Source of the DNA: a virus
DNA length: 64,000 nucleotides
Strand: one strand, 5' to 3'
IMG/VR virus record: IMGVR_UViG_3300042881_003464
Location: 107,840 to 171,839 of that record
Position numbers and translations under genes: made by a program. Shown here in pieces: positions 1 through 64,000 of the stretch. The notes under the pieces are model-generated. The model was not told where the DNA came from. It saw only the letters and a list, made by a program, of their open reading frames with translations, and made no database searches. Every line of letters begins with the position of its first letter. Position 1 is the first letter of the stretch.

Positions 1-3000
1 ACCTGAGTTGAACCGAGTGTATGCATATGGTCAAGTGCCAGTGCCCACGCAGTCTATATCATATCCTACCACTGGTACCACACGTAGATTCTCTACTGTT
101 ACCATACAGTATGATAATGTACAACAACTTGAAGTGGTGGTATCTGGATTACCTCAAAGACTGAATATTGATTATTCTGCTACTGGTAGTTTTATTGAGT
201 TCTTTACAGCACCAAGTAAAAATCAAACTGTGGTAATATCAAGACGTCAGTCAGTGCAGTTGGATTTCCAGGAATATTATAATATCACTGCCAGCACCAC
301 AACTGGTCTTGGCACTAGTGCTTTGTGGGACGTTGAAGTTGTGCGTGGTCTTTATTCTGTTGATCTATTAAACGCTGGCACAAACTACAGTATTGGTGAA
401 GTGTTGACCATTAAAGGCACTCAAATTGGTGGCTCAAGTCCTGCTGAAGACTGTGTTATCACTGTAACTGATGTTAGCTTTGCTGGTGCTATTTTAGACT
501 ACACAGTGTCAGGAGGACGCCTGTCAGTCACTGATCGATTTGCAGTTAGAGAATCATTGTTTACTGCCACAAATATCAATTCAGTACGAGTAGAAGTCAA
601 TGGCACTGTTCAACGTCCTAAGATTGATTACGAATGGCTTAAGAGCGATAGCTCATTGCCTGACAGCACACTAAATGATTATGATTTGGTATTTGTAAAC
701 TCACCTGCTATTGGTGCTACCATAATGGCGTATGCTCCAACATACTATCAACTATGCCAAGTTCTAACTAGACCAGGGCTGGCATCAGACGCTAAATTTG
801 GTGCTTCAGTTGCGACAAGTCATGATGGCAGACAACTGGCCATTGGATGTCCTAACGAAAATATCAACGGGACGTTTAGAGCTGGTTCTGTATATTACTT
901 TAACCGAGATGTAGAAAGTCGTATTATTACCACAGCTACCACAGCACCTACAACCTTTACCACAGCAGCTCCATTGACTCTGCCGGTGTCGGTTAAGGTC
1001 AACGGTGAATTCCTTAATAACACTGCACAGTATGGCACACTAAGAAACAATACCTATACCGTGAACTATTCAGTGAGTCCTGAAGCTCCAATTAGTGTGA
1101 CCGTTAATCAACCGTTGAATATTGGTGATGTTGTTGAAATTGAAGCAAACTTCTTTAGACCTGTACACAAACTTGAAAGCGACATTCCACAAGAACGTGC
1201 AGAATTTGGTCATAGTGTGCAGTTTGTGTTGAGTGATAGTCAACTAGCAGTTGGCAGTCCTTATGATAGCCAAGCAAGCCAAGTACCACAGGCTGGTTCG
1301 GTAAAGATGTTTGTGAATCAACCTTTAACCTATGGCACAATAACCAGCACCGTGGCAAACCCTGTGTTGACTGCTGGCCATACTCTACAGATAAACTATC
1401 AAGAAATCGCTGTACCTGCGGCACCAAACAACACAGTTGCAGGACTAGCCAATGCTATTGTCAACAGTGGTATACCCAATGTAACTGCGGCAGTAACATC
1501 TAGTGGTCTGTTGGTGATTGACGTAATTAACGAGGCTGCTACAACACCTTACAACAGATTGTCTGTGTTACCAGGTGCCATTGGCACAGCATATGGTGAC
1601 CTAGGATTCAACAGCTTTGAGTTTAGTCAAACTTTAAGCAGTCCTTATCCCACCGATGGTGCTAACTTTGGATGGTCACTAACATCAGCACAAGAAGACG
1701 TGATAATAGGTGCTCCTGGTGGTACAGCGCATTTGAACGTTACTTTTGACAATGGCACCACTTTCTTTGATTCGGGAAGCACCACTTTTTATACTGATCT
1801 ACATCAATCTGGTGTGGTGTATGAATTTGACTACTTGCCATCAGTAAATCCTTCTTCGTTGAATCCAGGACTGTTTAACTTTGGCCAACAACTGTATTCG
1901 CCTGAAAGTACCACAGCTGAACGATTTGGAGAAAGCGTGAGTCAGGCCTGGGCATATACTCTAGTAGGATCACCAAACGCCACAGTAAGTACCACTACAA
2001 ACAATGGTGCGATGTCAGCATTTATCAATGCTGATCGAACTCCTAGCTGGGTAGCCAAACGTGAACAAGTGCCTGCTGTTGATATCTATAGTATCAACAA
2101 TGCACTGCTGTATGATAGATTACAAAGTCCTAGAACACAGTTTCTTGACTTCTTCAATCCGCAACAGGGCAAAGTCCTAGGCGCCGCAAGACAAAATATT
2201 GATTATGTTTCAACAAACGATCCGGCTTTCTACAACACTGGACTTACCAGTGTGCAGGGCAATAGTTGGGGCAAAAATCATGTGGGGCAAATCTGGTGGG
2301 ATACCAGCAGTGTCAGATATCTTGACGTCACTCAAGATGAGCTTGCGTATGCAAGTCGTAAGTGGGGACAGATATTTCCTGGCAGTCGTGTTGATATCTA
2401 TCAGTGGGTAGAAAGCACAGTACCACCAGCCAACTACACTGGTCCTGGTACGCCCTTGAACTTTATTGACTACACAGTAACAACCGCACTAACACAAAAC
2501 AATGTGTTTGTGTCAAATTATTATTTCTGGGTCAGAGGCATAGACACATTACCAACCACAGGTAATAAAACTCTAAGCACAGTGGCAATCGCGCAATATT
2601 TGGCCAATCCAATTGCCAGTGGTATTCCATTCATGGCACCACTGAACTCTAGCACTGTGGCCTTGTACAACTGTAGCAGTTATATCAAGGCGTTTGACAC
2701 TATCATTCATATTGAATTTGATCAAACTCCCAATACTGATAATATCCACACTGAGTTCCAGCTGCTGGCCCAGGGCAAAGCAGATGCGTTCTTAACTCCA
2801 CCGCTGTATCGCAAACTACAGGATAGCTTTGCTGGTGAAGATCAAAGTGGTCTCTCCGTGCCAGATCCTAGTTTGACCGTGGCAGAGAAATATGGTGTTC
2901 AATTCCGTCCACGCCAAAGCATGTTCGTGGATAGATTCCGTGCGCTGCAAAACTACATTGACAGAACCAATAGTGTGTTGGCACTGTATCCTATTGCAGA

Positions 3001-6000
3001 AAGTCGTAACTTGACCTTGCTCAACAGCGAAGAGCCTGTGCCATTGCAACAGACCACAGTGGGCAATATTCTAGTTACGAATTGGAATCAAGAAGTTGCT
3101 AACCTTGAAGAACTCAGCTGGCAAAATATTCTTATTGTACCAGTGGGCTACAGGTATCTTGTGCTCAGCGACAGCAACAACAATGGTAGATGGACCATCT
3201 ATGAAACCATATTTGAAAACAACATCTACAGTCTGCGACTGATCAGAGTACAAAATTATCGTACCAATGAATACTGGGATTATATCAACTGGTATGCGCC
3301 TGGGTTCAATCCAGACACAACTCCTGCAATTGAAGTCCCATCATATGCTGCATTGATAGCACAACAGGTAGCAGTGGGCACAGTGGCATTGGTCACTGCT
3401 AATAGCCAGGGCAAGTTTGAAGTATATCAGCTGTTGGATTCAGGATGGAATCGTGTGGGTCTGCAGGATGGTACTATCAAAATATCACCTGCCATCTATG
3501 ATTATCAATTGGGTAGATTAGGCTTTGACGGTGAAGTGTTTGATGCTCAATACTTTGATCAAGCACCTCAAGCCGAAACACGCAAAATTATTCAAGGTAT
3601 CAATCAAGAACTTTTCATTGATGAATTGTTGATTGAAAGAAACAATCTGCTGATTCTAATGTTTAACTACATCTTGACCGAGCAGTTAACACCGGACTGG
3701 TTGATGAAAACCAGTCTGATTGATGTGCAACACAACATTCGTGAACTGTTGCCATATCAAACCTACAGACGAGATAACCAAGACTTTGTGCTAGACTACC
3801 TGTCTGAGGTCAAGCCTTATCATGTACAGATTAGAGAATTTAACCTAAAGTATGCTGGACAAGATCTGTTCAATGGTGATATAGCCGACTTTGATATCCC
3901 TGCTTACTACAATGCAAGTTTGCAAGAATACATCAGTCCAATACTTACAGATGTTGAAAATTCGCCCAGTGATGCTGCCAGCAACAATATCATATGGCAA
4001 ACACAGCCCTATGACCAGTGGTTTGACAACTACAAATTAGAACTGCAGGAGTTGATTCTAGTTACTGGTGGCACAGGTTACACCACTGCACCCACAGTGA
4101 CCATATCTGGCGTGGCTGTACGCAATGCCACAGCCATTGCAGTTATCAACAGTGCTGGACAGGTGAATAGCCTAGTGGTAACAGATCCTGGTGAGGGATA
4201 CTTGACCACTCCAAGTGTGACTATAACCGGCGGTAACGGTACTGGTGCCAAGGCCATTGCTATATTAAACAATGGTCTAGTGCGTAGTATTAAGACCACA
4301 TTGAAATATGACAGATACCAGTACGAAAGCAATATTGAAGAATGGCAACCAAACATAACATTTGACAATGGTCAATTGGTACGCTTTGGAGGACGCATCT
4401 GGGAAGCTGACAGTCCTGATAGCACCGGCGTCAACACAGCAGAATTCATTCCTGAGGACTGGATTTTAGTGCCGGTTGGCGAGCTTAGTGGTGTTGATCG
4501 TACCATGGGTTACTATGTGGCATTGGCAGATCAACCAGGACGTGAGCTTCCACTGCTTATCACTGGTACTGATTATCCAGGTGTACAAGTCAAAGGTCTG
4601 AATTTCAATCAAGACACTGGCTTTGACCGCGGGCCATTTGACATGACTCCATGGGATAATCTAGACTTTGATGCCAGCGGTCTCCCAACCTACAGTGAAA
4701 CACTGATTGACAGTGTATATGAAAGTGAATTCATAGACCAATATCTTGGCACTGGTGTGAATGATGTTGTGGTTGATGGTGGTGCATTTGTTGATACCTA
4801 TTCAAGTCATGCACCAGAAGAGCTAGTGCCTGGCAGTGAATTTGATACCATGGACTTTCGTGTGTATGTCCGACCAGGATCAGATTGGAATGGACTAGGA
4901 CACGGCTTTGATATCTTGTCACTGCGTGCGACTTACAACAGTGCTGATTCTACAATCAGTTGGGCACAGATTGCACAGTATCAAACGCATGAAATTTATC
5001 CTGCCGCGATACGTGTAAGCAATGCAGGACCAAATGGCAGTAGCCTGTTGTCTAGTGATCTTGCACCTAGTCAATACACCGTGGATTGGGTAAATCAAAC
5101 TATCACAGTTCTAAGTGGAGTCAATGATGATGATCTATTGGTAATCAATATCTATGAAGTTGGGGGCGGTAATCAACTGCTACGAGCCAACTACAATGGA
5201 GCAGACATCGGTACTCAGCTTGAGATTCCAGTCAAGTTCAGCGACATTTATGAACTGGTAATCTTTGTCAACGGCACACGTTTGCTACCAACCACAGATT
5301 ACACTTTTGAATCCATAGCTCCAACTATAACACGAATCAATTTTTCCGTGATATTAACCAGCTTGGATGCTGTTAATCTAACTGTAATGGGCTTCCAGAC
5401 TCCACAATATTCCTGGAGTTTGCCCACAGTTCAGACCTTTACGATTGCAGAACTATCACCAAGTTCCACAGCACAGCTGACCTATACACTAACCAACAGC
5501 CTACAGGGATCTAACCCCAACAACGCTTACGTTACAGTAAATGGTTTTAGAGCTAGACCAAGCCAAGGTATTGAATGGTATGGTGATGGTAGCAGTGCAG
5601 AATTCTTGTTTCCAGAGCGTGGTGGATACAGTCAGGGTCTTGTAGCTGATAATGAAGTTAATGTATACGTGAATGATGTACCGCAGGTACTAGGCAGCGA
5701 TTTCACTGTGGTTCCATGGGATGGATTCAGCAGACGATCAATTATTCTTAGCTATGTGCCCAACATCGGTGATAGAGTGCTGATTTGTGTAAACACTCGC
5801 GCTGATTACATTATTTCTGGTAATCAAATCACATTTAGACCTAGTGGATCGTTTGGTGTGTTCCCAGGAGATGTGGTTTCAGTCACAACATACAACGATA
5901 CCAGTCAACAGAATATTGTGCAGATTGTCTGGGTTGGACCTATCACCAAGGGAGCCATAGCCAGCGATGGTTTTGATTTTCTGCCATTTGACTCGGGGTC

Positions 6001-6943
6001 AGTGAACAATGAACCAGGAAGTTTTGACTTCAGCGAGGGTATCACTGTTCAAGAAAACGACTTTGATCTACGTAGACCAGTGCAAGAATCTGAAAGAATG
6101 ATAGTAAGCCTGAATGGACGACTGTTGTTCCCGGGACTTGATTACACAGTGGTTTCTGACGTTGAATCAGGCGACCCAACCACTTATCTAGAACTGCTGT
6201 CTGGTCCTATTGCAGTCACTGATGTTGTTGTGGCCACGCTGTATACCAATCAAATAGTTCCCAATGCCATGGCTTTCCGTATTTTCCAAGACATGCGCGG
6301 CGTGCAGCTTACATATCGTATCACTGATAACACTACCACAAGGTTGTTAAGTGATCTTTCAGTGGACGATGACATAATTTATGTTGAAAATGTATTGGCC
6401 TGCGGTGAACCAAATATACCAGCAAACTATCTTGGTGTGGTAACTATCAATGGTGAGCGTATTGCGTTTAGATATCGCGATCTAGAAAACAACACTCTAT
6501 CCGGACTGCTACGAGGTACTGCTGGCACTGCCATAGCCAATCATTTTGCAGGAGATTTGGTGTACAACATAGGTAGAGAGAATCTATTGTCAGGTGGTGG
6601 TTATCAAGACTATGTGGTACAAACCAGTGTCAAAGCCAATGGATCTCAGGTACAGTTCACAGCACCAAATATTAACTTGACTGGAATAGACAGCACTGAA
6701 TGGCTCGAGGCCTTGATTGTGAGTGTGGGCGGTATAATACAGCCTCCAACTGCTTATCAGTTCCTAAATGCTAATCCAGCCACAGTGCGCTTCTATGATG
6801 CACCAGCTGCTGGACGCTTGGTGACTCTAGCAGTTAAGCGTGCTCAAAGCTGGTATCAGCCTGGTGCATTTGAGCCAAGCGACGGTGTGCCTTTGCAGTT
6901 GCAAAACACGTCAGCTGCTAAGTTCTTAAGGAATGACGAGTAA
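1..6943 (+). CDS. Giant virion structural protein with FG-GAP-like repeats (5' end cut by window)
   Basis: The reading frame is open to the left edge, so the N-terminus is missing; a TTG at 8 is not a convincing start. At least 2,313 codons are present. Four FG-GAP/integrin-propeller-like repeats are visible near residues 263, 399, 553 and 640, each opening with FG(A/H/W/E)S and ending in (I/V)G(C/S/A)P. A GQIWWDTS motif near residue 760 recurs as GQLWWDKS in the protein encoded at 7782. Tandem beta-rich segments around residue 1350 repeat a GG-GY-T-PTVTI pattern. The size, beta-rich repetitive make-up and position ahead of other tail genes fit a tail, baseplate or fibre protein of a myovirus. 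Role is inferred; no enzymatic domain is recognised. Confidence 0.8.
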   Translation, partial: PELNRVYAYGQVPVPTQSISYPTTGTTRRFSTVTIQYDNVQQLEVVVSGLPQRLNIDYSATGSFIEFFTAPSKNQTVVISRRQSVQLDFQEYYNITASTTTGLGTSALWDVEVVRGLYSVDLLNAGTNYSIGEVLTIKGTQIGGSSPAEDCVITVTDVSFAGAILDYTVSGGRLSVTDRFAVRESLFTATNINSVRVEVNGTVQRPKIDYEWLKSDSSLPDSTLNDYDLVFVNSPAIGATIMAYAPTYYQLCQVLTRPGLASDAKFGASVATSHDGRQLAIGCPNENINGTFRAGSVYYFNRDVESRIITTATTAPTTFTTAAPLTLPVSVKVNGEFLNNTAQYGTLRNNTYTVNYSVSPEAPISVTVNQPLNIGDVVEIEANFFRPVHKLESDIPQERAEFGHSVQFVLSDSQLAVGSPYDSQASQVPQAGSVKMFVNQPLTYGTITSTVANPVLTAGHTLQINYQEIAVPAAPNNTVAGLANAIVNSGIPNVTAAVTSSGLLVIDVINEAATTPYNRLSVLPGAIGTAYGDLGFNSFEFSQTLSSPYPTDGANFGWSLTSAQEDVIIGAPGGTAHLNVTFDNGTTFFDSGSTTFYTDLHQSGVVYEFDYLPSVNPSSLNPGLFNFGQQLYSPESTTAERFGESVSQAWAYTLVGSPNATVSTTTNNGAMSAFINADRTPSWVAKREQVPAVDIYSINNALLYDRLQSPRTQFLDFFNPQQGKVLGAARQNIDYVSTNDPAFYNTGLTSVQGNSWGKNHVGQIWWDTSSVRYLDVTQDELAYASRKWGQIFPGSRVDIYQWVESTVPPANYTGPGTPLNFIDYTVTTALTQNNVFVSNYYFWVRGIDTLPTTGNKTLSTVAIAQYLANPIASGIPFMAPLNSSTVALYNCSSYIKAFDTIIHIEFDQTPNTDNIHTEFQLLAQGKADAFLTPPLYRKLQDSFAGEDQSGLSVPDPSLTVAEKYGVQFRPRQSMFVDRFRALQNYIDRTNSVLALYPIAESRNLTLLNSEEPVPLQQTTVGNILVTNWNQEVANLEELSWQNILIVPVGYRYLVLSDSNNNGRWTIYETIFENNIYSLRLIRVQNYRTNEYWDYINWYAPGFNPDTTPAIEVPSYAALIAQQVAVGTVALVTANSQGKFEVYQLLDSGWNRVGLQDGTIKISPAIYDYQLGRLGFDGEVFDAQYFDQAPQAETRKIIQGINQELFIDELLIERNNLLILMFNYILTEQLTPDWLMKTSLIDVQHNIRELLPYQTYRRDNQDFVLDYLSEVKPYHVQIREFNLKYAGQDLFNGDIADFDIPAYYNASLQEYISPILTDVENSPSDAASNNIIWQTQPYDQWFDNYKLELQELILVTGGTGYTTAPTVTISGVAVRNATAIAVINSAGQVNSLVVTDPGEGYLTTPSVTITGGNGTGAKAIAILNNGLVRSIKTTLKYDRYQYESNIEEWQPNITFDNGQLVRFGGRIWEADSPDSTGVNTAEFIPEDWILVPVGELSGVDRTMGYYVALADQPGRELPLLITGTDYPGVQVKGLNFNQDTGFDRGPFDMTPWDNLDFDASGLPTYSETLIDSVYESEFIDQYLGTGVNDVVVDGGAFVDTYSSHAPEELVPGSEFDTMDFRVYVRPGSDWNGLGHGFDILSLRATYNSADSTISWAQIAQYQTHEIYPAAIRVSNAGPNGSSLLSSDLAPSQYTVDWVNQTITVLSGVNDDDLLVINIYEVGGGNQLLRANYNGADIGTQLEIPVKFSDIYELVIFVNGTRLLPTTDYTFESIAPTITRINFSVILTSLDAVNLTVMGFQTPQYSWSLPTVQTFTIAELSPSSTAQLTYTLTNSLQGSNPNNAYVTVNGFRARPSQGIEWYGDGSSAEFLFPERGGYSQGLVADNEVNVYVNDVPQVLGSDFTVVPWDGFSRRSIILSYVPNIGDRVLICVNTRADYIISGNQITFRPSGSFGVFPGDVVSVTTYNDTSQQNIVQIVWVGPITKGAIASDGFDFLPFDSGSVNNEPGSFDFSEGITVQENDFDLRRPVQESERMIVSLNGRLLFPGLDYTVVSDVESGDPTTYLELLSGPIAVTDVVVATLYTNQIVPNAMAFRIFQDMRGVQLTYRITDNTTTRLLSDLSVDDDIIYVENVLACGEPNIPANYLGVVTINGERIAFRYRDLENNTLSGLLRGTAGTAIANHFAGDLVYNIGRENLLSGGGYQDYVVQTSVKANGSQVQFTAPNINLTGIDSTEWLEALIVSVGGIIQPPTAYQFLNANPATVRFYDAPAAGRLVTLAVKRAQSWYQPGAFEPSDGVPLQLQNTSAAKFLRNDE

Positions 6944-6968
6944 GCAAAGCCACTGGATTTAACATAGC

Positions 6969-6974
6969 TAAATA
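6969..6974 (+). promoter_or_regulatory. Late-promoter-like TAAATA box
   Basis: TAAATA eight bases upstream of the ATG at 6982. T4-type late promoters are a lone -10 element TATAAATA read with gp55; the same six-base core precedes many starts in this window (see findings). Functional assignment is inferred. Confidence 0.4.
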
Positions 6975-6981
6975 TACGATC

Positions 6982-7131
6982 ATGGAAACACAGACAAACA
7001 ATACCGGCGCAGCGCCTGATCCCAAAGAGGTTGAAAAACGTCCCAATGACAGCGGCAAGGTGCATGTGGACGAATTCGTGAGAATTCATGATCCCAACAC
7101 CAAGCAGGTATATCACGAGGGCAGAGCATGA
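6982..7131 (+). CDS. Small structural-operon protein, 49 aa
   Basis: Short ORF starting with ATG and ending TGA in a 4-bp overlap (ATGA) with the next start. Its C-terminal half reads VDEFVRIHDPNTKQVYHEG, closely matching the N-terminus of the next protein (IDGFLKIFDPRTQEVFVDK), so both carry the same short domain. The first 25 residues are polar and probably disordered. Probably a virion or assembly component made together with its larger paralogue; function unknown. Confidence 0.65.
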   Translation: METQTNNTGAAPDPKEVEKRPNDSGKVHVDEFVRIHDPNTKQVYHEGRA

Positions 7132-7733
7132 CCAACGGACAGTTCAAAATTGACGGGTTTCTCAAGATTTTTGACCCCAGAACACAAGAAGTGTTTGTAG
7201 ACAAACACAACGCTATTCACTACGAAAATATCTCAGTAGGCATGGCGCAAACACTAGCTGATAGAAACACTGGATATATCTATCAAATGGCTTTTGGTAA
7301 CGGCGGTAGTTCAGTGGATCCCACTGGAGTGATTACCTATTTGCCTCCAAACACCGTGGGCCAAAACGCCAGCTTGTACAATCAAACTTACCAGAAAATT
7401 GTGGATGATGCCAGTGCAGACAACACTGATCCTGTGAACAATCGCATGACAGTGCTTCATACTCCGGGTAAGTTTTACACTGATATTTTAGTAACCTGTT
7501 TGCTTGACTACGGTGAACCCGCGGGACAACAGGCTTTTGACAATTCCACTAACTTTAGTGGAGAATTTGTATTTGACGAACTTGGACTCAAGACCTGGAA
7601 TGGCAGTGCCACAGATCTGCGTTTGATTACTCATGTGATCTTCCACCCGGTACAAAAGAGTCTCAACAGACAGATACAAATTGATTACACGCTAAGGATT
7701 CAAACTCTAACTAACCTTAGCAGCAACGCATAA
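7128..7733 (+). CDS. Phage structural protein, 201 aa
   Basis: Starts inside the stop of the preceding small gene. N-terminal residues 5-30 hold the D-P-x-T-x-x-V-(F/Y) segment shared with that gene. The remainder is beta-rich (MAFGNGGSSVDPTG, then an alternating hydrophobic C-terminal half ending in QIQIDYTLRIQTL) as in small tail or neck proteins. It lies between two clear tail genes and is followed 48 bases later by the next one. I do not recognise the specific family; baseplate or fibre-associated is the best guess. Confidence 0.6.
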   Translation: MTNGQFKIDGFLKIFDPRTQEVFVDKHNAIHYENISVGMAQTLADRNTGYIYQMAFGNGGSSVDPTGVITYLPPNTVGQNASLYNQTYQKIVDDASADNTDPVNNRMTVLHTPGKFYTDILVTCLLDYGEPAGQQAFDNSTNFSGEFVFDELGLKTWNGSATDLRLITHVIFHPVQKSLNRQIQIDYTLRIQTLTNLSSNA

Positions 7734-7754
7734 ATATTAGCAGATTAAAGGTGC

Positions 7755-7760
7755 TAAATA
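7755..7760 (+). promoter_or_regulatory. Late-promoter-like TAAATA box before tail fibre gene
   Basis: TAAATA 21 bases before the ATG at 7782; another copy sits at 7731-7736. Same motif as at 6969. Confidence 0.4.
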
Positions 7761-7781
7761 CTAAAAGGACTGTAGACTAAC

Positions 7782-9164
7782 ATGGCTTATCAGATTAATC
7801 TAACCGACGGTACTCCATTTGCAACTATCGCAGATGGTACAATTAACACGTCAAGCAGCATGGTTTTGGTTGGTAAAAACTATGCAGGTTACGGGGAATT
7901 CCTCGACACTAACTTTGTACACTTGCTGGAGAATTCGGCTGCTATCAGTCCTCCTGGCAATCCGCTGACTGGTCAGCTTTGGTGGGACAAATCCAATAAT
8001 TTGCTCAAAGTCTACAACGGCACCACATTTAAAACCATCAGTGCAGCCACAGCGTCTACCACTCAGCCATCAAGTAATGTCACTGGTGACCTTTGGTATG
8101 ATATCACCAATCAGCAGCTCAAAGTCTACAACGGCTCGGCCTTTATTCTAGTTGGTCCTCAAAGCACAGGCGGCGGTGGTACAACAGGCGCTGTGCCTGC
8201 TACTATCACTGACACTCCTGCTGGTATCACTCACACTGTGATTGAACTCACAATCTCTGACGCTGTGGTTGGCATTATCAGCGCAGACGCAGAATTTACA
8301 CCTGCTGGTGCTGGGGTACCTGGATTTGCTACTATTAAACCTGGTTTAAATTTGGCCAGTACAGTAAACGGTCAGACTCCACTGTTCCAAGGCACCGCTG
8401 CCAACGCAGTGTTGCTGAATGGTGTGGCCAGCACAGGATTTATACGCAATAGTGGTACAGGTCAAACCATGAGCACCACTTTGGGCGTTCTAACTGATTC
8501 AGGATTCACAGTTGGTAGCGACAGCGACTTCAGAGTCAGTGTAAGTGGCACCACTGTACAAGTTGACAACCAAACACAAGATGGTAACATTGTGTTTAGA
8601 GTAAATGATGGTGGTGTGACTACCACAGTGCTTACACTTGATGGTGCTAATGCTGCTGCTGTGTTTGCAAACTTTTCAGTGTCTTCAATCACAAAGTCTG
8701 GAACCAACGCGGTTGGTAATATTGGCTCAGCCAGCAACTATTTTAACCGAGTGTTTGCAACTGCTACCACAGCACTTTATGCTGACGTTGCAGAACGTTT
8801 TGCTGCTGATGAAGTGTTGGAACCTGGTACAGTTGTAGAACTAGGTGGCACCAAAGAAATCACTATTGCTAAATTAGAGCTATCAGAAAATGTTTTTGGA
8901 GTCATAAGTACTCGTGCAGCCTTCCTAATGAACGGCGGCGCAGGCGATGACGACACTCACCCCCCAGTGGCAGTCACAGGTCGTGTGCCAGTACGCTGCG
9001 TTGGCACTATCAACAAAGGCGATCGCCTTGTTTCAGCAGGCAGCGGACTTGCTAGAGCTGCACTTCCAGGTGAAGCCACAGCATTTAACACAATTGGTCG
9101 CGCTCTTGCAGACAAAAAATCCCCCGATGAAGGCATTGTTGAAGCAATTGTAATGATCAAGTAA
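7782..9164 (+). CDS. Tail fibre / virion protein, 460 aa
   Basis: Two copies of a short repeat, GQLWWDKSNNLLKVYNG (about residue 64) and GDLWYDITNQQLKVYNG (about 102), are typical of modular phage fibre proteins. The C-terminal 130 residues begin with a YADVAERF motif followed by EPGTVVELGG and a beta-rich tail; related C-terminal domains occur at the ends of many phage fibre proteins. The middle (residues 120-310) is low-complexity Gly/Thr/Val-rich beta sequence. Likely a receptor-binding or fibre subunit; specific receptor unknown. Confidence 0.72.
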   Translation: MAYQINLTDGTPFATIADGTINTSSSMVLVGKNYAGYGEFLDTNFVHLLENSAAISPPGNPLTGQLWWDKSNNLLKVYNGTTFKTISAATASTTQPSSNVTGDLWYDITNQQLKVYNGSAFILVGPQSTGGGGTTGAVPATITDTPAGITHTVIELTISDAVVGIISADAEFTPAGAGVPGFATIKPGLNLASTVNGQTPLFQGTAANAVLLNGVASTGFIRNSGTGQTMSTTLGVLTDSGFTVGSDSDFRVSVSGTTVQVDNQTQDGNIVFRVNDGGVTTTVLTLDGANAAAVFANFSVSSITKSGTNAVGNIGSASNYFNRVFATATTALYADVAERFAADEVLEPGTVVELGGTKEITIAKLELSENVFGVISTRAAFLMNGGAGDDDTHPPVAVTGRVPVRCVGTINKGDRLVSAGSGLARAALPGEATAFNTIGRALADKKSPDEGIVEAIVMIK

Positions 9165-9177
9165 AAAGGAATAACAA

Positions 9178-10146
9178 ATGACGTATTCTAGCGGTAGTTT
9201 AATTGAAGCCACTGACTATAATGGCTTTGTATCTGGCACTGCCAATGCTAACATCAATGACATCTGGAGTGTGGGATCAGGTGACAAAGGTTACGGTGAA
9301 TCAGCAGTTGCCAACGTAAGTGTGGCTTCTACTGTGACCGCTACCAACTGGGCCACTTTGGTAAACCGTTTGAGTTCTCTAGGTAGTCACACAGGCACTA
9401 CTATAACATCAAGATCAGCACCAACTTCAGGCGATCTAATTTCTGTTTTGGCTAATGTTAATACTGATCTAACCAACCTTACTACTAACCGTGGAAACGC
9501 AGTGGCATCTGGATCACAGTTTACTGGATGGACCGGCACTTCAGGTAAAACTACCAACACCAGCGGTGCTGGATCCACCATTGTGTTCACTCACACAATT
9601 ACTTTTGCCAATGCTAATGCAGCTAGATATTTTTTCAATGCTGGTGGCATCATAAGATGGCAAGTGGGTAAAAGCTCCACTGGCAATGATGGTGATCCAG
9701 AATGGAACGACTTGGCCGGCACACTAAGCGGCACAATATCAATCACAGGCAGAGTCAACGGTCAAACAGCTAATATTGCAGGTACAAGTTACACAGGCAC
9801 AACCAAAACAGGCGGCACAGGTACTCCTACTACTTTGGCAACTACCACAGGCTGGTATCAGCTCACAACTAGTAATACAACTTTGTACGAACAAGCAGCA
9901 GATACTTCACCTTATACAGGCAACTATATTCGTCTACAGGCCAAAACTGGCAACACAGGCACCACGCTGGACCTCACTACCACTTGGTACAATGCTGAAG
10001 GTGATATTATCAGTGGCGGCACATCGCCTTCGGGTGCTTCGTTTGGCACAGCCCCAGCCACAATCGTTACATACTTCCCACCAAGTTCTACTTTTCTAAC
10101 ATCTGCCGCGTGGGGTACACCCACTGTGGCAGCAACAACCACTTAA
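9178..10146 (+). CDS. Virion structural protein with YFFNAGG motif, 322 aa
   Basis: Begins 13 bases after the fibre gene behind AAAAGGAA. Very rich in Thr, Ser, Gly and Asn. Around residue 140 the phrase ANAARYFFNAGGIIRW resembles segments I know from tail and fibre proteins of marine and freshwater T4-like phages. Probably an adhesin-like appendage protein. It is the last gene before a strong hairpin, so it closes the tail operon. Confidence 0.65.
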   Translation: MTYSSGSLIEATDYNGFVSGTANANINDIWSVGSGDKGYGESAVANVSVASTVTATNWATLVNRLSSLGSHTGTTITSRSAPTSGDLISVLANVNTDLTNLTTNRGNAVASGSQFTGWTGTSGKTTNTSGAGSTIVFTHTITFANANAARYFFNAGGIIRWQVGKSSTGNDGDPEWNDLAGTLSGTISITGRVNGQTANIAGTSYTGTTKTGGTGTPTTLATTTGWYQLTTSNTTLYEQAADTSPYTGNYIRLQAKTGNTGTTLDLTTTWYNAEGDIISGGTSPSGASFGTAPATIVTYFPPSSTFLTSAAWGTPTVAATTT

Positions 10147-10166
10147 CTTTGTTGACATAAGTCAGG

Positions 10167-10195
10167 TAAAGGGCCAATTGGCCCTTTACTTTTAT
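10167..10195 (+). terminator. Rho-independent terminator after tail operon
   Basis: A perfect inverted repeat (10167-10188, core GGGCCAATTGGCCC) follows the stop at 10146 and is followed by a T-rich stretch. The palindrome could act in both directions, but only + strand genes lie near. Confidence 0.7.
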
Positions 10196-10219
10196 CAATT
10201 TTTATGTTATATTATCAGC

Positions 10220-10528
10220 ATGGATTCTAACGACCTAGTTGCCTACGCTCGATCAAGATTTGATCACGAATCGGCTAAAAAATTATTGAGAGAAAAGTAC
10301 GAAGCCAAGATGCTGTTTGCTCATGCAGGCGGTATGTGGCGTGCTGGACCCGAACTGTTAAGCACCTTGAACTGTTGCGTAATGGACAAGCCAGTTGTAC
10401 TTTTAGACTTGTACCATAATCCGGTACAGATCAATACCAAGGAACTCTGGAACATGGCAGCACAACGCTGGCAAGAGTGCATGAATGCGTGGTTGTTGGA
10501 ACATCAGGAACTTGGTCAAAAACGATGA
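10220..10528 (+). CDS. Conserved phage hypothetical, 102 aa
   Basis: An in-frame start at 10178 would overlap the terminator; the ATG at 10220 (MDSNDLVAYARSRFDH) is the better choice. Predicted mostly helical with a conserved-looking core (EAKMLFAHAGGMWRAGPELL). I have a recollection of similar proteins in T4-like cyanophages but no function. Stop overlaps the next ATG by 4 bases, so it is translationally coupled to the glycosyltransferase-like gene. Confidence 0.6.
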   Translation: MDSNDLVAYARSRFDHESAKKLLREKYEAKMLFAHAGGMWRAGPELLSTLNCCVMDKPVVLLDLYHNPVQINTKELWNMAAQRWQECMNAWLLEHQELGQKR

Positions 10529-11319
10529 CACAAGGTGTTCTTCTAGTAGCGTTCAACAATCAGCAAGTTGACTATGTAAACATTGCTGCGTGGAACGCAC
10601 AACGTATAAAACACTATCTTGACTTGCCTGTGGCAGTGGTCACAGACTGTGTTGATCATCCCAAAATTCACTGTTTTGATCAGGTAATACATCGCAGCAA
10701 GCCACAGTCGGGTTCAAGATACTTTCATGATCTAGACCAAGTGGTTGATTGGCACAATCATGATCGAAGTCATTCTGCACTGTTGTCGCCGTTTGATCAA
10801 ACACTACTGCTGGATGTTGATTACATAGTCAACAGCAATCAACTGCGTGATTTGTTGGCTATAGATCAAGATTTTGTGTGTCATAGATATGCTGTGAATG
10901 CCAGAACAGGTGATAAGTTCAATACCACATTTGGCAAGTATCATATGCCGATGTATTGGGCCACTGTGATATGTTACCGTGCTAGTCTCAAGAGCCAGGT
11001 CATATTCAATACCATGCAAATGGTACAGCAGCATTGGTCACACTATAGAAATCTCTATGGTATCAATCGAGCAGCGTTTAGAAATGATCATGCTTTGAGC
11101 ATTGCTTTGACATTGGAATCAGGCAACACACTACAAACCACTGATATACCTTGGAACCTTGTGAGTGTGTTACCAGAAGATCAGTTGACCTTTGATCATG
11201 ATAAGTTTGTGTTAGAATGGCAAGACGGAAAACGCCAACGATATATCACAATCAAAAATCAAGATTTTCACGCCATGGGAAAAAGTTATTTGGAGAAGAT
11301 AATTGCCAATCAAATCTGA
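10525..11319 (+). CDS. Glycosyltransferase-like protein, 264 aa
   Basis: ATGA overlap fixes the start. N-terminus GVLLVAFNN followed by a Rossmann-like half, then LLLDVDYIV near residue 95, a DXD-type metal/nucleotide-sugar site in the usual GT-A position (hydrophobic strand followed by DxD). A later NDHALSIAL segment (about residue 192) resembles the substrate-binding part of GT-A folds. It probably transfers a sugar from a nucleotide donor; acceptor unknown. First of several transferase candidates directly behind the tail genes. Confidence 0.6.
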   Translation: MTQGVLLVAFNNQQVDYVNIAAWNAQRIKHYLDLPVAVVTDCVDHPKIHCFDQVIHRSKPQSGSRYFHDLDQVVDWHNHDRSHSALLSPFDQTLLLDVDYIVNSNQLRDLLAIDQDFVCHRYAVNARTGDKFNTTFGKYHMPMYWATVICYRASLKSQVIFNTMQMVQQHWSHYRNLYGINRAAFRNDHALSIALTLESGNTLQTTDIPWNLVSVLPEDQLTFDHDKFVLEWQDGKRQRYITIKNQDFHAMGKSYLEKIIANQI

Positions 11320-12034
11320 ACGTGGATTTGTTATTCCCGCATTTAACACTCAAGATGTTGATTATGAAGCCTGCGCACGTAGGCTTGCTCAAAGCATTTT
11401 GTATTATCATCCCTCGGCCGAAGTCACTGTTTTAACCAATCAGGATTTACCTCAGACTGAACTACAAGGACAAGCACTGGACTACTTTGCCTACAAACTA
11501 AGTCCTTATCGCCAGACCATTAAACTAGAAGCTGATATGTTAATGGCTGGTCCATGTATGCATTGGTTTGACATCATGCAACATCGTGATCTTTGTATTT
11601 CCACAGGATGCCGAGACTTCTATGGCAACATCGCCAATTCAAGATATTATCGCAAGTTTCTTGACAACAATCGTCTTGCTGATGTGTACAATGCCATCAC
11701 CTATTGGAGAGCCAGTCAACTAGCACATGATTTCTTCACTTGGTGTCGCAGGATTTTTACTCAGTGGCAAGAGTACAAAAAACTAGTAGCATTTGCAGAT
11801 CCAGAGCCCAGTACTGATTTTGTATATGCTATGGCAGCTCAAATCGTTGGGCCAGAAAATGTCACAATGCCCTGGTCCACATTTCCCAAAATCTCGCATT
11901 TCAAGCAACACATCCTGGGCACTCACACACCAGACTGGACCAAAGAACTAGTTTGGGAAACGGATCCCTTACGTATCAATACTGTGGCTCAATGGGGTGC
12001 GGTGCACTATCATAAAAAAACATGGACCTATTAG
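11303..12034 (+). CDS. Glycosyltransferase-like protein, 243 aa
   Basis: Starts with TTG at 11303 about 7 bases after GGAGA, overlapping the end of the previous gene. Opens GFVIPAFNTQDVDYEACARRL, then a GT-A-like topology with KLEADMLMAGPC near residue 75 where the DxD motif would be (here E-A-D). It is a diverged relative of the preceding gene's family in overall layout. Sugar donor and acceptor unknown; assignment from motif position only. Confidence 0.5.
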   Translation: MPIKSERGFVIPAFNTQDVDYEACARRLAQSILYYHPSAEVTVLTNQDLPQTELQGQALDYFAYKLSPYRQTIKLEADMLMAGPCMHWFDIMQHRDLCISTGCRDFYGNIANSRYYRKFLDNNRLADVYNAITYWRASQLAHDFFTWCRRIFTQWQEYKKLVAFADPEPSTDFVYAMAAQIVGPENVTMPWSTFPKISHFKQHILGTHTPDWTKELVWETDPLRINTVAQWGAVHYHKKTWTY

Positions 12035-12357
12035 AATTTTGGCGTGAAGTAGAAAAACATCTTGAACCGGAAGTTGTTTCTAAGATTTCCTATCGAGTGT
12101 ACTACGACGATCACGGGCAGGTGCTATTTTATAGCATGGAGGATCGGCCTGGTAACTATTTAGAGATTGACAGAGAGACCTACGAACGTTCTAATACTCG
12201 TGTGCGTGTGGTCAATAGCGAGTTGGTACCAATTAAGACACCAGTTAGTTCTAAGCTAGCGCCAGCAGAAGCTGGACAGGCATGCCATGCTAACAACGTG
12301 ATTGTGATCACTGACATTGAACCGCATCAAAAATGGAATTTAAAATACTATGACTGA
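12022..12357 (+). CDS. Hypothetical protein, 111 aa
   Basis: Overlaps both neighbours by a few bases (start within the previous gene's end, stop within the next gene's start), which supports it as a real member of the operon. Acidic N-terminus (MDLLEFWREVEKHLEPE), then mixed alpha/beta; no motif I recognise. Related short proteins often accompany phage glycosyltransferases, but no function can be assigned. Confidence 0.6.
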   Translation: MDLLEFWREVEKHLEPEVVSKISYRVYYDDHGQVLFYSMEDRPGNYLEIDRETYERSNTRVRVVNSELVPIKTPVSSKLAPAEAGQACHANNVIVITDIEPHQKWNLKYYD

Positions 12358-13246
12358 GATAGTTGATATTGCTGATTTAGACTGTATATTTCTAACCTAT
12401 GATGAACCAAATGCTGAGGAAAATTGGGTACGTGTTCGGAACATGGTACCCTGGGCAAGACGAGTGGATGGTATTAAAGGGTCAGACGCCGCCCACAAGG
12501 CAGCAGCGATGGCTTCGACCACTGATCGTTTTGTGTTACTTGATGGCGATAATATCCCTGATATTAGCTTCTTTTCAAGTCAGCTGGTATTGGATAGCAC
12601 TAACTCTGATTGTGTATTTCGCTGGCGGGCTAGGAATAATGTTAATGGCTTGATGTATGGCAACGGAGGTATAAGTTGCTGGACCAAAGAGTATGTGATG
12701 AACATGCGTACACATGAAGCCAGTGATGGCACAGATGAAACCACTGTAGAATTTTGTTTCCATCCACAATATTGGGCCATGCATGACTGTTACTCAACAA
12801 CCTATATCAATGCCACAGACTTTCAAGCCTGGCGTGCTGGGTTCCGCGAAGGTGTAAAGATGTGCCTGGATCGCGGACGTAGACCAAGTCTAAGTGAGTT
12901 TCAACAGAGAGTGGCACAGCGTAATCTTGATAATCTTACTATTTGGCACAATGTAGGCGCCGACGTTGACAATGGGCTGTGGGCCATGGCAGGCTCTAGA
13001 ATGGGCACCTACATGACCATGCTGACTAATTGGGACTATAGACAAGTTCAAGACTTTGATGAATTAGTAAAACTCTGGGACACTATCAAGGATACACATC
13101 CAGACATTGTTTCTGGTCGTGTGAGTAATGATTTGCACACACAGTTGTCTTTGCCAATATGCACACTAACCGCCGAGGGCAGTGCATTTTTCAAACATCA
13201 TTATCGTGCCAACTGGAACAACAAAGGCATTATGGAACGCGAGTAA
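12350..13246 (+). CDS. Glycosyltransferase-like protein with DGDN motif, 298 aa
   Basis: N-terminal strand DCIFLTYDEPNAEENW, a helix ending in KAAAMASTTDRF and then VLLDGDNIPD (about residues 63-72), the classic hydrophobic-strand-DxD arrangement of GT-A enzymes. The same domain occurs at the C-terminus of the protein encoded at 28665, where the DxD is lost. A conserved FQAWRAGFREGVKMCLD segment (about residue 160) is shared by the two. Likely a transferase acting with the neighbouring radical SAM and GT genes. Confidence 0.6.
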   Translation: MTEIVDIADLDCIFLTYDEPNAEENWVRVRNMVPWARRVDGIKGSDAAHKAAAMASTTDRFVLLDGDNIPDISFFSSQLVLDSTNSDCVFRWRARNNVNGLMYGNGGISCWTKEYVMNMRTHEASDGTDETTVEFCFHPQYWAMHDCYSTTYINATDFQAWRAGFREGVKMCLDRGRRPSLSEFQQRVAQRNLDNLTIWHNVGADVDNGLWAMAGSRMGTYMTMLTNWDYRQVQDFDELVKLWDTIKDTHPDIVSGRVSNDLHTQLSLPICTLTAEGSAFFKHHYRANWNNKGIMERE

Positions 13247-13812
13247 TGTCTCTACGTATGTATATTGATGGATGTAGTCTTACATACGGTCATGGATTGC
13301 CACGTGAGCAAAGTCTAGGGTCAATGTTTGCTAGTCAGGGGGGATACACAGTCACCGATGGATCCCGTCCTGGTAAAAGTAACATGGCCATTGCTTATGA
13401 TGTGTACCAAAATGTCAGTGGTCACGATGTATTTGTTCTAGGATGGACGTATTCATCAAGGTTTGGTATCAAGTATCAAGATCATGACATAGATTTTTTT
13501 GCTGGTTGGCACGGTCAGGGGCTTGGTATCAGCAATCAACAGCTGGATACGGCGAGCCAGGAAGTTTACAAATACTTTTACACTGTGTTTGGTCCTCCCT
13601 ACAGTGATAATTTAAGCAACATGTTAATTGACACCACAATGAGCTTTTTACAAAACAAAATTGCTGTGGGCTTTACGTGGGAAAACCGTGACACTCAACA
13701 TCGGTTATTGATGCCTTTTATTGGTCCCAATCATAGATTGCCTGATGGGCATCTATCTGCGCAAGGCACTGCGGTTTTGTACAATCTTTTACAACAGGAA
13801 CTAGATGTCTAA
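13246..13812 (+). CDS. SGNH/GDSL-like hydrolase, 188 aa
   Basis: Start ATG overlaps the previous stop (TAATG). N-terminal MYIDGCSLTYGHGLP is a GDS-like nucleophile block (Ser in GCSLT). Asn in SRPGKSNMA and a C-terminal DGHLSAQG (Asp and His of the catalytic dyad) complete the SGNH pattern. Such enzymes are esterases or acyl-hydrolases that trim O-acetyl groups from glycans; an actual substrate cannot be inferred. A second SGNH-type gene is at 33109. Confidence 0.6.
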   Translation: MSLRMYIDGCSLTYGHGLPREQSLGSMFASQGGYTVTDGSRPGKSNMAIAYDVYQNVSGHDVFVLGWTYSSRFGIKYQDHDIDFFAGWHGQGLGISNQQLDTASQEVYKYFYTVFGPPYSDNLSNMLIDTTMSFLQNKIAVGFTWENRDTQHRLLMPFIGPNHRLPDGHLSAQGTAVLYNLLQQELDV

Positions 13813-15190
13813 AAGTGTTTTTCTAAACAACGCAGAAGAGATGCGCGACAAGCTAGGTCCTGCACGTTGCTACGCTAAATGGAAGCAGGTAAGTCTGCAC
13901 CTGACCACGGGCATGACCAATAGTTGTTACCATCCGCCATTGCACGAAATAGATGTATCGCTTTTGGCTGACAATCCCAGTGCCTTGCACAACACGCCTT
14001 ATAAAAAAACACAGCGCAAAATCATGCTGCGTAATGAGCGACCTAGTGAATGTCAGTACTGCTGGAACATGGAGGATCTTGGCGAACTTAGTGATCGTCA
14101 CTATCGATCTGGCGAACCCTGGGCTGAGATTGATTTGGACGCATTGTCTGGCGACGAAGATATAATACCCAGTTACGTTGAAGTTAATTTTAGCAATGTT
14201 TGTAATCTAGCCTGTAGCTATTGCAGTCCACAGTTTAGTTCTACCTGGATGGAAGATGCGCAGAGGCATGGTGCCTTTCCTACTCGAATACCTCACAACG
14301 ATCCTGCGCACTTCAAAGGACGCAAAAGACCTATACCTGTGCGAGAACACAATCCTTATCTAGATGCGTTTTGGCGGTGGTGGCCACAACTTTATCCACG
14401 TCTGCGTCATTTCCGTATGACTGGTGGTGAGCCAATACTAGACAAAAACACCTACAAGGTTTTTGATTACATACTGGCATCGCCACATCCTGAATTGCAC
14501 ATAGATGTCACTAGTAATTTCAGTGTGCCAACAGAGATTTTTCTAGGGTACCTAGAGTATATAAAAAAGCTATGTGCGACCAAGATTGAACACTTCATGC
14601 AGTATGTTAGTATTGACACAGGAGACTGGACACAGGCAGCATACATCAGACGTGGCATGCATTCAACTCAGTTCTTGGCCAATGTCAACAGTTACCTTGA
14701 CAATGTTCAAGAAAAAAACAGCCTGACTTTTATTGTGACCTTGAACAACTTGAGTATAGTAGGCATAGATGCACTGCTAGATTATATCTTGGAACTCAGA
14801 TCCAGATATTCAAAAACCTATCAAAAAGTTTGGTTTGATACTCCGGTGTTGCGTAATCCTCGTTGGCAGAGCTTACAGATATTACCTGAATCCTATCAAC
14901 GCAGAATGCGTCAGGCCATTGACTTTATGCGTGATAACATGATGGAAGACAACAGTTTTGTGGGATTCAAAGACTATGAAGTACAGCGCATGGAGCGAGC
15001 CTTGGCCTGGATGAGTGAGCCACAAAACACAGATGAAATCACCATGGCTAGAGCTGACTTCTACAGATTTTTCAGCGAGTACAGCAGAAGGATGTTCAAT
15101 GATTCAAATGCGTTTCAACAGGTATTTCCTGAAATGACCAGCTTTTGGTTAGAGTGTGAATCACATGCCAACGCTCAATCTATCACTTGA
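13805..15190 (+). CDS. Radical SAM enzyme with N-terminal twitch domain (1 of 5), 461 aa
   Basis: The radical SAM motif CNLACSYC uses Cys133, Cys137 and Cys140 to bind the [4Fe-4S] cluster that cleaves S-adenosylmethionine. Before it lies a block with Cys22, Cys41, Cys83 and Cys86 (CQYCW), spaced like a twitch-type auxiliary Fe-S domain placed at the N-terminus. MTGGEP at about residue 206 is the SAM-binding GGE motif. It overlaps the previous gene by 8 bases. Substrate unknown; proteins of this build occur in phages and marine bacteria. The four other copies follow downstream. Confidence 0.8.
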   Translation: MSKSVFLNNAEEMRDKLGPARCYAKWKQVSLHLTTGMTNSCYHPPLHEIDVSLLADNPSALHNTPYKKTQRKIMLRNERPSECQYCWNMEDLGELSDRHYRSGEPWAEIDLDALSGDEDIIPSYVEVNFSNVCNLACSYCSPQFSSTWMEDAQRHGAFPTRIPHNDPAHFKGRKRPIPVREHNPYLDAFWRWWPQLYPRLRHFRMTGGEPILDKNTYKVFDYILASPHPELHIDVTSNFSVPTEIFLGYLEYIKKLCATKIEHFMQYVSIDTGDWTQAAYIRRGMHSTQFLANVNSYLDNVQEKNSLTFIVTLNNLSIVGIDALLDYILELRSRYSKTYQKVWFDTPVLRNPRWQSLQILPESYQRRMRQAIDFMRDNMMEDNSFVGFKDYEVQRMERALAWMSEPQNTDEITMARADFYRFFSEYSRRMFNDSNAFQQVFPEMTSFWLECESHANAQSIT

Positions 15191-16298
15191 CGAAGGCTGT
15201 GAGACCACAGAATTACTACGTCCTTGGGCAACAGAAACATTTCACGACTTTGCCACAGTGTTACCAACACCCAACCGGGTATATGTGTTTGGCCGCAAAC
15301 AATTCGCCAAGTACAATAGATTGATCAGACAGTTGGTTGATTCCAACATTCGAGTGGTATACAGTAATCCGTTTGAAGGCAGTGAAACTCTGCATTACAT
15401 CATACGCAAACTGCGTTTTGAAGATCTACTGCTTTCAAAGAAGATACTTTTGATCAGCGGTGGTGACATACGTGTTGATTGTGATTATCTTAGACATGAT
15501 CATTTTATTAGCAAAGTTCATCATTTTCCAGAAAACTTAGAAGTAATACAACACAGTGATCAGATCTATACCAAAATCAATAAGCCATATAAATTTTTGT
15601 TTTTGAACGGCAGGGCCAGGCCACATCGCAAGTGGATGGTTGAACAGTTAGACTATCTTGGACTGCTTGATCAAGCACTATGGACTTGGTTGGATCCAAA
15701 TTTCATTGATGATGGATCTTTGTGTCTAGAACAACATGGTATAGATTTGATGAACAGGCCAAGGTCTATCAAACTATTACCCAGTAAGTATGAAGTGCAA
15801 CGTTATCAAAACAGAGTTGACATGCAGTTTAGTGATCAAAAGTATGCTATGCCTACTCTGTTCAATGAAGAATGGGGAGCCATTTACCTAAATCTGGATA
15901 CCTATGTTGATACCTATTTTAGCATTGTAACCGAAACAGTACACGACAAGCCTTTTAGTTTTAGAACAGAAAAAATCTGGAAACCAATAGCCATTGGGCA
16001 TCCTTGGGTATGTGTAGCCAATGCCGGATTCAATCGTGATCTTCGAAACATGGGATTTAGAACCTTTCATGGCATTATAGATGAAAGTTTTGACAACATT
16101 GAAGATAATCATGCAAGACTTCGAGGAGTGATCAATGTTATAATAGATATCTGTAAATCACCGCGTGAATTCCTCGAAGCTGCTAGAGACATCTGTAAAT
16201 ATAATCAAGATCACATGATACACCTTAGGGAACAGATCAACAAAGACTTTCCTGATAAGTTTTTCAAATTACTAAACAACAATCAATGGATGATTTAG
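15165..16298 (+). CDS. GT10-like (GT-B) glycosyltransferase candidate A, 377 aa
   Basis: ATG at 15165 chosen; a GTG at 15156 is possible. Central KPYKFLFLNGRARPHRKW, then VTETVHDKPFSFRTEKIWKPIAIG near residue 260-285. The E-x(n)-TEK-x-x-K-P-I pattern recalls the donor-binding region of fucosyltransferase-like GT10 enzymes (FEN...TEK). Strongly similar to the next gene (62-base gap) and more distantly to the genes at 26407 and 27569. Likely transfers a sugar; function inferred from one motif and fold resemblance. Confidence 0.5.
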   Translation: MPTLNLSLDEGCETTELLRPWATETFHDFATVLPTPNRVYVFGRKQFAKYNRLIRQLVDSNIRVVYSNPFEGSETLHYIIRKLRFEDLLLSKKILLISGGDIRVDCDYLRHDHFISKVHHFPENLEVIQHSDQIYTKINKPYKFLFLNGRARPHRKWMVEQLDYLGLLDQALWTWLDPNFIDDGSLCLEQHGIDLMNRPRSIKLLPSKYEVQRYQNRVDMQFSDQKYAMPTLFNEEWGAIYLNLDTYVDTYFSIVTETVHDKPFSFRTEKIWKPIAIGHPWVCVANAGFNRDLRNMGFRTFHGIIDESFDNIEDNHARLRGVINVIIDICKSPREFLEAARDICKYNQDHMIHLREQINKDFPDKFFKLLNNNQWMI

Positions 16299-16312
16299 AA
16301 TTCAAACCGTGA
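16286..16312 (+). other. Vestige of a radical SAM gene start (duplication scar)
   Basis: Overlapping the end of candidate A is an ATG reading M-D-D-L-E-F-K-P-stop. The first 20 bases match, with one change, the start of the radical SAM gene at 17516 (M-N-D-L-E-F-K). This suggests that gene A once ended directly on the radical SAM start and that a second transferase copy was inserted by tandem duplication, leaving this remnant. Confidence 0.5.
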
Positions 16313-16361
16313 ATACGAATCCAGAGATGATGTTCTGGCAGGAATACAAAAGGCACACCAA

Positions 16362-17519
16362 ATGATTGGTAGAAAAAAACTATTTGTTGATATTTACTCA
16401 GAGATTACAGATTTGATCAAAGAGTATACTGATGGAACATTCTGGGATTTTGGCAAAGAGACACTGATTGAAAATGCGATCTATGTACTTGGGCGAGCAC
16501 AGACAAATCATAACATTGACAAAGTTAGAGAAACAATTGAAAGCGGTAAGTCCTTTATCATAGTCAGTAATCCCACTGAAGGCGCAGATACACTTAAATG
16601 GCAAGTCACTGAGTTGGGGCTGAAAGAATACAATGTTCAAGGTCGGATGCTGTTAATAGGTGGCGGCGATATAGAATCGCAATTTAATCATTTGCAATAT
16701 GAAAGTTTTTTGCCTCAAATTTTTGACGTGCCAAAAAATAAAAATGTGTACGAGTACACCGATGACATTTACAATACAACAGACAAACCTTATAAATTTT
16801 TGTTTTTGAATGGACGGAGTAGACCTCATAGAAAATATTTGTTGCAAAGTTTTAAATTATCCGGGCTGTTGGATCAAAGCTTGTGGACTAACTTGGATAC
16901 ATTCGCAGGGAGAACACAAGACCTTAAACTTATTCATAATGGAGTAGATTTAGTAGCAGAAACAATACCAGTTCAATTGCTACCAGAGCAATATGAAGTT
17001 GACAGGTATCGTAAAAATTTAAAATCTGATCTAGTACCTGGTTTTGTAAAAGATCAACTTTTTGATTTTAACAACAAATTAGAGTGGGGCGAGATTTATA
17101 TAGAGCCTAAGCCTTATATTGATACTTACTTTAGTCTGGTAACTGAAACTGTGTTTAGCTATCCATATAGTTTTAGAACTGAAAAAATTTGGAAACCAAT
17201 TGCCATTGGGCACCCATGGATAGCGGTCGCCAATGTTGGTTATTACAGAGATATGCGTAGCTTGGGTTTTCGCACATTTGATCATATCATTGATGAAACA
17301 TTTGACACTATTGACAATGACATGGATCGAATCACACGAATAAGAGATATTGTTGTAGATCTTTGCAAGAGTACAGCGAATCTCAAAGACTTTTTAGCAG
17401 CAGCAAGACCTGTTTGCGAGTATAATCAAAAACACCTATGGAACATGCGAGAAAAAGTTCGACAAGAGTTTCCTGAAAGATTTATACAGTTTATAAGAGA
17501 CAACAAACTGACAAGATGA
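16362..17519 (+). CDS. GT10-like (GT-B) glycosyltransferase candidate B, 385 aa
   Basis: Paralogue of the preceding gene along its whole length: shared KPYKFLFLNGR(A/S)RPHRK, YFS(I/L)VTETV and SFRTEKIWKPIAIGHPW blocks. Stop overlaps the next ATG by 4 bases. Its lower GC and A-rich wording compared with copy A suggests separate divergence or acquisition rather than a very recent duplication. Same inferred role as copy A. Confidence 0.5.
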   Translation: MIGRKKLFVDIYSEITDLIKEYTDGTFWDFGKETLIENAIYVLGRAQTNHNIDKVRETIESGKSFIIVSNPTEGADTLKWQVTELGLKEYNVQGRMLLIGGGDIESQFNHLQYESFLPQIFDVPKNKNVYEYTDDIYNTTDKPYKFLFLNGRSRPHRKYLLQSFKLSGLLDQSLWTNLDTFAGRTQDLKLIHNGVDLVAETIPVQLLPEQYEVDRYRKNLKSDLVPGFVKDQLFDFNNKLEWGEIYIEPKPYIDTYFSLVTETVFSYPYSFRTEKIWKPIAIGHPWIAVANVGYYRDMRSLGFRTFDHIIDETFDTIDNDMDRITRIRDIVVDLCKSTANLKDFLAAARPVCEYNQKHLWNMREKVRQEFPERFIQFIRDNKLTR

Positions 17520-18850
17520 ATGATTTAGAATTCAAGAATAGGATACTTGATCCTATTTCTCAAAGTTTTTGTGCAGCAAAGTGGTACAATGCAACCATTT
17601 GGCTGGGTTCAGGCATGACCACATCATGTCACCACCCGCCTGCTCATTTAGTGGACACTGATAATGTCCGTGCTAACCCTAAGTTACTGCACAATACGCC
17701 ACAGAAAAAACAAGACCGCGAGAAGATGCAACGTGGCCAACGTCCAGCAGGATGCGAATATTGTTGGAAAATAGAGGACATGGGACGCGATGCTGTAAGT
17801 GATCGTGTATACAAGTCCAAAATTTACACCATAGAGGACATAACCTATGCACAGCACGCACCAATCACGGAAGATATCAATCTCCGAACTCTGGAGATTA
17901 GTTTTGATCGTACTTGTCAATTTGCTTGTAGTTATTGCAATCCCGCCTTTAGCAGCACATGGGTACGCGACATACATCAAAATGGGCCCTATGTGGGACT
18001 GGCAAGCGACGGTCGCAATCATTTCACTCATGATCACGCTGGCGCTCAACTTTATAGATTCGGTGAAAGCAATCCTTACGTGGACGCCTTTTTCTCCTGG
18101 TGGGAATCTGACCTACACCTAACACTTGACGAACTACGTATCACCGGCGGTGAGCCTTTGATGTCTGGGTATACCTGGAAGTTATTAGATTGGTTCAAAC
18201 ACAATAAAGGTCGGAGCAAGACCAGACTGGCAATCAACAGCAACCTAGGCAGTCAGGTTGACATAGATAGGCTGTTTGCTAGTATTGATGCTCCTATAGA
18301 TCTTTATACCAGTAACGAAAGCATGGGCGCACACGCTGAATACATTCGTGACGGTCTTGAATGGAATGATTGGGTTACTAAAGTAGAACATATTATTCAA
18401 AATCATCATGATCAACTACGTGGACTGCACATGATGTGTACAGTCAATGCATTGTGTTTAGAAAGTTTGCCAGAGTTCCTTACACTGATGTTGACTTGGA
18501 AAAGTCAATACGGCGCAGACTTTCCTAATTTCACACTAAACATACTGCGTTTTCCAAGTTTTCAAAGTCCCTTGGTACTACCTGATTATCTACGCACCAA
18601 GTACCGCGATCAGTTGCAGTCATGGTTAAATACATTTGATCGTCACGTTTTCCTACAGCCACATGAACGCAATCATGTGCAACGTTTGATTGATTACCTT
18701 GACGTAGTTAAAACTCCACACAGCGAAGCTTTTGATTTGCCTGTATTAAGGCAAGATTTCAAACGTTTCTATCAACAGTATGATACAAGACGAGGAAAAA
18801 ACTTTGCAGAAACTTTTAAAGAAATAGGACAATGGTATGACCAAATCTGA
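17516..18850 (+). CDS. Radical SAM enzyme with N-terminal twitch domain (2 of 5), 444 aa
   Basis: Radical SAM cysteines 134, 138 and 141 (CQFACSYC); auxiliary cluster cysteines 19, 38, 80 and 83 (CEYCW). ITGGEP near residue 210. Closest to the copy at 13805 (shared HPPxH block after the second Cys and LHNTPxKK). Translationally coupled at both ends. Substrate unknown. Confidence 0.8.
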   Translation: MNDLEFKNRILDPISQSFCAAKWYNATIWLGSGMTTSCHHPPAHLVDTDNVRANPKLLHNTPQKKQDREKMQRGQRPAGCEYCWKIEDMGRDAVSDRVYKSKIYTIEDITYAQHAPITEDINLRTLEISFDRTCQFACSYCNPAFSSTWVRDIHQNGPYVGLASDGRNHFTHDHAGAQLYRFGESNPYVDAFFSWWESDLHLTLDELRITGGEPLMSGYTWKLLDWFKHNKGRSKTRLAINSNLGSQVDIDRLFASIDAPIDLYTSNESMGAHAEYIRDGLEWNDWVTKVEHIIQNHHDQLRGLHMMCTVNALCLESLPEFLTLMLTWKSQYGADFPNFTLNILRFPSFQSPLVLPDYLRTKYRDQLQSWLNTFDRHVFLQPHERNHVQRLIDYLDVVKTPHSEAFDLPVLRQDFKRFYQQYDTRRGKNFAETFKEIGQWYDQI

Positions 18851-20120
18851 CTACAACGATCCTCGCCCTGTCAAGATAAATTTTGATTCTCTAACAGATC
18901 GTCAAAAGTTCCTGCTAACCGAGAGTAAAACTTTTTGTATCTATCCATGGATACATTTGCATACCTATCCAACTGGTGAAGCGCATCCGTGCTGTCACAG
19001 CACCATGTGGCAATCAGTAGGACACTGTAAAAAGAACACATTAAAAGAAATTTGGAATCAAGCTCCAATGCGCAATCTGCGCCAGAACATGTTAGAAGAA
19101 CGTGAAAGCGCAGGGTGTGTAAGATGCTATGAACAGGAAAAAACCGGTTTCATGAGCGGACGACAAGCAGCCAACAAGCATCATGGTCATCATATCAATC
19201 GTGTTGATGAAACAGATTCAACTGGCCGGCTTGACAGATTTGAAATGACATACTGGGATATACGTTTTAGTAATCTCTGTAATTTAAGATGTCGTAGCTG
19301 CGGTTTTATATTTTCCAGTAGTTGGTATGCTGATCAAGTCAAGCTAGCAGGACCTGAGTGGGGCAAACTATTTCCAGCTATGAACTATGCGGGACGTACT
19401 GAAACCGACATGTGGGAACAATTGTTACCGCATCTTGACTATGTAGAACAAATTTACTTTGCTGGCGGTGAGCCACTCATGATGGAGGAGCATTATAACA
19501 TTCTTGAAGAGTTGGAGCGCAGAGGTAGGTTTGATGTAAGACTGATCTACAACACTAACTTTACGCAGACCAAACTCAAATCAAGATCAGTTTTTGACTA
19601 TTGGCGACGTTTTGATTCAGTGAGTGTGGGTGCTAGCCTTGATGCCATGGGCGAACGAGCAGAATACATTCGCAAAGGCACAGACTGGGACACAGTTGAA
19701 CGCAATCGTGAACGCATGCTAGAGATATGCCCCAATGTTGACTTTTACATAAGTCCTACTCTAAGTTTAATGAATGCCTGGCATCTGCCAGACTTTCACC
19801 GTGATTGGGTAAGTCGAGGGTTGATCAGAGCTCAAGACCTAAACGTAAACATTCTGCAAGATCCTCCGCACTATAGAATAGATGTGGCCAGTGCGCGATA
19901 TAAAGATCAGCTGCGTGCCAAGTTTCGTGAACACATCGAATGGTTACAGCCTTTGGATCCCTTTAAACGTGCAAGTCAAGGATTTGAAAGTGCTATAACT
20001 TTTATGGACAGTAGAGACAACAGCGAAAAATTGCCTGAGTTTTGGGCTAAGTCTCAACAACTAGACGAGATTCGTGGAGAGAGCATGTTATCCGTGTTAC
20101 CCGAACTGCAAGATCTATGA
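18837..20120 (+). CDS. Radical SAM enzyme with N-terminal twitch domain (3 of 5), 427 aa
   Basis: Radical SAM cysteines 148, 152 and 155 (CNLRCRSC); N-terminal cluster cysteines 34, 52/53, 94 and 97 with the FCIYPWIHLHTYPTGEAHPCC signature. FAGGEPLM near residue 210. Together with the next two genes it forms a subgroup with a double Cys in the twitch block. Overlaps the previous gene by 14 bases. Confidence 0.8.
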   Translation: MTKSDYNDPRPVKINFDSLTDRQKFLLTESKTFCIYPWIHLHTYPTGEAHPCCHSTMWQSVGHCKKNTLKEIWNQAPMRNLRQNMLEERESAGCVRCYEQEKTGFMSGRQAANKHHGHHINRVDETDSTGRLDRFEMTYWDIRFSNLCNLRCRSCGFIFSSSWYADQVKLAGPEWGKLFPAMNYAGRTETDMWEQLLPHLDYVEQIYFAGGEPLMMEEHYNILEELERRGRFDVRLIYNTNFTQTKLKSRSVFDYWRRFDSVSVGASLDAMGERAEYIRKGTDWDTVERNRERMLEICPNVDFYISPTLSLMNAWHLPDFHRDWVSRGLIRAQDLNVNILQDPPHYRIDVASARYKDQLRAKFREHIEWLQPLDPFKRASQGFESAITFMDSRDNSEKLPEFWAKSQQLDEIRGESMLSVLPELQDL

Positions 20121-21352
20121 CACTGCCCAATAAAACTTTTTGTATACTGCCATGGGTAAGTTTGGAAACCAGCCCAATTGGTACTGTACGCCCATGTTGT
20201 TTGGCCAAGGATGAAATAGTAGATGAACACAATGACAAATACCAACTTACCTCTGCGACCTTCGATCAAATACGAGATAGCAGTCACATGCGCGAACTCC
20301 GACGTGCATTCATTGCAGGTGAACTTCCGGCCACGTGTGAGCGTTGTTGGTCAGTTGAAGCCAGTGGAGGAACCTCCAAACGACAACACACACTGGAGCG
20401 ATTAAAACACTTAATCACAGACATGACATGGACAGAAGATGCCAATGATCTAATTTTTTTAGATCTTAAACTAGGCAACATCTGTAATCTCAAGTGTAGA
20501 ATATGTGGGCCATGGAGTAGTAGTACATTTGCCAGTGAAGAGGTTGGTCAAATAATGACCTTGGACCGTAAGCAAACCTATGCGTACAAAATGTTGAGAG
20601 AAGGTCGATGGCCCAAAGAAAGCACTGTGTTCTGGCAGCAGTTAGATGAATTTGCTGAACAGATACGGTATCTTGAATTCACGGGCGGTGAGCCATTTAT
20701 GATTCAAGAACACTTTGACTTTTTGCAGACTCTTGTAGATCGTGGTTTGGCACACAATATTGAAATACACTACAACACCAATGGCACACACTATCCAGAA
20801 CAAGGCGTAGAACTCTGGCCCCATTTTAAATTAGTAGAAATTGCACTCAGCATTGATGACATAGGTCAACGATTTGAATATCAGCGCACAGGTGCCAAGT
20901 GGCCAGAGGTAATGAACAACCTAGAAAAGTTTAGACAACTAAGAGAAGCCAGCTCTAATATTCAGTTGCAACTCTGCTGTACCATTAGCATTTGGAACGT
21001 TCTATACTTTAATACCATAGCTCAGTGGGCAGCATCCTTTCCTTGGGACTTTGTTTATTGGAATTATCTACACGATTCACCAGTATGGTGTGTGCAAAAT
21101 GTTGTGGAAGCCATCAAAGAACGAATTATCAGTCAACTGTTAAGAGAACGTATAGATCATCCCTATGCAGAAGATCGTAAGAACATCATTGCGTTTATGC
21201 GAGCCAAAGAAGGTTGGATGGGTGTAGGTAAAGGCGGTACCTTGACCTACGAGATCAGCAGATTAGACACTGTACGACAACAGAATCTTGCAGACGCTTG
21301 TCCTGATCTAGCATATATCATAAACTACGATGGCCCAGTTGACTACTCCTAA
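20117..21352 (+). CDS. Radical SAM enzyme with N-terminal twitch domain (4 of 5), 411 aa
   Basis: ATGA overlap with copy 3. Radical SAM cysteines 123, 127 and 130 (CNLKCRIC); N-terminal cysteines 9, 27/28, 74 and 77 (CERCW). FTGGEPFM near residue 193. Shares FCILPWVSLETSPIGTVRPCC with copy 3. Substrate unknown. Confidence 0.8.
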   Translation: MTLPNKTFCILPWVSLETSPIGTVRPCCLAKDEIVDEHNDKYQLTSATFDQIRDSSHMRELRRAFIAGELPATCERCWSVEASGGTSKRQHTLERLKHLITDMTWTEDANDLIFLDLKLGNICNLKCRICGPWSSSTFASEEVGQIMTLDRKQTYAYKMLREGRWPKESTVFWQQLDEFAEQIRYLEFTGGEPFMIQEHFDFLQTLVDRGLAHNIEIHYNTNGTHYPEQGVELWPHFKLVEIALSIDDIGQRFEYQRTGAKWPEVMNNLEKFRQLREASSNIQLQLCCTISIWNVLYFNTIAQWAASFPWDFVYWNYLHDSPVWCVQNVVEAIKERIISQLLRERIDHPYAEDRKNIIAFMRAKEGWMGVGKGGTLTYEISRLDTVRQQNLADACPDLAYIINYDGPVDYS

Positions 21353-22640
21353 GCCTGATACTTTGTGCATGGCACCTTGGACACACACGTATCTGTCACC
21401 GCAGACTGAACGTAGAATGTGTTGTGCCAGTCGTGAACCTGCACAGAATTTTCAACAGTATATTGACACAGCAGCAGGCACCGGTCGTTACATACCCATT
21501 ACGCTTGAACAACACTGGAATGGAGACCACATGCGCAGTGTGCGTCGTCGCATGTTAGCAGGTGAAACACTGCCTGAATGTGAAGTGTGCAACAACAAAT
21601 TATTGAACACTGATGTTTATCGTGACTATTTTAATCATTTGTTTGCGCACAAATGGCCTGAAGTACAGAGCTCCACTGACGAATCAGGTGCCACAACCAT
21701 GCAGCCAGTTAGTTGGGACTATAGATTTACCAACCTATGCAATTTTAAATGCCGTATGTGTGGAGACATGTTGAGCAGTGCATGGGAAAGTGAGCGCAAA
21801 CAGCATGATCTTGTGGACTGGACTGACAACCGTAACCACTGGATGCGTCCAGAAATCAAAAAACAAATCACTGCATTTCAAGACAGTGTAATAGAACAAG
21901 AATTCTCTGATGCAGTAGAACAACACCGTGTGGAAGAAGTCTATTGGGTAGGCGGCGAACCCTTGATGTACGAGCAACACTGGCGGTACATGCAGCGCAT
22001 TATTGAACTAGGAGACGGTCCCAGTGTTTACGCAAGGTATAATACAAATCTTAGCAGGATTAATCATCTTGGCGTTGGTCTTTTCAAAGACATTTTGGCG
22101 AAGGTTAGAGACTGGCAAATCTGCGCTAGCCTCGACGGAACCGGCAGTGTCGGAGAATATATTAGATACGGTCTTGATTATCAAACATGGCTACAAAATT
22201 TCAAAGAAGGAATGAGTTATGCAAAGCATGCCAGACAGATGCGCATAGATTTCACTCTTACTCTACCTGGCTTGACTGAAGTCTTGGCTATTGAACAGTT
22301 GGCCAAGGAACTTGGCTGTGGCTTGCTTGCCAAAACCGTGTTTGCTTTTACACCAGATAACATCTGGAGTCCTTTGATTCTGCCTAGGCCTGCGCTTGAT
22401 GCAATAGTACGGCCTTTGTTGGCTCAATGTCAAACCACAGTGATGCGTGATTTGCTGCAACAACTTCTTGAACGTCCAACTTTTGAAGAAACATGGCCCG
22501 ACGTTTATCCAGATGCTGTGCAAAAAGGTCGGCAAACTGTGTTACAATTAGAGAAAATACGTAAAGATAAATTGATCATGGCAGACATAGTCAAACAGAA
22601 TCCAGTGTTAGAGGCATGGTGGCATGACATCTCTAGTTAA
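21330..22640 (+). CDS. Radical SAM enzyme with N-terminal twitch domain (5 of 5), 436 aa
   Basis: Overlaps copy 4 by 23 bases. Radical SAM cysteines 137, 141 and 144 (CNFKCRMC); N-terminal cysteines 13, 31/32, 84 and 87 (CEVC). VGGEPLMYEQH near residue 210. Last of the run of radical SAM genes; followed by an unknown gene overlapping its stop. Confidence 0.8.
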   Translation: MAQLTTPKPDTLCMAPWTHTYLSPQTERRMCCASREPAQNFQQYIDTAAGTGRYIPITLEQHWNGDHMRSVRRRMLAGETLPECEVCNNKLLNTDVYRDYFNHLFAHKWPEVQSSTDESGATTMQPVSWDYRFTNLCNFKCRMCGDMLSSAWESERKQHDLVDWTDNRNHWMRPEIKKQITAFQDSVIEQEFSDAVEQHRVEEVYWVGGEPLMYEQHWRYMQRIIELGDGPSVYARYNTNLSRINHLGVGLFKDILAKVRDWQICASLDGTGSVGEYIRYGLDYQTWLQNFKEGMSYAKHARQMRIDFTLTLPGLTEVLAIEQLAKELGCGLLAKTVFAFTPDNIWSPLILPRPALDAIVRPLLAQCQTTVMRDLLQQLLERPTFEETWPDVYPDAVQKGRQTVLQLEKIRKDKLIMADIVKQNPVLEAWWHDISS

Positions 22641-23682
22641 AATGATTTTACGAAATCCAGTGCAAAAGAGCAGCACTGTGGAAGTGATCATCCGGGTCCA
22701 TGACACACTCTTGGCACGTGACTGGATTGATGCACTCAAGATTTTGCTCAAAAACAATAAAATTGAAAAAAACTTTTGTTTCATGGGCTTCCCCAACGGA
22801 GCTCGTAGTCTTGATTATCTGTGCGATGAACTCAACTCAGCCGTGGACACGATTAATCACAGCGACCTCGACTATCATATCAGTGATCGTGTGAGTGCTT
22901 CAGAACTTATAGTTGACAAAACTATACTAAATCAAGTTCATAATCATTTTGAAATCTTACAAGGCACTGTTAATCATCTCAGTGATTACTATAGGCGTGC
23001 TGACTACGAAACCAAGTATGCTATACGTCAGCTGAACACAGTGTGCCATGAACTTGAGAGTCTTGTGCTCAGCAAATTAAGAGAACGCACAGCACCTGAA
23101 TGGGTACGCCTGAGTCAGATCAATACCTGGCTCAACGCACCAAGATACCAACTACAAGAGCAGCATCGTAGACCCTGGAGCATAGATTGTTATGATCGAC
23201 ATCTAGGCGAGGTATATATGCATTGGGCACAGATTGGCAAAACACTGTTTGAAGTTTATCGTGATGAAGGTGCACCCGAACTAACACAAACAGTATGCGA
23301 AGCCATTACACATCTAGAATACTACAGCGGTGAGTTTGACATAGAATGGGGCAACGATATACGTTATGACTCTCATGATTGGTGGCGATTTGAAGTAGAT
23401 GGCTTTTATGAGTGGTTAGAATCAAATGGTCTTGACTATCGTGATCCCAAACTCAGTCTTGGATACTTGCCAATAGCCAGCGTTGATCTGCAGGCAAGCT
23501 TTGGCAGCAAGGATTATCAGAAAATATGGCCAACTCTAAGTGACCATCTTGATGTGTTTAGAGTAGAAGTTGACGGGGTAGTTGGTGAGTATGATTATTG
23601 TTGGACCGACTCTGATTACAAGCAACAACAGATTGCACAACTACGTCCAGGTTACGATCATTCATCAAAGGGACAGGTATGA
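22624..23682 (+). CDS. Hypothetical protein of the radical SAM operon, 352 aa
   Basis: Overlaps the fifth radical SAM gene by 17 bases, so it is co-translated with it. Contains a helical middle part (residues 100-160) and a Trp/Tyr/Asp-rich C-terminal half (WGNDIRYDSHDWWRFEVDGF). No known motif. May be a partner or substrate-handling protein for the radical SAM enzymes; this is a guess from location only. Confidence 0.6.
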   Translation: MTSLVKMILRNPVQKSSTVEVIIRVHDTLLARDWIDALKILLKNNKIEKNFCFMGFPNGARSLDYLCDELNSAVDTINHSDLDYHISDRVSASELIVDKTILNQVHNHFEILQGTVNHLSDYYRRADYETKYAIRQLNTVCHELESLVLSKLRERTAPEWVRLSQINTWLNAPRYQLQEQHRRPWSIDCYDRHLGEVYMHWAQIGKTLFEVYRDEGAPELTQTVCEAITHLEYYSGEFDIEWGNDIRYDSHDWWRFEVDGFYEWLESNGLDYRDPKLSLGYLPIASVDLQASFGSKDYQKIWPTLSDHLDVFRVEVDGVVGEYDYCWTDSDYKQQQIAQLRPGYDHSSKGQV

Positions 23683-23780
23683 AGTGGATAGTCACTGCAT
23701 GGAAAAGATTGCTGCTTGAAATTAGATATCGCAAAAAACTACGTGAACTAAGAAAACGTGATCCATTTATATACAAATGA
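23679..23780 (+). CDS. Tiny basic protein, 33 aa
   Basis: ATGA overlap with both neighbours. Highly basic (WKRLLLEIRYRKKLRELRKR), one amphipathic helix. Part of a chain of three 4-base overlaps (23679, 23777, 23905), which argues that it is translated. Function unknown. Confidence 0.55.
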   Translation: MKWIVTAWKRLLLEIRYRKKLRELRKRDPFIYK

Positions 23781-23908
23781 ACTTTTTCTTCCTTAACCTG
23801 TATTTTTACTTTGCGATCCTGGCTTCAATACGTCTAGGCGACTGGATAGGTTTTCTCATGGTGGTCGTAGCGTATTGGGGCATGCTTAGTTGGTTAAAAC
23901 CAGAATGA
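23777..23908 (+). CDS. Tiny membrane protein, 43 aa
   Basis: Start and stop both lie in ATGA overlaps. Two hydrophobic segments (FFFLNLYFYFAILA and IGFLMVVVAYWGML) separated by RLGDW suggest a two-pass or re-entrant inner-membrane peptide. Sits between the radical SAM block and the carbamoyltransferase; function unknown. Confidence 0.55.
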   Translation: MNFFFLNLYFYFAILASIRLGDWIGFLMVVVAYWGMLSWLKPE

Positions 23909-25398
23909 AACACATACTAGGAGTAAGTGCAGGTTTTCACGACGGTGCTATTGCCGTAGTCGACGGTCAAGGCGACATAGTGTTTGCTGCTCACAGTGAA
24001 CGCTTTAGCAAACTGAAAAATGATGCCGGCATAAGTCCTGACATGCTGCGTGATATCAAGGACTATGATATTCACACAGTGGCTTTCTATGAACGTCCAT
24101 GGTTACACAATGTTCAACAGTTGATCAGCGGACAAAATAATCTCACTGCATGGACACTTCGAGGAAGACTACGTGAGTTGTTGCCACCAGGTTGGTTGAA
24201 CAAACATTCACCTGTGCTTGTGAATTATCCACATCATCTTAGTCATGCAGCGGCAGCATTTCAAACGTCAAGCTTTGACAGTGCAGCCGTGGTTGTGATT
24301 GACGCTATTGGAGAACTAGACACAATTTCCATCTATCATGCCAGTTATGATCAGAATGGTCGGGCACAGTACCGACGTGTATGGCGTCACTTATATCCTC
24401 ATTCAGTTGGCTTGTTTTATTCCGCAGTGACCAAACACATTGGTCTAAAACCCATGGAGGATGAATATGTGACCATGGGCATGAGCGCCTATGCTAGTCA
24501 TAAGAAATATATTGTGGCACAACAAATGGAACAGCAACTGATTGAGGATGCCGCTACAGCAACTTTCTTAAGAAATCTGCACATAGGGCTTGATCCCAAC
24601 GAGTACCCCTATGACCCAGAAGACATGGCAGGTGCTGTACAAACTCTCACACAACAAATGGTGCATTCTATTGCACTACTTGCCCGCAGTCTTACAGGCG
24701 AGAGTAATCTTTGTTACGGCGGCGGTGTAGCCTTAAACTGTGTGGCCAATCATCAACTGGGCTATATGTTTGACAAACTCTGGATCATGCCTAATCCTGG
24801 TGATGCTGGTGCTAGTCTTGGAGCCGCGGCCTTGAGTTATGGTCAAAGGCTTAACTGGAAAGATGCATATCTTGGACATTTTATCAACGGTGATTATCCT
24901 GTTAAAACACTGCTGGATGAATTGATTAAAAATCAAATTGTAGGTGTTGCATCAGGTCATGCAGAATTTGGCCCACGTGCGCTGGGCAATCGTAGTTTGT
25001 TGGCCGATCCAAGAGGCTCGGACATTAAGGATAGAGTCAATGCGATTAAACAACGACAAAAGTTTAGACCTTTCGCCCCTGTTATATTGGAAGAAGTGGC
25101 TGAAGAGTACTTTAATTTCAGCCCTGGGTGGCGTATTAGCCGTTATATGCAGTCAGTCGCTGAGTGTAGGTATCCTGACCGTTTTCCTGCTATCTGCCAT
25201 GTTGATGGGACCAGTAGAGTACAAACGGTTCCGGCGGATGGGTCAGGGATCAGACAGTTATTAGAACAATGGTACTTGTTGACTGGATGCCCTATGTTGT
25301 TAAACACTTCATTAAACATAAGAGGCAAGCCCATGGTCAATGATAGATATGATGCTAGAGAGTTTTCACAACTTTACGGCGTACGAGTATGTACCTAG
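23905..25398 (+). CDS. Carbamoyltransferase, NodU/TobZ family, 497 aa
   Basis: The ATG at 23905 in an ATGA overlap is preferred over an upstream alternative. N-terminal ILGVSAGFHDGAIAVV and PHHLSHAAAAF (metal/ATP-binding Kae1-like domain), CYGGGVALNCVAN, then the YrdC-like/C-terminal signature EFGPRALGNRSLLADPR and KFRPFAPVI. These enzymes make carbamoyl-adenylate from carbamoyl phosphate and ATP and O-carbamoylate a sugar hydroxyl, as in Nod factors and aminoglycosides. Length is slightly short for the family (about 550-600). Next to sugar-modifying genes, so a carbamoylated sugar is the likely product. Confidence 0.88.
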   Translation: MKHILGVSAGFHDGAIAVVDGQGDIVFAAHSERFSKLKNDAGISPDMLRDIKDYDIHTVAFYERPWLHNVQQLISGQNNLTAWTLRGRLRELLPPGWLNKHSPVLVNYPHHLSHAAAAFQTSSFDSAAVVVIDAIGELDTISIYHASYDQNGRAQYRRVWRHLYPHSVGLFYSAVTKHIGLKPMEDEYVTMGMSAYASHKKYIVAQQMEQQLIEDAATATFLRNLHIGLDPNEYPYDPEDMAGAVQTLTQQMVHSIALLARSLTGESNLCYGGGVALNCVANHQLGYMFDKLWIMPNPGDAGASLGAAALSYGQRLNWKDAYLGHFINGDYPVKTLLDELIKNQIVGVASGHAEFGPRALGNRSLLADPRGSDIKDRVNAIKQRQKFRPFAPVILEEVAEEYFNFSPGWRISRYMQSVAECRYPDRFPAICHVDGTSRVQTVPADGSGIRQLLEQWYLLTGCPMLLNTSLNIRGKPMVNDRYDAREFSQLYGVRVCT

Positions 25399-26423
25399 AG
25401 ATAAGATTCTAAACCGCCTTCACGATTTATGTCTTGTGTGCAGCAACTGATACCACCATCCCAGAAGTAACTGTGTCTGAGCTCGCATATGATTGGATTG
25501 ATATGATGCCGCTCGCAGAAGTCAAACACAGTTTTGTTGTATGCACTAAAGATAACATTTGATTCATCTAGTACCAAGCAGTTTACATCAAACACAGTTT
25601 CTGCAACATAGCCAGTCCATTTGTTTAGATAGGTATTAACATATTCAGTGAATTCTGGTGTGGGAGTTTGACCTTGTACATACCATGCTCCTGGTGACTC
25701 TTCATAACGGAACTTGCCAACTTCCATAGCTGCCCAAATACTACTATCCCATATTTTGCAAACTTCCCATCCAGGAAAGTCTCCAGCTAGATCCAGTTTG
25801 TCATCGTGTTTGCTACTGAGTATCACACCTGGTTTGAGTATGGCAAACACAGCATCACCGTGGCCATCTGTAACAGCTTCGTGAATACGATATTGATCTC
25901 CTAATACATTTTCCACAATCCAGCGAGTCTGTTCTGGACGTAGGAAATCACTGTTGTCAAAAAACACATCACGCCCTACTCTCACAATGCAACTTGCACT
26001 GGCACCATTTAGAACACAGTTTGGATCCCAGGTGGATCCATGTGGACTAATAACACTGTGTCCATATTGAGCACATATTGTGTTGAGTTCTGGCAAAGGC
26101 AGTATGCGTAGAAGTTTTTGTCCTAGAGTGATTTGCCAATCTCTTGGAGTTAATGGCGGTAATGGCACACCTTGATCGCTGATCTGATTACGCTGAAACC
26201 AGTCACGATCAGGCAGTTCTGGTCTATACACTTTGGCACCATAGCTTTCAATTGTTCGCTGTAGATTGTCAAGATCTTCTGCGGTTTCTTGTAATATCTG
26301 CTGGAGTTGATGTCTCACCTGAGCGTTGTCAATAAAGTCAAAGTAATCTGGATCATACGCACGACCAACAATGCATTCACGCAGTGGTTGCCAACTGGTA
26401 TAAGAGTTAACTAATGGAGTCAT
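25395..26423 (-). CDS. Amidinotransferase-family protein, 342 aa
   Basis: ATG at 26423 preferred to an upstream TTG. Family landmarks: SYTSWQPLRECIVGRAYD at the start, HGDAVF (His/Asp pair) in the middle and YFWDGGISCCTQDINREG at the end, carrying the catalytic Cys in the position used by glycine and inosamine-phosphate amidinotransferases. The reaction would move an amidino group from arginine to an amine. Stop overlaps the carbamoyltransferase stop by 4 bases (convergent). A second copy is at 37727. Confidence 0.8.
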   Translation of the reverse strand: MTPLVNSYTSWQPLRECIVGRAYDPDYFDFIDNAQVRHQLQQILQETAEDLDNLQRTIESYGAKVYRPELPDRDWFQRNQISDQGVPLPPLTPRDWQITLGQKLLRILPLPELNTICAQYGHSVISPHGSTWDPNCVLNGASASCIVRVGRDVFFDNSDFLRPEQTRWIVENVLGDQYRIHEAVTDGHGDAVFAILKPGVILSSKHDDKLDLAGDFPGWEVCKIWDSSIWAAMEVGKFRYEESPGAWYVQGQTPTPEFTEYVNTYLNKWTGYVAETVFDVNCLVLDESNVIFSAYNKTVFDFCERHHINPIICELRHSYFWDGGISCCTQDINREGGLESYL

Positions 26424-27600
26424 ACAGTAATTTAGCAAGGTTATTTAATCTGTCAAATTTTGATGACAAAAAGTGCTGTTGGTTAAACACAGCATCCTGT
26501 TTGCACTGTTGAGACCATCTAAAAAGGTCCTGTGACATCAAAACATGCACAGCAGCCTGTGCATGTAGATATCTCTGTGTATTGTCTTCCACAGAGTCAT
26601 AGTAGTTCATGATAGCATGATCGTAGGTACGATATCCAAGTTCACGCAGTGTGACCAAACTGTTTTTAGGAGCAAAAAGCACAAATGGCTGTGCATGTTT
26701 GATAGGTTTGAAAGTTTTTTCTGTTAAAAAAGTTCCTCCACTTTGATCTGCATCAAACATGGTTTCTAACACAATGTTAAAGTAACTTTCTTGAAAATGT
26801 CCTGGTACCAAAGTGTGATGGCGGTTGTGTTGTTCTGCCGTGAGATCATCGCAGCGATATGGAGCGTTGGCTAAAAAATTTTCAATATAGCTTTCTAGTC
26901 CGGGGAACCAGGCAACCTCAATAGGATTGTCAGTAGGCTGATCACTTACATCCAGCAGATTGTAGCTCCAAAAACTTTGATCAAGATAACCTCTGCGATG
27001 CAGATCTGCCATTACAGTAGCTCGCCACCATTTGTGTATTCTACTCAACGCAGTGGAGTTTTTTAATCTAGGTGCATCATTCCATGTTAGTGCTGGTTGT
27101 TTTTTGTTGGCTCTCCAATAAAACAACTCATGATCAGGAAAGTAAACAAAGCGATCAATTGACTTTGCCGCAGTGTTGCCACTCACAAATCGATAGCAGT
27201 CCGGATCAAGGTTATGTGTGCTGCATAATTCATCAAGTCTAATTTGCTCCTGCTGAGGATTGTCTCCTTCGTGGTAATAAAAAAGTATTCTAACACTACG
27301 GTTTTTAACCAGATTCATTACTCTAGTTGGAACTAGATCAAAGTAGTCAATGTCAAAGTTAAAAAAGCCCAGAGCTATGGGATAGAAACAAGGCTGTGGT
27401 AACTCAGACTCAAGATCAAATGTATACAGAGGAAAACCATGATCAGCACTGTAATAAAACAATCGTAGCGGGACCACAAAGGGAAACTGTTGACCCAACT
27501 CTCCGTAGCCATTGCTTAGGTCGCCCATGGGCATCAGGTTAGGATAGGGTTTTTTGTCTTGCCAACGATCAAACAAAAAGTTTAGAGCGTATATCATCAA
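26407..27600 (-). CDS. GT10-like glycosyltransferase candidate C, 397 aa
   Basis: C-terminal half carries YFNIVLETMF...TFLTEKTFKPIKHAQPFV, the same E...TEK-x-x-KPI arrangement as the genes at 15165 and 16362, followed by LRELGYRTYDHAI. N-terminal half is a different Rossmann-like domain (FYYHEGDNPQQEQIR). Overlaps the next gene in the - operon by 17 bases and the upstream one by 32. Inferred nucleotide-sugar transferase. Confidence 0.5.
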   Translation of the reverse strand: MMIYALNFLFDRWQDKKPYPNLMPMGDLSNGYGELGQQFPFVVPLRLFYYSADHGFPLYTFDLESELPQPCFYPIALGFFNFDIDYFDLVPTRVMNLVKNRSVRILFYYHEGDNPQQEQIRLDELCSTHNLDPDCYRFVSGNTAAKSIDRFVYFPDHELFYWRANKKQPALTWNDAPRLKNSTALSRIHKWWRATVMADLHRRGYLDQSFWSYNLLDVSDQPTDNPIEVAWFPGLESYIENFLANAPYRCDDLTAEQHNRHHTLVPGHFQESYFNIVLETMFDADQSGGTFLTEKTFKPIKHAQPFVLFAPKNSLVTLRELGYRTYDHAIMNYYDSVEDNTQRYLHAQAAVHVLMSQDLFRWSQQCKQDAVFNQQHFLSSKFDRLNNLAKLLYDSIS

Positions 27601-28666
27601 GCATCATCTCAAGTTCTTGCCACAAGATAGCTTCAAAGCCACCGTTGTAAAAATGATTGTAATTGTGTAGGACTATATCACGGCACTGTGCAAACACCTT
27701 GGTATGATCACTGTGTTCTAACCATGCTAATAAATCAGCCACAAGTTGCATGCGTTTTAGATCGTTAGTTTCTTGATCGTAACTTTCGTTCCACACACTG
27801 CTGAATGTTTCAAATCCATACTGACGAAGATAACTCAAACTGTGTGCAGTACTAGCCATTACAAATGGCATTTGCATACAAATTGGTTTGAAGGTTTTTT
27901 CTGTGAGGTGTTGCCTTTGTCCAGTGCCTACTGTTTCGTTTATAACATAAACTAGACTTTCACTGGCCTGCTCGTGTAGGTCTAATCTGGCACTTGCATA
28001 ACTTGGAACTGCGGGCTCATCAAAAGCCAGAGGCAAGCCAGCGGATTCAAACACAGCATGAATGTCTGGATATACTGATAAAAGTTTTTCTGACGCAGTA
28101 TACACTGAAACGTTTTCAGCAGGGCATATCAACGGAAAACTGATGTGGTTATGAGCGAGTTTGTGTTTTAGAATATGATACATCAGCACTAGCCTATGAG
28201 ATCTTTCACCTGCAACGATACGATTAGGCGACAAGAATGTTTTGGTAATATTTCTGCTATCAAAAGGTTCAACCACAAAAGTTCTATTGTAACCTCTGAA
28301 CCAATCCAGTGCTGCCCAGCCGTTGAAAAAATAGTAGAAACTTTGCCAACCAAGTAGTTGACAAAGTCTACGAACTGTGTTACTGTTGTACTCGCTGGTG
28401 ATGATCCCGCCTACTCCTGGTCCCGTGAGCGTGTTGTTTTCAAAATCACAGATATGATTGGCTATAGGCATAATTCTTGACATTTCAAGAGGTTCTTGAT
28501 CAAAAGCCAGCAGATAATTTAATTCTCCACCGGATGATGCATAACTCCTTAAATATTCAACTCCTACATGCCCCGGTGGATCTAGAAACCAAAGCCTTGT
28601 TCGTGGAACGTTCCGACGGAGATAGGACCAAAACGTATTGGCATATATCTCTTCAATTCTAATCAT
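27569..28666 (-). CDS. GT10-like glycosyltransferase candidate D, 365 aa
   Basis: Contains YVINETVGTGQRQHLTEKTFKPICM and LRQYGFETFSSVWNESYD, the same C-terminal domain as candidates A-C. It starts at 28666 with an ATG whose complement overlaps the start codon of the divergent gene at 28665 (shared CATG). No clear ribosome-binding site upstream on this strand. Probable transferase of the same pathway. Confidence 0.5.
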   Translation of the reverse strand: MIRIEEIYANTFWSYLRRNVPRTRLWFLDPPGHVGVEYLRSYASSGGELNYLLAFDQEPLEMSRIMPIANHICDFENNTLTGPGVGGIITSEYNSNTVRRLCQLLGWQSFYYFFNGWAALDWFRGYNRTFVVEPFDSRNITKTFLSPNRIVAGERSHRLVLMYHILKHKLAHNHISFPLICPAENVSVYTASEKLLSVYPDIHAVFESAGLPLAFDEPAVPSYASARLDLHEQASESLVYVINETVGTGQRQHLTEKTFKPICMQMPFVMASTAHSLSYLRQYGFETFSSVWNESYDQETNDLKRMQLVADLLAWLEHSDHTKVFAQCRDIVLHNYNHFYNGGFEAILWQELEMMLDDIRSKLFV

Positions 28667-30272
28667 GTTTGATGTATTTTATTTTGACAAAAAACCTAAT
28701 TTGTTTGCTCACGAGCGAGCTGCTCGAGATTTACAACATGCACAGGAAATGTGTAACACAAGATTTTTCTGGGTAGTGAACTACTTATCGGACTACACTG
28801 GTTTTGATTTTCTTTGGGAACCAGTACCATGGGAAAAAGATCAACGTCATGTGTGGCCCAGCCAATGGCAGGTTGATGGTGGTACCTGCTTGGTGCCCAA
28901 ACAAGGTTTCAACGACACTAATTATCATTCCCAAGTTGTACCACGCAAGCCCATGAGTGACGTGATCATGATAAATCACGGCAACAATAACTCTGTTTCT
29001 GTTGAATATTCAAAACAAGTAAGATTCGCTAACAGCTACCTAGACACACTCAGACGAATCTGTAACACAGCAACTCAATCAAAACTCTGGATAGTTAGCA
29101 GTGTTTGTGATTACAAGAACTTTGACTTTAGTTGGCATCCTGAGCCATGGCAAGATAACATGATACATGTGTTTGCTAGCGATGAACAAAAGTTTGGTGA
29201 CACTTTTTATCTAGATGTTGCCATGGCCAAAAAAAATCTAGCCACAGCAGAACTATTAGACTGGGCTCCAGTAAACTTTGTGTCTGATATATCAGTGCCA
29301 AGACATCATGTGCCTGTGAATTGGCATCAACAAGACAGTCATGTGCAGTCCGTAAAACAGCATGAATTTTCTGCACCTATTGAATTGTTTACCTGTGTGA
29401 ATATTGATCAGGTGGACATACCCACTGTGAGTCTTTGGAGAGAACAGAGTCAAACCATCACACCTCTCAGTAAAGGCGCATCCAGCGTGCTGGTACCTCA
29501 ACGTTCTATTCCTTACATCAAAACGCAGTTGTATGACTATCCATATATCAATAAAACCTATCAGGATCGTGTGATTGATCAACCACAGGACGTGGTGTTT
29601 ATCAGCAATGGTGAGCCCATGGCCGAAGAAAATTGGCAGACTCTTGTGAAACTCTGTCCACGTGCCCGACGCAGTGAAGGTGTAACTGGAAGGGAAGCTG
29701 CATACAAAGCAGCAGCTAGGTCAAGCACAACTCCTTGGTTCTTTGCAGTGTTTGCCAAGACAGAAGTGTTGCCTGAATTTGCCTTTGACTTTCAACCTGA
29801 TAGAATGCAACAGCCCAAGCACTACATCTTTCATAGTCGTAATCCTCTCAATGGCCTTGAATACGGTGCCATGAACATTAATTTGTACAATCGTCAGTTG
29901 GTGTTGGACACTGTGCCTGGACTAGATTTTACACTTAGTGCTGCTCACACAGTGGTGCCAATTGTTGCCAGTATATCTCGCTTTAACACTGATCCGTGGA
30001 TCACTTGGCGTAGTGCTTTTAGAGAAACCATGAAACTCAGACGTGAAGTGGATCTTGGAGCAGACATTGAAATTGAACACAGACTAGAAGTATGGTGCAC
30101 CAAGGCTCAAGGACAAAACGCAGAATACTGTTTACAAGGTGCCCAAGACGGTGTTGACTATTATCAAAGCGTGAATGGCGATCTAGAAATGCTCAAGCTC
30201 AGCTTTGATTGGCAATGGTGTCAAGATTACTATCGTGCCAAATATGGCCGCGAGCTCTGGTTAGAATCTTGA
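28665..30272 (+). CDS. Two-part protein: repeated N-terminal domain plus degenerate glycosyltransferase domain, 535 aa
   Basis: ATG at 28665 chosen. Residues 1-80 and about 115-185 are an internal repeat (..NYLSDYTGFDFLWEPVPW.. and ..SSVCDYKNFDFSWHPEPW..). The C-terminal 230 residues match the GT-A-like protein at 12350 (AEENW, EAAYKAAARSSTTPWFF, WRSAFRETMKLRREVD), but the DxD is replaced by A-K-T-E, so catalytic metal binding looks lost. May be a carbohydrate-binding or scaffolding partner rather than an enzyme. Transcribed opposite to its neighbours. Confidence 0.6.
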   Translation: MFDVFYFDKKPNLFAHERAARDLQHAQEMCNTRFFWVVNYLSDYTGFDFLWEPVPWEKDQRHVWPSQWQVDGGTCLVPKQGFNDTNYHSQVVPRKPMSDVIMINHGNNNSVSVEYSKQVRFANSYLDTLRRICNTATQSKLWIVSSVCDYKNFDFSWHPEPWQDNMIHVFASDEQKFGDTFYLDVAMAKKNLATAELLDWAPVNFVSDISVPRHHVPVNWHQQDSHVQSVKQHEFSAPIELFTCVNIDQVDIPTVSLWREQSQTITPLSKGASSVLVPQRSIPYIKTQLYDYPYINKTYQDRVIDQPQDVVFISNGEPMAEENWQTLVKLCPRARRSEGVTGREAAYKAAARSSTTPWFFAVFAKTEVLPEFAFDFQPDRMQQPKHYIFHSRNPLNGLEYGAMNINLYNRQLVLDTVPGLDFTLSAAHTVVPIVASISRFNTDPWITWRSAFRETMKLRREVDLGADIEIEHRLEVWCTKAQGQNAEYCLQGAQDGVDYYQSVNGDLEMLKLSFDWQWCQDYYRAKYGRELWLES

Positions 30273-31226
30273 TATGTATTTTTGCTCAAGAAACCAATCA
30301 AGATAGTTTTCAATACCTTGCTCGATGTCAACCTTTGGTTGCCAGCCTAGCTTGGTAAGTTTGGAACTATCTAGAGTGTCCCGGTTAGGATAAAAGTCGT
30401 CGGCTGGTTTGTATTCAATACGACTTAGAATTCTGCTTTGAATGATTTCTGCGGCTTCACCTATAGTACGTCCACGTCCGCGAGTACAATTATAGATCTG
30501 ATTCACAGCATCATCGTGTAGAGCTGCTGTGACAAACGCAGCAGCCACATCAGTAACATAACTAAAATCCAGGCGGTTGTCTGCACCGTGAACTTCAATT
30601 ACACGATCAGTCATTGCTGACACGGTCATTTTTGATATCACTCGCACTACCATGTCTCGTGGTCCGTACAATGCGCTGGGCCTGAGAATAGTGTAATTCA
30701 AGCCATATTCTTTGTGCCATATTTTGCACATGCGTTCTGTTTGAAGTTTATAACTGCCATAGAGTGTGAGAGGATCACAGAAGGACTCTTCGTTGGGCTG
30801 TCCATCAAACTTGTTGAAATCTCCGTACACCATGGAACTGCTGGCCAAAACGAATCTGTTGACTTTGTAACGCACACAAAGTTCAAGAGCAAGAGCAGTA
30901 GCAGCAATCATGTTCACTGTGGCATCAACTACATTCTTCTTGACCATCTTGGCATTGGGATAGGTAGCCAAGTCTATCACACGTTCGGGCTGCACTTCCA
31001 TGAACACACGATTCATGAAATCTGCATTGGTTACATCACCAAACCATATAGCATGATCACCTATGAAATCTACTCGTTGATTCATTACAGAATCAAATTC
31101 CCACTTGGGATATTCACCATAGTCATGATGACAATCAACAACATGTACGTCATGTCCTTGATTAATTAACATTTTTGTGATATGGTGTCCTATGAAACCA
31201 TGACCCCCAAGTACAAGTATTTTCAT
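30261..31226 (-). CDS. NAD-dependent sugar epimerase/dehydratase (extended SDR), 321 aa
   Basis: N-terminal ILVLGGHGFIGHHI is the NAD-binding GxxGxxG of extended short-chain dehydrogenases; SSSMVYGD and YGSYKLQTERM give the catalytic Ser and Tyr-x3-Lys. ILRPSALYGPRD is the substrate-loop signature of the NDP-sugar 4-epimerase/4,6-dehydratase group. Acts on a nucleotide sugar in the cytoplasm. The start ATGA overlaps the upstream aminotransferase gene, so the two are coupled; the pair is typical of amino-sugar synthesis. Confidence 0.85.
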   Translation of the reverse strand: MKILVLGGHGFIGHHITKMLINQGHDVHVVDCHHDYGEYPKWEFDSVMNQRVDFIGDHAIWFGDVTNADFMNRVFMEVQPERVIDLATYPNAKMVKKNVVDATVNMIAATALALELCVRYKVNRFVLASSSMVYGDFNKFDGQPNEESFCDPLTLYGSYKLQTERMCKIWHKEYGLNYTILRPSALYGPRDMVVRVISKMTVSAMTDRVIEVHGADNRLDFSYVTDVAAAFVTAALHDDAVNQIYNCTRGRGRTIGEAAEIIQSRILSRIEYKPADDFYPNRDTLDSSKLTKLGWQPKVDIEQGIENYLDWFLEQKYISRF

Positions 31227-32266
31227 TTTAATGCCTTTGCAATTTGCTCAACTTCTTCATCAGTTAATGAATGTTGATTGGGAACTGTAAAAGATATTTC
31301 TTTTAACTGTGAACTCTGTGGCAACATCATACTACTATGATACAACGGTTCGTCGTTTACTAAATTGTTATAGTGTATGGCAGTAGCGATACCATGATCA
31401 CTTAGATGCTGTAGATAGCCGTCGCGATCAAAACTTTGAAACACAAGTTTTTGATAACCATGTTTCATGATAGCTGGGTCAGTGGCTGTGGGTAGTTTTG
31501 CACTGCTAATCAACTGCTCGGCAATCTGTTGACGCCTATCACGCCACTGCTCTGATCTGTCTAATGCAGCCCAGATGCAGGCTGCTTCAAATCCACTCAA
31601 CATCGAATTCATACCTGCGTGATGCGAAGTGTGTTGTTTGTTGTATCTACCGTGCAGTCTAAGTGATTTGGCTTTGATAGCCACATCAATGTCATCAGTG
31701 AATAGCGCACCACCGCTACCCCAACTGGATATGGGTTTACTAGGACTAAAACTCACACAACTGATATCGCCAAAGCTGGCACTGTATGCACCATGCCAAC
31801 TTTCCATGCTCTGAGCCGCGTCATTGATGATAGGAATGTTGAGTTTTTGCAGCCGGCTCCAATCGCTCATGTTGCCAAACATGTCCGCAACAACCACAGC
31901 CTTGGCTTCTTGTGGTATTTGGTCGGCATCAATACAATAGTTTGACATAACATCCACTGGTTTGACTGTGTATCCTGCTCGGGAGATTGCATGAGCAGTG
32001 GCCACAAATGTATAGTTAGAAACCGCTACCACACTGCGAGGAGGCAGGTTCAGACATGTCAATGCAATTATCAATGCGTCTGTGCAACTAGCAGTGGTAA
32101 CACAATATCTTCTATCATACTGTTCTGCTAGACGCTGTTCAAGTTTGATCACTAATTTTGTATTCTGTGCCTGGCCGGTAGCACTGTCTTGATCCACTAG
32201 ATCAAATACCTGATTGCGTATTTGTTGCCAATTACGTTGATTTTGAAACAGTGTGATTTTATTCAT
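31223..32266 (-). CDS. DegT/DnrJ/EryC1/StrS-type sugar aminotransferase, 347 aa
   Basis: PLP-dependent fold: CVTTASCTDALIIAL (cofactor phosphate site), INDAAQSMES (Asp contacting the PLP ring), SFSPSKPISSWGSGGAL with the Schiff-base Lys. Converts a keto-sugar nucleotide to an amino sugar using Glu or Gln as donor. Slightly short for the family (usually 370-400). Together with the epimerase and the deacetylase it forms a three-gene amino-sugar unit. Confidence 0.85.
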   Translation of the reverse strand: MNKITLFQNQRNWQQIRNQVFDLVDQDSATGQAQNTKLVIKLEQRLAEQYDRRYCVTTASCTDALIIALTCLNLPPRSVVAVSNYTFVATAHAISRAGYTVKPVDVMSNYCIDADQIPQEAKAVVVADMFGNMSDWSRLQKLNIPIINDAAQSMESWHGAYSASFGDISCVSFSPSKPISSWGSGGALFTDDIDVAIKAKSLRLHGRYNKQHTSHHAGMNSMLSGFEAACIWAALDRSEQWRDRRQQIAEQLISSAKLPTATDPAIMKHGYQKLVFQSFDRDGYLQHLSDHGIATAIHYNNLVNDEPLYHSSMMLPQSSQLKEISFTVPNQHSLTDEEVEQIAKALK

Positions 32267-32885
32267 GCCGGCTCACTAGGTCAAATGTTTCTGCGTATCT
32301 AAATCCATGTTTGACACCAGCTGCCATGTTGTCTCTGCGAATACTTTCAATATCGTCTGTATCTAGGTAACTGCTATAACACTCCAGCAGAGTCTGCTTA
32401 AAGTCCCATTGTTGACTTATTCCTACAGTGATACGCGGTCTAGAATCATGCCAAGCATTGTAAGGCCAATGACTCATGGTCCAGATTTCCTTGGCTCGGT
32501 TGCGTAACAAAGGCAACGCCAAGTGGTAGGTGTTTCTATGATCTTGATGACTGTCTTCTGGACTTGGTAAGATAGCAAGATCACATGTTGATATAAAATT
32601 TCCAAGTGCAGTCATTGTGACATTGTCACATACAAGATTAGGACGCCCATTGGCATGCAAGTCAGTGTTCATAACCAAACACTGCCAACCACTGATGTCG
32701 TAACTGGCATTGAGTTCACGCCATACCATTTCTTTTGTACGTCGACGATTGTCTTCAACACTGGGGCGCACTGTGATAATACTGACAATTTCTGCGCCTT
32801 CCTGCTGCCAGCGACGCAGAGAACCTGCGCAGCCTATTTCAAGGTCATCCGGGTGGGCTGATACAACTATGATTTTTCGGGCCAT
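32259..32885 (-). CDS. PIG-L/LmbE-type deacetylase, 208 aa
   Basis: N-terminal VVSAHPDDLEIGCAGSL is the zinc-binding AHPDD(E) motif; PSPEDSHQDHRNT supplies the second His. The family removes N-acetyl groups from GlcNAc-type sugars (PIG-L, MshB, BshB). Overlaps the aminotransferase gene by 8 bases and the upstream small gene by 19. Likely frees an amine that the amidinotransferases could guanidinylate; this order is inference. Confidence 0.85.
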   Translation of the reverse strand: MARKIIVVSAHPDDLEIGCAGSLRRWQQEGAEIVSIITVRPSVEDNRRRTKEMVWRELNASYDISGWQCLVMNTDLHANGRPNLVCDNVTMTALGNFISTCDLAILPSPEDSHQDHRNTYHLALPLLRNRAKEIWTMSHWPYNAWHDSRPRITVGISQQWDFKQTLLECYSSYLDTDDIESIRRDNMAAGVKHGFRYAETFDLVSRHE

Positions 32886-33112
32886 TTTAGATAGTATTCA
32901 GTTACTTTACGAGGATCGTTTAGTTTACCAAGGATACGAACTTTGTGTCCAAATGATTGAGGATCGTGTAGAGTGGTCCATACAAGATCTTGTGCGTTTT
33001 CCATGACCCATTGTCCATGGGCAGTATTCTGCCATTCATGTATGGCCGCACCAGCATAGATTTCTACGTCTGATACATCGCCTAGTGTAAATGTATGGAA
33101 AGTCAGTTTCAA
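32867..33112 (-). CDS. Hypothetical protein, 81 aa
   Basis: ATGA overlap with the upstream SGNH gene and 19-base overlap with the deacetylase. Compact alpha/beta sequence (FHTFTLGDVSDVEIYAG, then WVMENAQDLVWTTL) rich in aromatic residues. No motif recognised. Operon position supports it as real. Confidence 0.6.
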   Translation of the reverse strand: MKLTFHTFTLGDVSDVEIYAGAAIHEWQNTAHGQWVMENAQDLVWTTLHDPQSFGHKVRILGKLNDPRKVTEYYLKWPEKS

Positions 33113-33762
33113 TTTGGATCTATTAAAGTTAAAAAAGTCTTGGCAAAAATTTCATGTTGTTTGGGACCTGGATGCATGCTATCGGTTCCAAGATCTTGCC
33201 ATTGGTCTGGGCTAGAACAGGATGCACAGTAATCACGCACACCATATAGATCGCGAGCATTATCAAAATCATACAACACACTTTGCACAATCAACCTTGC
33301 ACCAACCAGTTTACAAATATTTTCTGCACGGCGAACTGCTTGTATGTTATGATACACTAGAGTGGGATGGGTGAGCAAGTCAATTGGAAACTCCTGATTT
33401 ATCTGTGGATCATGATGATATTCACCGGGCGTAAGATGAAATAGATCTTGATTGCGAATCACAGGCAGTCTCGGAGGAACTGTGATAGCCCAAAGAACCA
33501 AATCGCCAGATTGTATTTGACTCTGACAGATTTGATCGCTTTGCCATAATACGCTGCTACCAGAAGCACTTAGATCTGTATAGGGCAGGGCAAGTGTGTT
33601 ACTGACCAAGTGTTTCCAGGTTTGTTCGGTAGCCACACCCACGCCATGTGTGATACTACAACCAACAGCCCAGAACTGCCTATCCGCTACTCTTGCGCCG
33701 CCAGACTTGATCTTGGCCAGCTGTTGATAGTCTTTCCACATACCAAAGTCGGGGTTTGGCAT
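33109..33762 (-). CDS. SGNH-type hydrolase, 217 aa
   Basis: FWAVGCSITHGVGV near residue 33 carries the nucleophile Ser; SASGSSVLWQSDQI gives the Gly block, and DSMHPGPKQHEIFA at the C-terminus contains the Asp-x-x-His pair. Family members are esterases, often deacetylating glycans. Second such enzyme of the island (first at 13246). Confidence 0.65.
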   Translation of the reverse strand: MPNPDFGMWKDYQQLAKIKSGGARVADRQFWAVGCSITHGVGVATEQTWKHLVSNTLALPYTDLSASGSSVLWQSDQICQSQIQSGDLVLWAITVPPRLPVIRNQDLFHLTPGEYHHDPQINQEFPIDLLTHPTLVYHNIQAVRRAENICKLVGARLIVQSVLYDFDNARDLYGVRDYCASCSSPDQWQDLGTDSMHPGPKQHEIFAKTFLTLIDPN

Positions 33763-33771
33763 GTGTACACC

Positions 33772-34425
33772 TTAGGTTGTTTGTTGAATCAAAGGAAATA
33801 TCTTGGCAATGACTTCTGCACAGGCCAGTGCGATTTCTTGATGTTCTTTTTGTGTGCCATGCGCTCTGCGTAGATCAATGTAGTGTACCCAAGATCTTAG
33901 AGTACCATTCATGTACAATCTACTTTCTGTTAGGCCTTCGGGCAACACTGCTCTAGCTTGTTCTTTAGCAATGCCATTTTCAATAGCCCAGGTATAGGCC
34001 TGACGTGCTGCTTCAATTACGAAACGTTGGCGTGCTGCCCAGTGTTCTTGTAAGTCAGTGTTGTCAGTTTCAATAGAGTTTTGGCGATTCTTGGGATCCT
34101 GTAATCGGGCTTCTCTGGTCACAAAGTTTAGATCCTTTGTGGGATCAGCATAACGTTGACTGAACTCTTGAAAGCTAAAACTGCGATGTCGTAGAATTTG
34201 TCGGGCTATGTCTCGGGTGGTTGTAATCTCAAGGCAAGCAGAAACCATTTCCAATGGACTCCAGTGTTGGTGCTTGATCAAGTAACCAATCAATTTTTCA
34301 CTGGTCTCACTGTTGGTCTGGTTGCTAGGATTACTAACACGAGCACAAAAGGCAATGAGTTCCTGAGCATCTAGCACACCCGGTATTTCTACCGGCTGGC
34401 TATAGCTGATCAATTTTACTTTCAT
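33772..34425 (-). CDS. thyX: Flavin-dependent thymidylate synthase ThyX, 217 aa
   Basis: The ThyX signature RHRSFSFQEFSQRY (RHRxxSxxxxSxR) is intact at about residues 78-91; ESRLYMNGTLRSWVHYIDLR holds the C-terminal conserved Arg residues. Converts dUMP to dTMP with FAD, NADPH and methylene-tetrahydrofolate. Length is normal. Common in T4-like and jumbo phages for DNA precursor supply. Its start overlaps the stop of the next gene upstream (ATGA). Confidence 0.95.
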   Translation of the reverse strand: MKVKLISYSQPVEIPGVLDAQELIAFCARVSNPSNQTNSETSEKLIGYLIKHQHWSPLEMVSACLEITTTRDIARQILRHRSFSFQEFSQRYADPTKDLNFVTREARLQDPKNRQNSIETDNTDLQEHWAARQRFVIEAARQAYTWAIENGIAKEQARAVLPEGLTESRLYMNGTLRSWVHYIDLRRAHGTQKEHQEIALACAEVIAKIFPLIQQTT

Positions 34426-34730
34426 TTTAGTCCGTTAAGGATTTTGTTGGTATGAGGTTGAACCATTTCGGCAACTGCTGGAATGTCAAGTACAAATTCT
34501 ACATCATGTACTTCATCTGACAGTTCAGCCAGTTGCCTTGTGATCAGTATTTCTATTTCTTCCAAAGCCAGACCCTGTTTTTTCAAGGTCTGAAAGTTTA
34601 TGGTTTTTCGGCGACGTCCATCAAGTCTAATGATGACCTTCTTGATACATTCAAGTGGTATTGCTGTTTTTTCGTCAATACCAGATATGATGTGTTCCCA
34701 CCTTTCAAAAAAGTCATCACTGAGATTCAT
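34422..34730 (-). CDS. Hypothetical protein, 102 aa
   Basis: Coupled to thyX (ATGA) and overlapping the upstream gene by 14 bases. Mixed charged, mainly helical (KKQGLALEEIEILITRQLAEL). Not recognised; phage nucleotide-metabolism neighbourhood. Confidence 0.6.
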   Translation of the reverse strand: MNLSDDFFERWEHIISGIDEKTAIPLECIKKVIIRLDGRRRKTINFQTLKKQGLALEEIEILITRQLAELSDEVHDVEFVLDIPAVAEMVQPHTNKILNGLK

Positions 34731-35427
34731 GTGCCACTGCTACCTGTTTTTTAGGGCGTCCTACTGGACGTGGTTTGGTAACGGTGTCTTGCACGATCTC
34801 CTTGGGGAAAGCATTTGGATAAAGATTTTCAGCTTCTTTTTTCATGCGCTTGGCTTCTTGGATCATTGACTGTGCTTCCACCTCCATGCGTTTGGCCTGA
34901 GCTAACATGTTATTGGCCAGATCTTGATCTGACAAAGCAGAGCTAGCAGTGGCTTGCATAGGTGGCTGAGAGGCAGCACGACTGGCTTTGTAGTCCGCTT
35001 CAGCAGCACGTTTGGTTGGCGCATCTACTAGGCCGCGATTAGCGTCGGTGGCAGCTAGTTTTTTTCTAGCCTCTTCGCCTGTTTTCATTTCAGTCAATAT
35101 CTTGTTTAGTTCATCTAGTCTAACAGTGCTAGTGGTACTTGGTGTCATAATGATTTGCTCAGTATTGACTTTTTTCAACATACCTTCTCGATGTAGAGTT
35201 TCAAGAATGTTGCGACCATCGGGCAGTAGATTACGATGCAGCGCATCTGCGAATTCCTCAGCCTGTTGCCCAACATCGCTTTCAAGCACTTTCATAATAG
35301 CATCATGCCAATGAGCTGGAAGCGTCTCTGGGTAGATAACCAAGCACATATGATCCATGCCTGGAATAGTGCGGAATACCACAGCAACCTTACGGTCGTT
35401 GTGTTTTCCAATATGTTTAACAAACAT
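34717..35427 (-). CDS. Hypothetical protein with coiled-coil tail, 236 aa
   Basis: N-terminal 60 residues are globular (MDHMCLVIYPETLPAHWHDAIMKVLESD). Residues 110-215 are Ala/Lys/Glu/Met-rich and likely coiled coil (MLAQAKRMEVEAQSMIQEAK), ending in a basic Pro-rich tail (TKPRPVGRPKKQ), an AT-hook-like GRP core that may touch DNA. Followed directly by a 102-aa gene. Function unknown. Confidence 0.6.
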   Translation of the reverse strand: MFVKHIGKHNDRKVAVVFRTIPGMDHMCLVIYPETLPAHWHDAIMKVLESDVGQQAEEFADALHRNLLPDGRNILETLHREGMLKKVNTEQIIMTPSTTSTVRLDELNKILTEMKTGEEARKKLAATDANRGLVDAPTKRAAEADYKASRAASQPPMQATASSALSDQDLANNMLAQAKRMEVEAQSMIQEAKRMKKEAENLYPNAFPKEIVQDTVTKPRPVGRPKKQVAVAHESQ

Positions 35428-35428
35428 G

Positions 35429-35692
35429 TTATTCTCCTTGTGTGGGTTCAGTGGTACTGGCCGGCGCCTGTGCTTCTGATGGTTGTGCGTTTTCCACGTG
35501 TTTCAAAAATGAATCCAACCGGTTAAAGGCAGTACCTACTGTGAGCATTTCTTCTGCTCGATAAGCACCTCGTGTGCAAGCTATTTGAATGCACGATCTT
35601 AGTACTTGTAAGTCCTGTACGTTTACTGATGGTGGTTCTTGGTGTTCTTGAACTGTGGTGTCATTTGTTGCTTCAATAGTTGTTTGTTCCAT
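35429..35692 (-). CDS. Hypothetical protein, 87 aa
   Basis: ATG at 35692 behind GGGAG and a TAAATA box chosen; the longer frame would run through a terminator. Helical core LRSCIQIACTRGAYRAEEML...VGTAFNRLDSFLKHV, a pattern I associate with small conserved phage proteins of unknown function. Ends one base before the next gene begins. Confidence 0.6.
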   Translation of the reverse strand: MEQTTIEATNDTTVQEHQEPPSVNVQDLQVLRSCIQIACTRGAYRAEEMLTVGTAFNRLDSFLKHVENAQPSEAQAPASTTEPTQGE

Positions 35693-35709
35693 GTTTATCT
35701 CCCTGTAGA

Positions 35710-35715
35710 TATTTA
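35710..35715 (-). promoter_or_regulatory. Late-promoter-like TAAATA box
   Basis: TAAATA 18 bases before the ATG at 35692, immediately downstream of a terminator, so a promoter is needed here. Confidence 0.4.
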
Positions 35716-35718
35716 ACC

Positions 35719-35750
35719 AAGAAAAAACCGCAGATGTAAAATCTGCGGTG
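35719..35750 (-). terminator. Terminator of the VWA/metallopeptidase gene
   Basis: Nine-base-pair stem (ACCGCAGAT / ATCTGCGGT, 35727-35749) followed on the - strand by TTTTTTC. Lies just after the stop at 35767. Confidence 0.75.
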
Positions 35751-35766
35751 TTTTTGGCAAAACTGA

Positions 35767-37035
35767 TCAGCTTTTGCCGGGCTGTTCGTAGTAAGCGTAT
35801 TGTCCCCAGGGAGGCACAATTTCTTTGGTACCGTGTAAGATCCACAGTGTGTCGGCGTAGTTCTCATCGCCCCACGAACCAAACGGATAACCGTCTGTAA
35901 ACACAATCAAACGTTTGGGCTCAATGTGCTCTTTCTTTAGGTACTCAAACACACAATCAAAATCAGTGCCGCCACCGCCTTCAATTTCATAGTCACAAAT
36001 AGTATCCAGATTGTCCGAATTGTATGTAACAGGATTGTAGGCTTCGGTGTCAAAGGTTACCAAGTGAATGCGGAACGTTTGGAACTGATCCATGATACCT
36101 TGTACCTCACTTAGGAAGTCGCGCAGCATGAGTTCACTGATAGATCCAGATGCATCAATAGCAATTGCGATATCAATTTGTTCGTCGTTGCGCATGCCAG
36201 GCATGATAGCATCCATGTGCCAACCTCTGCGGCTGGCTCGCATCCAACTAAAGTCGCTCTTGATAGTGCTTTCTAGATTTAACCTCAACAGTTCACGCCA
36301 GTTCAGTGCAGGCTCAGTGAGATCCTTGATCAGGCGTCTTACTCCTAGCGGAATGTTGCCTGCTTCGGACGTACTGGCTGCGTTTAGAATTGCTTCTTTG
36401 ATTTCGTCGCGTATCTTTGCACGTTCCTCGTCACTGATCTTGGGGCGTCCTTTACCTTCACTGTCTTCATTACCATCACCTTGGTCTTCCATGTGATCGT
36501 CTAACAAACGATCTACCAAGGTTTCGATATCAATCTTTTCAGCGTTTTCATACAAAAGGTCATACACCTCTTCTGAACTCATGCCGTCATATTTGCTGTC
36601 ATACAAACAGGGCACAGTGGTAATGAACTGCCCAACATGATGTTTTTTCAAGTCGGAGTTTACACAATAGTCATTGGCCACGTTCCACAACTGTGGATTG
36701 CGAGAACCGCGACGTCCAAAGTGATCATAAACCACATGCAATACTTCGTGACCAAACAAAAACTCTAGCTCACGCGGTTGCAGCATCTTGATAAACTTAG
36801 AGTTGAAATAAAAGTTGCGACCGTCAGTGGCAGCAGTGGAGCACCATTCATCAGCAGGTACCAACTTTAGTCGAGTAGCAAGGTTGCCGAAAAAGCTACT
36901 TTTCAACAACAGGCCAATACGAGCAGTTCTTAGCAATTCAACAACACTTTCAAGCTCGCGTCCAGCAGGGCTGGGGCCGATAAGATTCTGGAACTTCTTA
37001 GCAATTTCTTTGGTGTTTTCTGTGGTCTGTGCCAT
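35767..37035 (-). CDS. VWA-like domain protein with putative metallopeptidase domain, 422 aa
   Basis: N-terminal domain contains HEVLHVVYDHFGRR (HExxH zinc motif, about residue 92). C-terminal half is a von Willebrand factor A-like fold with the metal-site motif IAIDASGSISE and a second VFTDGYPFG. This two-domain build is that of the DUF2201/VWA-like family, which works with MoxR AAA+ ATPases; such an ATPase is encoded at 38652. The pair probably remodels or activates a target complex. Driven by the sigma70-like promoter at 37061. Confidence 0.8.
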   Translation of the reverse strand: MAQTTENTKEIAKKFQNLIGPSPAGRELESVVELLRTARIGLLLKSSFFGNLATRLKLVPADEWCSTAATDGRNFYFNSKFIKMLQPRELEFLFGHEVLHVVYDHFGRRGSRNPQLWNVANDYCVNSDLKKHHVGQFITTVPCLYDSKYDGMSSEEVYDLLYENAEKIDIETLVDRLLDDHMEDQGDGNEDSEGKGRPKISDEERAKIRDEIKEAILNAASTSEAGNIPLGVRRLIKDLTEPALNWRELLRLNLESTIKSDFSWMRASRRGWHMDAIMPGMRNDEQIDIAIAIDASGSISELMLRDFLSEVQGIMDQFQTFRIHLVTFDTEAYNPVTYNSDNLDTICDYEIEGGGGTDFDCVFEYLKKEHIEPKRLIVFTDGYPFGSWGDENYADTLWILHGTKEIVPPWGQYAYYEQPGKS

Positions 37036-37060
37036 GTTCTCTCCTAGTAACTATGCACAC

Positions 37061-37089
37061 ATTATAGCAAATAATGAATTATTGGTCAA
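37061..37089 (-). promoter_or_regulatory. Sigma70-type promoter (TTGACC-N17-TATAAT)
   Basis: -35 TTGACC at 37084-37089 and -10 TATAAT at 37061-37066 with a 17-base spacer, directed at the VWA gene starting at 37035. It overlaps the last bases of the gene at 37079. Same design as promoters at 39773, 41611, 42075, 42431, 54354, 60791 and 61347. Confidence 0.85.
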
Positions 37090-37468
37090 GCTTGTGCGCC
37101 AAGCGGAAAAACGCCACTTCCTTTTCGCTGGCACAGTAGATTCTATGATCCTCGCCATCACGTCCGTTGGTCCAACTCCAGTGTTCGCTGATTATGTCCA
37201 ATGGCATTTCTTCCTGTTGTACTGGTAGTTTTTTACGCCAAAGAGTACTAGCGGCCTGTGTAAAATTAAAGTAACCAACAATGTTGACCCAATCTCTAAC
37301 CTCGGCACTGTGTCCATAGGTTTGTTCAAACCATTGTTTTACTCGATTAAATTCCACTGCTTTCAACGCTGAGTTACCTATACCTTGAACCTCAATCATG
37401 TATCCAAAGTATTTTTTGTAATTGTATCTAGCATCTAGCTTGGTACATTTCCATTTTGATTTATTCAT
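37079..37468 (-). CDS. Hypothetical protein, 129 aa
   Basis: ATG at 37468 preferred to a TTG four codons upstream. Starts inside the end of the next upstream gene. Begins MNKSKWKCTKLDARYNYKKYF; aromatic-rich alpha/beta protein with no recognised motif. Its 3' end carries the -35 box for the VWA gene. Confidence 0.6.
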   Translation of the reverse strand: MNKSKWKCTKLDARYNYKKYFGYMIEVQGIGNSALKAVEFNRVKQWFEQTYGHSAEVRDWVNIVGYFNFTQAASTLWRKKLPVQQEEMPLDIISEHWSWTNGRDGEDHRIYCASEKEVAFFRLAHKLDQ

Positions 37469-37703
37469 TTGTTTCACCAAGATATTTAAGACAAAAGATC
37501 AAACTATCGTTCCTATCTCTAAAAAACAAGTCAATTTGCCATGCGTTGGCGCCATGTTCATCCAATGGAACTTTGAATATCCAACGTCTAGTAGGGCCAG
37601 GTGGTCCAAAAGTCTTACGCATGGCTTTCAACAGATCGGATACTTGATGATGACTGTAAGGTACGAATTGTCTACGAATGGTTATGGGAAATTCTGCGTT
37701 CAT
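37461..37703 (-). CDS. Hypothetical protein, 80 aa
   Basis: Overlaps the next gene's start by 8 bases. Basic middle part (RKTFGPPGPTRRWIFKVP) followed by a beta-rich end (WQIDLFFRDRNDSLIFCLKYLG). Divergent from the amidinotransferase gene at 37727 with only 23 bases between starts. Not recognised. Confidence 0.55.
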   Translation of the reverse strand: MNAEFPITIRRQFVPYSHHQVSDLLKAMRKTFGPPGPTRRWIFKVPLDEHGANAWQIDLFFRDRNDSLIFCLKYLGETNE

Positions 37704-37726
37704 GTTTGTTGACTCTAAATAACATC

Positions 37727-38668
37727 ATGTTTTCAGTAGACTCGCCATGGGATAGACTAACCACAGCAGTTGTTGGCTCATGTTGGAGTCCATCAAGATT
37801 TGACTGGGTTGACTATCATGTACGTCAGCATCTTGAAATTATAGCACAAGAAACACAGGAAGATCTAGATGCTCTAGCATCACTTTTGGTCACACTTGGT
37901 GTACAGGTTCTTAGACCCAATCTGGACTGTGTTCCAAACTCAGTGTTGCCACCTGTGGCACCACGAGACGATCTAATACTCTTGCACAATCGTTTGTGTG
38001 TACAGTCCAATTCACGAGCTCCTGGATATCAGCACATTGTGGACCTTGCACGTGGTCAGGATGTGATTATAACCAGACCCAGTGCACCGGACATACATGG
38101 TGCCAACGTTCTTGATCTTCCAGACTGTGTGTACTACAGCGTTGACCATATAGAAGATCTCCCCCAAGCCGAACACTGGTTTGAGCAATACGTAGCCAAG
38201 CCCAGACGCAGATACTATAACACCGGGCACCTTGATGGTTGGTGGTGCATACCCACACCTGGTGTAATCGCTGCCAGTAGAGATCATGCGCAGCATGCTC
38301 TTCAGAAATTTTTCTTCAAACAGCATTTTCCGGATCATACGGTGCTATATCTCAATGAAACCTTTGCAGGTACTCTGGATAGAAAATGGCATAGTGACCA
38401 ACATCCGCCTCACAGTGAATTCGCACAGTGGGTCAATGCCACGATACCTTCTTGGGTAGGCTGCGCCGCTGAAACTGTGTTTGAAATCAATATCTTGATC
38501 ATTGATCATACTCTGGTGATTACAGGTCAAGATCATCCTGAACTCAGAGACCTATTGAAACAAAAAGGGTGCCACCTTCTAGTAGCACCCCTGCGTCATC
38601 AAACATTCTGGGATCTGGGCATACACTGTGCCACCGCAGATCTAGCTAGAATTAGGAATTCGAACTAG
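37727..38668 (+). CDS. Amidinotransferase-family protein, second copy, 313 aa
   Basis: ATG at 37727 chosen. Shares with the gene at 25395 the SPWDRLTTAVVGSCWSPSRFDW opening (W-x-x-L-x-x-x-x-VG), the TQEDLDALASLLVTLGVQVLRP segment and the C-terminal TFWDLGIHCATADLAR with the catalytic Cys. It is the only + strand gene among - strand genes here and overlaps the MoxR gene end by 17 bases, which suggests it was inserted separately. Likely moves an amidino group or modifies an arginine-like substrate. Confidence 0.75.
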   Translation: MFSVDSPWDRLTTAVVGSCWSPSRFDWVDYHVRQHLEIIAQETQEDLDALASLLVTLGVQVLRPNLDCVPNSVLPPVAPRDDLILLHNRLCVQSNSRAPGYQHIVDLARGQDVIITRPSAPDIHGANVLDLPDCVYYSVDHIEDLPQAEHWFEQYVAKPRRRYYNTGHLDGWWCIPTPGVIAASRDHAQHALQKFFFKQHFPDHTVLYLNETFAGTLDRKWHSDQHPPHSEFAQWVNATIPSWVGCAAETVFEINILIIDHTLVITGQDHPELRDLLKQKGCHLLVAPLRHQTFWDLGIHCATADLARIRNSN

Positions 38669-39743
38669 CACTCAGAATGTACTTGCCATAACGCTCGTGG
38701 AACTCATCAAAGTTCTTGAGCTTGCTGGGCTGGAACGGTAGATCATATGTGGTCAGCGCAACACGAGCACCCATCACAACAATCTCAGTTTCAAAATTGT
38801 CCATCATGAAACGGAAGAAGTTGTCTGCCATGCCATTGAACACTTTTTCGTCTGCGCCATTTTCATGTGCGTCCTTGAGTTCATAACACATAGAAGTCAC
38901 CAAGGAGTACATCGCTGAAACTTCTTTGACCTTGAGCTCTTTGACCTTGCCAGCAAGAATGTCTTCTGGCTTGGGCATCTTGGCTGCGACCTTGCGATGT
39001 GCTGCAAACTTTACTGCCAGACCTTCACCAACGGTACCAGCAATAAGATTTGTAGCAGTGTCCTCATCAAGATCTTCGTCCACAAGAATCTCGCTGACAA
39101 AGGTCCAGGAACGCGGTGTTGCAAAAGCTCGGCTAGCACTCTTTGCATCAAAGTCATATAGGTCTTGCTTGGCAAAGCTCAGATAACCAACAACATCTTG
39201 ATGAATCTTGTTTTCAACAGCCCACTCGTGCCAACATGCAAAGTCCTGCTTGAGTTCTTGGTGAATAAACCGGTTAGCCAAAGGAGTAGGCATACGGTAT
39301 GTAACGCCTTTGTCCGACTCACGGTTGCCTGCTGCAATCATTACAACATTATCAGGCAAGCGATACTTTCCTACACGTCTATTCAAAATCAGCTGATACG
39401 CTGCACTTTGTACAGCTGGTGCCGCAGAGTTAAGTTCGTCCAAGAACAACACAACCACAGGATACTGACTGGCCAATTCCTCATCAGGCAAATCAATAGG
39501 TGGAGCCCAATCCATCTTGCCAAGCTCTTTGTTGTAAAACGGGATACCACGAATGTCAGTGGGTTCCATTTGACCCAATCGCAGGTCGATCATAAAACCA
39601 CCAAGCTCCTTGGTGATACCTTCAACTAACTCACTCTTGCCGATACCTGGAGGCCCCCACAGAAAGATCGGACGTTTCACAGCAAAGGCTTTGTTGATGC
39701 TGCGGCGTGCTTGCTTGATTGTTACGGTACGTGTCTCAGACAT
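38652..39743 (-). CDS. MoxR-type AAA+ ATPase, 363 aa
   Basis: Walker A GPPGIGKSELVE near residue 32, Walker B VVLFLDELNSA near residue 98, sensor-1 VVMIAAGNRESD near 138 and MPTPLANRF arginine finger region, all in MoxR order. These hexameric ATPases act with VWA proteins as chaperone-like activators. Ribosome-binding site GGAG and promoter at 39773. Partner gene at 35767 is separated by three inserted genes. Confidence 0.88.
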   Translation of the reverse strand: MSETRTVTIKQARRSINKAFAVKRPIFLWGPPGIGKSELVEGITKELGGFMIDLRLGQMEPTDIRGIPFYNKELGKMDWAPPIDLPDEELASQYPVVVLFLDELNSAAPAVQSAAYQLILNRRVGKYRLPDNVVMIAAGNRESDKGVTYRMPTPLANRFIHQELKQDFACWHEWAVENKIHQDVVGYLSFAKQDLYDFDAKSASRAFATPRSWTFVSEILVDEDLDEDTATNLIAGTVGEGLAVKFAAHRKVAAKMPKPEDILAGKVKELKVKEVSAMYSLVTSMCYELKDAHENGADEKVFNGMADNFFRFMMDNFETEIVVMGARVALTTYDLPFQPSKLKNFDEFHERYGKYILSASSNS

Positions 39744-39772
39744 TTTGGCTCCTAGTTAACATTACATCTAGT

Positions 39773-39801
39773 ATTATATAAAAAAGTGTTTTAATGGTCA
39801 A
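39773..39801 (-). promoter_or_regulatory. Sigma70-type promoter of the MoxR gene
   Basis: TTGACC (39796-39801), 17-base spacer, TATAAT (39773-39778); 30 bases upstream of the ATG at 39743. Confidence 0.85.
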
Positions 39802-40456
39802 TCACTTTCACACGATTCAATTGGGTACAGTCCGATCTGTGTTCTTTTACTGTGCCCAGTATGCTGTAGGTTCGCCCCAATTCCAATTTGGTCTTGTATC
39901 CAAACATCACTCGGTGACCGCAATTGGTACGCCCAGTTAGAAAATTCATATTGTATTTTTCGCTATACACAGCTCGAGCCACGGTTACCTGTCTTTGGAT
40001 ACGTTCTCCCACTGTGGCCAAGGGCGTGGCCACAGCGTCTTTGAGAATTTCCTGTTCGATGCAACTCGCACGCCATCTAGGAATTTGACTTGCAATTACT
40101 GAATACTCAGTGGACATACTAGGATAAAATTGTTCTATGCCTAGGGTCTTTGCCATGCGTTGTTCAAAGCCATTCAGATCTTGCCGCAGCACACGAAACG
40201 TGTATTGCTTTTGAAAAAACGCTCGAGCCTGTCTACCGTCTTCGTAATCTTGCGCTTCCAGCAGATCAAGATTAGTTAGACTTTCGTTAATCCAGTATCT
40301 ATTGGCCTTGCGCCCTAGTTTGGCTTCTTCAGGATTCTGAGGATCTGGTACCCATTCGTCGTTGCGTAGATACTCGTCATTGTTTATACGGCTGGCTCTA
40401 ACTGCGGCAGCCCAGACCTGATCCGCTGTCCATCCGTCGGTCAAGATTTTGTCCAT
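39791..40456 (-). CDS. Hypothetical protein, 221 aa
   Basis: Start overlaps the upstream gene's stop by 16 bases; stop overlaps the MoxR promoter. Tyr/Arg-rich, with RTNCGHRVMFGYKTKLELGRTYSILGTVKEH near the C-terminus suggesting a small OB- or SH3-like domain. Not recognised. Confidence 0.6.
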   Translation of the reverse strand: MDKILTDGWTADQVWAAAVRASRINNDEYLRNDEWVPDPQNPEEAKLGRKANRYWINESLTNLDLLEAQDYEDGRQARAFFQKQYTFRVLRQDLNGFEQRMAKTLGIEQFYPSMSTEYSVIASQIPRWRASCIEQEILKDAVATPLATVGERIQRQVTVARAVYSEKYNMNFLTGRTNCGHRVMFGYKTKLELGRTYSILGTVKEHRSDCTQLNRVKVIDH

Positions 40457-40665
40457 TTGATCAGAACCTCTTGAGCAAGGTCAGTACTGTTAATTTCGTC
40501 AATAAAAGCCAGCTTCATCATTTCAATAAGGCTACGGCAGTCACGTTGATCCTGCGTAGGCAAGGTACTGATAAAACTTTCAACACCTTCTTGCGTTTCT
40601 ATTGCCCACATAATATCACACAGTGCTGCCTGCTTGGCAGTAAGACCTGAAATTTCAAGTTTCAT
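40441..40665 (-). CDS. Hypothetical protein, 74 aa
   Basis: ATG at 40665 inside an ATGA overlap with the upstream gene. Helical (LTAKQAALCDIMWAIETQEG, then LIEMMKLAFIDEINSTDLAQEVL). Similar short helical proteins accompany phage replication genes, but I cannot name it. Confidence 0.6.
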   Translation of the reverse strand: MKLEISGLTAKQAALCDIMWAIETQEGVESFISTLPTQDQRDCRSLIEMMKLAFIDEINSTDLAQEVLIKWTKS

Positions 40666-40883
40666 GACATTGCCTTTGCGGCTTCTGCTGCTATTTTTGC
40701 TATAGCACGACCTGCGGCTTCTTTGGCATTGGTATGAGCCCAATCATCACTAAGACTATTAAAGCCGTGATACAGTTCCCATTTACCGTTTACCACCCAT
40801 TCCACTTTTATATCATAGGCTGTATCAAATGGCGAACCATCGTGTACGATACGTACTAGACCAAAATCATGTGCTACTCTCAT
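40662..40883 (-). CDS. Hypothetical protein, 73 aa
   Basis: ATG at 40883 has a near-perfect ribosome-binding site (GGAGGT, 5-base spacing) and a TAAATA box 17 bases upstream, so the longer reading is rejected. Beta-rich core (VEWVNGKWELYHGFNSL) and an Ala-rich helix at the end (AAGRAIAKIAAEAAKAM). Function unknown. Confidence 0.65.
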   Translation of the reverse strand: MRVAHDFGLVRIVHDGSPFDTAYDIKVEWVVNGKWELYHGFNSLSDDWAHTNAKEAAGRAIAKIAAEAAKAMS

Positions 40884-41063
40884 GCTACCTCCATTACAAT
40901 ATTTAAAAACTAACAAGGACCGTCGTTAGTTGAGTTTAGGGTCCGCCATTCCCATCCTGCGCTTTTCTTGCCGGGATGCCATGGTCAAGCTACGGCTCAT
41001 TCTCGCTGGTGGCTTGCTTGCTACCACTGCTCACTGTCGCTAGTGTCACAGGGCACTATAGAG
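40884..41063 (-). ncRNA. Possible structured non-coding RNA between small genes
   Basis: 180 bases without a plausible gene. On the - strand it contains several hairpins (for example GTGG..CCAC at 40990-41010) and ends with a strong stem AACTAAC..GTTAGTT (40907-40930) followed by T5, which looks like a terminator. The CCTTGTTAG in this hairpin recurs in two other non-coding stretches at about 59990 and 60395. An RNA is inferred only from structure and lack of coding. Confidence 0.3.
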
Positions 41064-41249
41064 TCAGCCTGTGCTCTGACTTTGGTACTCCATTTTGTTC
41101 AATTTATCGGCGTGAACCCAGACATACCAACCCAGTCCTAATACACCAACTTTGACATAGTTCAATCTCTTACGAAGCACTTCACCGACTAAGTTGCCAT
41201 GAGTTTTTGTTTTAAACCAAACATGTTCACCTTTTCTCCAAATACGCAT
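41064..41249 (-). CDS. Small SH3-like hypothetical protein, 61 aa
   Basis: Good ribosome-binding site (GAGGAG, 4-base spacing). Reads MRIWRKGEHVWFKTKTHG..GEVLRKRLNYVKVGV.., a compact basic beta barrel-like pattern as in KOW/SH3 modules. Follows the 106-aa gene by ten bases. Possibly nucleic-acid binding; function unknown. Confidence 0.6.
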   Translation of the reverse strand: MRIWRKGEHVWFKTKTHGNLVGEVLRKRLNYVKVGVLGLGWYVWVHADKLNKMEYQSQSTG

Positions 41250-41259
41250 GATCTCCTCT

Positions 41260-41580
41260 TTATGCTAGTTCAAGTTCTTTCGCTGGGTAAGTTATCTTAC
41301 CGTCAAACGCAAGTTGGTTTTGTTCATGCTCAGTAAGGTAGTCATCTTCAACTACAGCCCAATCCACAATGTGTTCACGCATGTAATCATTATCGGATTC
41401 AATGCGACCACGCACTTGTTCTACAATGATACCTGGAGCATAACGGGTAGGATCAAAATTACGAATAACATAATCATCGCCGCCCTTGGCTTTCCAGTAG
41501 GCCGCATCGCCGGTACCTATAGAACCATCTTCCATCCAGGCGTAGTTTTCGTAAACTTGGGTAATTATTACTAATTTCAT
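41260..41580 (-). CDS. Hypothetical protein, 106 aa
   Basis: Preceded by a promoter at 41611 and GGAG. Opens MKLVIITQVYENYAW and contains KAKGGDDYVIRNFD; related short acidic proteins are widespread in phages without known function. Likely an early gene, given the strong host-type promoter. Confidence 0.65.
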   Translation of the reverse strand: MKLVIITQVYENYAWMEDGSIGTGDAAYWKAKGGDDYVIRNFDPTRYAPGIIVEQVRGRIESDNDYMREHIVDWAVVEDDYLTEHEQNQLAFDGKITYPAKELELA

Positions 41581-41610
41581 GCTATGCTCCGTGTTGTTTA
41601 CTATTCTATT

Positions 41611-41639
41611 ATTATACGAAAATGGATATTTTTGGTCAA
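41611..41639 (-). promoter_or_regulatory. Sigma70-type promoter
   Basis: TTGACC (41634-41639), 17-base spacer, TATAAT (41611-41616), 31 bases before the gene at 41580. Confidence 0.85.
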
Positions 41640-41664
41640 GAAAAAAGCGGCCCTGGGGCCGCTT
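41637..41664 (-). terminator. Terminator of the Lys/Ala-rich protein gene
   Basis: Stem AAGCGGCC / GGCCGCTT (41645-41664) followed on the - strand by T6; it overlaps the next promoter's -35 region. Confidence 0.8.
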
Positions 41665-41666
41665 GT

Positions 41667-42044
41667 TTATGCTGCTTTTTTAGCAAGTTTTGCTGCCTTG
41701 TCAGCAAACCATTCTTCTACAAACTCCGCGGGATCTTGACCCTTGCGCGGTTTGTCGCCCACACGACGGCTCTTGGTTACAGGAACAGCAACCGTTGTGG
41801 TTTTTGCAACTTTTGCTGGCTTTGCAACTTTTGCAACACGCGGTGCCTTGCCAGCGGTGATGCCCTGCGCAGCAAGCCATTCAACAGCAGCTTCTTTGCC
41901 CATGGTAAACGGCAGCTTGAGCATGTTTACGTCGGTCGCACCCAGTTTGGCTAGCACCGCTGCACGACCCTCGTCGTTAGCAAATTTGTAAACAGTTGCA
42001 CCATTAACAACACAAGTACCCGCATAAGCAAAAAGTTTTGACAT
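41667..42044 (-). CDS. Small basic protein with Lys/Ala-rich tail, 125 aa
   Basis: N-terminal 60 residues form a compact domain (MSKLFAYAGTCVVNGATVYKFANDEG..). Residues 65-95 are KVAKPAKVAKTTTVAVPV-type, like histone H1 or HU-tail repeats, and the end is AADKAAKLAKKAA-like. Such tails bind nucleic acid. Strong promoter at 42075 and AAGGAG site suggest high early expression. Function inferred only as a possible DNA/RNA-binding protein. Confidence 0.65.
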   Translation of the reverse strand: MSKLFAYAGTCVVNGATVYKFANDEGRAAVLAKLGATDVNMLKLPFTMGKEAAVEWLAAQGITAGKAPRVAKVAKPAKVAKTTTVAVPVTKSRRVGDKPRKGQDPAEFVEEWFADKAAKLAKKAA

Positions 42045-42074
42045 TTACAACTCCTTCTTAGTTAATGTACCACT

Positions 42075-42103
42075 ATTGTACAGAAATGGAAAATATTGGT
42101 CAA
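42075..42103 (-). promoter_or_regulatory. Sigma70-type promoter
   Basis: TTGACC (42098-42103), 17-base spacer, TACAAT (42075-42080), 31 bases before the ATG at 42044. Confidence 0.8.
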
Positions 42104-42118
42104 CCAAAAAGTTGGTTG

Positions 42119-42400
42119 TTATGCAACTGTTAACATATTCATAGGAACTTTCCAAGTGCCCTGCGGGGTAGTCACTGTGGCATATTTTAGTGCAATTTTA
42201 GCAACTTTTCCACGAATAGTGCTGTTGCGTTTTTCGCTATAGAATTGCACATCCGTGCCGGGCTTGATAGAGTAACGAGCTTGTTTTACAAGATTAGCAC
42301 GAGCATATTTCACAGCGTCAACAATGCTGTTCAGCTGCTCGTTAGTGAATGAACCGCCAATAATGGCAGCATTGATATCTTGGATTGTGAGTTGCGACAT
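42119..42400 (-). CDS. Hypothetical protein with C-terminal KOW-like segment, 93 aa
   Basis: Residues 1-40 are helical (IQDINAAIIGGSFTNEQLNSIV); the rest (KPGTDVQFYSEKRNSTIRGKVAKI..) looks like a small KOW/SH3 RNA-binding barrel. Own promoter at 42431 and GGAGG site. Function unknown; resembles small phage regulators that bind RNA or ribosomes, by inference only. Confidence 0.65.
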   Translation of the reverse strand: MSQLTIQDINAAIIGGSFTNEQLNSIVDAVKYARANLVKQARYSIKPGTDVQFYSEKRNSTIRGKVAKIALKYATVTTPQGTWKVPMNMLTVA

Positions 42401-42430
42401 AGTTAACCTCCAAAAAGTCTCAATATCGTG

Positions 42431-42459
42431 ATTGTAGACTTTTTGGATTTAATGGTCAA
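42431..42459 (-). promoter_or_regulatory. Sigma70-type promoter
   Basis: TTGACC (42454-42459), 17-base spacer, TACAAT (42431-42436), 31 bases before the ATG at 42400. Confidence 0.8.
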
Positions 42460-42477
42460 CCGTGGGAAGTTGCTGAT

Positions 42478-43773
42478 TTAATAACGATATGTGTCAGGCT
42501 TGAATGGCCCTTGCACTGGCACACCAATATAGGCGGCCTGGTCTGCGCTGAGTTCGGTTAGTTTGGCACCAACATGAGCAAGATGAAGTCTGGCAACTTC
42601 TTCGTCTATGTGTTTGGGCAGTAGATAGATTTCTCCAGCTGCATACTTTTTGTCATCGCGATGCTGCCATAGTTCAATCTGTGCTAACACCTGATTGGTA
42701 AAACTGTTGCTCATTACATAACTGGGATGACCCGTGGCACAACCAAGATTCACCAAGCGTCCCTTGGCCAATACAATCAGTCGTTTGCCATTGGGGAAGA
42801 TCACATGATCAACCAAGGGCTTGATCTCGCGCCATTCAAGATCTTGTATGCCAGCGATGTCTATTTCACTGTCAAAATGACCAATGTTGCACACAATAGC
42901 ATTGTTCTTCATGCGTTCCATGTGTTCGCGGGTGATCACATTAATATTGCCTGTGGCAGTTACATAGATATCAGCTTTGTCAGCTGCATACTTCATTGTG
43001 GTAACTTTGTAGCCTTCCATGGCAGCTTGGAGAGCGCAGATTGGATCTATTTCAGTGACCCATACAATAGCACCCAGAGCTCGCAGTGCCTGTGCTGATC
43101 CTTTGCCTACATCACCATAGCCACAGACCACAGCGGTTTTACCAGCAATCATTACATCAGTGGCACGCTTGATGGCATCAACCAGGCTTTCACGACAACC
43201 ATAAAGATTGTCAAATTTTGCCTTGGTCACACTATCATTTACATTGATAGCAGGCAAACGCAGAGTGCCAGCTCGCACACGTTCCACTAGTTTGTGAATA
43301 CCTGTGGTGGTCTCCTCGCTGACGCCCACAATGCCGTCAAGTAAGTCTGGTCTGTGATCGTGTACGAATCCAGTAAGGTCATGCCCATCATCCAACAGCA
43401 TGTTGGGTCGCCAATCATTGGGTCCTGTAAGAGTCTGCTCTATGCACCACCAATATTCTTCTTCGGTCTCACCTTTCCAGGCAAACACAGGAATACCTCG
43501 AGCTGCTAAAGCAGCCGCAGCATGATCTTGTGTGCTGAAAATATTACAGCTACTCCAGCGTACCTCTGCGCCTAGGTCTACCAAGGTTTCAACCAGTACA
43601 GCAGTTTGAATAGTCATGTGTAGACTACCAGCAATTCTAGCGCCTGTCAGTGGCTTGCTGTCGCGATATTTTTCTCGTATAGACATCAAACCTGGCATCT
43701 CGTGCTCGGCAATTTCAATCTCTGCTCTGCCCCAGTCTGCTAGACTGATATCGGCTACTTTATAGTCTGTCAT
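42478..43773 (-). CDS. ahcY: S-adenosylhomocysteine hydrolase, 431 aa
   Basis: Full-length enzyme. NAD-binding [21 protein letters not shown] near residue 217, [16 protein letters not shown] with the catalytic Lys/Asp, HMTIQTAVL and [14 protein letters not shown] at the N-terminus, and the C-terminal KPDTYRY that reaches the partner's cofactor. Splits S-adenosylhomocysteine to adenosine and homocysteine, relieving product inhibition of methyltransferases. An auxiliary metabolic gene here; it fits a phage carrying methyltransferase and several SAM-using enzymes. Overlaps the upstream small gene by 4 bases. Confidence 0.95.
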
Positions 43774-43943
43774 GAGTGTGATTCCTTACGTTCATTTTTG
43801 TTCATCCTAGGTGGTGCCATTCTGCTGACAATTTCTGCTTGCACCATTGAGCGTAGGAAGTGATTGCGACGCTCGGCATTTAGAATAGTTGCTGCCATCA
43901 TTTTACTGCTCTTGCTGAGTTTGAAATGTTTGTTGGCTTTCAT
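43770..43943 (-). CDS. Small basic protein, 57 aa
   Basis: ATG at 43943 behind AAGGAA. Rich in Lys, Arg, Met and Asn ([17 protein letters not shown]..). Sits between the omega-like gene and ahcY with ATGA overlaps at both ends. No recognisable domain. Confidence 0.6.
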
Positions 43944-44197
43944 TTGTGGTATTTCCTTCTGGAGTTGTTTTCGGGAGGTTCGCGGTTTAACCACGATCTT
44001 GTGACTTTGCCTGCGGCTATTTCATGCATAGCAGTGCTCAAGGGCGACGTGCCTTGATTTACCATGGCAGCATGTCCGCACTTGATTTCTCTAATACGCT
44101 GGCTTAAAACTAAAACAGTGTCAAATAGGTTGCCAATTTTAGCAGCAGTATCTTGGCTGCTAAGACTGATTTCGTCTCTGGTGTGTTTGTGCTGCAT
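43940..44197 (-). CDS. RNA polymerase omega subunit-like protein, 85 aa
   Basis: The stretch AAKIGNLFDTVLVLSQRIRE followed by HEIAAGKV aligns well with bacterial RpoZ (EKIGNRFDLVLVAARRAR...ALREIEEG). In the host enzyme omega clamps the beta-prime C-terminus and affects promoter choice. A phage copy could stabilise or redirect host polymerase. Ends with a basic tail rather than the usual acidic one. Coupled to two downstream genes. Confidence 0.78.
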   Translation of the reverse strand: MQHKHTRDEISLSSQDTAAKIGNLFDTVLVLSQRIREIKCGHAAMVNQGTSPLSTAMHEIAAGKVTRSWLNREPPENNSRRKYHK

Positions 44198-44260
44198 ATG
44201 ACCTCCAATTTCATAGTTATCAATTGTAGCAGCAAAACACAGATTTCACAACTCAACTGA

Positions 44261-44286
44261 TAAACAAAACCCGCCTAGGGCGGGCT
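44261..44286 (-). terminator. Terminator after groEL
   Basis: Stem CCCGCC / GGCGGG (44270-44284) followed on the - strand by TTTTGTTT; six bases after the groEL stop. Confidence 0.8.
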
Positions 44287-44291
44287 TTGTT

Positions 44292-45926
<1,635 letters not shown>

Positions 45927-46211
45927 TTAAGCTAAGATTGCAAGAATGTCTTCTTCACGAAGAATAGTGTATTCCTCGTTCTCCACTTTGACTTTTTGTC
46001 CAGCGAACTGACCAAACAAAATACGTGCACCTTCGGTTACTGTGGTAGCAACAAAAGCACCGTTGTCATAGCGACCAGGGCCAACAGCAAGAACTTCGCC
46101 TGTGGTTGGTTTTTCTTTAGCGTTGTCGGGAATAACAATGCCACTTTGGGTGCGTGTTTCGGAGTCTTGCACTCTTACTATCACGCGATCATGTAGAGGT
46201 TTCAATTTCAT
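45927..46211 (-). CDS. groES: Co-chaperonin GroES, 94 aa
   Basis: [32 protein letters not shown] is the mobile-loop region that docks on GroEL, followed by the roof loop and [18 protein letters not shown]. Length is normal for a bacterial GroES (about 95), so it is not the gp31 type. Ribosome-binding site GGAG. A TATAAATA box (late-promoter type) lies about 70 bases upstream at 46279. Confidence 0.96.
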
Positions 46212-46278
46212 GATTTGCCTTCTCCTTTAAATTTAAGCAAGAAAGTATGCACAGTCTCACCTGAGCACTGTGCAAAGG

Positions 46279-46286
46279 TTATTTAT
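46279..46286 (-). promoter_or_regulatory. T4-type late promoter TATAAATA upstream of groESL
   Basis: Exact match to the T4 late consensus TATAAATA on the - strand, about 68 bases before the groES start. Confidence 0.5.
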
Positions 46287-46319
46287 AACATAAAAATTGA
46301 AGATTGTTAAGAATTTTGA

Positions 46320-46348
46320 ACAAAAAAACTCCCTTAAAGGGAGTTTCT
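46320..46348 (-). terminator. Terminator after the porin gene
   Basis: Ten-base-pair stem AAACTCCCTT / AAGGGAGTTT with T-run on the - strand, just after the stop at 46362. Confidence 0.8.
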
Positions 46349-46361
46349 CCATTCTGCTGAC

Positions 46362-47768
46362 TTAAAAGTTGAATTGACTTCTAAACATCAAAGCACGATC
46401 GCCATTTACACGACTTCCTGAGCTGCCAACTAGACTGTCAAACTTAGTGTCTACGTAGTTTATCATAAAGCGTAGGTTTTCGGTGGTAAACCAGGTTAGA
46501 CCATAGGTCATGGCTGTTGCACGATTTGATTTACCTGTGGCCACAGCGATATCACTGGCATCAAACTCGCTTAAACGCACGCCCACTTGCCAAGCACCAC
46601 GGCCACCTTTGTCTACTGGATTGTTTGGTTTGATTGAACCAAAGACACCGTCACGGTAGTTATAGCTTTCACCGGTAAGATTATACACTGCCAACACATA
46701 ATAACCCCGAATGTCTTGATCATTACCAGTGGTAGGATCATACTTGAAGTTAAATTGCTCCGCTTGTACTTTCAAGGCATTATAGGCAAACGCTGCTTCA
46801 AGTCCTTGACGTGTTCTTGAAGTTATACCTCCTAATGCTGGGCCAGTGAACCAGGCATTTGCACTGCGTGCTTCGGTACGACCACTGGCAGGTGCGACAC
46901 CACCTTTGATCTCACCTGTGCTATATGCCGCGCCTAGGTGTGCTACATAGGCCTTGCTGCCTTGCAGGTCTGCAATGTTAGTAGTCACTCGACCAATATA
47001 ATCAAGTCCGTCATTCACTGCATCTTTGTTGGCACGGCCACGACTTACTGCCACAGCATAGGTAAGACCAGTCTTTGGCACACCATGCAACATAAATCCT
47101 GTTTCTTTGGCAGGAATGAATTCGCCTTCGGTTTGACCAATCAAACTACGCTCCATCATATCAATGTTGTTGGAGCTGGTAAGTTGCTCTAAGCTGAAAG
47201 GCATCTTGAATAAACCAAATTGAAACTGAGCCTCTGGATTAGCAGCGTAGTTGACCCAGGCTACATCCATAGTGGTACTGGAACTTGCTGCACCTATGTC
47301 ATTGCCTAGATTCCCCACGATCTCATATTTGAAATCCTTCTGGAATTGGCCACGCACACCAAATCGAGCACGACGAACTTCAGCTAGGTCCTGATACGAA
47401 TCCGTGGTTTGACCTGCACCGTAATCTGGTGAGTATTGTCTATAGTCCATGTGTAATCGACCTGTAAGTTGGATGGTATTGTTTCCATCTTTGCTTTTGA
47501 GTCCGATTCCATTTTCTGTGACTGATCCGTCGTTGGCTCTGGCTTGTCTGTATTTGACTGAGTCACTAACATCTTTGTCAATTCGCTGTTCTGCAAACTT
47601 TTTGTTTTCCGCTTTGTCTTCGTAGGCTTTGACCTTGGCATCATATTCCTTTTGTGTCAATATGCCTTTGTCTCGTAGAATATTTAGAGTATCCAAATAT
47701 TCATCTGCGTATGCAGGCACACTGAATATCAAACTTATTGACAAGGCTAGTTTTGTAAATGTCTTCAT
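46362..47768 (-). CDS. Phosphate-selective porin of the OprP/OprO type, 468 aa
   Basis: N-terminal signal peptide KLALSISLIFSVPAYA with cleavage after AYA. Next comes a short helical SHOCT-like segment (LNILRDKGILTQKEYDAKV) and then a beta-barrel with typical phrases (LTGRLHMDYRQYSPDYG, FKYEIVGNLGNDIGAA, FTTENLRFMINYVDTKF) ending in Phe (FRSQFNF) as in outer membrane proteins. It would let phosphate or polyphosphate into the periplasm. Follows pstS by nine bases, so the two are an operon behind a Pho box. Confidence 0.82.
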   Translation of the reverse strand: MKTFTKLALSISLIFSVPAYADEYLDTLNILRDKGILTQKEYDAKVKAYEDKAENKKFAEQRIDKDVSDSVKYRQARANDGSVTENGIGLKSKDGNNTIQLTGRLHMDYRQYSPDYGAGQTTDSYQDLAEVRRARFGVRGQFQKDFKYEIVGNLGNDIGAASSSTTMDVAWVNYAANPEAQFQFGLFKMPFSLEQLTSSNNIDMMERSLIGQTEGEFIPAKETGFMLHGVPKTGLTYAVAVSRGRANKDAVNDGLDYIGRVTTNIADLQGSKAYVAHLGAAYSTGEIKGGVAPASGRTEARSANAWFTGPALGGITSRTRQGLEAAFAYNALKVQAEQFNFKYDPTTGNDQDIRGYYVLAVYNLTGESYNYRDGVFGSIKPNNPVDKGGRGAWQVGVRLSEFDASDIAVATGKSNRATAMTYGLTWFTTENLRFMINYVDTKFDSLVGSSGSRVNGDRALMFRSQFNF

Positions 47769-47777
47769 AATAGATCC

Positions 47778-48803
47778 TTATTTCCAGATTGTGTTACCAT
47801 CAGGACCTTTGAGATCCTTACGCCAGTTATCTTGAATCAGTTTAATAACTGATTGAGGCATGTGTACATATTCTAGTTCTTCGCTCATTTTTGCACCGTT
47901 CTTGTAGCTCCAGTCAAAGAATTTAAGAATAGCACGTCCGGTAAGCGGATCAGCTTGTTGCTTGTGCATTAGAATAAAACTTGCACCTGTTGCAGGCCAA
48001 GCCTCTTTACCAGTTTGCCATGTCAACAACAGATACATTCCTGGTGCATTAGCCCAATCTGCATTGGCTGCTGCTGCTTTGAATGTGTCGTCGCTTGGTT
48101 GAACAAAGTTACCATCGCGATTTTTCAATTGTGCGTGAGCAATTTTGTTTTTCTTTGCATAAGCATATTCTACATAACCAAAGGCACCTTTGATACGTTG
48201 TACTTGTGCTGCTACACCTTCGTTGCCTTTGCCGCCTATACCAACTGGCCATTTAACTGCTGTGCCTTCGCCCACTGTCTTTTGGAAGTCAGCATTGGCC
48301 TTGCCAAGGTAGTTGGTCCACACGAATGTTGTACCAGAGCCATCTGCACGATGAATTACAGTGATATTAATGGCAGGTAGATTTACACCGGGATTCAAAT
48401 CAGTGATTGCTTTGTCGTTCCACTTGGTAATTTTGCCTAGGTGAATGTTAGCTACTACATCACTAGTTAGTTTTAACTGTCCAGCTGCGATACCATCTAG
48501 ATTAACAACAGGCACAACTCCGCCAATTATAGCAGGAAACTGCATTAGACCTTCTTTGTCTAATTCTTCAGGCTTTAGTGGCATGTCACTAGCACCAAAG
48601 TCAACTGTCTTGGCTTTGATTTGACGAATTCCACCACCAGAACCAATTGATTGATAATTTAGACCAATACCTGTGGCTGCTTTATATGCTTCAGCCCATT
48701 TGGCATAGATAGGATAAGGAAAAGTAGCACCTGCGCCTGTTAGATCAGCAGACCAGGCATTAAATGACAGCACCGTCAATGCCGCGTACAAAAGTTTTTT
48801 CAT
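47778..48803 (-). CDS. pstS: Periplasmic phosphate-binding protein PstS, 341 aa
   Basis: Start ATG at 48803 gives signal peptide KKLLYAALTVLSFNAWSA. Mature part opens DLTGAGATFPYPIYAKW and contains YQSIGSGGGIRQI, VDFGASDMPL and RADGSGTTFVWTNYL, the residues that bind phosphate in PstS. High-affinity phosphate capture for the host Pst ABC importer. Known as an auxiliary gene in cyanophages; here it is paired with a porin. Confidence 0.95.
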   Translation of the reverse strand: MKKLLYAALTVLSFNAWSADLTGAGATFPYPIYAKWAEAYKAATGIGLNYQSIGSGGGIRQIKAKTVDFGASDMPLKPEELDKEGLMQFPAIIGGVVPVVNLDGIAAGQLKLTSDVVANIHLGKITKWNDKAITDLNPGVNLPAINITVIHRADGSGTTFVWTNYLGKANADFQKTVGEGTAVKWPVGIGGKGNEGVAAQVQRIKGAFGYVEYAYAKKNKIAHAQLKNRDGNFVQPSDDTFKAAAANADWANAPGMYLLLTWQTGKEAWPATGASFILMHKQQADPLTGRAILKFFDWSYKNGAKMSEELEYVHMPQSVIKLIQDNWRKDLKGPDGNTIWK

Positions 48804-48838
48804 GTGTAATCTCCATTTTGTGTGCAATGCACAAAGAA

Positions 48839-48873
48839 TATTTAAACACAATGGTATTACAACTGTGTTACAA
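48839..48873 (-). promoter_or_regulatory. Candidate Pho box and -10 of pstS
   Basis: On the - strand, heptamers TTGTAAC (48873-48867) and TTGTAAT (48862-48856), four bases apart, and a weaker TTGTGTT (48851-48845) give an 11-base periodicity, as in PhoB sites. TAAATA at 48844-48839 lies 11 bases after the second heptamer, where the -10 should be. Confidence 0.55.
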
Positions 48874-48896
48874 AATGGCAGTTTGGAGAAATTAAA

Positions 48897-49097
48897 TTAC
48901 ATGCCGCGGGAGTTATAGTGTTTGACGTAGACGCAGCGAGGGCTAACCTTGTATCCCTCTGTATACCAAGTGGCTCTTATACGGTCACGTTCACGTATAC
49001 AGCTTTCATAGTCAGGTTGTGGTGCTTGAATAATGCCTTTGCTTTGGGTCTGTCCCAAAGGTTGTGCCAAATACATGCTGATGATCAATATCCACAT
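48897..49097 (-). CDS. Small putative secreted protein, 66 aa
   Basis: N-terminal MWILIISMYLAQPLGQ is a possible signal or membrane segment. The rest is polar with two Cys (ESCIRERDRIRATW, PRCVYVKHYN), maybe forming a disulphide in the periplasm. TAAATA lies 6 bases upstream of the start. Function unknown. Confidence 0.55.
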   Translation of the reverse strand: MWILIISMYLAQPLGQTQSKGIIQAPQPDYESCIRERDRIRATWYTEGYKVSPRCVYVKHYNSRGM

Positions 49098-49114
49098 ACT
49101 GATATTTATTCATG

Positions 49115-49137
49115 AAAAAGCCCGCCGAAGCGGGCTT
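49115..49137 (-). terminator. Terminator of the tmRNA gene
   Basis: Stem AAGCCCGC-TTCG-GCGGGCTT followed by TTTCAT on the - strand. The same CCCGC-TTCG-GCGGG hairpin ends the pqqA unit at 55127. Confidence 0.8.
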
Positions 49138-49475
49138 GCTATTTTGGGTTACAAGGCATAACTGCCCCGGAGGTTACGCTGCGAGAGCGAATACCTCGTC
49201 GTTAGCTGCGTTTGCAGTTACTATGTTTCGCTGATTACGTCAGTCGACTCTCGTGTTGTCTGCTTGCCTACTCTTGACCCTGTCGAAACCATGTCTGGCC
49301 CATCATAAAGAGACTGACGATTAAGTATGTTGCGTTCTGGAGGCAGTGGGCCGCAGCCCAATCTGTTCCATTCGCTTTCGGTATAGTAGTACATGTCTAC
49401 TGGCATACAATCTCCTTATGGTGGACCAGGCGGGAGTCGAACCCGCGTCCAGAACCCTTTTCAGTTTGCTTCATA
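49138..49475 (-). ncRNA. ssrA: Circularly permuted (two-piece) tmRNA
   Basis: Order on the - strand is acceptor piece first, coding piece second. The acceptor piece holds GGACGCGGGTTCGACTCCCG and ends CTGGTCC-A-CCA at 49419. After a 117-base intervening segment (49418-49302) the coding piece begins GGGCCAG at 49301, then GGTTTCGACAGGG, the tmRNA D-region. Acceptor stem GGGCCAG/CTGGTCC has the G3-U70 alanine identity pair, and AGGGTC/GGTTCT can form helix P2. The tag frame starts at the GCA resume codon (49215) and encodes ANAANDEVFALAA, stop TAA at 49176-49174. Hairpins and the terminator follow. The 5' edge of the acceptor piece is approximate. Frees stalled ribosomes and tags proteins for proteolysis. 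Confidence 0.88.
49221..49406 (-). CDS. Possible 61-aa ORF across the tmRNA intervening segment
   Basis: Starts with ATG 13 bases after the tmRNA acceptor CCA and has a strong ribosome-binding site (TAAGGAG, 5-base spacing). The first 35 codons (MPVDMYYYTESEWNRL..) fill the intervening segment and look protein-like; the rest reads through the tmRNA coding piece. Either an overlapping gene, or a chance frame made by a structured spacer. Confidence 0.35.
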   Translation of the reverse strand: MPVDMYYYTESEWNRLGCGPLPPERNILNRQSLYDGPDMVSTGSRVGKQTTRESTDVISET

Positions 49476-49610
49476 CAACAATTCTTTTAGCTGTTCGCAG
49501 TATTGCTGACACTGTCCACAGTTGTGATCCAATTCCATGATGCGTTTAACCAATTCTTCTTTGGTTTGAAAATCTGATTCACGGATATTTCTACATACAC
49601 AGACTATCAT
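49461..49610 (-). CDS. Bfd-like [2Fe-2S] ferredoxin, 49 aa
   Basis: Too short for most gene callers. Reads MIVCVCRNI at the start and CGQCQQYC near the end: Cys4-x-Cys6 and Cys31-x2-Cys34, the pattern of bacterioferritin-associated ferredoxin (C-x-C...C-x-x-C), though the spacing between the pairs is shorter (24 instead of about 31 residues). Bfd reduces and releases iron from bacterioferritin. It ends next to the tmRNA acceptor piece and may be co-transcribed with it. Confidence 0.7.
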   Translation of the reverse strand: MIVCVCRNIRESDFQTKEELVKRIMELDHNCGQCQQYCEQLKELLYEAN

Positions 49611-49622
49611 ATTTAATACACT

Positions 49623-50207
49623 TTACAATGATTGACCAATCTTGTCAAGTATGATGTTGACCACTTGGTTACTCAACACCACTTCGTAGTGATTAAGAGG
49701 CATCTCAATAAGTTCAAAGTCCTGTCTACTGCGCATGCTCTTGATAGTCACAACACCATCATTGGGCTCTTTGATCCAAGGACTTTGTCCTTTGGTAGTA
49801 ACAATTTGAGTCCAATTTGGAGGCGCTGCGATTTTTTGGCTATCCATCATTGGTGCACTCATTGTTCCAATGTCTTTCATAAGTCTACTGAAAGGCAAAA
49901 AATACTTGGCAAAGTCAGCTTGCTCGCTACCACCATAAGGTGTGCTTAGACTCACGCCACCGCGAGTGGTCTCGCGATAATGATCAGCCAGATACAAGCT
50001 GTAGATACCACCAAGGCTATGACTGACAAAAAACAGTCTTTCAGCATCATCAAGTGTGCCCATCATGGTCTGTAAGTTATGATCAAACCCATCTTCACTT
50101 CGATATTCCAGCATGATGTCTGGTTCTTCGAATTGATCTCTTACAAACTGTCTGATATGTGTGAAGCTTTCAGCAGTGGCACTAGCCCCGTGTATATAGA
50201 CGATCAT
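49623..50207 (-). CDS. Alpha/beta-hydrolase (lipase/esterase-like), 194 aa
   Basis: MIVYIHGASATAESF gives the oxyanion-hole HG; LFFVSHSLGGIYSLYLAD has the nucleophile elbow S-H-S-L-G-G; EPNDGVVTIKS and NHYEVVLS hold the Asp and His. Cytoplasmic, no signal peptide. Substrate unknown; might be an esterase acting on host lipids or glycans. Confidence 0.75.
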   Translation of the reverse strand: MIVYIHGASATAESFTHIRQFVRDQFEEPDIMLEYRSEDGFDHNLQTMMGTLDDAERLFFVSHSLGGIYSLYLADHYRETTRGGVSLSTPYGGSEQADFAKYFLPFSRLMKDIGTMSAPMMDSQKIAAPPNWTQIVTTKGQSPWIKEPNDGVVTIKSMRSRQDFELIEMPLNHYEVVLSNQVVNIILDKIGQSL

Positions 50208-50210
50208 ACA

Positions 50211-50438
50211 TTATTTTGCCTTGGCTTCTTGCTCTTTTGCCGCACGAACTTTTTCAGCGTCTTCTTTGGTTATATAACGCACATTTGTGTCGTCAAATGG
50301 GACTATTTTCCATCCCCATGATTTCCAATATTTTGCAACTAGGTTGTTGATTATCAATATAGCCCCTGCAAGCACAATAGAGGTAATTGAAATTAATATA
50401 CTCGAGGCCAGAAAAAAGGCCGCTTGATCCATGTTCAT
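50211..50438 (-). CDS. Small membrane protein, 75 aa
   Basis: One clear transmembrane segment (AAFFLASSILISITSIVLAG extended by AILII) and a charged C-terminal tail of Lys/Glu/Ala. A TAAATA box lies 25 bases upstream. Could be a holin- or spanin-like accessory, but nothing specific supports this. Confidence 0.6.
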   Translation of the reverse strand: MNMDQAAFFLASSILISITSIVLAGAILIINNLVAKYWKSWGWKIVPFDDTNVRYITKEDAEKVRAAKEQEAKAK

Positions 50439-50479
50439 ATGTTGTTCCTGTAAACTGCTGTGTATTTAAGTAAAATCTA

Positions 50480-50896
50480 TCATTGATACTTGACATCCTG
50501 CATGCTGTACAGCAAAAAGTTGTGTGCAACACTGTCAAATCTTATTTTGAACATGCACACTCCGGGCTCGTCAAGATACCCATAACTGCGTTTGATGCCA
50601 CCCTTGCGTAATCGGTATACACAAAAGTGATCTAGATCTCTAAGTGGTTCTCCTCCCAGTTCTATCAGTTCAACTACGACTGCGCTTTCTGTGTCTGTTC
50701 TTTCTATGACTTCTATGCCTATGCTAGATATTGATTGGGTATTGTGTTCAAAGTCAAATCTTGTTAGGCCGGGTTCAATCACAACTGAAAGCATGGGATC
50801 TCCCAGCACTCGCCATTGAATAGCATCTGGATTGCCTTTAGATCTTGCGTATAGCGAAAGTTTTTTTAGATTTTTTGGCTTCAAGATATTGTTCAT
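50480..50896 (-). CDS. Hypothetical protein, 138 aa
   Basis: Overlaps the radical SAM gene upstream by 59 bases, unusually long for this genome, so the true start may be later (Met35 at 50794). Beta-rich, acidic, with repeated I-E-V and VVVELIEL strands. Not recognised. Confidence 0.5.
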   Translation of the reverse strand: MNNILKPKNLKKLSLYARSKGNPDAIQWRVLGDPMLSVVIEPGLTRFDFEHNTQSISSIGIEVIERTDTESAVVVELIELGGEPLRDLDHFCVYRLRKGGIKRSYGYLDEPGVCMFKIRFDSVAHNFLLYSMQDVKYQ

Positions 50897-52385
50897 ATAC
50901 TTCCTGCTGTTCTCTTAACATACGATCTGCTTCTTGCCCGTCACGGTCTCCAAAACCCAGTTCCTGTTGCAGTTCTAGAAATCTTCTATAACGGTGAAAA
51001 CGTGTTTCATATGTGTTGTCTGGATTGGTTGGTGTGTGCCAAAAAATATGACTCCAACCTTTGACCACTTGCTCACGTTCAAAGTGATAGTAGTTGCGTA
51101 GTCGGTCATCATTGGTCAATGGCACTTGATCACCCAGCGTAAATGGCGATGAAATTGCCACACGCAAACTACCATCTCGGGCCCAATGGCGATATTTGCG
51201 CAGTAGGTTAAGCGTTTGTTCAAAGTCTTCTTCGGTTTCCATGGGGTAGCCAGCCATGAATAACCATACCTGGTTGATACCATTGTCGTGTAGTTGATTG
51301 GCAGTGTAGTCTATGTCTGCGTTACTGAACTTCTTGCGCATGTCATATCGTATGCGTTCACTGCCACTTTCAACACCAATGATCCATTCAAGGCAACCTG
51401 CACGTCCTGCTAGTTCAAAATCTTTAGGTGGCTGATTTTCTCTGCCACGAAATATAGCGTAACCACTGTAGCGTAGAGTACGAGGCAAGTGATCAGCTAG
51501 ATACTGATTCATTTTGCGATAGTTTGGTATACTACCGTTTATCAAGTTACCACTGAATCTAAAAAAGTCAATACCAGTGCGATGATAACTTTCAATCATT
51601 TCTTTTGCCAAGAGCTCGCCATCTTTAAAAATATACCGGGGCCATAGATGCTCAACATCACAGAATGTGCATCGACGCACACAACCTTTGCTGTCTGTGA
51701 TCAGTAGATAACGATCTGATGGATTAAATCTTTGATATAGATCAAAATCATAATTGTCCCAGTCTGGTATAGGAACCTGATTTAAATCAGCAGATGTCTG
51801 CGGCGGTGAATCTACAACTCCATATAAGTCTTGTTTGATTACGTCGATTATAAAGCTTTCTGCATCTCCAGTAACAGCACAGTCAATCATGCCTTGTTCA
51901 ACAAGCCAACGTGCTCTGCTGCCAGTGGCATGTGTATCACCGGTGTATTCTCCCTGTGTGAGAATTTCTAGACCTCGACCACCTGCTAGTATTTTTACGC
52001 CCGGCAACCACCTTCTAATACTGTAGCACATCAAGGTAAGATAGGTTTCACTCATCACACTGAACACACTCAAACCCATGATGTCTGGATCATAGTCGCG
52101 TTTGATCTGCAAGAGTTTGCGTCTATTCCATTTTAGTATATCAATAAACACACGTCTTGGCAGTTTGCGATCTGGATTAGGACCCTGACTAATATAGAAC
52201 AGTAGTTCTGGCCAGTAGCATTTGTCCACAAAGTCAGCCACAAATTCAGCTGCCAGGTCCACTGGCACTGCACTGATTCCTGCTTTGTTGAGACAGGCAC
52301 TGAGCAACGCAGGAGCCGTGGCAGGCCATCCCGGAGTTTGATAGGGCAAGCTGGCTATCACAATGGTTCGTTTATTTGAGCTCAT
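50838..52385 (-). CDS. B12-binding radical SAM protein, 515 aa
   Basis: N-terminal cobalamin-binding-like Rossmann domain (PDIMGLSVFSVMSETYL, VKILAGGRGLEIL). Radical SAM motif CVRRCTFCD near residue 235, then LEWIIGVESGSERIR and WLFMAGYPMETEEDF typical of the class B methylthiotransferase/methylase-like family. May methylate or rearrange an unreactive carbon. Overlaps the upstream methyltransferase-like gene by 14 bases, which suggests a two-step modification. Confidence 0.85.
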   Translation of the reverse strand: MSSNKRTIVIASLPYQTPGWPATAPALLSACLNKAGISAVPVDLAAEFVADFVDKCYWPELLFYISQGPNPDRKLPRRVFIDILKWNRRKLLQIKRDYDPDIMGLSVFSVMSETYLTLMCYSIRRWLPGVKILAGGRGLEILTQGEYTGDTHATGSRARWLVEQGMIDCAVTGDAESFIIDVIKQDLYGVVDSPPQTSADLNQVPIPDWDNYDFDLYQRFNPSDRYLLITDSKGCVRRCTFCDVEHLWPRYIFKDGELLAKEMIESYHRTGIDFFRFSGNLINGSIPNYRKMNQYLADHLPRTLRYSGYAIFRGRENQPPKDFELAGRAGCLEWIIGVESGSERIRYDMRKKFSNADIDYTANQLHDNGINQVWLFMAGYPMETEEDFEQTLNLLRKYRHWARDGSLRVAISSPFTLGDQVPLTNDDRLRNYYHFEREQVVKGWSHIFWHTPTNPDNTYETRFHRYRRFLELQQELGFGDRDGQEADRMLREQQEVYEQYLEAKKSKKTFAIRKI

Positions 52386-53373
52386 ACACCAAGGTCATGA
52401 ATTCAAATTGATGCTGTGACAGCGCAGCAAAAGGACTGGAGATGTCGGTCAGGGTGTACTTGCTTAACTGATAACCAAAATCACCCAGTATGGTATCAAA
52501 CCAAGCTTTGTTTGGGCATCCCACTCGAGTTTCCATGTCAGTGGGATGAAAGCCTTTCCAGGCCACAGTGGCATCTTCCAACCACCAATAAACCAGTGGC
52601 ACTGGATGGGCGGCAATCACAGGAGGATTCCAGTTTTGTATGATAATTGTTTTGGGTCTAGACCGAGTGATAGCACGCATGATACCAAAGTGATCAGTAA
52701 CAATGTTCATGATCGCTGCTAATATCACTGTGTCGCGATCATAACACAAGGCTTCGGTTTCTCCTAGATCGTTTATGTTACTCAGCACTGCACGAAAACG
52801 ATGGCGCAGTGGATTGTTCAGTGCCAGCATTTCATCAGCGATGCTTAGACAATCACTTTTGATGTTGGTGACTATCACGTGCTCGGCATCATTGTGCAAA
52901 CACACAGTGCCTAGCAAGCCAATATGTGTGCCAAAGTCTATGATTTTTCTGTGTTTGATTGAGTCAAGGTTATCCACCAATGCGAGCTTGAGTCTCACTA
53001 TATCAAATGCATCAAGTTGCCAGGTTGGGTCTCTTTGGAATTTTTCAAAAGGTATATTGGGATCTAACCAGATGTCGGCGCTGAAGCCGTGTTGGGTGAT
53101 ACATTCCTGTTGAATGTGTAGTGGAAGGTTTGCAAAGTGATCTGGGGTCGCGCAGTCAGGCCAGCTGGGATCTTTGATGTTTTCATAGCTACGTTGCCAT
53201 GCTTGTTGATTGCGAATATCGTAGCCTGGATCACGATTGGGATTGGTTCGTTCTGCTAGATAGGCTTTTCTACTTGCGTACTCATAGATGTCAAGTGGGA
53301 ACATATGATCTAGTACCTGTTGATACATAGATTGGTTTATGCCATAGGAAGTTAGCAGATCTTGGTTATGCAT
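52372..53373 (-). CDS. Putative class I SAM-dependent methyltransferase, 333 aa
   Basis: ATG at 53373 chosen over a GTG five codons upstream. Residues 135-260 look like a Rossmann methyltransferase: KIIDFGTHIGLLGTVC (motif I), HVIVTNIKSDCLSIAD (motif II), TVILAAIMNIVTDHFG (motif IV area) and PKTIIIQNWNPP. Coupled to the B12 radical SAM gene. Substrate unknown. Confidence 0.65.
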   Translation of the reverse strand: MHNQDLLTSYGINQSMYQQVLDHMFPLDIYEYASRKAYLAERTNPNRDPGYDIRNQQAWQRSYENIKDPSWPDCATPDHFANLPLHIQQECITQHGFSADIWLDPNIPFEKFQRDPTWQLDAFDIVRLKLALVDNLDSIKHRKIIDFGTHIGLLGTVCLHNDAEHVIVTNIKSDCLSIADEMLALNNPLRHRFRAVLSNINDLGETEALCYDRDTVILAAIMNIVTDHFGIMRAITRSRPKTIIIQNWNPPVIAAHPVPLVYWWLEDATVAWKGFHPTDMETRVGCPNKAWFDTILGDFGYQLSKYTLTDISSPFAALSQHQFEFMTLVYELK

Positions 53374-53426
53374 GCAATGAGTATACACTAAATTTGGGCT
53401 AATGTCAACCCTAGGTATTTGAAGTG

Positions 53427-53726
53427 TTATTTAGAATAGGTGTGCATGTTCACGCCCGATTGCACCACACAAAACAGTTCATCGTTCCAGCGTTCTACCA
53501 CAGTAAAACTACCTGAGTCTGGGTTGACAAAAATAATGGTTTCAAATTGAACTAGTTCGTTATTGATTCCACGATTTGATACGCCGCGTAACAACGGCCG
53601 TTCAGCACTGTTGTTAATAACTTCTCTGACCACTGGCCAGCTCTCGCAGATCAAGATTGATTGTACTGTTTCAGCGTGAGATACCACTGCTGTCAACAGG
53701 GCAATGCAAGCCACAATGGTTCTCAT
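53427..53726 (-). CDS. Small secreted protein, 99 aa
   Basis: ATG at 53726 behind AGGA and 18 bases after TAAATA. Signal peptide MRTIVACIALLTAVVSHA with A-x-A cleavage; mature part contains two Cys (ILICESWPVV, ELFCVV), possibly a disulphide. Periplasmic protein of unknown function. Confidence 0.65.
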   Translation of the reverse strand: MRTIVACIALLTAVVSHAETVQSILICESWPVVREVINNSAERPLLRGVSNRGINNELVQFETIIFVNPDSGSFTVVERWNDELFCVVQSGVNMHTYSK

Positions 53727-53764
53727 ATAGTGTCCTAAAACACTATTTACCATTGTGGCTGTGT

Positions 53765-54328
53765 TTAACTCACGCCGTGGTTACCATTACGAAAGCCAAT
53801 AGTGCCACCTTCTGCTGTGATGCGCTTGATAACATCTTCAAACAGTATGGGTGCAAAGTCTGTATGCTCCACACACACGCAGTGATACCTAGCATCAATC
53901 TCGTTGTTCTTCATGACTCGATTGGCATGCAGGTGTCCGTGTATGTTGGTACCAAATCTTGCCAGGCTTTCTTCGTGAATTGGAATATGGCTAAGGATCA
54001 TTCCGTTCATCACATGATAAGCACGTAGTTCACGAAAGTATTCACGGTATTCGTCATCACGAAAGATATCATGATTTCCACGAATAAGAACCTTGTCACC
54101 ATTAAGGCGTGCCATGGTCTTAAGAGCCTTGCGATTAATCACAACATCACCCAGGTGATACACTTTGTCGTTGGGTCTCACACGTTCGTTCCAGCGGCGT
54201 ACCATTTCATCGTCCATTTCTTCTGCACTGGTAAATGGTCTCAGTGGCGAGCCATCTGCTCGCTTGAACACCGTGCAGGTTTTTTCGTGACCAAAATGTG
54301 TGTCACTCACTAACCAAACAGCAGGCAT
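53765..54328 (-). CDS. Calcineurin-like metallophosphoesterase, 187 aa
   Basis: The metal-binding series is complete: VSDTHFGH (I), YHLGDVV (II), RGNHD (III), LSHIPIH (IV) and NIHGHLH (V). Single-domain cytoplasmic enzyme, usually a phosphodiesterase or phosphatase of small molecules or RNA ends. Preceded by GGAGG and a strong promoter at 54354. Confidence 0.9.
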   Translation of the reverse strand: MPAVWLVSDTHFGHEKTCTVFKRADGSPLRPFTSAEEMDDEMVRRWNERVRPNDKVYHLGDVVINRKALKTMARLNGDKVLIRGNHDIFRDDEYREYFRELRAYHVMNGMILSHIPIHEESLARFGTNIHGHLHANRVMKNNEIDARYHCVCVEHTDFAPILFEDVIKRITAEGGTIGFRNGNHGVS

Positions 54329-54353
54329 TAGGCCCTCCTTTCTTTAATTGTGT

Positions 54354-54382
54354 AGTATAACAGCAACGGACTATTTGGTCAA
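54354..54382 (-). promoter_or_regulatory. Sigma70-type promoter of the metallophosphoesterase
   Basis: TTGACC (54377-54382), 17-base spacer, TATACT (54354-54359); overlaps the end of the phosphatase gene. Confidence 0.8.
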
Positions 54383-54898
54383 CCTACGTTGCTTTTTGGC
54401 ATCTGCCAAAATAAAAACCTTTTCATTGTCCGTGGTCCAATCCTCTGCTAAAGCCACGCCATTGATGCTGTGCTTTTCCTCAGGATCATATCCCAGGCCA
54501 AGACTTTCCATCATTAGATGCTTGACCAAGAGATTGGGACTGCGAAAGTCTTCGGTATCCTGGAAACCCATGAGTACTCCAACTTCTGCAACAGCACCGC
54601 TACGACACACTCCAGCATGGCAATGCACAACCACGTTCATGGAATTAGCCAAGGCGTGTTGCAGGCACTCTACTAGTTGCTTGGCCTGCTCAGGACTACA
54701 ACGCCAGGATTCATCTATGCTACGATCCGTAGCTTCAATGTCTAGAAAAAAGAACTGATGCCGCTCCTTGAATGTGTATTTGGGCTCAGGAAACTCTACA
54801 CCGGGATCCACTATCTGTATCAGCATGGAATTTACACCTGGATCGTAGTGGTGTCCCCTAATTACTTCACTCAATGAAATGTTTTGAATCCAAGGCAT
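54371..54898 (-). CDS. Dual-specificity/tyrosine phosphatase-like protein, 175 aa
   Basis: The signature loop NVVVHCHAGVCRSGAV (H-C-x5-R-S) near residue 93 is intact, with an upstream Asp-containing loop. Family members dephosphorylate proteins or nucleotides and inositols; many phages encode one of unknown target. Next to another phosphatase gene but under separate transcription. Confidence 0.8.
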   Translation of the reverse strand: MPWIQNISLSEVIRGHHYDPGVNSMLIQIVDPGVEFPEPKYTFKERHQFFFLDIEATDRSIDESWRCSPEQAKQLVECLQHALANSMNVVVHCHAGVCRSGAVAEVGVLMGFQDTEDFRSPNLLVKHLMMESLGLGYDPEEKHSINGVALAEDWTTDNEKVFILADAKKQRRLTK

Positions 54899-54975
54899 AC
54901 TGGTTCCTTAAAGTTTAATGAAAATCACTATACATAATTGTGCAGATTACGCAAGATTCAGCATGACCTGTGCCA

Positions 54976-54981
54976 TATAAT
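54976..54981 (+). promoter_or_regulatory. -10 box of pqqA
   Basis: TATAAT 50 bases upstream of the pqqA start; no clear -35 at the expected distance, so an activator may be needed. A short hairpin (CATACT..AGTATG, about 54988-55004) lies in the leader. Confidence 0.5.
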
Positions 54982-55030
54982 AGAGCTACATACTAATGCA
55001 GTATGTTAATTTTATCAAAGGAGAACTAAC

Positions 55031-55105
55031 ATGGCATGGACTACACCTTCAGCACAAGATATGCGTTTTGGTTTTGAAATCACCATGTATATCGCTAATC
55101 GCTAA
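55031..55105 (+). CDS. pqqA: PQQ precursor peptide PqqA, 24 aa
   Basis: Far below usual gene-calling limits. The C-terminal half reads MRFGFEITMYIANR, essentially the consensus of bacterial PqqA, with Glu16 and Tyr20 in the E-x3-Y arrangement that becomes the PQQ ring; an aromatic W3 and P6 also match. Radical SAM PqqE joins these two residues after PqqD presents the peptide. It has AAGGAG six bases before the ATG, a TATAAT box and a tight terminator, and is alone on the + strand between - strand genes. No pqqB-E genes are seen here, so host enzymes would process it. Confidence 0.88.
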   Translation: MAWTTPSAQDMRFGFEITMYIANR

Positions 55106-55124
55106 TAGTTGTTAGTGATCAAGA

Positions 55125-55149
55125 CAGCCCGCTTCGGCGGGTTTTTCTT
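55125..55149 (+). terminator. Terminator of pqqA
   Basis: Stem CCCGC-TTCG-GCGGG (55128-55141) followed by T5CT3. Confidence 0.85.
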
Positions 55150-55228
55150 TGGTACCCCCACTCCGATTCGAACGGAGAACAACTGCTCCTTTTGAGAGAG
55201 CCGACTTTGCCAATTTGTCCATGGGGGC
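55150..55228 (-). tRNA. tRNA-Leu(CAA)
   Basis: Acceptor stem GCCCCCA/TGGGGGT, anticodon loop CTCAAAA, CCA encoded. The variable arm is only about 7 nt, unusual for Leu. Confidence 0.85.
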
Positions 55229-55231
55229 ATT

Positions 55232-55310
55232 TGGTCTCCCTGGCTGGATTCGAACCAGCGATCTCTGGTCCCCCAGACCAGCACTCTAGACCAGACTGAG
55301 CCACAGGGAG
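55232..55310 (-). tRNA. tRNA-Pro(GGG)
   Basis: Cloverleaf with stem CTCCCTG/CAGGGAG, anticodon loop CTGGGGG, canonical GTTCGAAT T-arm and encoded CCA. Confidence 0.92.
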
Positions 55311-55311
55311 T

Positions 55312-55686
55312 TTATTTTACAGCTTGTGCTCGGGCTTGAATCAGTTTGTCAACATTGCCCTTGACAATGACATTTTGATAGGTGTCAGTCAAGCCCGAAG
55401 CATGATCATACACTCGATTGTCTACTTCATGATATGTGCGTACACGTTCATTGGAAGCACGATAACGTTCGGTATCCTTGTGAAAATGTCGTTGTACTCT
55501 AGCACGACACACTGCTAGAGCATTCTTGCGATTGTCTTCTCTGCTGCGACTTGAAGTGCCATTGGCCTGTATGCCAGTGGGCACATGGATACAACGACAA
55601 CAGTTCTGATGTTTGTTGCGATGTTGTCCACCGCCACCAGTGGAACTAAACCATTCAAATCTAAAATCTTGATCTAGAATTTTCAT
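55312..55686 (-). CDS. Stand-alone GGQ release-factor-like protein, 124 aa
   Basis: Contains FSSTGGGGQHRNKHQN (GGQ catalytic motif of peptide-chain release factors) near residue 17 and RTYHEVDNRVYDH like domain 3 of RF1/RF2. No codon-recognition domain and no clear basic ArfB tail, so it resembles PrfH/ArfB-like rescue factors. Hydrolyses peptidyl-tRNA on stalled ribosomes by inference. Lies between tRNA genes and complements the phage tmRNA. Confidence 0.82.
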   Translation of the reverse strand: MKILDQDFRFEWFSSTGGGGQHRNKHQNCCRCIHVPTGIQANGTSSRSREDNRKNALAVCRARVQRHFHKDTERYRASNERVRTYHEVDNRVYDHASGLTDTYQNVIVKGNVDKLIQARAQAVK

Positions 55687-55696
55687 GTTGACTCCT

Positions 55697-55773
55697 TGGT
55701 ACGGATGGAGGGACTCGAACCCTCAAAACTCGGATTTTAAGTCCGATACGTATACCTGTTCCGTCACATCCGC
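55697..55773 (-). tRNA. tRNA-Leu(TAA)
   Basis: Stem GCGGATG/CATCCGT, anticodon loop CTTAAAA, encoded CCA; variable loop only 5 nt. Confidence 0.85.
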
Positions 55774-55780
55774 AGAATTA

Positions 55781-55860
55781 TGGTGCCCCAGGCGAGACTC
55801 GAACTCGCACCCGAAGACTAGTTCCTAAGACTAGCGTGTCTACCATTCCACCACCGGGGC
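55781..55860 (-). tRNA. tRNA-Leu(TAG)
   Basis: Stem GCCCCGG/CTGGGGC, anticodon loop CTTAGGA, variable region TCTTCGGGT (about 9 nt), encoded CCA. Confidence 0.88.
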
Positions 55861-55867
55861 TTTGTTT

Positions 55868-55954
55868 TTAAATTGTTGAAATTAAGCAGCGCAGATATAG
55901 ATCTGCCTGGCGTTGACGATAATCAATAACTGCGCTTATGATACGATGCCACAT
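55868..55954 (-). CDS. Tiny protein, 28 aa
   Basis: ATG at 55954 is preceded by TAGGA; sequence MWHRIISAVIDYRQRQADLY resembles short helical proteins with an R-x-R-x-A-x-x-Y end found in many proteobacteria. Follows the 55-aa gene directly, in another frame. Coding status uncertain. Confidence 0.4.
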   Translation of the reverse strand: MWHRIISAVIDYRQRQADLYLRCLISTI

Positions 55955-55955
55955 A

Positions 55956-56123
55956 TCAAAGAGTCCTATTAGAACCGTAGGTGAATTCTCTTTCAAACTT
56001 TTCAATGTCCGAAGCAGTCTTTGGATCTCTACTGATGATGTAGTTTTCCAGACGACTCTGATAGCTTTCTTCGGGAAACATTTCACTCAAACGTTCTAAT
56101 ATATGTGTTATAAGCTGCGACAT
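55956..56123 (-). CDS. Small acidic protein, 55 aa
   Basis: ATG at 56123 has AAGGAA at a good distance. SQLITHILERLSEMFPEESY followed by ENYIISRDPKTASDIEKFER is a helix-turn pattern I have seen in short uncharacterised phage and proteobacterial proteins. Function unknown. Confidence 0.6.
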   Translation of the reverse strand: MSQLITHILERLSEMFPEESYQSRLENYIISRDPKTASDIEKFEREFTYGSNRTL

Positions 56124-56192
56124 GGTCATTTCCTTTTTGTATATAGGATATTTATTGCACTGCAACATTTATTCTATATTTTGCCAAGGAAA

Positions 56193-56268
56193 TGGTGCCG
56201 ACTCCTGGTTACGCTCCAGGCTCTCGTGTTCTTCAGACACATGCTTTCACTAGATTAGCTTAGTCGGC
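56193..56268 (-). tRNA. tRNA-Phe(GAA) with atypical D and T loops
   Basis: Stem GCCGACT/AGTCGGC, anticodon loop CTGAAGA. T-stem CCTGG/CCAGG closes the loop AGCGTAA instead of TTCGAAT, and the D-loop lacks the usual GG. Encoded CCA. Confidence 0.8.
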
Positions 56269-56270
56269 CT

Positions 56271-56343
56271 TGGTAGCCCGTGACAGAATCGAACTGCCGT
56301 AACCGCCGTGTAAAGACGGAGTTCTACCATTAAACTAACGGGC
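56271..56343 (-). tRNA. tRNA-Val(TAC)
   Basis: Stem GCCCGTT/ACGGGC with anticodon loop TTTACAC; encoded CCA. Its first nine bases supply the stop codon of the gene at 56335. Confidence 0.9.
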
Positions 56344-56571
56344 CCAGGTTAATACAAAAATTGATCTATCTTGATCCCACTTGAATGCCACACCTAGTTG
56401 ATATGAGGATTTACTGTCATTCCAGGCCCAGGTCACATAGTGTTTGCCAACATGAGTCTGCAGCCAGGACTCCACAAGTTCAACGCCTTGAATCCAGTCC
56501 AGCTGTGGTACGATTCCAGCGGGCCACGGCACAGTGGCCGTGTACACAAAAGCATGACGATCAACCAACAT
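56335..56571 (-). CDS. Hypothetical protein, 78 aa
   Basis: ATG at 56571; the longer frame would read through tRNA-Pro. Aromatic-rich (DWIQGVELVESWLQTHVG..WAWNDSKSSYQLGVAF). The TAG stop lies inside the 5' end of tRNA-Val. Function unknown. Confidence 0.55.
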   Translation of the reverse strand: MLVDRHAFVYTATVPWPAGIVPQLDWIQGVELVESWLQTHVGKHYVTWAWNDSKSSYQLGVAFKWDQDRSIFVLTWAR

Positions 56572-56584
56572 GCTTGTATTTAAT

Positions 56585-56662
56585 TGGTCTCGGTGGAGAG
56601 ATTCGAACTCCCGACCCTCTGCTCCCAAAGCAGATGCGCTACCCAGACTGCGCTACACCGAG
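56585..56662 (-). tRNA. tRNA-Pro(TGG)
   Basis: Stem CTCGGTG/CACCGAG, anticodon loop TTTGGGA, canonical T-arm and CCA. Confidence 0.93.
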
Positions 56663-56744
56663 GTTACTGCCGGTCTATTACATAAATCAATGCTACCATC
56701 ATAACTATCACAACGATTGCCCCATGATTGGTCTCCTGGTTATA

Positions 56745-56819
56745 TGGTAGGGGATGAGGGACTCGAACCCCCGCATGGCGGAATCAAAATCCGCTGCCTT
56801 ACCAACTTGGCGAATCCCC
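56745..56819 (-). tRNA. tRNA-Gln(TTG)
   Basis: Stem GGGGATT/ATCCCC with anticodon loop TTTTGAT and canonical T-loop; CCA encoded. Confidence 0.92.
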
Positions 56820-56826
56820 AATAGTA

Positions 56827-56976
56827 CTAACTTGGTATGATCTTGGGAATATAAGGCACATTCCTTGGACCATGACGCTGTTCAAACAGTTGCCGTGCTT
56901 CTTGTAAATCTTTTGCCCATACACGATCTTTGGTTTCTCCCTGCGGAGTCTTCACAGTGGTTTCATACATTGGCAT
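56827..56976 (-). CDS. Hypothetical protein, 49 aa
   Basis: ATG at 56976 behind AAAGGAAA. Reads MPMYETTVKTPQGETKDRVW then a helix AKDLQEARQLFEQRHG; looks like a small phage domain that mixes a beta hairpin and a helix. Unknown. Confidence 0.6.
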   Translation of the reverse strand: MPMYETTVKTPQGETKDRVWAKDLQEARQLFEQRHGPRNVPYIPKIIPS

Positions 56977-56992
56977 AATATTTCCTTTATAC

Positions 56993-57067
56993 TGGCCCGA
57001 CCGGCAGGAATCGAACCCACATTCTGGAGGTAGAAGCTCCATGTCCTATCCATTGAACGACGGTCGG
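56993..57067 (-). tRNA. tRNA-Arg(TCT)
   Basis: Stem CCGACCG/CGGTCGG, anticodon loop CTTCTAC, discriminator G, CCA encoded. Confidence 0.9.
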
Positions 57068-57073
57068 TAATAC

Positions 57074-57149
57074 TGGAGCGGGCGAAGAGGTTCGAACTCT
57101 CGACATTTTGCTTGGAAGGCAAATGCTCTACCAACTGAGCTACGCCCGC
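57074..57149 (-). tRNA. tRNA-Gly(TCC)
   Basis: Stem GCGGGCG/CGCCCGC, anticodon loop CTTCCAA, D-arm AGCTCAGTTGGTAGAGC. Confidence 0.93.
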
Positions 57150-57155
57150 AACTAC

Positions 57156-57230
57156 TGGAGCGGCTAACCGGGTACGATCCGGTGACTTATGCTTGGCAAG
57201 CACATGCGTTACCAACTACGCCATAGCCGC
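57156..57230 (-). tRNA. tRNA-Gly(GCC)
   Basis: Stem GCGGCTA/TAGCCGC, anticodon loop TTGCCAA. T-loop is ATCGTAC (A54/T58 swap) rather than TTCGAAT. Confidence 0.88.
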
Positions 57231-57236
57231 TTAGAT

Positions 57237-57704
57237 CTATAATGCTCCATTGGCAATTCTGTCTGCTGCATAGCTTGCTGCAAATGCCTTTGGCTTTACC
57301 AAAGGAATCACATTACAAGTACCGCGAATGTAGCCAATGGCCTGACCAACTACACAACTACTACCGTGTGCTTCATTGGGATTGATATCCAGATGTACTT
57401 CAACTGGAAAGTCACCCATTACTGGTGCTAGCCTCTGAAACATCTCACTAACACGATATACTTCATTCATTAACCGCATGGCAGGTTTGCTGAGCTTGTG
57501 GTCATAGTCACGTTCTCTTGTGATCTCGCCAAAGATCTTGCAACCGTTGTTGCCATTGATGTGTATCACAACCGCAACAGTGTATTCAGCGTACCATATG
57601 TTTTTTTCTCTATATCTAATACTATCAGCACCGAGATATACACGAGTACCTGGGCCACAGTTGTCTACAAATTGTTTTATTTCATCTACGTCGATACGTG
57701 GCAC
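57237..57704 (-). CDS. RNase H-like protein of the YkuK/DUF458 family, 155 aa
   Basis: First strand YLGADSIRYR carries the catalytic Asp, VEVHLDINPNEAHGSSC the second, and VVGQAIGYIRG the family block. DUF458 proteins are predicted RNase H-fold nucleases of unknown substrate found in bacteria and phages. Cytoplasmic. Located among tRNA genes, so a tRNA-processing or -sparing role is possible but not shown. Confidence 0.75.
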   Translation of the reverse strand: MPRIDVDEIKQFVDNCGPGTRVYLGADSIRYREKNIWYAEYTVAVVIHINGNNGCKIFGEITRERDYDHKLSKPAMRLMNEVYRVSEMFQRLAPVMGDFPVEVHLDINPNEAHGSSCVVGQAIGYIRGTCNVIPLVKPKAFAASYAADRIANGAL

Positions 57705-57721
57705 AATAAATCCTTTTAAGT

Positions 57722-57796
57722 TGGCCGGTCCGGAGAGATTCGAACTCCCGACAGCTGGTTTCGAAGACCAGAACTCTTCCGCTGAGCTACGGACCG
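57722..57796 (-). tRNA. tRNA-Arg(TCG)
   Basis: Stem CGGTCCG/CGGACCG, anticodon loop CTTCGAA, canonical T-arm, CCA encoded. Confidence 0.93.
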
Positions 57797-57802
57797 ATTA
57801 TA

Positions 57803-57874
57803 TGGCGGGCCTTGACAGGAATTGAACCTGCTACTCTATCCGTTGGAAGGATTAAAGGTCGCCAGAGTCAGCCC
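57803..57874 (-). pseudogene. Degenerate tRNA-Trp-like sequence
   Basis: The 3' half (T-arm AGCAGGTTCAATTCCTGT, acceptor AGGCCC, CCA) and an anticodon-like hairpin ATCC-TTCCAAC-GGAT (CCA) look like a tRNA, but the acceptor pairs only partly (GGGCT) and there is no normal D-arm. The 5' half overlaps the C-terminal codons of the gene at 57852. Probably a decayed or invaded tRNA; an intact tRNA-Trp is at 58744. Confidence 0.5.
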
Positions 57875-58040
57875 GTTGTTTGTATTCACGCCATGCATCC
57901 ATGGCCACTATGCCCCAGCCAAACATCGCAGTGACATTTGCATACACTGCTGCCATGTTGTTGGCACCGTAACCGGTAATCATACCAGCCACACAAAACA
58001 ATAGTACGATCAGTGGAAGAACTAGATTCAAAGTTTTCAT
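57852..58040 (-). CDS. Small membrane protein, 62 aa
   Basis: ATG at 58040 with GAGG seven bases upstream. Two transmembrane segments (LVLPLIVLLFCVAGMITGYG and NVTAMFGWGIVAMDAW) and a charged tail. Holin-like topology, but no further evidence. Its end overlaps a degenerate tRNA. Confidence 0.6.
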   Translation of the reverse strand: MKTLNLVLPLIVLLFCVAGMITGYGANNMAAVYANVTAMFGWGIVAMDAWREYKQRADSGDL

Positions 58041-58060
58041 GTTAGACCTCAAAAAAAAAA

Positions 58061-58152
58061 TGGCGGAGCGTATTAGATTCGAACTAATGGTACTGATTTC
58101 TCAATACGACGGTTTAGCAAACCGCTGCCTTCGACCACTCGGCCAACGCTCC
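58061..58152 (-). tRNA. tRNA-Ser(GCT)
   Basis: Stem GGAGCGT/ACGCTCC, anticodon loop TTGCTAA, long variable arm, CCA encoded. A ten-A tract lies just downstream of the 3' end. Confidence 0.93.
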
Positions 58153-58197
58153 ATGTTAGTAGTATACTGCAAATAGTATTTTAGATCAAGTGAAAAC

Positions 58198-58271
58198 TGG
58201 TGCCCCGTGACAGAATCGAACTGCCGATCCATGATTACAAATCAAGTGTTATACCGTTTAACTAACGGGGC
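58198..58271 (-). tRNA. tRNA-Thr(TGT)
   Basis: Stem GCCCCGT/ACGGGGC, anticodon loop TTTGTAA, canonical T-arm and CCA. Confidence 0.92.
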
Positions 58272-58378
58272 CGGTTGTCGTCTTCTTCTTGATCTGGCAT
58301 GGGTGGCACACGTCGAGCTAGCCACATCCAGTACCAGACCAAAGGAATACAACAGATAAAAAATAAAAGCGGGCGCAT
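58262..58378 (-). CDS. Tiny membrane protein, 38 aa
   Basis: ATG then hydrophobic RPLLFFICCIPLVWYWMWLA and a polar Pro/Asp tail; TAG stop is inside the 5' end of tRNA-Thr. No strong ribosome-binding site. Plausible small phage membrane peptide. Confidence 0.45.
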   Translation of the reverse strand: MRPLLFFICCIPLVWYWMWLARRVPPMPDQEEDDNRPR

Positions 58379-58415
58379 TGTTTAGTTAGTATGCACTATG
58401 CTTTTAGAAAATATT

Positions 58416-58503
58416 TGGCGGAAGTGGTGGGATTCGAACTCACGGTACCTTGCGATACGACAGTTTTCAAGACTGCTCCAATAGACCTCTCTGGCACACT
58501 TCC
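58416..58503 (-). tRNA. tRNA-Ser(TGA)
   Basis: Stem GGAAGTG/CACTTCC, anticodon loop CTTGAAA, long variable arm, CCA. Confidence 0.93.
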
Positions 58504-58507
58504 TTTT

Positions 58508-58583
58508 TGGTGCTGATAACCAGAATCGAACTGGTCACCTCCGCCTTACCAAGGCGGTGCTCTACCTAATGAGCTATATCAGC
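58508..58583 (-). tRNA. tRNA-Thr(GGT)
   Basis: Stem GCTGATA/TATCAGC, anticodon loop TTGGTAA, CCA. Confidence 0.93.
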
Positions 58584-58584
58584 A

Positions 58585-58661
58585 TGGTAGCGATGGAGGG
58601 ATTCGAGCCCCCGATCTTCCGCGTATGAAGCGGCTGCATTGACCAACTATGCTACATCGCC
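58585..58661 (-). tRNA. tRNA-Met(CAT) (elongator, or Ile-CAT)
   Basis: Stem GGCGATG/CATCGCT, anticodon loop TTCATAC. Paired 1:72 end shows it is not the initiator. Lysidine-modified Ile decoding cannot be excluded. Confidence 0.9.
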
Positions 58662-58665
58662 ATCA

Positions 58666-58739
58666 TGGTAGTCAGTACTGGTAACGATCCAGTGTCTCAC
58701 GGTTATCAGCCGTGTGCTCTACCTTTGAGCTAACTGACC
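58666..58739 (-). tRNA. tRNA-Ile(GAT)
   Basis: Stem GGTCAGT/ACTGACT, anticodon loop CTGATAA; T-loop ATCGTTA (A54/T58 swap). Confidence 0.88.
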
Positions 58740-58743
58740 AATT

Positions 58744-58817
58744 TGGCTCCGGTGGAGGGAATCGAACCCCCACTAACGGTTTTGGAGACCGCCGCGCTGC
58801 CATTACACCACACCGGA
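58744..58817 (-). tRNA. tRNA-Trp(CCA)
   Basis: Stem TCCGGTG/CACCGGA, anticodon loop CTCCAAA, CCA. Confidence 0.93.
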
Positions 58818-58826
58818 ATAACTTTA

Positions 58827-58904
58827 TGGTACCGCCTGAGGGACTCGAACCCCCGACCCTTGGCTTCGTAGGCCAATGCTCTAATCCAACTGAGCTAAAG
58901 CGGT
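58827..58904 (-). tRNA. tRNA-Arg(ACG)
   Basis: Stem ACCGCTT/AGGCGGT, anticodon loop CTACGAA (A34 needs inosine from host TadA), CCA. Confidence 0.93.
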
Positions 58905-58911
58905 ATATGTT

Positions 58912-58989
58912 TGGAGCATCGGGCTGGATTTGAACCAGCGAATCGAGAGTTTTGCAGACTCCGCCATTAGGCCGCTCTGGTACCGATGC
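58912..58989 (-). tRNA. tRNA-Cys(GCA)
   Basis: Stem GCATCGG/CCGATGC, anticodon loop CTGCAAA, CCA. Confidence 0.9.
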
Positions 58990-58991
58990 AT

Positions 58992-59067
58992 TGGGGTATC
59001 CGATCGGGATTGAACCGACGCTGAGTGTTCCACAGACACCCGTGCAGACCACTACACTACGGACACC
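58992..59067 (-). tRNA. tRNA-His(GTG)
   Basis: Extra G at position -1 opposite C73, stem GTGTCCG/CGGATAC, anticodon loop CTGTGGA, CCA. Confidence 0.93.
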
Positions 59068-59068
59068 A

Positions 59069-59323
59069 TTAAATCCTATCTAGTGGTATTTCTTCCACTG
59101 GATGAGTAATCTTGCTTTCTACTACAAAAACATCAAACACAGAGTCATCTTCAGGATGACGTATTTCTTCAAGAAACCTATCGCCAAACTTCGAACGCCA
59201 ATGCACAAAGCATTGTTTATTACTATCCCAACGAGCTACGCTGGCATTACGGCAACTACCTGTGTAATATGCACCATGTTCAAGATCAGCCTTGGCTATC
59301 TTGGGTGTGTAATCTCTCAACAT
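59069..59323 (-). CDS. Hypothetical protein, 84 aa
   Basis: Ribosome-binding site AAGGAGA, eight bases before ATG. Sequence YYTGSCRNASVARWDSNKQCFVHWRSKFGDRFLEEI suggests a small beta-rich domain. Between tRNA-His and tRNA-Ala. Unknown. Confidence 0.65.
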   Translation of the reverse strand: MLRDYTPKIAKADLEHGAYYTGSCRNASVARWDSNKQCFVHWRSKFGDRFLEEIRHPEDDSVFDVFVVESKITHPVEEIPLDRI

Positions 59324-59338
59324 TATTTTCTCCTTGTT

Positions 59339-59413
59339 TGGTGGACCGACGGGGAGTCAAACCCCGACCTCTCGGGTGCAAACCGAGTGTGCTCTCGCTA
59401 TCACTATCAGCCC
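59339..59413 (-). tRNA. tRNA-Ala(TGC)
   Basis: Stem GGGCTGA/TCGGTCC with the G3-U70 alanine identity pair, anticodon loop TTTGCAC, CCA. Confidence 0.93.
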
Positions 59414-59418
59414 TTGAT

Positions 59419-59494
59419 TGGCTCCAGCGGTTGGGATCGAACCAACGACAAACGGATTAACAGTCCGCTGCTTCTACCTCTGAGCTACGCTGGA
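59419..59494 (-). tRNA. tRNA-Asn(GTT)
   Basis: Stem TCCAGCG/CGCTGGA, anticodon loop CTGTTAA, CCA. Confidence 0.94.
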
Positions 59495-59501
59495 ATAACA
59501 C

Positions 59502-59594
59502 TGGTGGGTGTCCACGGATTCGAACCGCGAATGTTTACCACGAGGGACCGGATTTACAGTCCGGTGTAGCACACGCCATAGCTACAAGACACCC
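59502..59594 (-). tRNA. tRNA-Tyr(GTA)
   Basis: Stem GGGTGTC/GACACCC, anticodon loop CTGTAAA, long variable arm, CCA. Confidence 0.92.
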
Positions 59595-59600
59595 TGAAAT

Positions 59601-59846
59601 TTATTTTAGATCTTTGGCATCCACGCAGGTGCCACCTTTGAATACATAGACATCACTGTCCACACGCAGTTGCTCAAACACATGGTTGTTTACACACACA
59701 TATGGATCTTTTTTATTTTCCACAGCATAGTAAACACCAAACCCAATACCAGCCAGCAACATAATCACAGGCAGATATTTCAAATATTTTACGATTTCAG
59801 GCAGGGCACTGAGAATCTGCGGTAGATTTTTCAGTAGTTCTTTCAT
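59601..59846 (-). CDS. Small membrane-anchored protein, 81 aa
   Basis: ATG at 59846. Residues 20-40 are a transmembrane helix (YLPVIMLLAGIGFGVYYAVE); the C-terminal 35 residues hold two Cys (YVCVNNHVFEQL, GGTCVDAKDL) and may be periplasmic with a disulphide. A TAAATA box sits 6 bases before the start. Could be a spanin-like or host-interaction protein; unknown. Confidence 0.6.
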   Translation of the reverse strand: MKELLKNLPQILSALPEIVKYLKYLPVIMLLAGIGFGVYYAVENKKDPYVCVNNHVFEQLRVDSDVYVFKGGTCVDAKDLK

Positions 59847-59864
59847 GCCTGTATTTACTGTTTT

Positions 59865-59939
59865 TGGCGGTCCCAAGGGGTAACGATCCCCTTCTTTAGG
59901 CGTGACAGGCCTACGTGCGTCCATGAACACTTTGAGACC
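59865..59939 (-). tRNA. tRNA-Asp(GTC)
   Basis: Stem GGTCTCA/TGGGACC, anticodon loop CTGTCAC; T-loop ATCGTTA (A54/T58 swap). Confidence 0.86.
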
Positions 59940-59948
59940 AAGATCATA

Positions 59949-60096
59949 ATAGCAAGTGCTGAGATAATGCCAATTTAGACGTCTTGCGCTAACAAGGTCA
60001 AAGCCGAGGCCAGTTATGTCAGGACCCGTCCCCGGCCGGGAGAGCCCGCATAGTGACAGCGTCCTGTCACGCTACCTGTATCAGCACTTGCTGTTA
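59949..60096 (-). ncRNA. Possible structured RNA closed by a long stem
   Basis: Ends are an inverted repeat (AGCAAGTGCTGA at one side, TCAGCACTTGCT at the other). Inside lie hairpins such as GTGACAG..CTGTCAC and GGGCTCTCCC. No ORF and no tRNA anticodon arm. Transcribed with the tRNA cluster if anything. Family not identified. Confidence 0.4.
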
Positions 60097-60306
60097 TAAT
60101 CTAAAAATGCTCTGCGTCCCGCGGCGGTAATTATACTGCATCAAGCACCAAGTAGTCCTAGCACCATCACACACAGCCTCCACCCGCTCCACGACCGGGA
60201 CCGTTCTCGCATTGCCAGCGCACTTTAGGCTAGAAGTGTACCGCCCGTGTGTGTCACCACACTTCTCATCCTCCGGGACCAGAGTATCCAGTGACGCTGG
60301 AACGTT
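60097..60306 (-). other. Non-coding, structured-looking spacer
   Basis: About 210 bases with no credible gene. On the - strand it contains GAAGTGT..ACACTTC around a GTGTG..CACAC hairpin and a G-rich segment. Probably part of a larger non-coding RNA together with the flanking structured blocks. Confidence 0.3.
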
Positions 60307-60381
60307 TGGTACACGGTACGGGAATCGAACCCGTCTTCCAGCCTTGAAAGGGCTGTGTCCTAACCGATAGACGAACCGTGC
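60307..60381 (-). tRNA. tRNA-Glu(TTC)
   Basis: Stem GCACGGT/ACCGTGT, anticodon loop CTTTCAA, CCA. Flanked on both sides by structured non-coding DNA. Confidence 0.93.
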
Positions 60382-60694
60382 ATAAAATCGAGAACTAACA
60401 AGGAATCGCTGTTACAGATGCCGAAGCTGTGATACCGCATCAACCCTTGCTAAACTCTTTTCAGAGACAGATCGCTCACTTCTGTTTTATTTTAAATCTT
60501 GGTTAGGCCACGCTTTTCCACAGTCGCCCCTATCCTGGAGTGGTTACCCTGTCCACATTTGTTTCAGCGTCTCGTGCTAGCGGTTTTGTCCGCATATCTA
60601 GGTGCTCTGCTCTGCATTGCGCTAACGGTAGCCTAGCCAACCGGCCTAACTATGGTGTGGCGCCCCCTACTTTCAGGAAAGTAGTAACCGGAAC
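60382..60694 (-). ncRNA. Possible large structured non-coding RNA, 3' to the initiator tRNA
   Basis: 313 bases with no plausible ORF. Begins (on the - strand) with CTACTTTC..GAAAGTAG stem and has several further GC-rich hairpins (for example AAACCGCTAGC region, GGGCGACTGTGG). Ends with CCTTGTTAG preceded by a complementary TAAC. Lies downstream of a strong promoter and tRNA-fMet. Resembles the setting of large phage RNAs such as GOLLD or ROOL but I cannot identify it. Confidence 0.35.
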
Positions 60695-60771
60695 TGGTTG
60701 CGGAGAACAGGAATCGAACCTGATGTCTTTGGCTTATGAGACCAACGAGTAAACCGTTTCTCCCCTCCGCC
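60695..60771 (-). tRNA. Initiator tRNA-fMet(CAT)
   Basis: Anticodon loop CTCATAA; 3' end CGCAACCA leaves position 1 (G) opposite A72, the unpaired end typical of bacterial initiators; anticodon stem keeps two of the three G-C pairs. Promoter at 60791. Confidence 0.85.
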
Positions 60772-60790
60772 GCTGTATTGTATTTTGTCT

Positions 60791-60819
60791 AGTATAACAA
60801 AAAGAATTTAATTGGTCAA
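60791..60819 (-). promoter_or_regulatory. Sigma70-type promoter of initiator tRNA
   Basis: TTGACC (60814-60819), 17-base spacer, TATACT (60791-60796). Confidence 0.8.
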
Positions 60820-60825
60820 CCATAT

Positions 60826-60906
60826 AGAAACACATTCCAGGAACTCCGTAAAGATTTCCCTAGCGCCGGCCGCCTATATGTGTTCGAATGTGTTTTTATA
60901 TGGTGG
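60826..60906 (-). ncRNA. Long-stem RNA after tRNA-Lys
   Basis: CCATATAAAAACACATTC, starting at the CCA of tRNA-Lys, can pair with GAATGTGTTTCTATATGG, giving about 16 base pairs around a GC-rich loop region. Could be a terminator/processing structure or part of a small RNA. Layout mirrors the element at 61230. Confidence 0.4.
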
Positions 60907-60976
60907 AGCCACAGGGATTCGAACCCTGACCTGACGGATTAAAAGTCCGCTGTCTTAACCGTTTGACTATAGCTCC
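60901..60976 (-). tRNA. tRNA-Lys(TTT)
   Basis: Stem GGAGCTA/TGGCTCC, anticodon loop CTTTTAA, canonical T-arm and CCA. Confidence 0.94.
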
Positions 60977-61229
60977 TTCATCTTACCACTCTTGTCACTG
61001 TCCATAATGGACTCTCCTTGTAGTTAGGTGTCAGGCCACTTGATCCCTCAAGCCCCTGACTGAGCTGTTACTCTGTCCATCACACTTACTTCTGGCTAGG
61101 CGTGATACCCACCTACGATTTTTCTGGCACCCATGTCTGCGGGTTCTGAGGCTTTCATCGTATGAGCCCTGGCATTGTGGTGACGCCAACCACCCCCTTT
61201 AATAACGCAGAAGGGACTGCGGGATTCAA
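60977..61229 (-). other. Non-coding spacer with one possible 12-codon ORF
   Basis: No gene of normal size. An AAGGAG site followed by ATG (MDSDKSGKMKEL, stop in the tRNA-Lys 5' end) is visible near 61012. Rest is GC-rich with hairpins (e.g. AGGGACTGC.. near 61210). Likely untranslated RNA. Confidence 0.3.
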
Positions 61230-61334
61230 AACCATATTGAAACACACTAGGGGATTCGAACCGCCTCACTGTCGGCATCGGACAGCATTACCACCCGTCG
61301 TGCGCCCTTCGGCTTAGTGTGCTTCAATATGGTC
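61230..61334 (-). ncRNA. tRNA-like RNA with extended acceptor stem
   Basis: CCATATTGAAGCACACTA at the 5' end pairs with TAGTGTGTTTCAATATGG at the 3' end (about 17 bp). Inside are a hairpin CTGTC-CGATGCC-GACAG in the anticodon-arm position and a T-arm-like GGTTCGAATCCCC. The segment before the anticodon arm is 9 bases too long and there is no CCA, so it is not a normal tRNA. A strong promoter (61347) starts transcription a few bases upstream. Confidence 0.5.
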
Positions 61335-61346
61335 CCAACATTGAGC

Positions 61347-61375
61347 ATTATAAACAAACGCCAAATATTGGTCAA
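61347..61375 (-). promoter_or_regulatory. Sigma70-type promoter of the tRNA-like RNA
   Basis: TTGACC (61370-61375), 17-base spacer, TATAAT (61347-61352). Predicted start about 61340, at the foot of the long stem. Confidence 0.85.
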
Positions 61376-61507
61376 CCATATGTTGGGGTCGACACCCCAA
61401 CCAGTAGTCTTACTCACCTCGTTGCCGCCAGGGTTTTCATGTGTACTGTCCGCCCGTTTGTGATTTTTAGTGAATCACTGGTCCTCGTTACCTTAAACAC
61501 TCAACAA
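61376..61507 (-). other. Non-coding stretch, hairpin GTTGGGG..CCCCAAC
   Basis: 132 bases with no real ORF. A TATAAT (61507-61512) with a weak -35 (TTACAA, 16-base spacer) points into it and a 7-bp stem lies at 61382-61400. May be another short RNA. Confidence 0.25.
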
Positions 61508-61663
61508 TTATAACACGTTTTTTGCGAGTTGTAACTGTCTAAAGCCTTGTTGCATCAGCCTAGCTCGTTCCAGCTTGGCTTCAATAAGTTCGGCCAATTG
61601 TTCTGCTGTTAGTACGTGCTCCTTGAGCTGATGCAAAAGTTTTTCATCGTTATTTTCTTTCAT
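61508..61663 (-). CDS. Small helical protein, 51 aa
   Basis: ATG at 61663 with AAGGG upstream. Sequence KLLHQLKEHVLTAEQLAELI then EAKLERARLMQQGFRQLQ is strongly helical and likely coiled coil. Directly downstream of a terminator. Unknown function; its TAA forms part of a possible -10 box. Confidence 0.55.
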   Translation of the reverse strand: MKENNDEKLLHQLKEHVLTAEQLAELIEAKLERARLMQQGFRQLQLAKNVL

Positions 61664-61671
61664 TTTTCCCT

Positions 61672-61709
61672 TAAAAAACAAAAAGCCCTGGAGTTTTTAC
61701 TTCCAGGGC
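61672..61709 (-). terminator. Terminator of the short transcript from 61874
   Basis: Stem GCCCTGGA / TCCAGGGC (61685-61709) with an 8-base loop, followed on the - strand by TTTTTGTTTTTT. Confidence 0.85.
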
Positions 61710-61868
61710 CCTAGTAGACGCATGTTGCTTGATGCTTGATCTACTTGGACCCCCCACTATCATTAATCTTGATCGCACGGGTATACCCAAACTGGAGCCA
61801 TGTTGATAGGCCACTCTGTGTGGGACATTTGTGCATCGCGGATAATGAAAGTATTGAAGTCATCATAG
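61710..61868 (-). ncRNA. Candidate small RNA between promoter and terminator
   Basis: About 160-190 bases lie between the promoter at 61874 and the terminator at 61672. The only ORF is 41 codons without a ribosome-binding site. A GGGTATACCC palindrome is present. A non-coding RNA is the simplest reading. Confidence 0.4.
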
Positions 61869-61873
61869 CATCT

Positions 61874-61902
61874 ATTTTACATTTTTATTTATACCAGGTC
61901 AA
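61874..61902 (-). promoter_or_regulatory. Sigma70-type promoter with overlapping late box
   Basis: TTGACC (61897-61902), 17-base spacer, TAAAAT (61874-61879). The spacer also contains TATAAATA, the T4 late consensus. Confidence 0.6.
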
Positions 61903-61972
61903 CCTAGTTTTTGAAAAAAACAACAGACATTTCGCCAAATTTCTTAACAAAGATGCAAGAGTTGTTGTTTTG

Positions 61973-62335
61973 CTAACGTTCTGATAATCTGTATACGTAG
62001 TTAGAAAAATTACCGTACAGCGCCATCATCATGGCTTCTCTGCTGCCAAAAAAGGTAATACGTCTCTTTTTATCCAAGTGATATGGCCACTGTTGTCCAC
62101 GATCCAATCTCAACAGGCTACCTTGCGATATGGGCTGATCTCGTGGTATCACAAATTCATGACACTCCAATTCTGCTTGCTCTTTGAACACACGTAGTCC
62201 TAGATCGGTCAGCGACAAACCACCTTTGTTTCTAAGATTACGCCACCAGGTGTTCATGGCAACTTCAAAAGGCACACGATCTGGCTCAGGCAGCAGATCT
62301 AATACTCTACGAGTGATTTCAGCTTTGCGATTCAC
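61973..62335 (-). CDS. Conserved phage hypothetical, 120 aa
   Basis: GTG at 62335 (17-base overlap with upstream gene) preferred to a GTG further upstream. KAEITRRVLDLLPEPDRVPF, WWRNLRNKGGLSLTDLGLRVF then KKRRITFFGSREAMMMAL. The pattern suggests a small nucleic-acid-binding protein of T4-like phages; I cannot name it. Confidence 0.55.
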   Translation of the reverse strand: MNRKAEITRRVLDLLPEPDRVPFEVAMNTWWRNLRNKGGLSLTDLGLRVFKEQAELECHEFVIPRDQPISQGSLLRLDRGQQWPYHLDKKRRITFFGSREAMMMALYGNFSNYVYRLSER

Positions 62336-62639
62336 TGGAGGTTCCAGTGACCGGAGGATACACTTGATCTCCAGCACGTAGCAACACCACGGTGAATTTG
62401 TTGGTACGAAATTGGCTATTCAGCTTTTTGGCCAAGTTGATTGCATGTCCGGGATTGCTAAAGCTGACCTTTTTGTATTTGGGACCAGGAAACTGCTGCA
62501 ACATGTTGGCAGTTTTGAGATTGATAGGAGCGCCATCAAAAAACACAGCCCAGATACCCTCGCTGGCCAGCACTTGTTCTGTACGATAGGTATTTTTATC
62601 TGTGAGTTCTACTAGGATTTTTGGCTTGGGTCTAGACAC
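62319..62639 (-). CDS. Hypothetical protein, 106 aa
   Basis: TAAGGAG site 6 bases upstream and TAAATA at 62663. KPKILVELTDKNTYRTEQVL.. then KYKKVSFSNPGHAINLAKKL; alpha/beta. Basic C-terminal part. Function unknown. Confidence 0.6.
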   Translation of the reverse strand: MSRPKPKILVELTDKNTYRTEQVLASEGIWAVFFDGAPINLKTANMLQQFPGPKYKKVSFSNPGHAINLAKKLNSQFRTNKFTVVLLRAGDQVYPPVTGTSSESQS

Positions 62640-62688
62640 AGCATCTCCTTACTTCAATTCAATATTTATGCCAAAAACCATGTAGTTT

Positions 62689-62895
62689 TTATTTAAAGCC
62701 ACCACCAGTGACTTCGATGTTTATGACTTCGCTTTGAGAATTCTTTTGTTCAGCAGCGGCTTGTAGCTGCATCAAGAGCTTGGTAATGTCAGCATGCAGA
62801 TCCCTTGCATCCTGCATGGTCATAACAAAGTCCTTGGCCGCACGACTTTCATGTGCTTTGATCCTGTCCACAAAGCGATTGATGTGCATGCTCAT
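62689..62895 (-). CDS. Hypothetical helical protein, 68 aa
   Basis: ATGA overlap with the upstream gene. Helices INRFVDRIKAHESRAAKDFVM and DLHADITKLLMQLQAAAEQ look coiled-coil-forming; ends in VTGGGFK. Unknown. Confidence 0.6.
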   Translation of the reverse strand: MSMHINRFVDRIKAHESRAAKDFVMTMQDARDLHADITKLLMQLQAAAEQKNSQSEVINIEVTGGGFK

Positions 62896-63326
62896 TGTGC
62901 TTCCTGTTCACTGTGAAAAGGGCCATGATAGGGATAGCGTTGCAGTGTGATCAGTTTTGGATTGCGTACCACACGCCATGTGCGATTCTGCATTACCTTA
63001 TACCATCCAGCTGCATACCAACTCTTGCTCTTGCGAGTTTTGGTAAACAGTGGTAACTGCCTACGCACTTCATAGATGCCGTTGTATGCATTACAACCAG
63101 TTTCAAATCCATGTACTTGATTCTGAGGCTTTTTGTTGGTCTTAACAGCTGGTTCAAAGTCAATGCCCACACGTTGTTTGATTGTGCGAACACTTTTGTA
63201 GATCTCAACTTGATCTAGAATTTTAACTGTGTATCCATTAGCAGTGGCCTGAATGTTTCCGACCTTTTCGTCGTTTTGTTTTAGTATCCAAAAACGATCA
63301 GGTACTACGGGCTTGGCTATTATCAT
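62892..63326 (-). CDS. Conserved phage hypothetical, 144 aa
   Basis: Overlaps the nuclease gene by 29 bases. RFWILKQNDEKVGNIQATANGYTV.., then FETGCNAYNGIYEVRRQLPLF, KSWYAAGWYKV. I recall similar proteins next to replication genes in T4-like cyanophages; function unknown. Confidence 0.6.
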   Translation of the reverse strand: MIIAKPVVPDRFWILKQNDEKVGNIQATANGYTVKILDQVEIYKSVRTIKQRVGIDFEPAVKTNKKPQNQVHGFETGCNAYNGIYEVRRQLPLFTKTRKSKSWYAAGWYKVMQNRTWRVVRNPKLITLQRYPYHGPFHSEQEAQ

Positions 63327-64000
63327 TCAATACTCCTTGGTATATTGTATTCAACCATTGTGCATACTGTTCTGCCTGTTCGCTGATTTTTTGCAAATCA
63401 AACTTACCACAGAACTTCATGAATCGCACACCTACTTGTCCAATGTCTTTGTGCGAAACCTGTTCACGAATAGCTGAGTCAACTTTATACTTGACTTCGT
63501 CAGGCTGAGCTGTGAGGTCAATAAGTTGTTTGTTGCGAATGTAGTCATCTAACACACGATGTTCTTGACCATCATGATCTGTCCACCTTTGCAACATCAG
63601 ATTGTTCCATGCATAACCACGTGCATGGCGATCTTCAAATGCTTCCATTAATCCTACTTTGTTTTTTGTGCCCTTGACACGAACACCTGGATATGCAGAG
63701 AACACATTGTCAGATGCATCGCCTCGCATGCATTTTTCAAACAATAACCACTCTGGGTCGGGGATACGTTTAGGTTGTTTGGTTTTTTTATCTACGACTT
63801 CACGACCACGTGCATCAAACACACCTTCTAGTGTGATCAACTCGTCTTGAATACCATTGAATTGATTTACATTAGGGGCGATGAGTTGCACAAAATCAGT
63901 GTCACTGCTGACAATAGTGTGATGATCCTGGGGATGCAGATGTATCCATCTAGCAATGATATCGTCAGCTTCTGCTTCAGGGTGACGTATGACCGAACAG
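63298..64000 (-). CDS. 5'-3' exonuclease, T4 RNase H/FEN type (start outside window)
   Basis: The frame continues to the right edge. Just before the in-frame GTG at 63891 it reads PEAEADDIIARW..TIVSSDTDFVQLIAP: the acidic EADD and the SxDxD are metal-binding residues of FEN-family nucleases. Downstream MRGDASDNVFSAYPGVRVKGT is the helix-hairpin-helix region (GDxSDNxPG-like). In T4, gene rnh removes RNA primers. C-terminus complete. Confidence 0.85.
   Translation of the reverse strand, partial: CSVIRHPEAEADDIIARWIHLHPQDHHTIVSSDTDFVQLIAPNVNQFNGIQDELITLEGVFDARGREVVDKKTKQPKRIPDPEWLLFEKCMRGDASDNVFSAYPGVRVKGTKNKVGLMEAFEDRHARGYAWNNLMLQRWTDHDGQEHRVLDDYIRNKQLIDLTAQPDEVKYKVDSAIREQVSHKDIGQVGVRFMKFCGKFDLQKISEQAEQYAQWLNTIYQGVLNDNSQARST

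Follow-up and report, generated by a model that had tools for sequence, protein, structure and literature searches.

The window, that is, the whole stretch of 64,000 nucleotides analysed here, corresponds to positions 107,840 to 171,839 of the IMG/VR virus record IMGVR_UViG_3300042881_003464, which comprises 171,839 bases in total. At the edge of a tRNA array, it contains a short gene for PqqA, the PQQ precursor peptide, which is embedded in the following features:

54371..54898, minus strand: dual-specificity/tyrosine phosphatase-like protein of 175 aa, divergent neighbour (below Pfam cut-offs)
54976..54981, plus strand: TATAAT, -10-like box of the presumed promoter (from the sequence; no -35 partner in the scan)
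54988..55006, plus strand: inverted repeat ACATACT-AATGC-AGTATGT, a predicted 7-bp leader hairpin (from the sequence)
55019..55023, plus strand: Shine-Dalgarno sequence AGGAG, 7 nt 5' of the ATG (from the sequence)
55031..55105, plus strand: pqqA, PQQ precursor peptide MAWTTPSAQDMRFGFEITMYIANR (Pfam and NCBIfam equivalog matches above cut-off)
55076-55078, plus strand: Glu16 codon GAA (from the sequence)
55088-55090, plus strand: Tyr20 codon TAT (from the sequence)
55126..55143, plus strand: intrinsic terminator, a stem-loop followed by a T-rich tail (from the sequence and a scan)
55150..55228, minus strand: tRNA-Leu(caa), edge of a 28-tRNA array (55150-60976) adjoining the pqqA unit

The open reading frame comprises 24 codons (75 bp), and the match of its product to PqqA is far beyond chance. 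The peptide was recognized both by the Pfam model PF08042 (39.4 bits, E = 5.7e-10; cut-off 21.1) and by the NCBIfam equivalog model TIGR02107 (38.4 bits, E = 7.6e-10; cut-off 20), and a six-frame search with PF08042 recovered the gene with 37.3 bits, with matches in none of 14 control genomes. It carries the E-x3-Y pair, Glu16 and Tyr20, which would form the PQQ skeleton. A first-pass annotation, made from the sequence alone, had described a 24-codon PqqA with Glu16-x3-Tyr20 that stands alone on the plus strand. The two family models bear out the former, and pqqA is indeed the sole plus-strand gene between annotated neighbours that both lie on the minus strand. The expression signals claimed for it stood in part: a -10 box, a ribosome-binding site and a terminator are present, forming a unit of about 170 bp from the -10 box to the terminator, but a sigma-70 scan upstream of pqqA revealed no promoter-like site on the plus strand, and the number of sigma-70 sites over the region (5 versus 4.6 in shuffled sequences) showed no excess, so that the promoter consists of a -10 match only. 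The inverted repeat, which had escaped the first-pass annotation, lies downstream of the -10 box and upstream of the ribosome-binding site. Since its core, CATAC..GTATG, was found at two further places in the record, this core is not unique to the pqqA leader. Besides the 28 tRNA genes, the window contains a phage tmRNA gene (49083-49511, minus strand) with the tag ANAANDEVFALAA, and a 124-aa protein with partial likeness to peptide chain release factor 1 is encoded between the tRNA genes (55312-55686, minus strand).

The record is that of a T4-type phage, a virus of water bacteria. Its portal (E = 1e-104) and its major head protein (E = 1.8e-100) are both of the T4 type, and the head protein shares 66-67% identity with its counterparts in large phages, among them Vibrio phage 2.275.O and Pseudomonas phage PA5oct. 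The window also holds genes for a virion structural protein of 2311 aa (8-6943, plus strand), a phage GroEL (44292-45914, minus strand; phrog_5725, E = 1.8e-182) and a phosphate transporter subunit-like protein (47778-48851, minus strand; phrog_5385). Two other virus contigs (L056 and L007) are 100% identical to the region around pqqA over 5,000 and 4,836 bases, and a diverged relative (L040), with 72-82% DNA identity to the window in the five longest pieces, carries its pqqA beside the same phosphatase-like gene and tRNA-Leu, with 58 of 66 nucleotides and 20 of 22 residues shared between the two genes. Family models for PqqB, PqqC, PqqD and PqqE found none of the genes pqqB-E in the record. 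Because the PqqC model matched nothing, controls included, their absence is carried by a tblastn search with four Acinetobacter PqqB-E proteins, which gave no match in the record and was positive for all four in three bacterial control loci. A search of the record for methanol dehydrogenase was likewise negative. In its first part (13805-22640, plus strand), the window has consecutive genes for several radical-SAM proteins, and in two of these a SPASM domain precedes the radical-SAM domain, a set that is unusual in a phage. These genes (13.8-22.6 kb) were considered as a substitute for PqqE and, with no match to the PqqE model, not adopted.

Bacterial DNA misjoined to a phage contig could produce a similar picture, and such assembly errors exist: two INPHARED contigs that match PqqA and are labelled 'Acinetobacter phage' (L004, CAKLQF020000010.1; L530, CAKLQH020000055.1) are, in the stretches examined, bacterial DNA with pqqABCDE and were dropped from the phage count given below. 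Here, however, the T4-type portal and head protein share the record with pqqA, the region recurs unchanged in two more virus contigs and keeps its neighbours in the diverged relative, and pqqB-E matches are lacking from the record. We therefore reject host contamination, which the first-pass annotation had named as a possible refutation, and regard a misjoin as extremely improbable. The gene is phage-encoded.

A tblastn search with PqqA against 50,697 INPHARED phage records returned 12 records with a match. Apart from the two bacterial contigs, these are four Melnitz variants, P19250A, Venkman, MEP301, MEP401, MEP402 and the uncultured podovirus MW202481, so that the search of phage genomes suggested in the first-pass annotation yielded ten non-bacterial records. 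Nine of the ten are isolates on Methylophilales/Methylophilaceae; according to the record taxonomy, Melnitz belongs to the Kyanoviridae, MEP401 and MEP402 belong to the Zobellviridae and the others are unclassified Caudoviricetes. A tblastn search for pqqB-E in the examined stretches of these records found none. PqqA is annotated in none of the ten: five (P19250A, Venkman, MEP301, MEP401 and MEP402) have no CDS at the site, and the other five (the four Melnitz records and MW202481) have an antisense 'hypothetical protein' placed over the gene, which confirms the suspicion that pqqA is missed by gene calling. There were no pelagiphage, roseophage or HMO-2011 isolates among the INPHARED matches, and a second marine PqqA type, used as the query, retrieved the same 12 records and no new phage. 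Also absent was MW202697, whose terminase matches that of MEP402 at 75%. Among the best 25 of 1943 matches to the MEP402 terminase, MEP401 and MEP402 were the only named methylophages, and a piece of Venkman had matches in EXVC282S and MW202481 only. The taxonomy also lists the methylophages MEP431-434, HIM624-A, phiMB624-A, MG-MTP1, RSA-MFP1 and Venkman EXVC038S, which lie outside the pqqA counts given here. Short pieces were retrieved when the window unit served as a DNA query; one lies on the pqqA gene of P19250A, and the others, among those listed, look like chance or terminator matches.

Two pattern scans of IMG/VR, each yielding at least 120 stretches, identified at least 240 distinct stretches with pqqA. 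A PqqA-like peptide is encoded in all 240 stretches examined. In 236 of them, an ATG lies no more than four codons before the Trp, giving peptides of 23-25 aa, and a Shine-Dalgarno 4-mer accompanies 235 of these 236 copies, compared with 10.9% of random places. No PqqB-E match was obtained by tblastn in the 240 viral stretches (2.09 Mb), whereas the same search gave at least one match in 50 of 116 bacterial stretches; as the viral stretches are short, this result means that pqqB-E are not nearby. When the 240 loci were grouped together with Melnitz, P19250A and the window locus on the basis of at least two shared proteins, the resulting 243 loci fell into a network of 223 (including Melnitz and P19250A), which common domains may have helped to join, a network of six to which the window locus belongs, a pair and 12 ungrouped loci. 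Hallmark genes reveal HMO-2011-type phages among the carriers, with a portal 61% identical to that of pelagiphage HTVC115P and 50% to that of HMO-2011, as well as further terminase and portal types. A second viral PqqA type (L254-L373) occurs partly in HMO-2011-type phages, whose cultured relatives gave no match. The gene is also carried by a contig of 303,057 bases with a related head protein and by a virus contig of 356,312 bases. Among 20 virus records with related head proteins, two matched PqqA and 18 did not, including one of 156,620 bases whose head protein is 99% identical; all of these 18 may be fragments.

The constraint on the peptide was assessed by substitution scans, whose patterns fix the neighbouring residues and leave out the GBR codons at Glu16. 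At this position, codons with a first base other than G gave no match, and GNY gave a single one, in a 112-aa open reading frame that was rejected as PqqA. At Tyr20, a first base other than T gave one match, L241, a true pqqA homologue whose end is altered and which is apparently broken, and TBN gave one chance open reading frame of 194 aa. An analogous scan at codon 10, by contrast, produced at least 120 matches. As far as these sequence patterns reach, the cross-link residues are shown to be near-invariant in viral PqqA. At pattern-free codons, pN/pS was 0.36 (111 distinct sequences) and 0.41 (77 sequences), which, together with the near-universal ribosome-binding site, indicates that the viral set as a whole is kept by selection.

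The surroundings of the gene show comparable regularities. Of 14 leaders examined, that of the window included, ten have a clear stem of differing sequence in roughly the same position, and four (L518, L275, L373 and L035) do not. In a test with dinucleotide shuffles and controls, the mean folding z-score was -1.04 for 184 distinct pqqA leaders versus -0.31 for 660 other leaders from the same loci (P = 6e-10, a value that overstates the difference because the loci are related and thus not independent samples). A terminator lies no more than 90 nt after the stop codon in 42 of the 236 viral copies, versus 1.5 expected, so that many copies may be co-transcribed with their neighbours. Such an anatomy would yield a message that is stable and well translated, as suits a peptide required stoichiometrically.

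PqqA is the only consumed part of the PQQ pathway, one PqqA being destroyed for each PQQ. It is this property that would make 75 bp of pqqA sufficient, since PqqB-E are reusable. In bacteria, PqqE together with PqqD cross-links Glu16 and Tyr20 of PqqA, a Glu-Tyr pair described for the M. extorquens peptide, and proteases, PqqB and PqqC complete PQQ (PMC10906245). In our view, phage pqqA probably functions as an auxiliary metabolic gene that contributes nothing but the consumable of a cofactor pathway. During infection, the phage would transcribe its short, hairpin-led and terminator-closed unit and PqqA would be made; host PqqD would then present the peptide to PqqE for the Glu16-Tyr20 cross-link, and host proteases, PqqB and PqqC would complete PQQ. 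The enzymes PqqB-E would be able to outlast host shut-off, so that PqqA would be the sole component in need of replacement once a phage shuts down host transcription. As a result, PQQ-dependent periplasmic alcohol (methanol) dehydrogenases would stay loaded, and electron flow would be sustained during phage production. We infer that the peptide is expressed, is accepted by PqqD/E of a host that is itself deduced, raises PQQ and benefits the phage, with PQQ presumably limiting during infection. In Acetobacter, over-expression of pqqAB increased PQQ by 29%, compared with an eightfold increase for the whole cluster (PMC7936290), suggesting that the precursor alone may not be limiting.

It is conceivable that phage PqqA acts instead as an inhibitory decoy that occupies host PqqD/PqqE and thereby diverts or slows PQQ synthesis, given that the PqqA-PqqD interaction is tight (Kd 0.39 uM; PMC10906245) and an excess of PqqA could thus titrate PqqD. 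However, a decoy need not retain both cross-link residues, and although the 240 viral copies have Glu16 and Tyr20 because the patterns required them, the scans for other residues gave one real homologue only. Some viral peptides are, moreover, letter-identical to peptides from bacterial genomes, and we consider the decoy reading quite unlikely. The finding that host pqqA copies differ in expression from one another (PMC9851590) would agree with a regulatory role, in which the phage provides PqqA while the host copies are silent and total PQQ hardly changes; this possibility, too, appears unlikely.

The distribution of the gene between phages bears on a further explanation. Between a 5,066-base Venkman piece and MW202481, 85 bp around pqqA are the sole common stretch (megablast, 90.6% identity). 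Similarly, a 1.9-kb segment of the window aligns with the related record G413 only at pqqA (77 nt, 89%) and with another related record, G416, at pqqA (103 nt, 82%) plus a 37-nt piece; the pqqA gene of G413 lies between tRNA genes and that of G416 near tmRNA. That pqqA can be all that two phages have in common, and that in the window lineage it lies beside or inside tRNA or tmRNA regions, is what would be expected of a passenger, a functionless short host fragment acquired near tRNA/tmRNA recombination sites. This view is opposed by a pN/pS well under 1, by the fact that 235 of 236 copies have kept both start codon and ribosome-binding site, by leader folding and terminators in excess of the controls and by the presence of pqqA in differing phage groups. 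The intact signals had already spoken against it, and we regard a passenger as very unlikely. Somewhat favoured is the idea that the pathway's one consumable has been acquired repeatedly by phages of PQQ-making bacteria, in the form of a mobile cassette of about 75 bp that brings its own leader hairpin and often encodes a host-identical peptide. It would represent a general strategy of replenishing nothing but the spent component, overlooked by annotation in cultured methylophages, in uncultured marine phages of the HMO-2011 type and in T4-type phages as large as 303 kb.

Potential hosts were sought among bacteria with matching peptides. A family-model search of 399 genomes of one order detected PqqA in 80, many of them multi-copy. 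In five bacterial genomes of 1.3 Mb, probably OM43/Methylopumilus to judge by their size and peptides, 12 stretches of 6 kb with 14 pqqA copies were examined; these stretches contain no pqqB-E, and ten of the 14 copies exactly match a viral peptide. Methylophilaceae have been described to carry 3-12 pqqA genes and typically one copy of the other pqq genes (PMC4109929). The window peptide, whose C-terminal end is DMRFGFEITMYIANR, has its nearest bacterial relatives in L390 and a Burkholderiales MAG (L171), with 20 of 22 residues shared, followed by peptides from Comamonadaceae and Burkholderiales MAGs with 19 of 22. The list of named bacteria was drawn with a pattern from the window's DMRFGFE-TMY core, in which TEMRF-type peptides could not appear, and is therefore biased to the window's type; the family-model search was not subject to this bias, and the closest peptide among its matches (L390) likewise shares 20 of 22 residues. 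Since the 1.3-Mb type is more distant from the window peptide than are the peptides of Comamonadaceae and other Burkholderiales, the methylotroph or glucose-oxidising host proposed in the first-pass annotation is to be qualified: Methylophilaceae are not favoured, and a non-Methylophilaceae member of the Burkholderiales is the more likely host, a leaning that rests on one short peptide.

Phage pqqA genes as such have been described before. PqqA and methanol dehydrogenase were reported for T4-like methylophages from Lake Baikal (PMC7678222), so that the kind is known and the window does not hold the first example. The population described there as VP_266 is, similarly, one of a T4-like freshwater phage whose PqqA was read as a PQQ auxiliary metabolic gene (PMC7678222), but it combines a phage methanol dehydrogenase with a predicted Methylophilaceae host, whereas no methanol dehydrogenase was found in the window record and the window peptide is of another type. 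In the portion of that paper considered here, PqqA is named for one population only. Viral pqqA, pqqE and pqqD genes from reservoir sediment were, according to their description, treated as phosphate-solubilisation genes (PMC13188868). The extra pqqA copies of Methylophilaceae (PMC4109929) and of the 1.3-Mb genomes resemble the phage gene in lying apart from pqqBCDE, but they are chromosomal, whereas the genes reported here reside in phages. The pqqA of the bacterial pqqABCDE operon encodes the same peptide family, with Glu16 and Tyr20; unlike in the operon, pqqB-E adjoin pqqA in none of the 240 viral stretches. In the text of the Melnitz paper searched for 'pqq', 'pyrroloquinoline' and 'auxiliary metabolic', PQQ is mentioned only as a medium supplement, and 'PQQ' is absent from the text of the paper on MEP401/402. 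Among the papers listed by searches of the open-access literature, a scope outside which most subscription papers and all bioRxiv preprints fall, there was no report of the breadth of pqqA in methylophages. This breadth, the missed annotation, the host-identical peptides and the expression anatomy look new.

In lakes and the sea, PQQ enzymes are required for the oxidation of methanol and other alcohols. Should phages be routine providers of the PQQ precursor, infection would directly support this oxidation step, and surveys that drop very short open reading frames miss the gene responsible. In addition, phage pqqA offers a clean test of the carriage of single pathway genes, since pqqA alone among the genes of its pathway encodes a consumable. 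With Venkman, Melnitz, MEP401/402 and P19250A available in culture together with their hosts, its proposed role is testable now.
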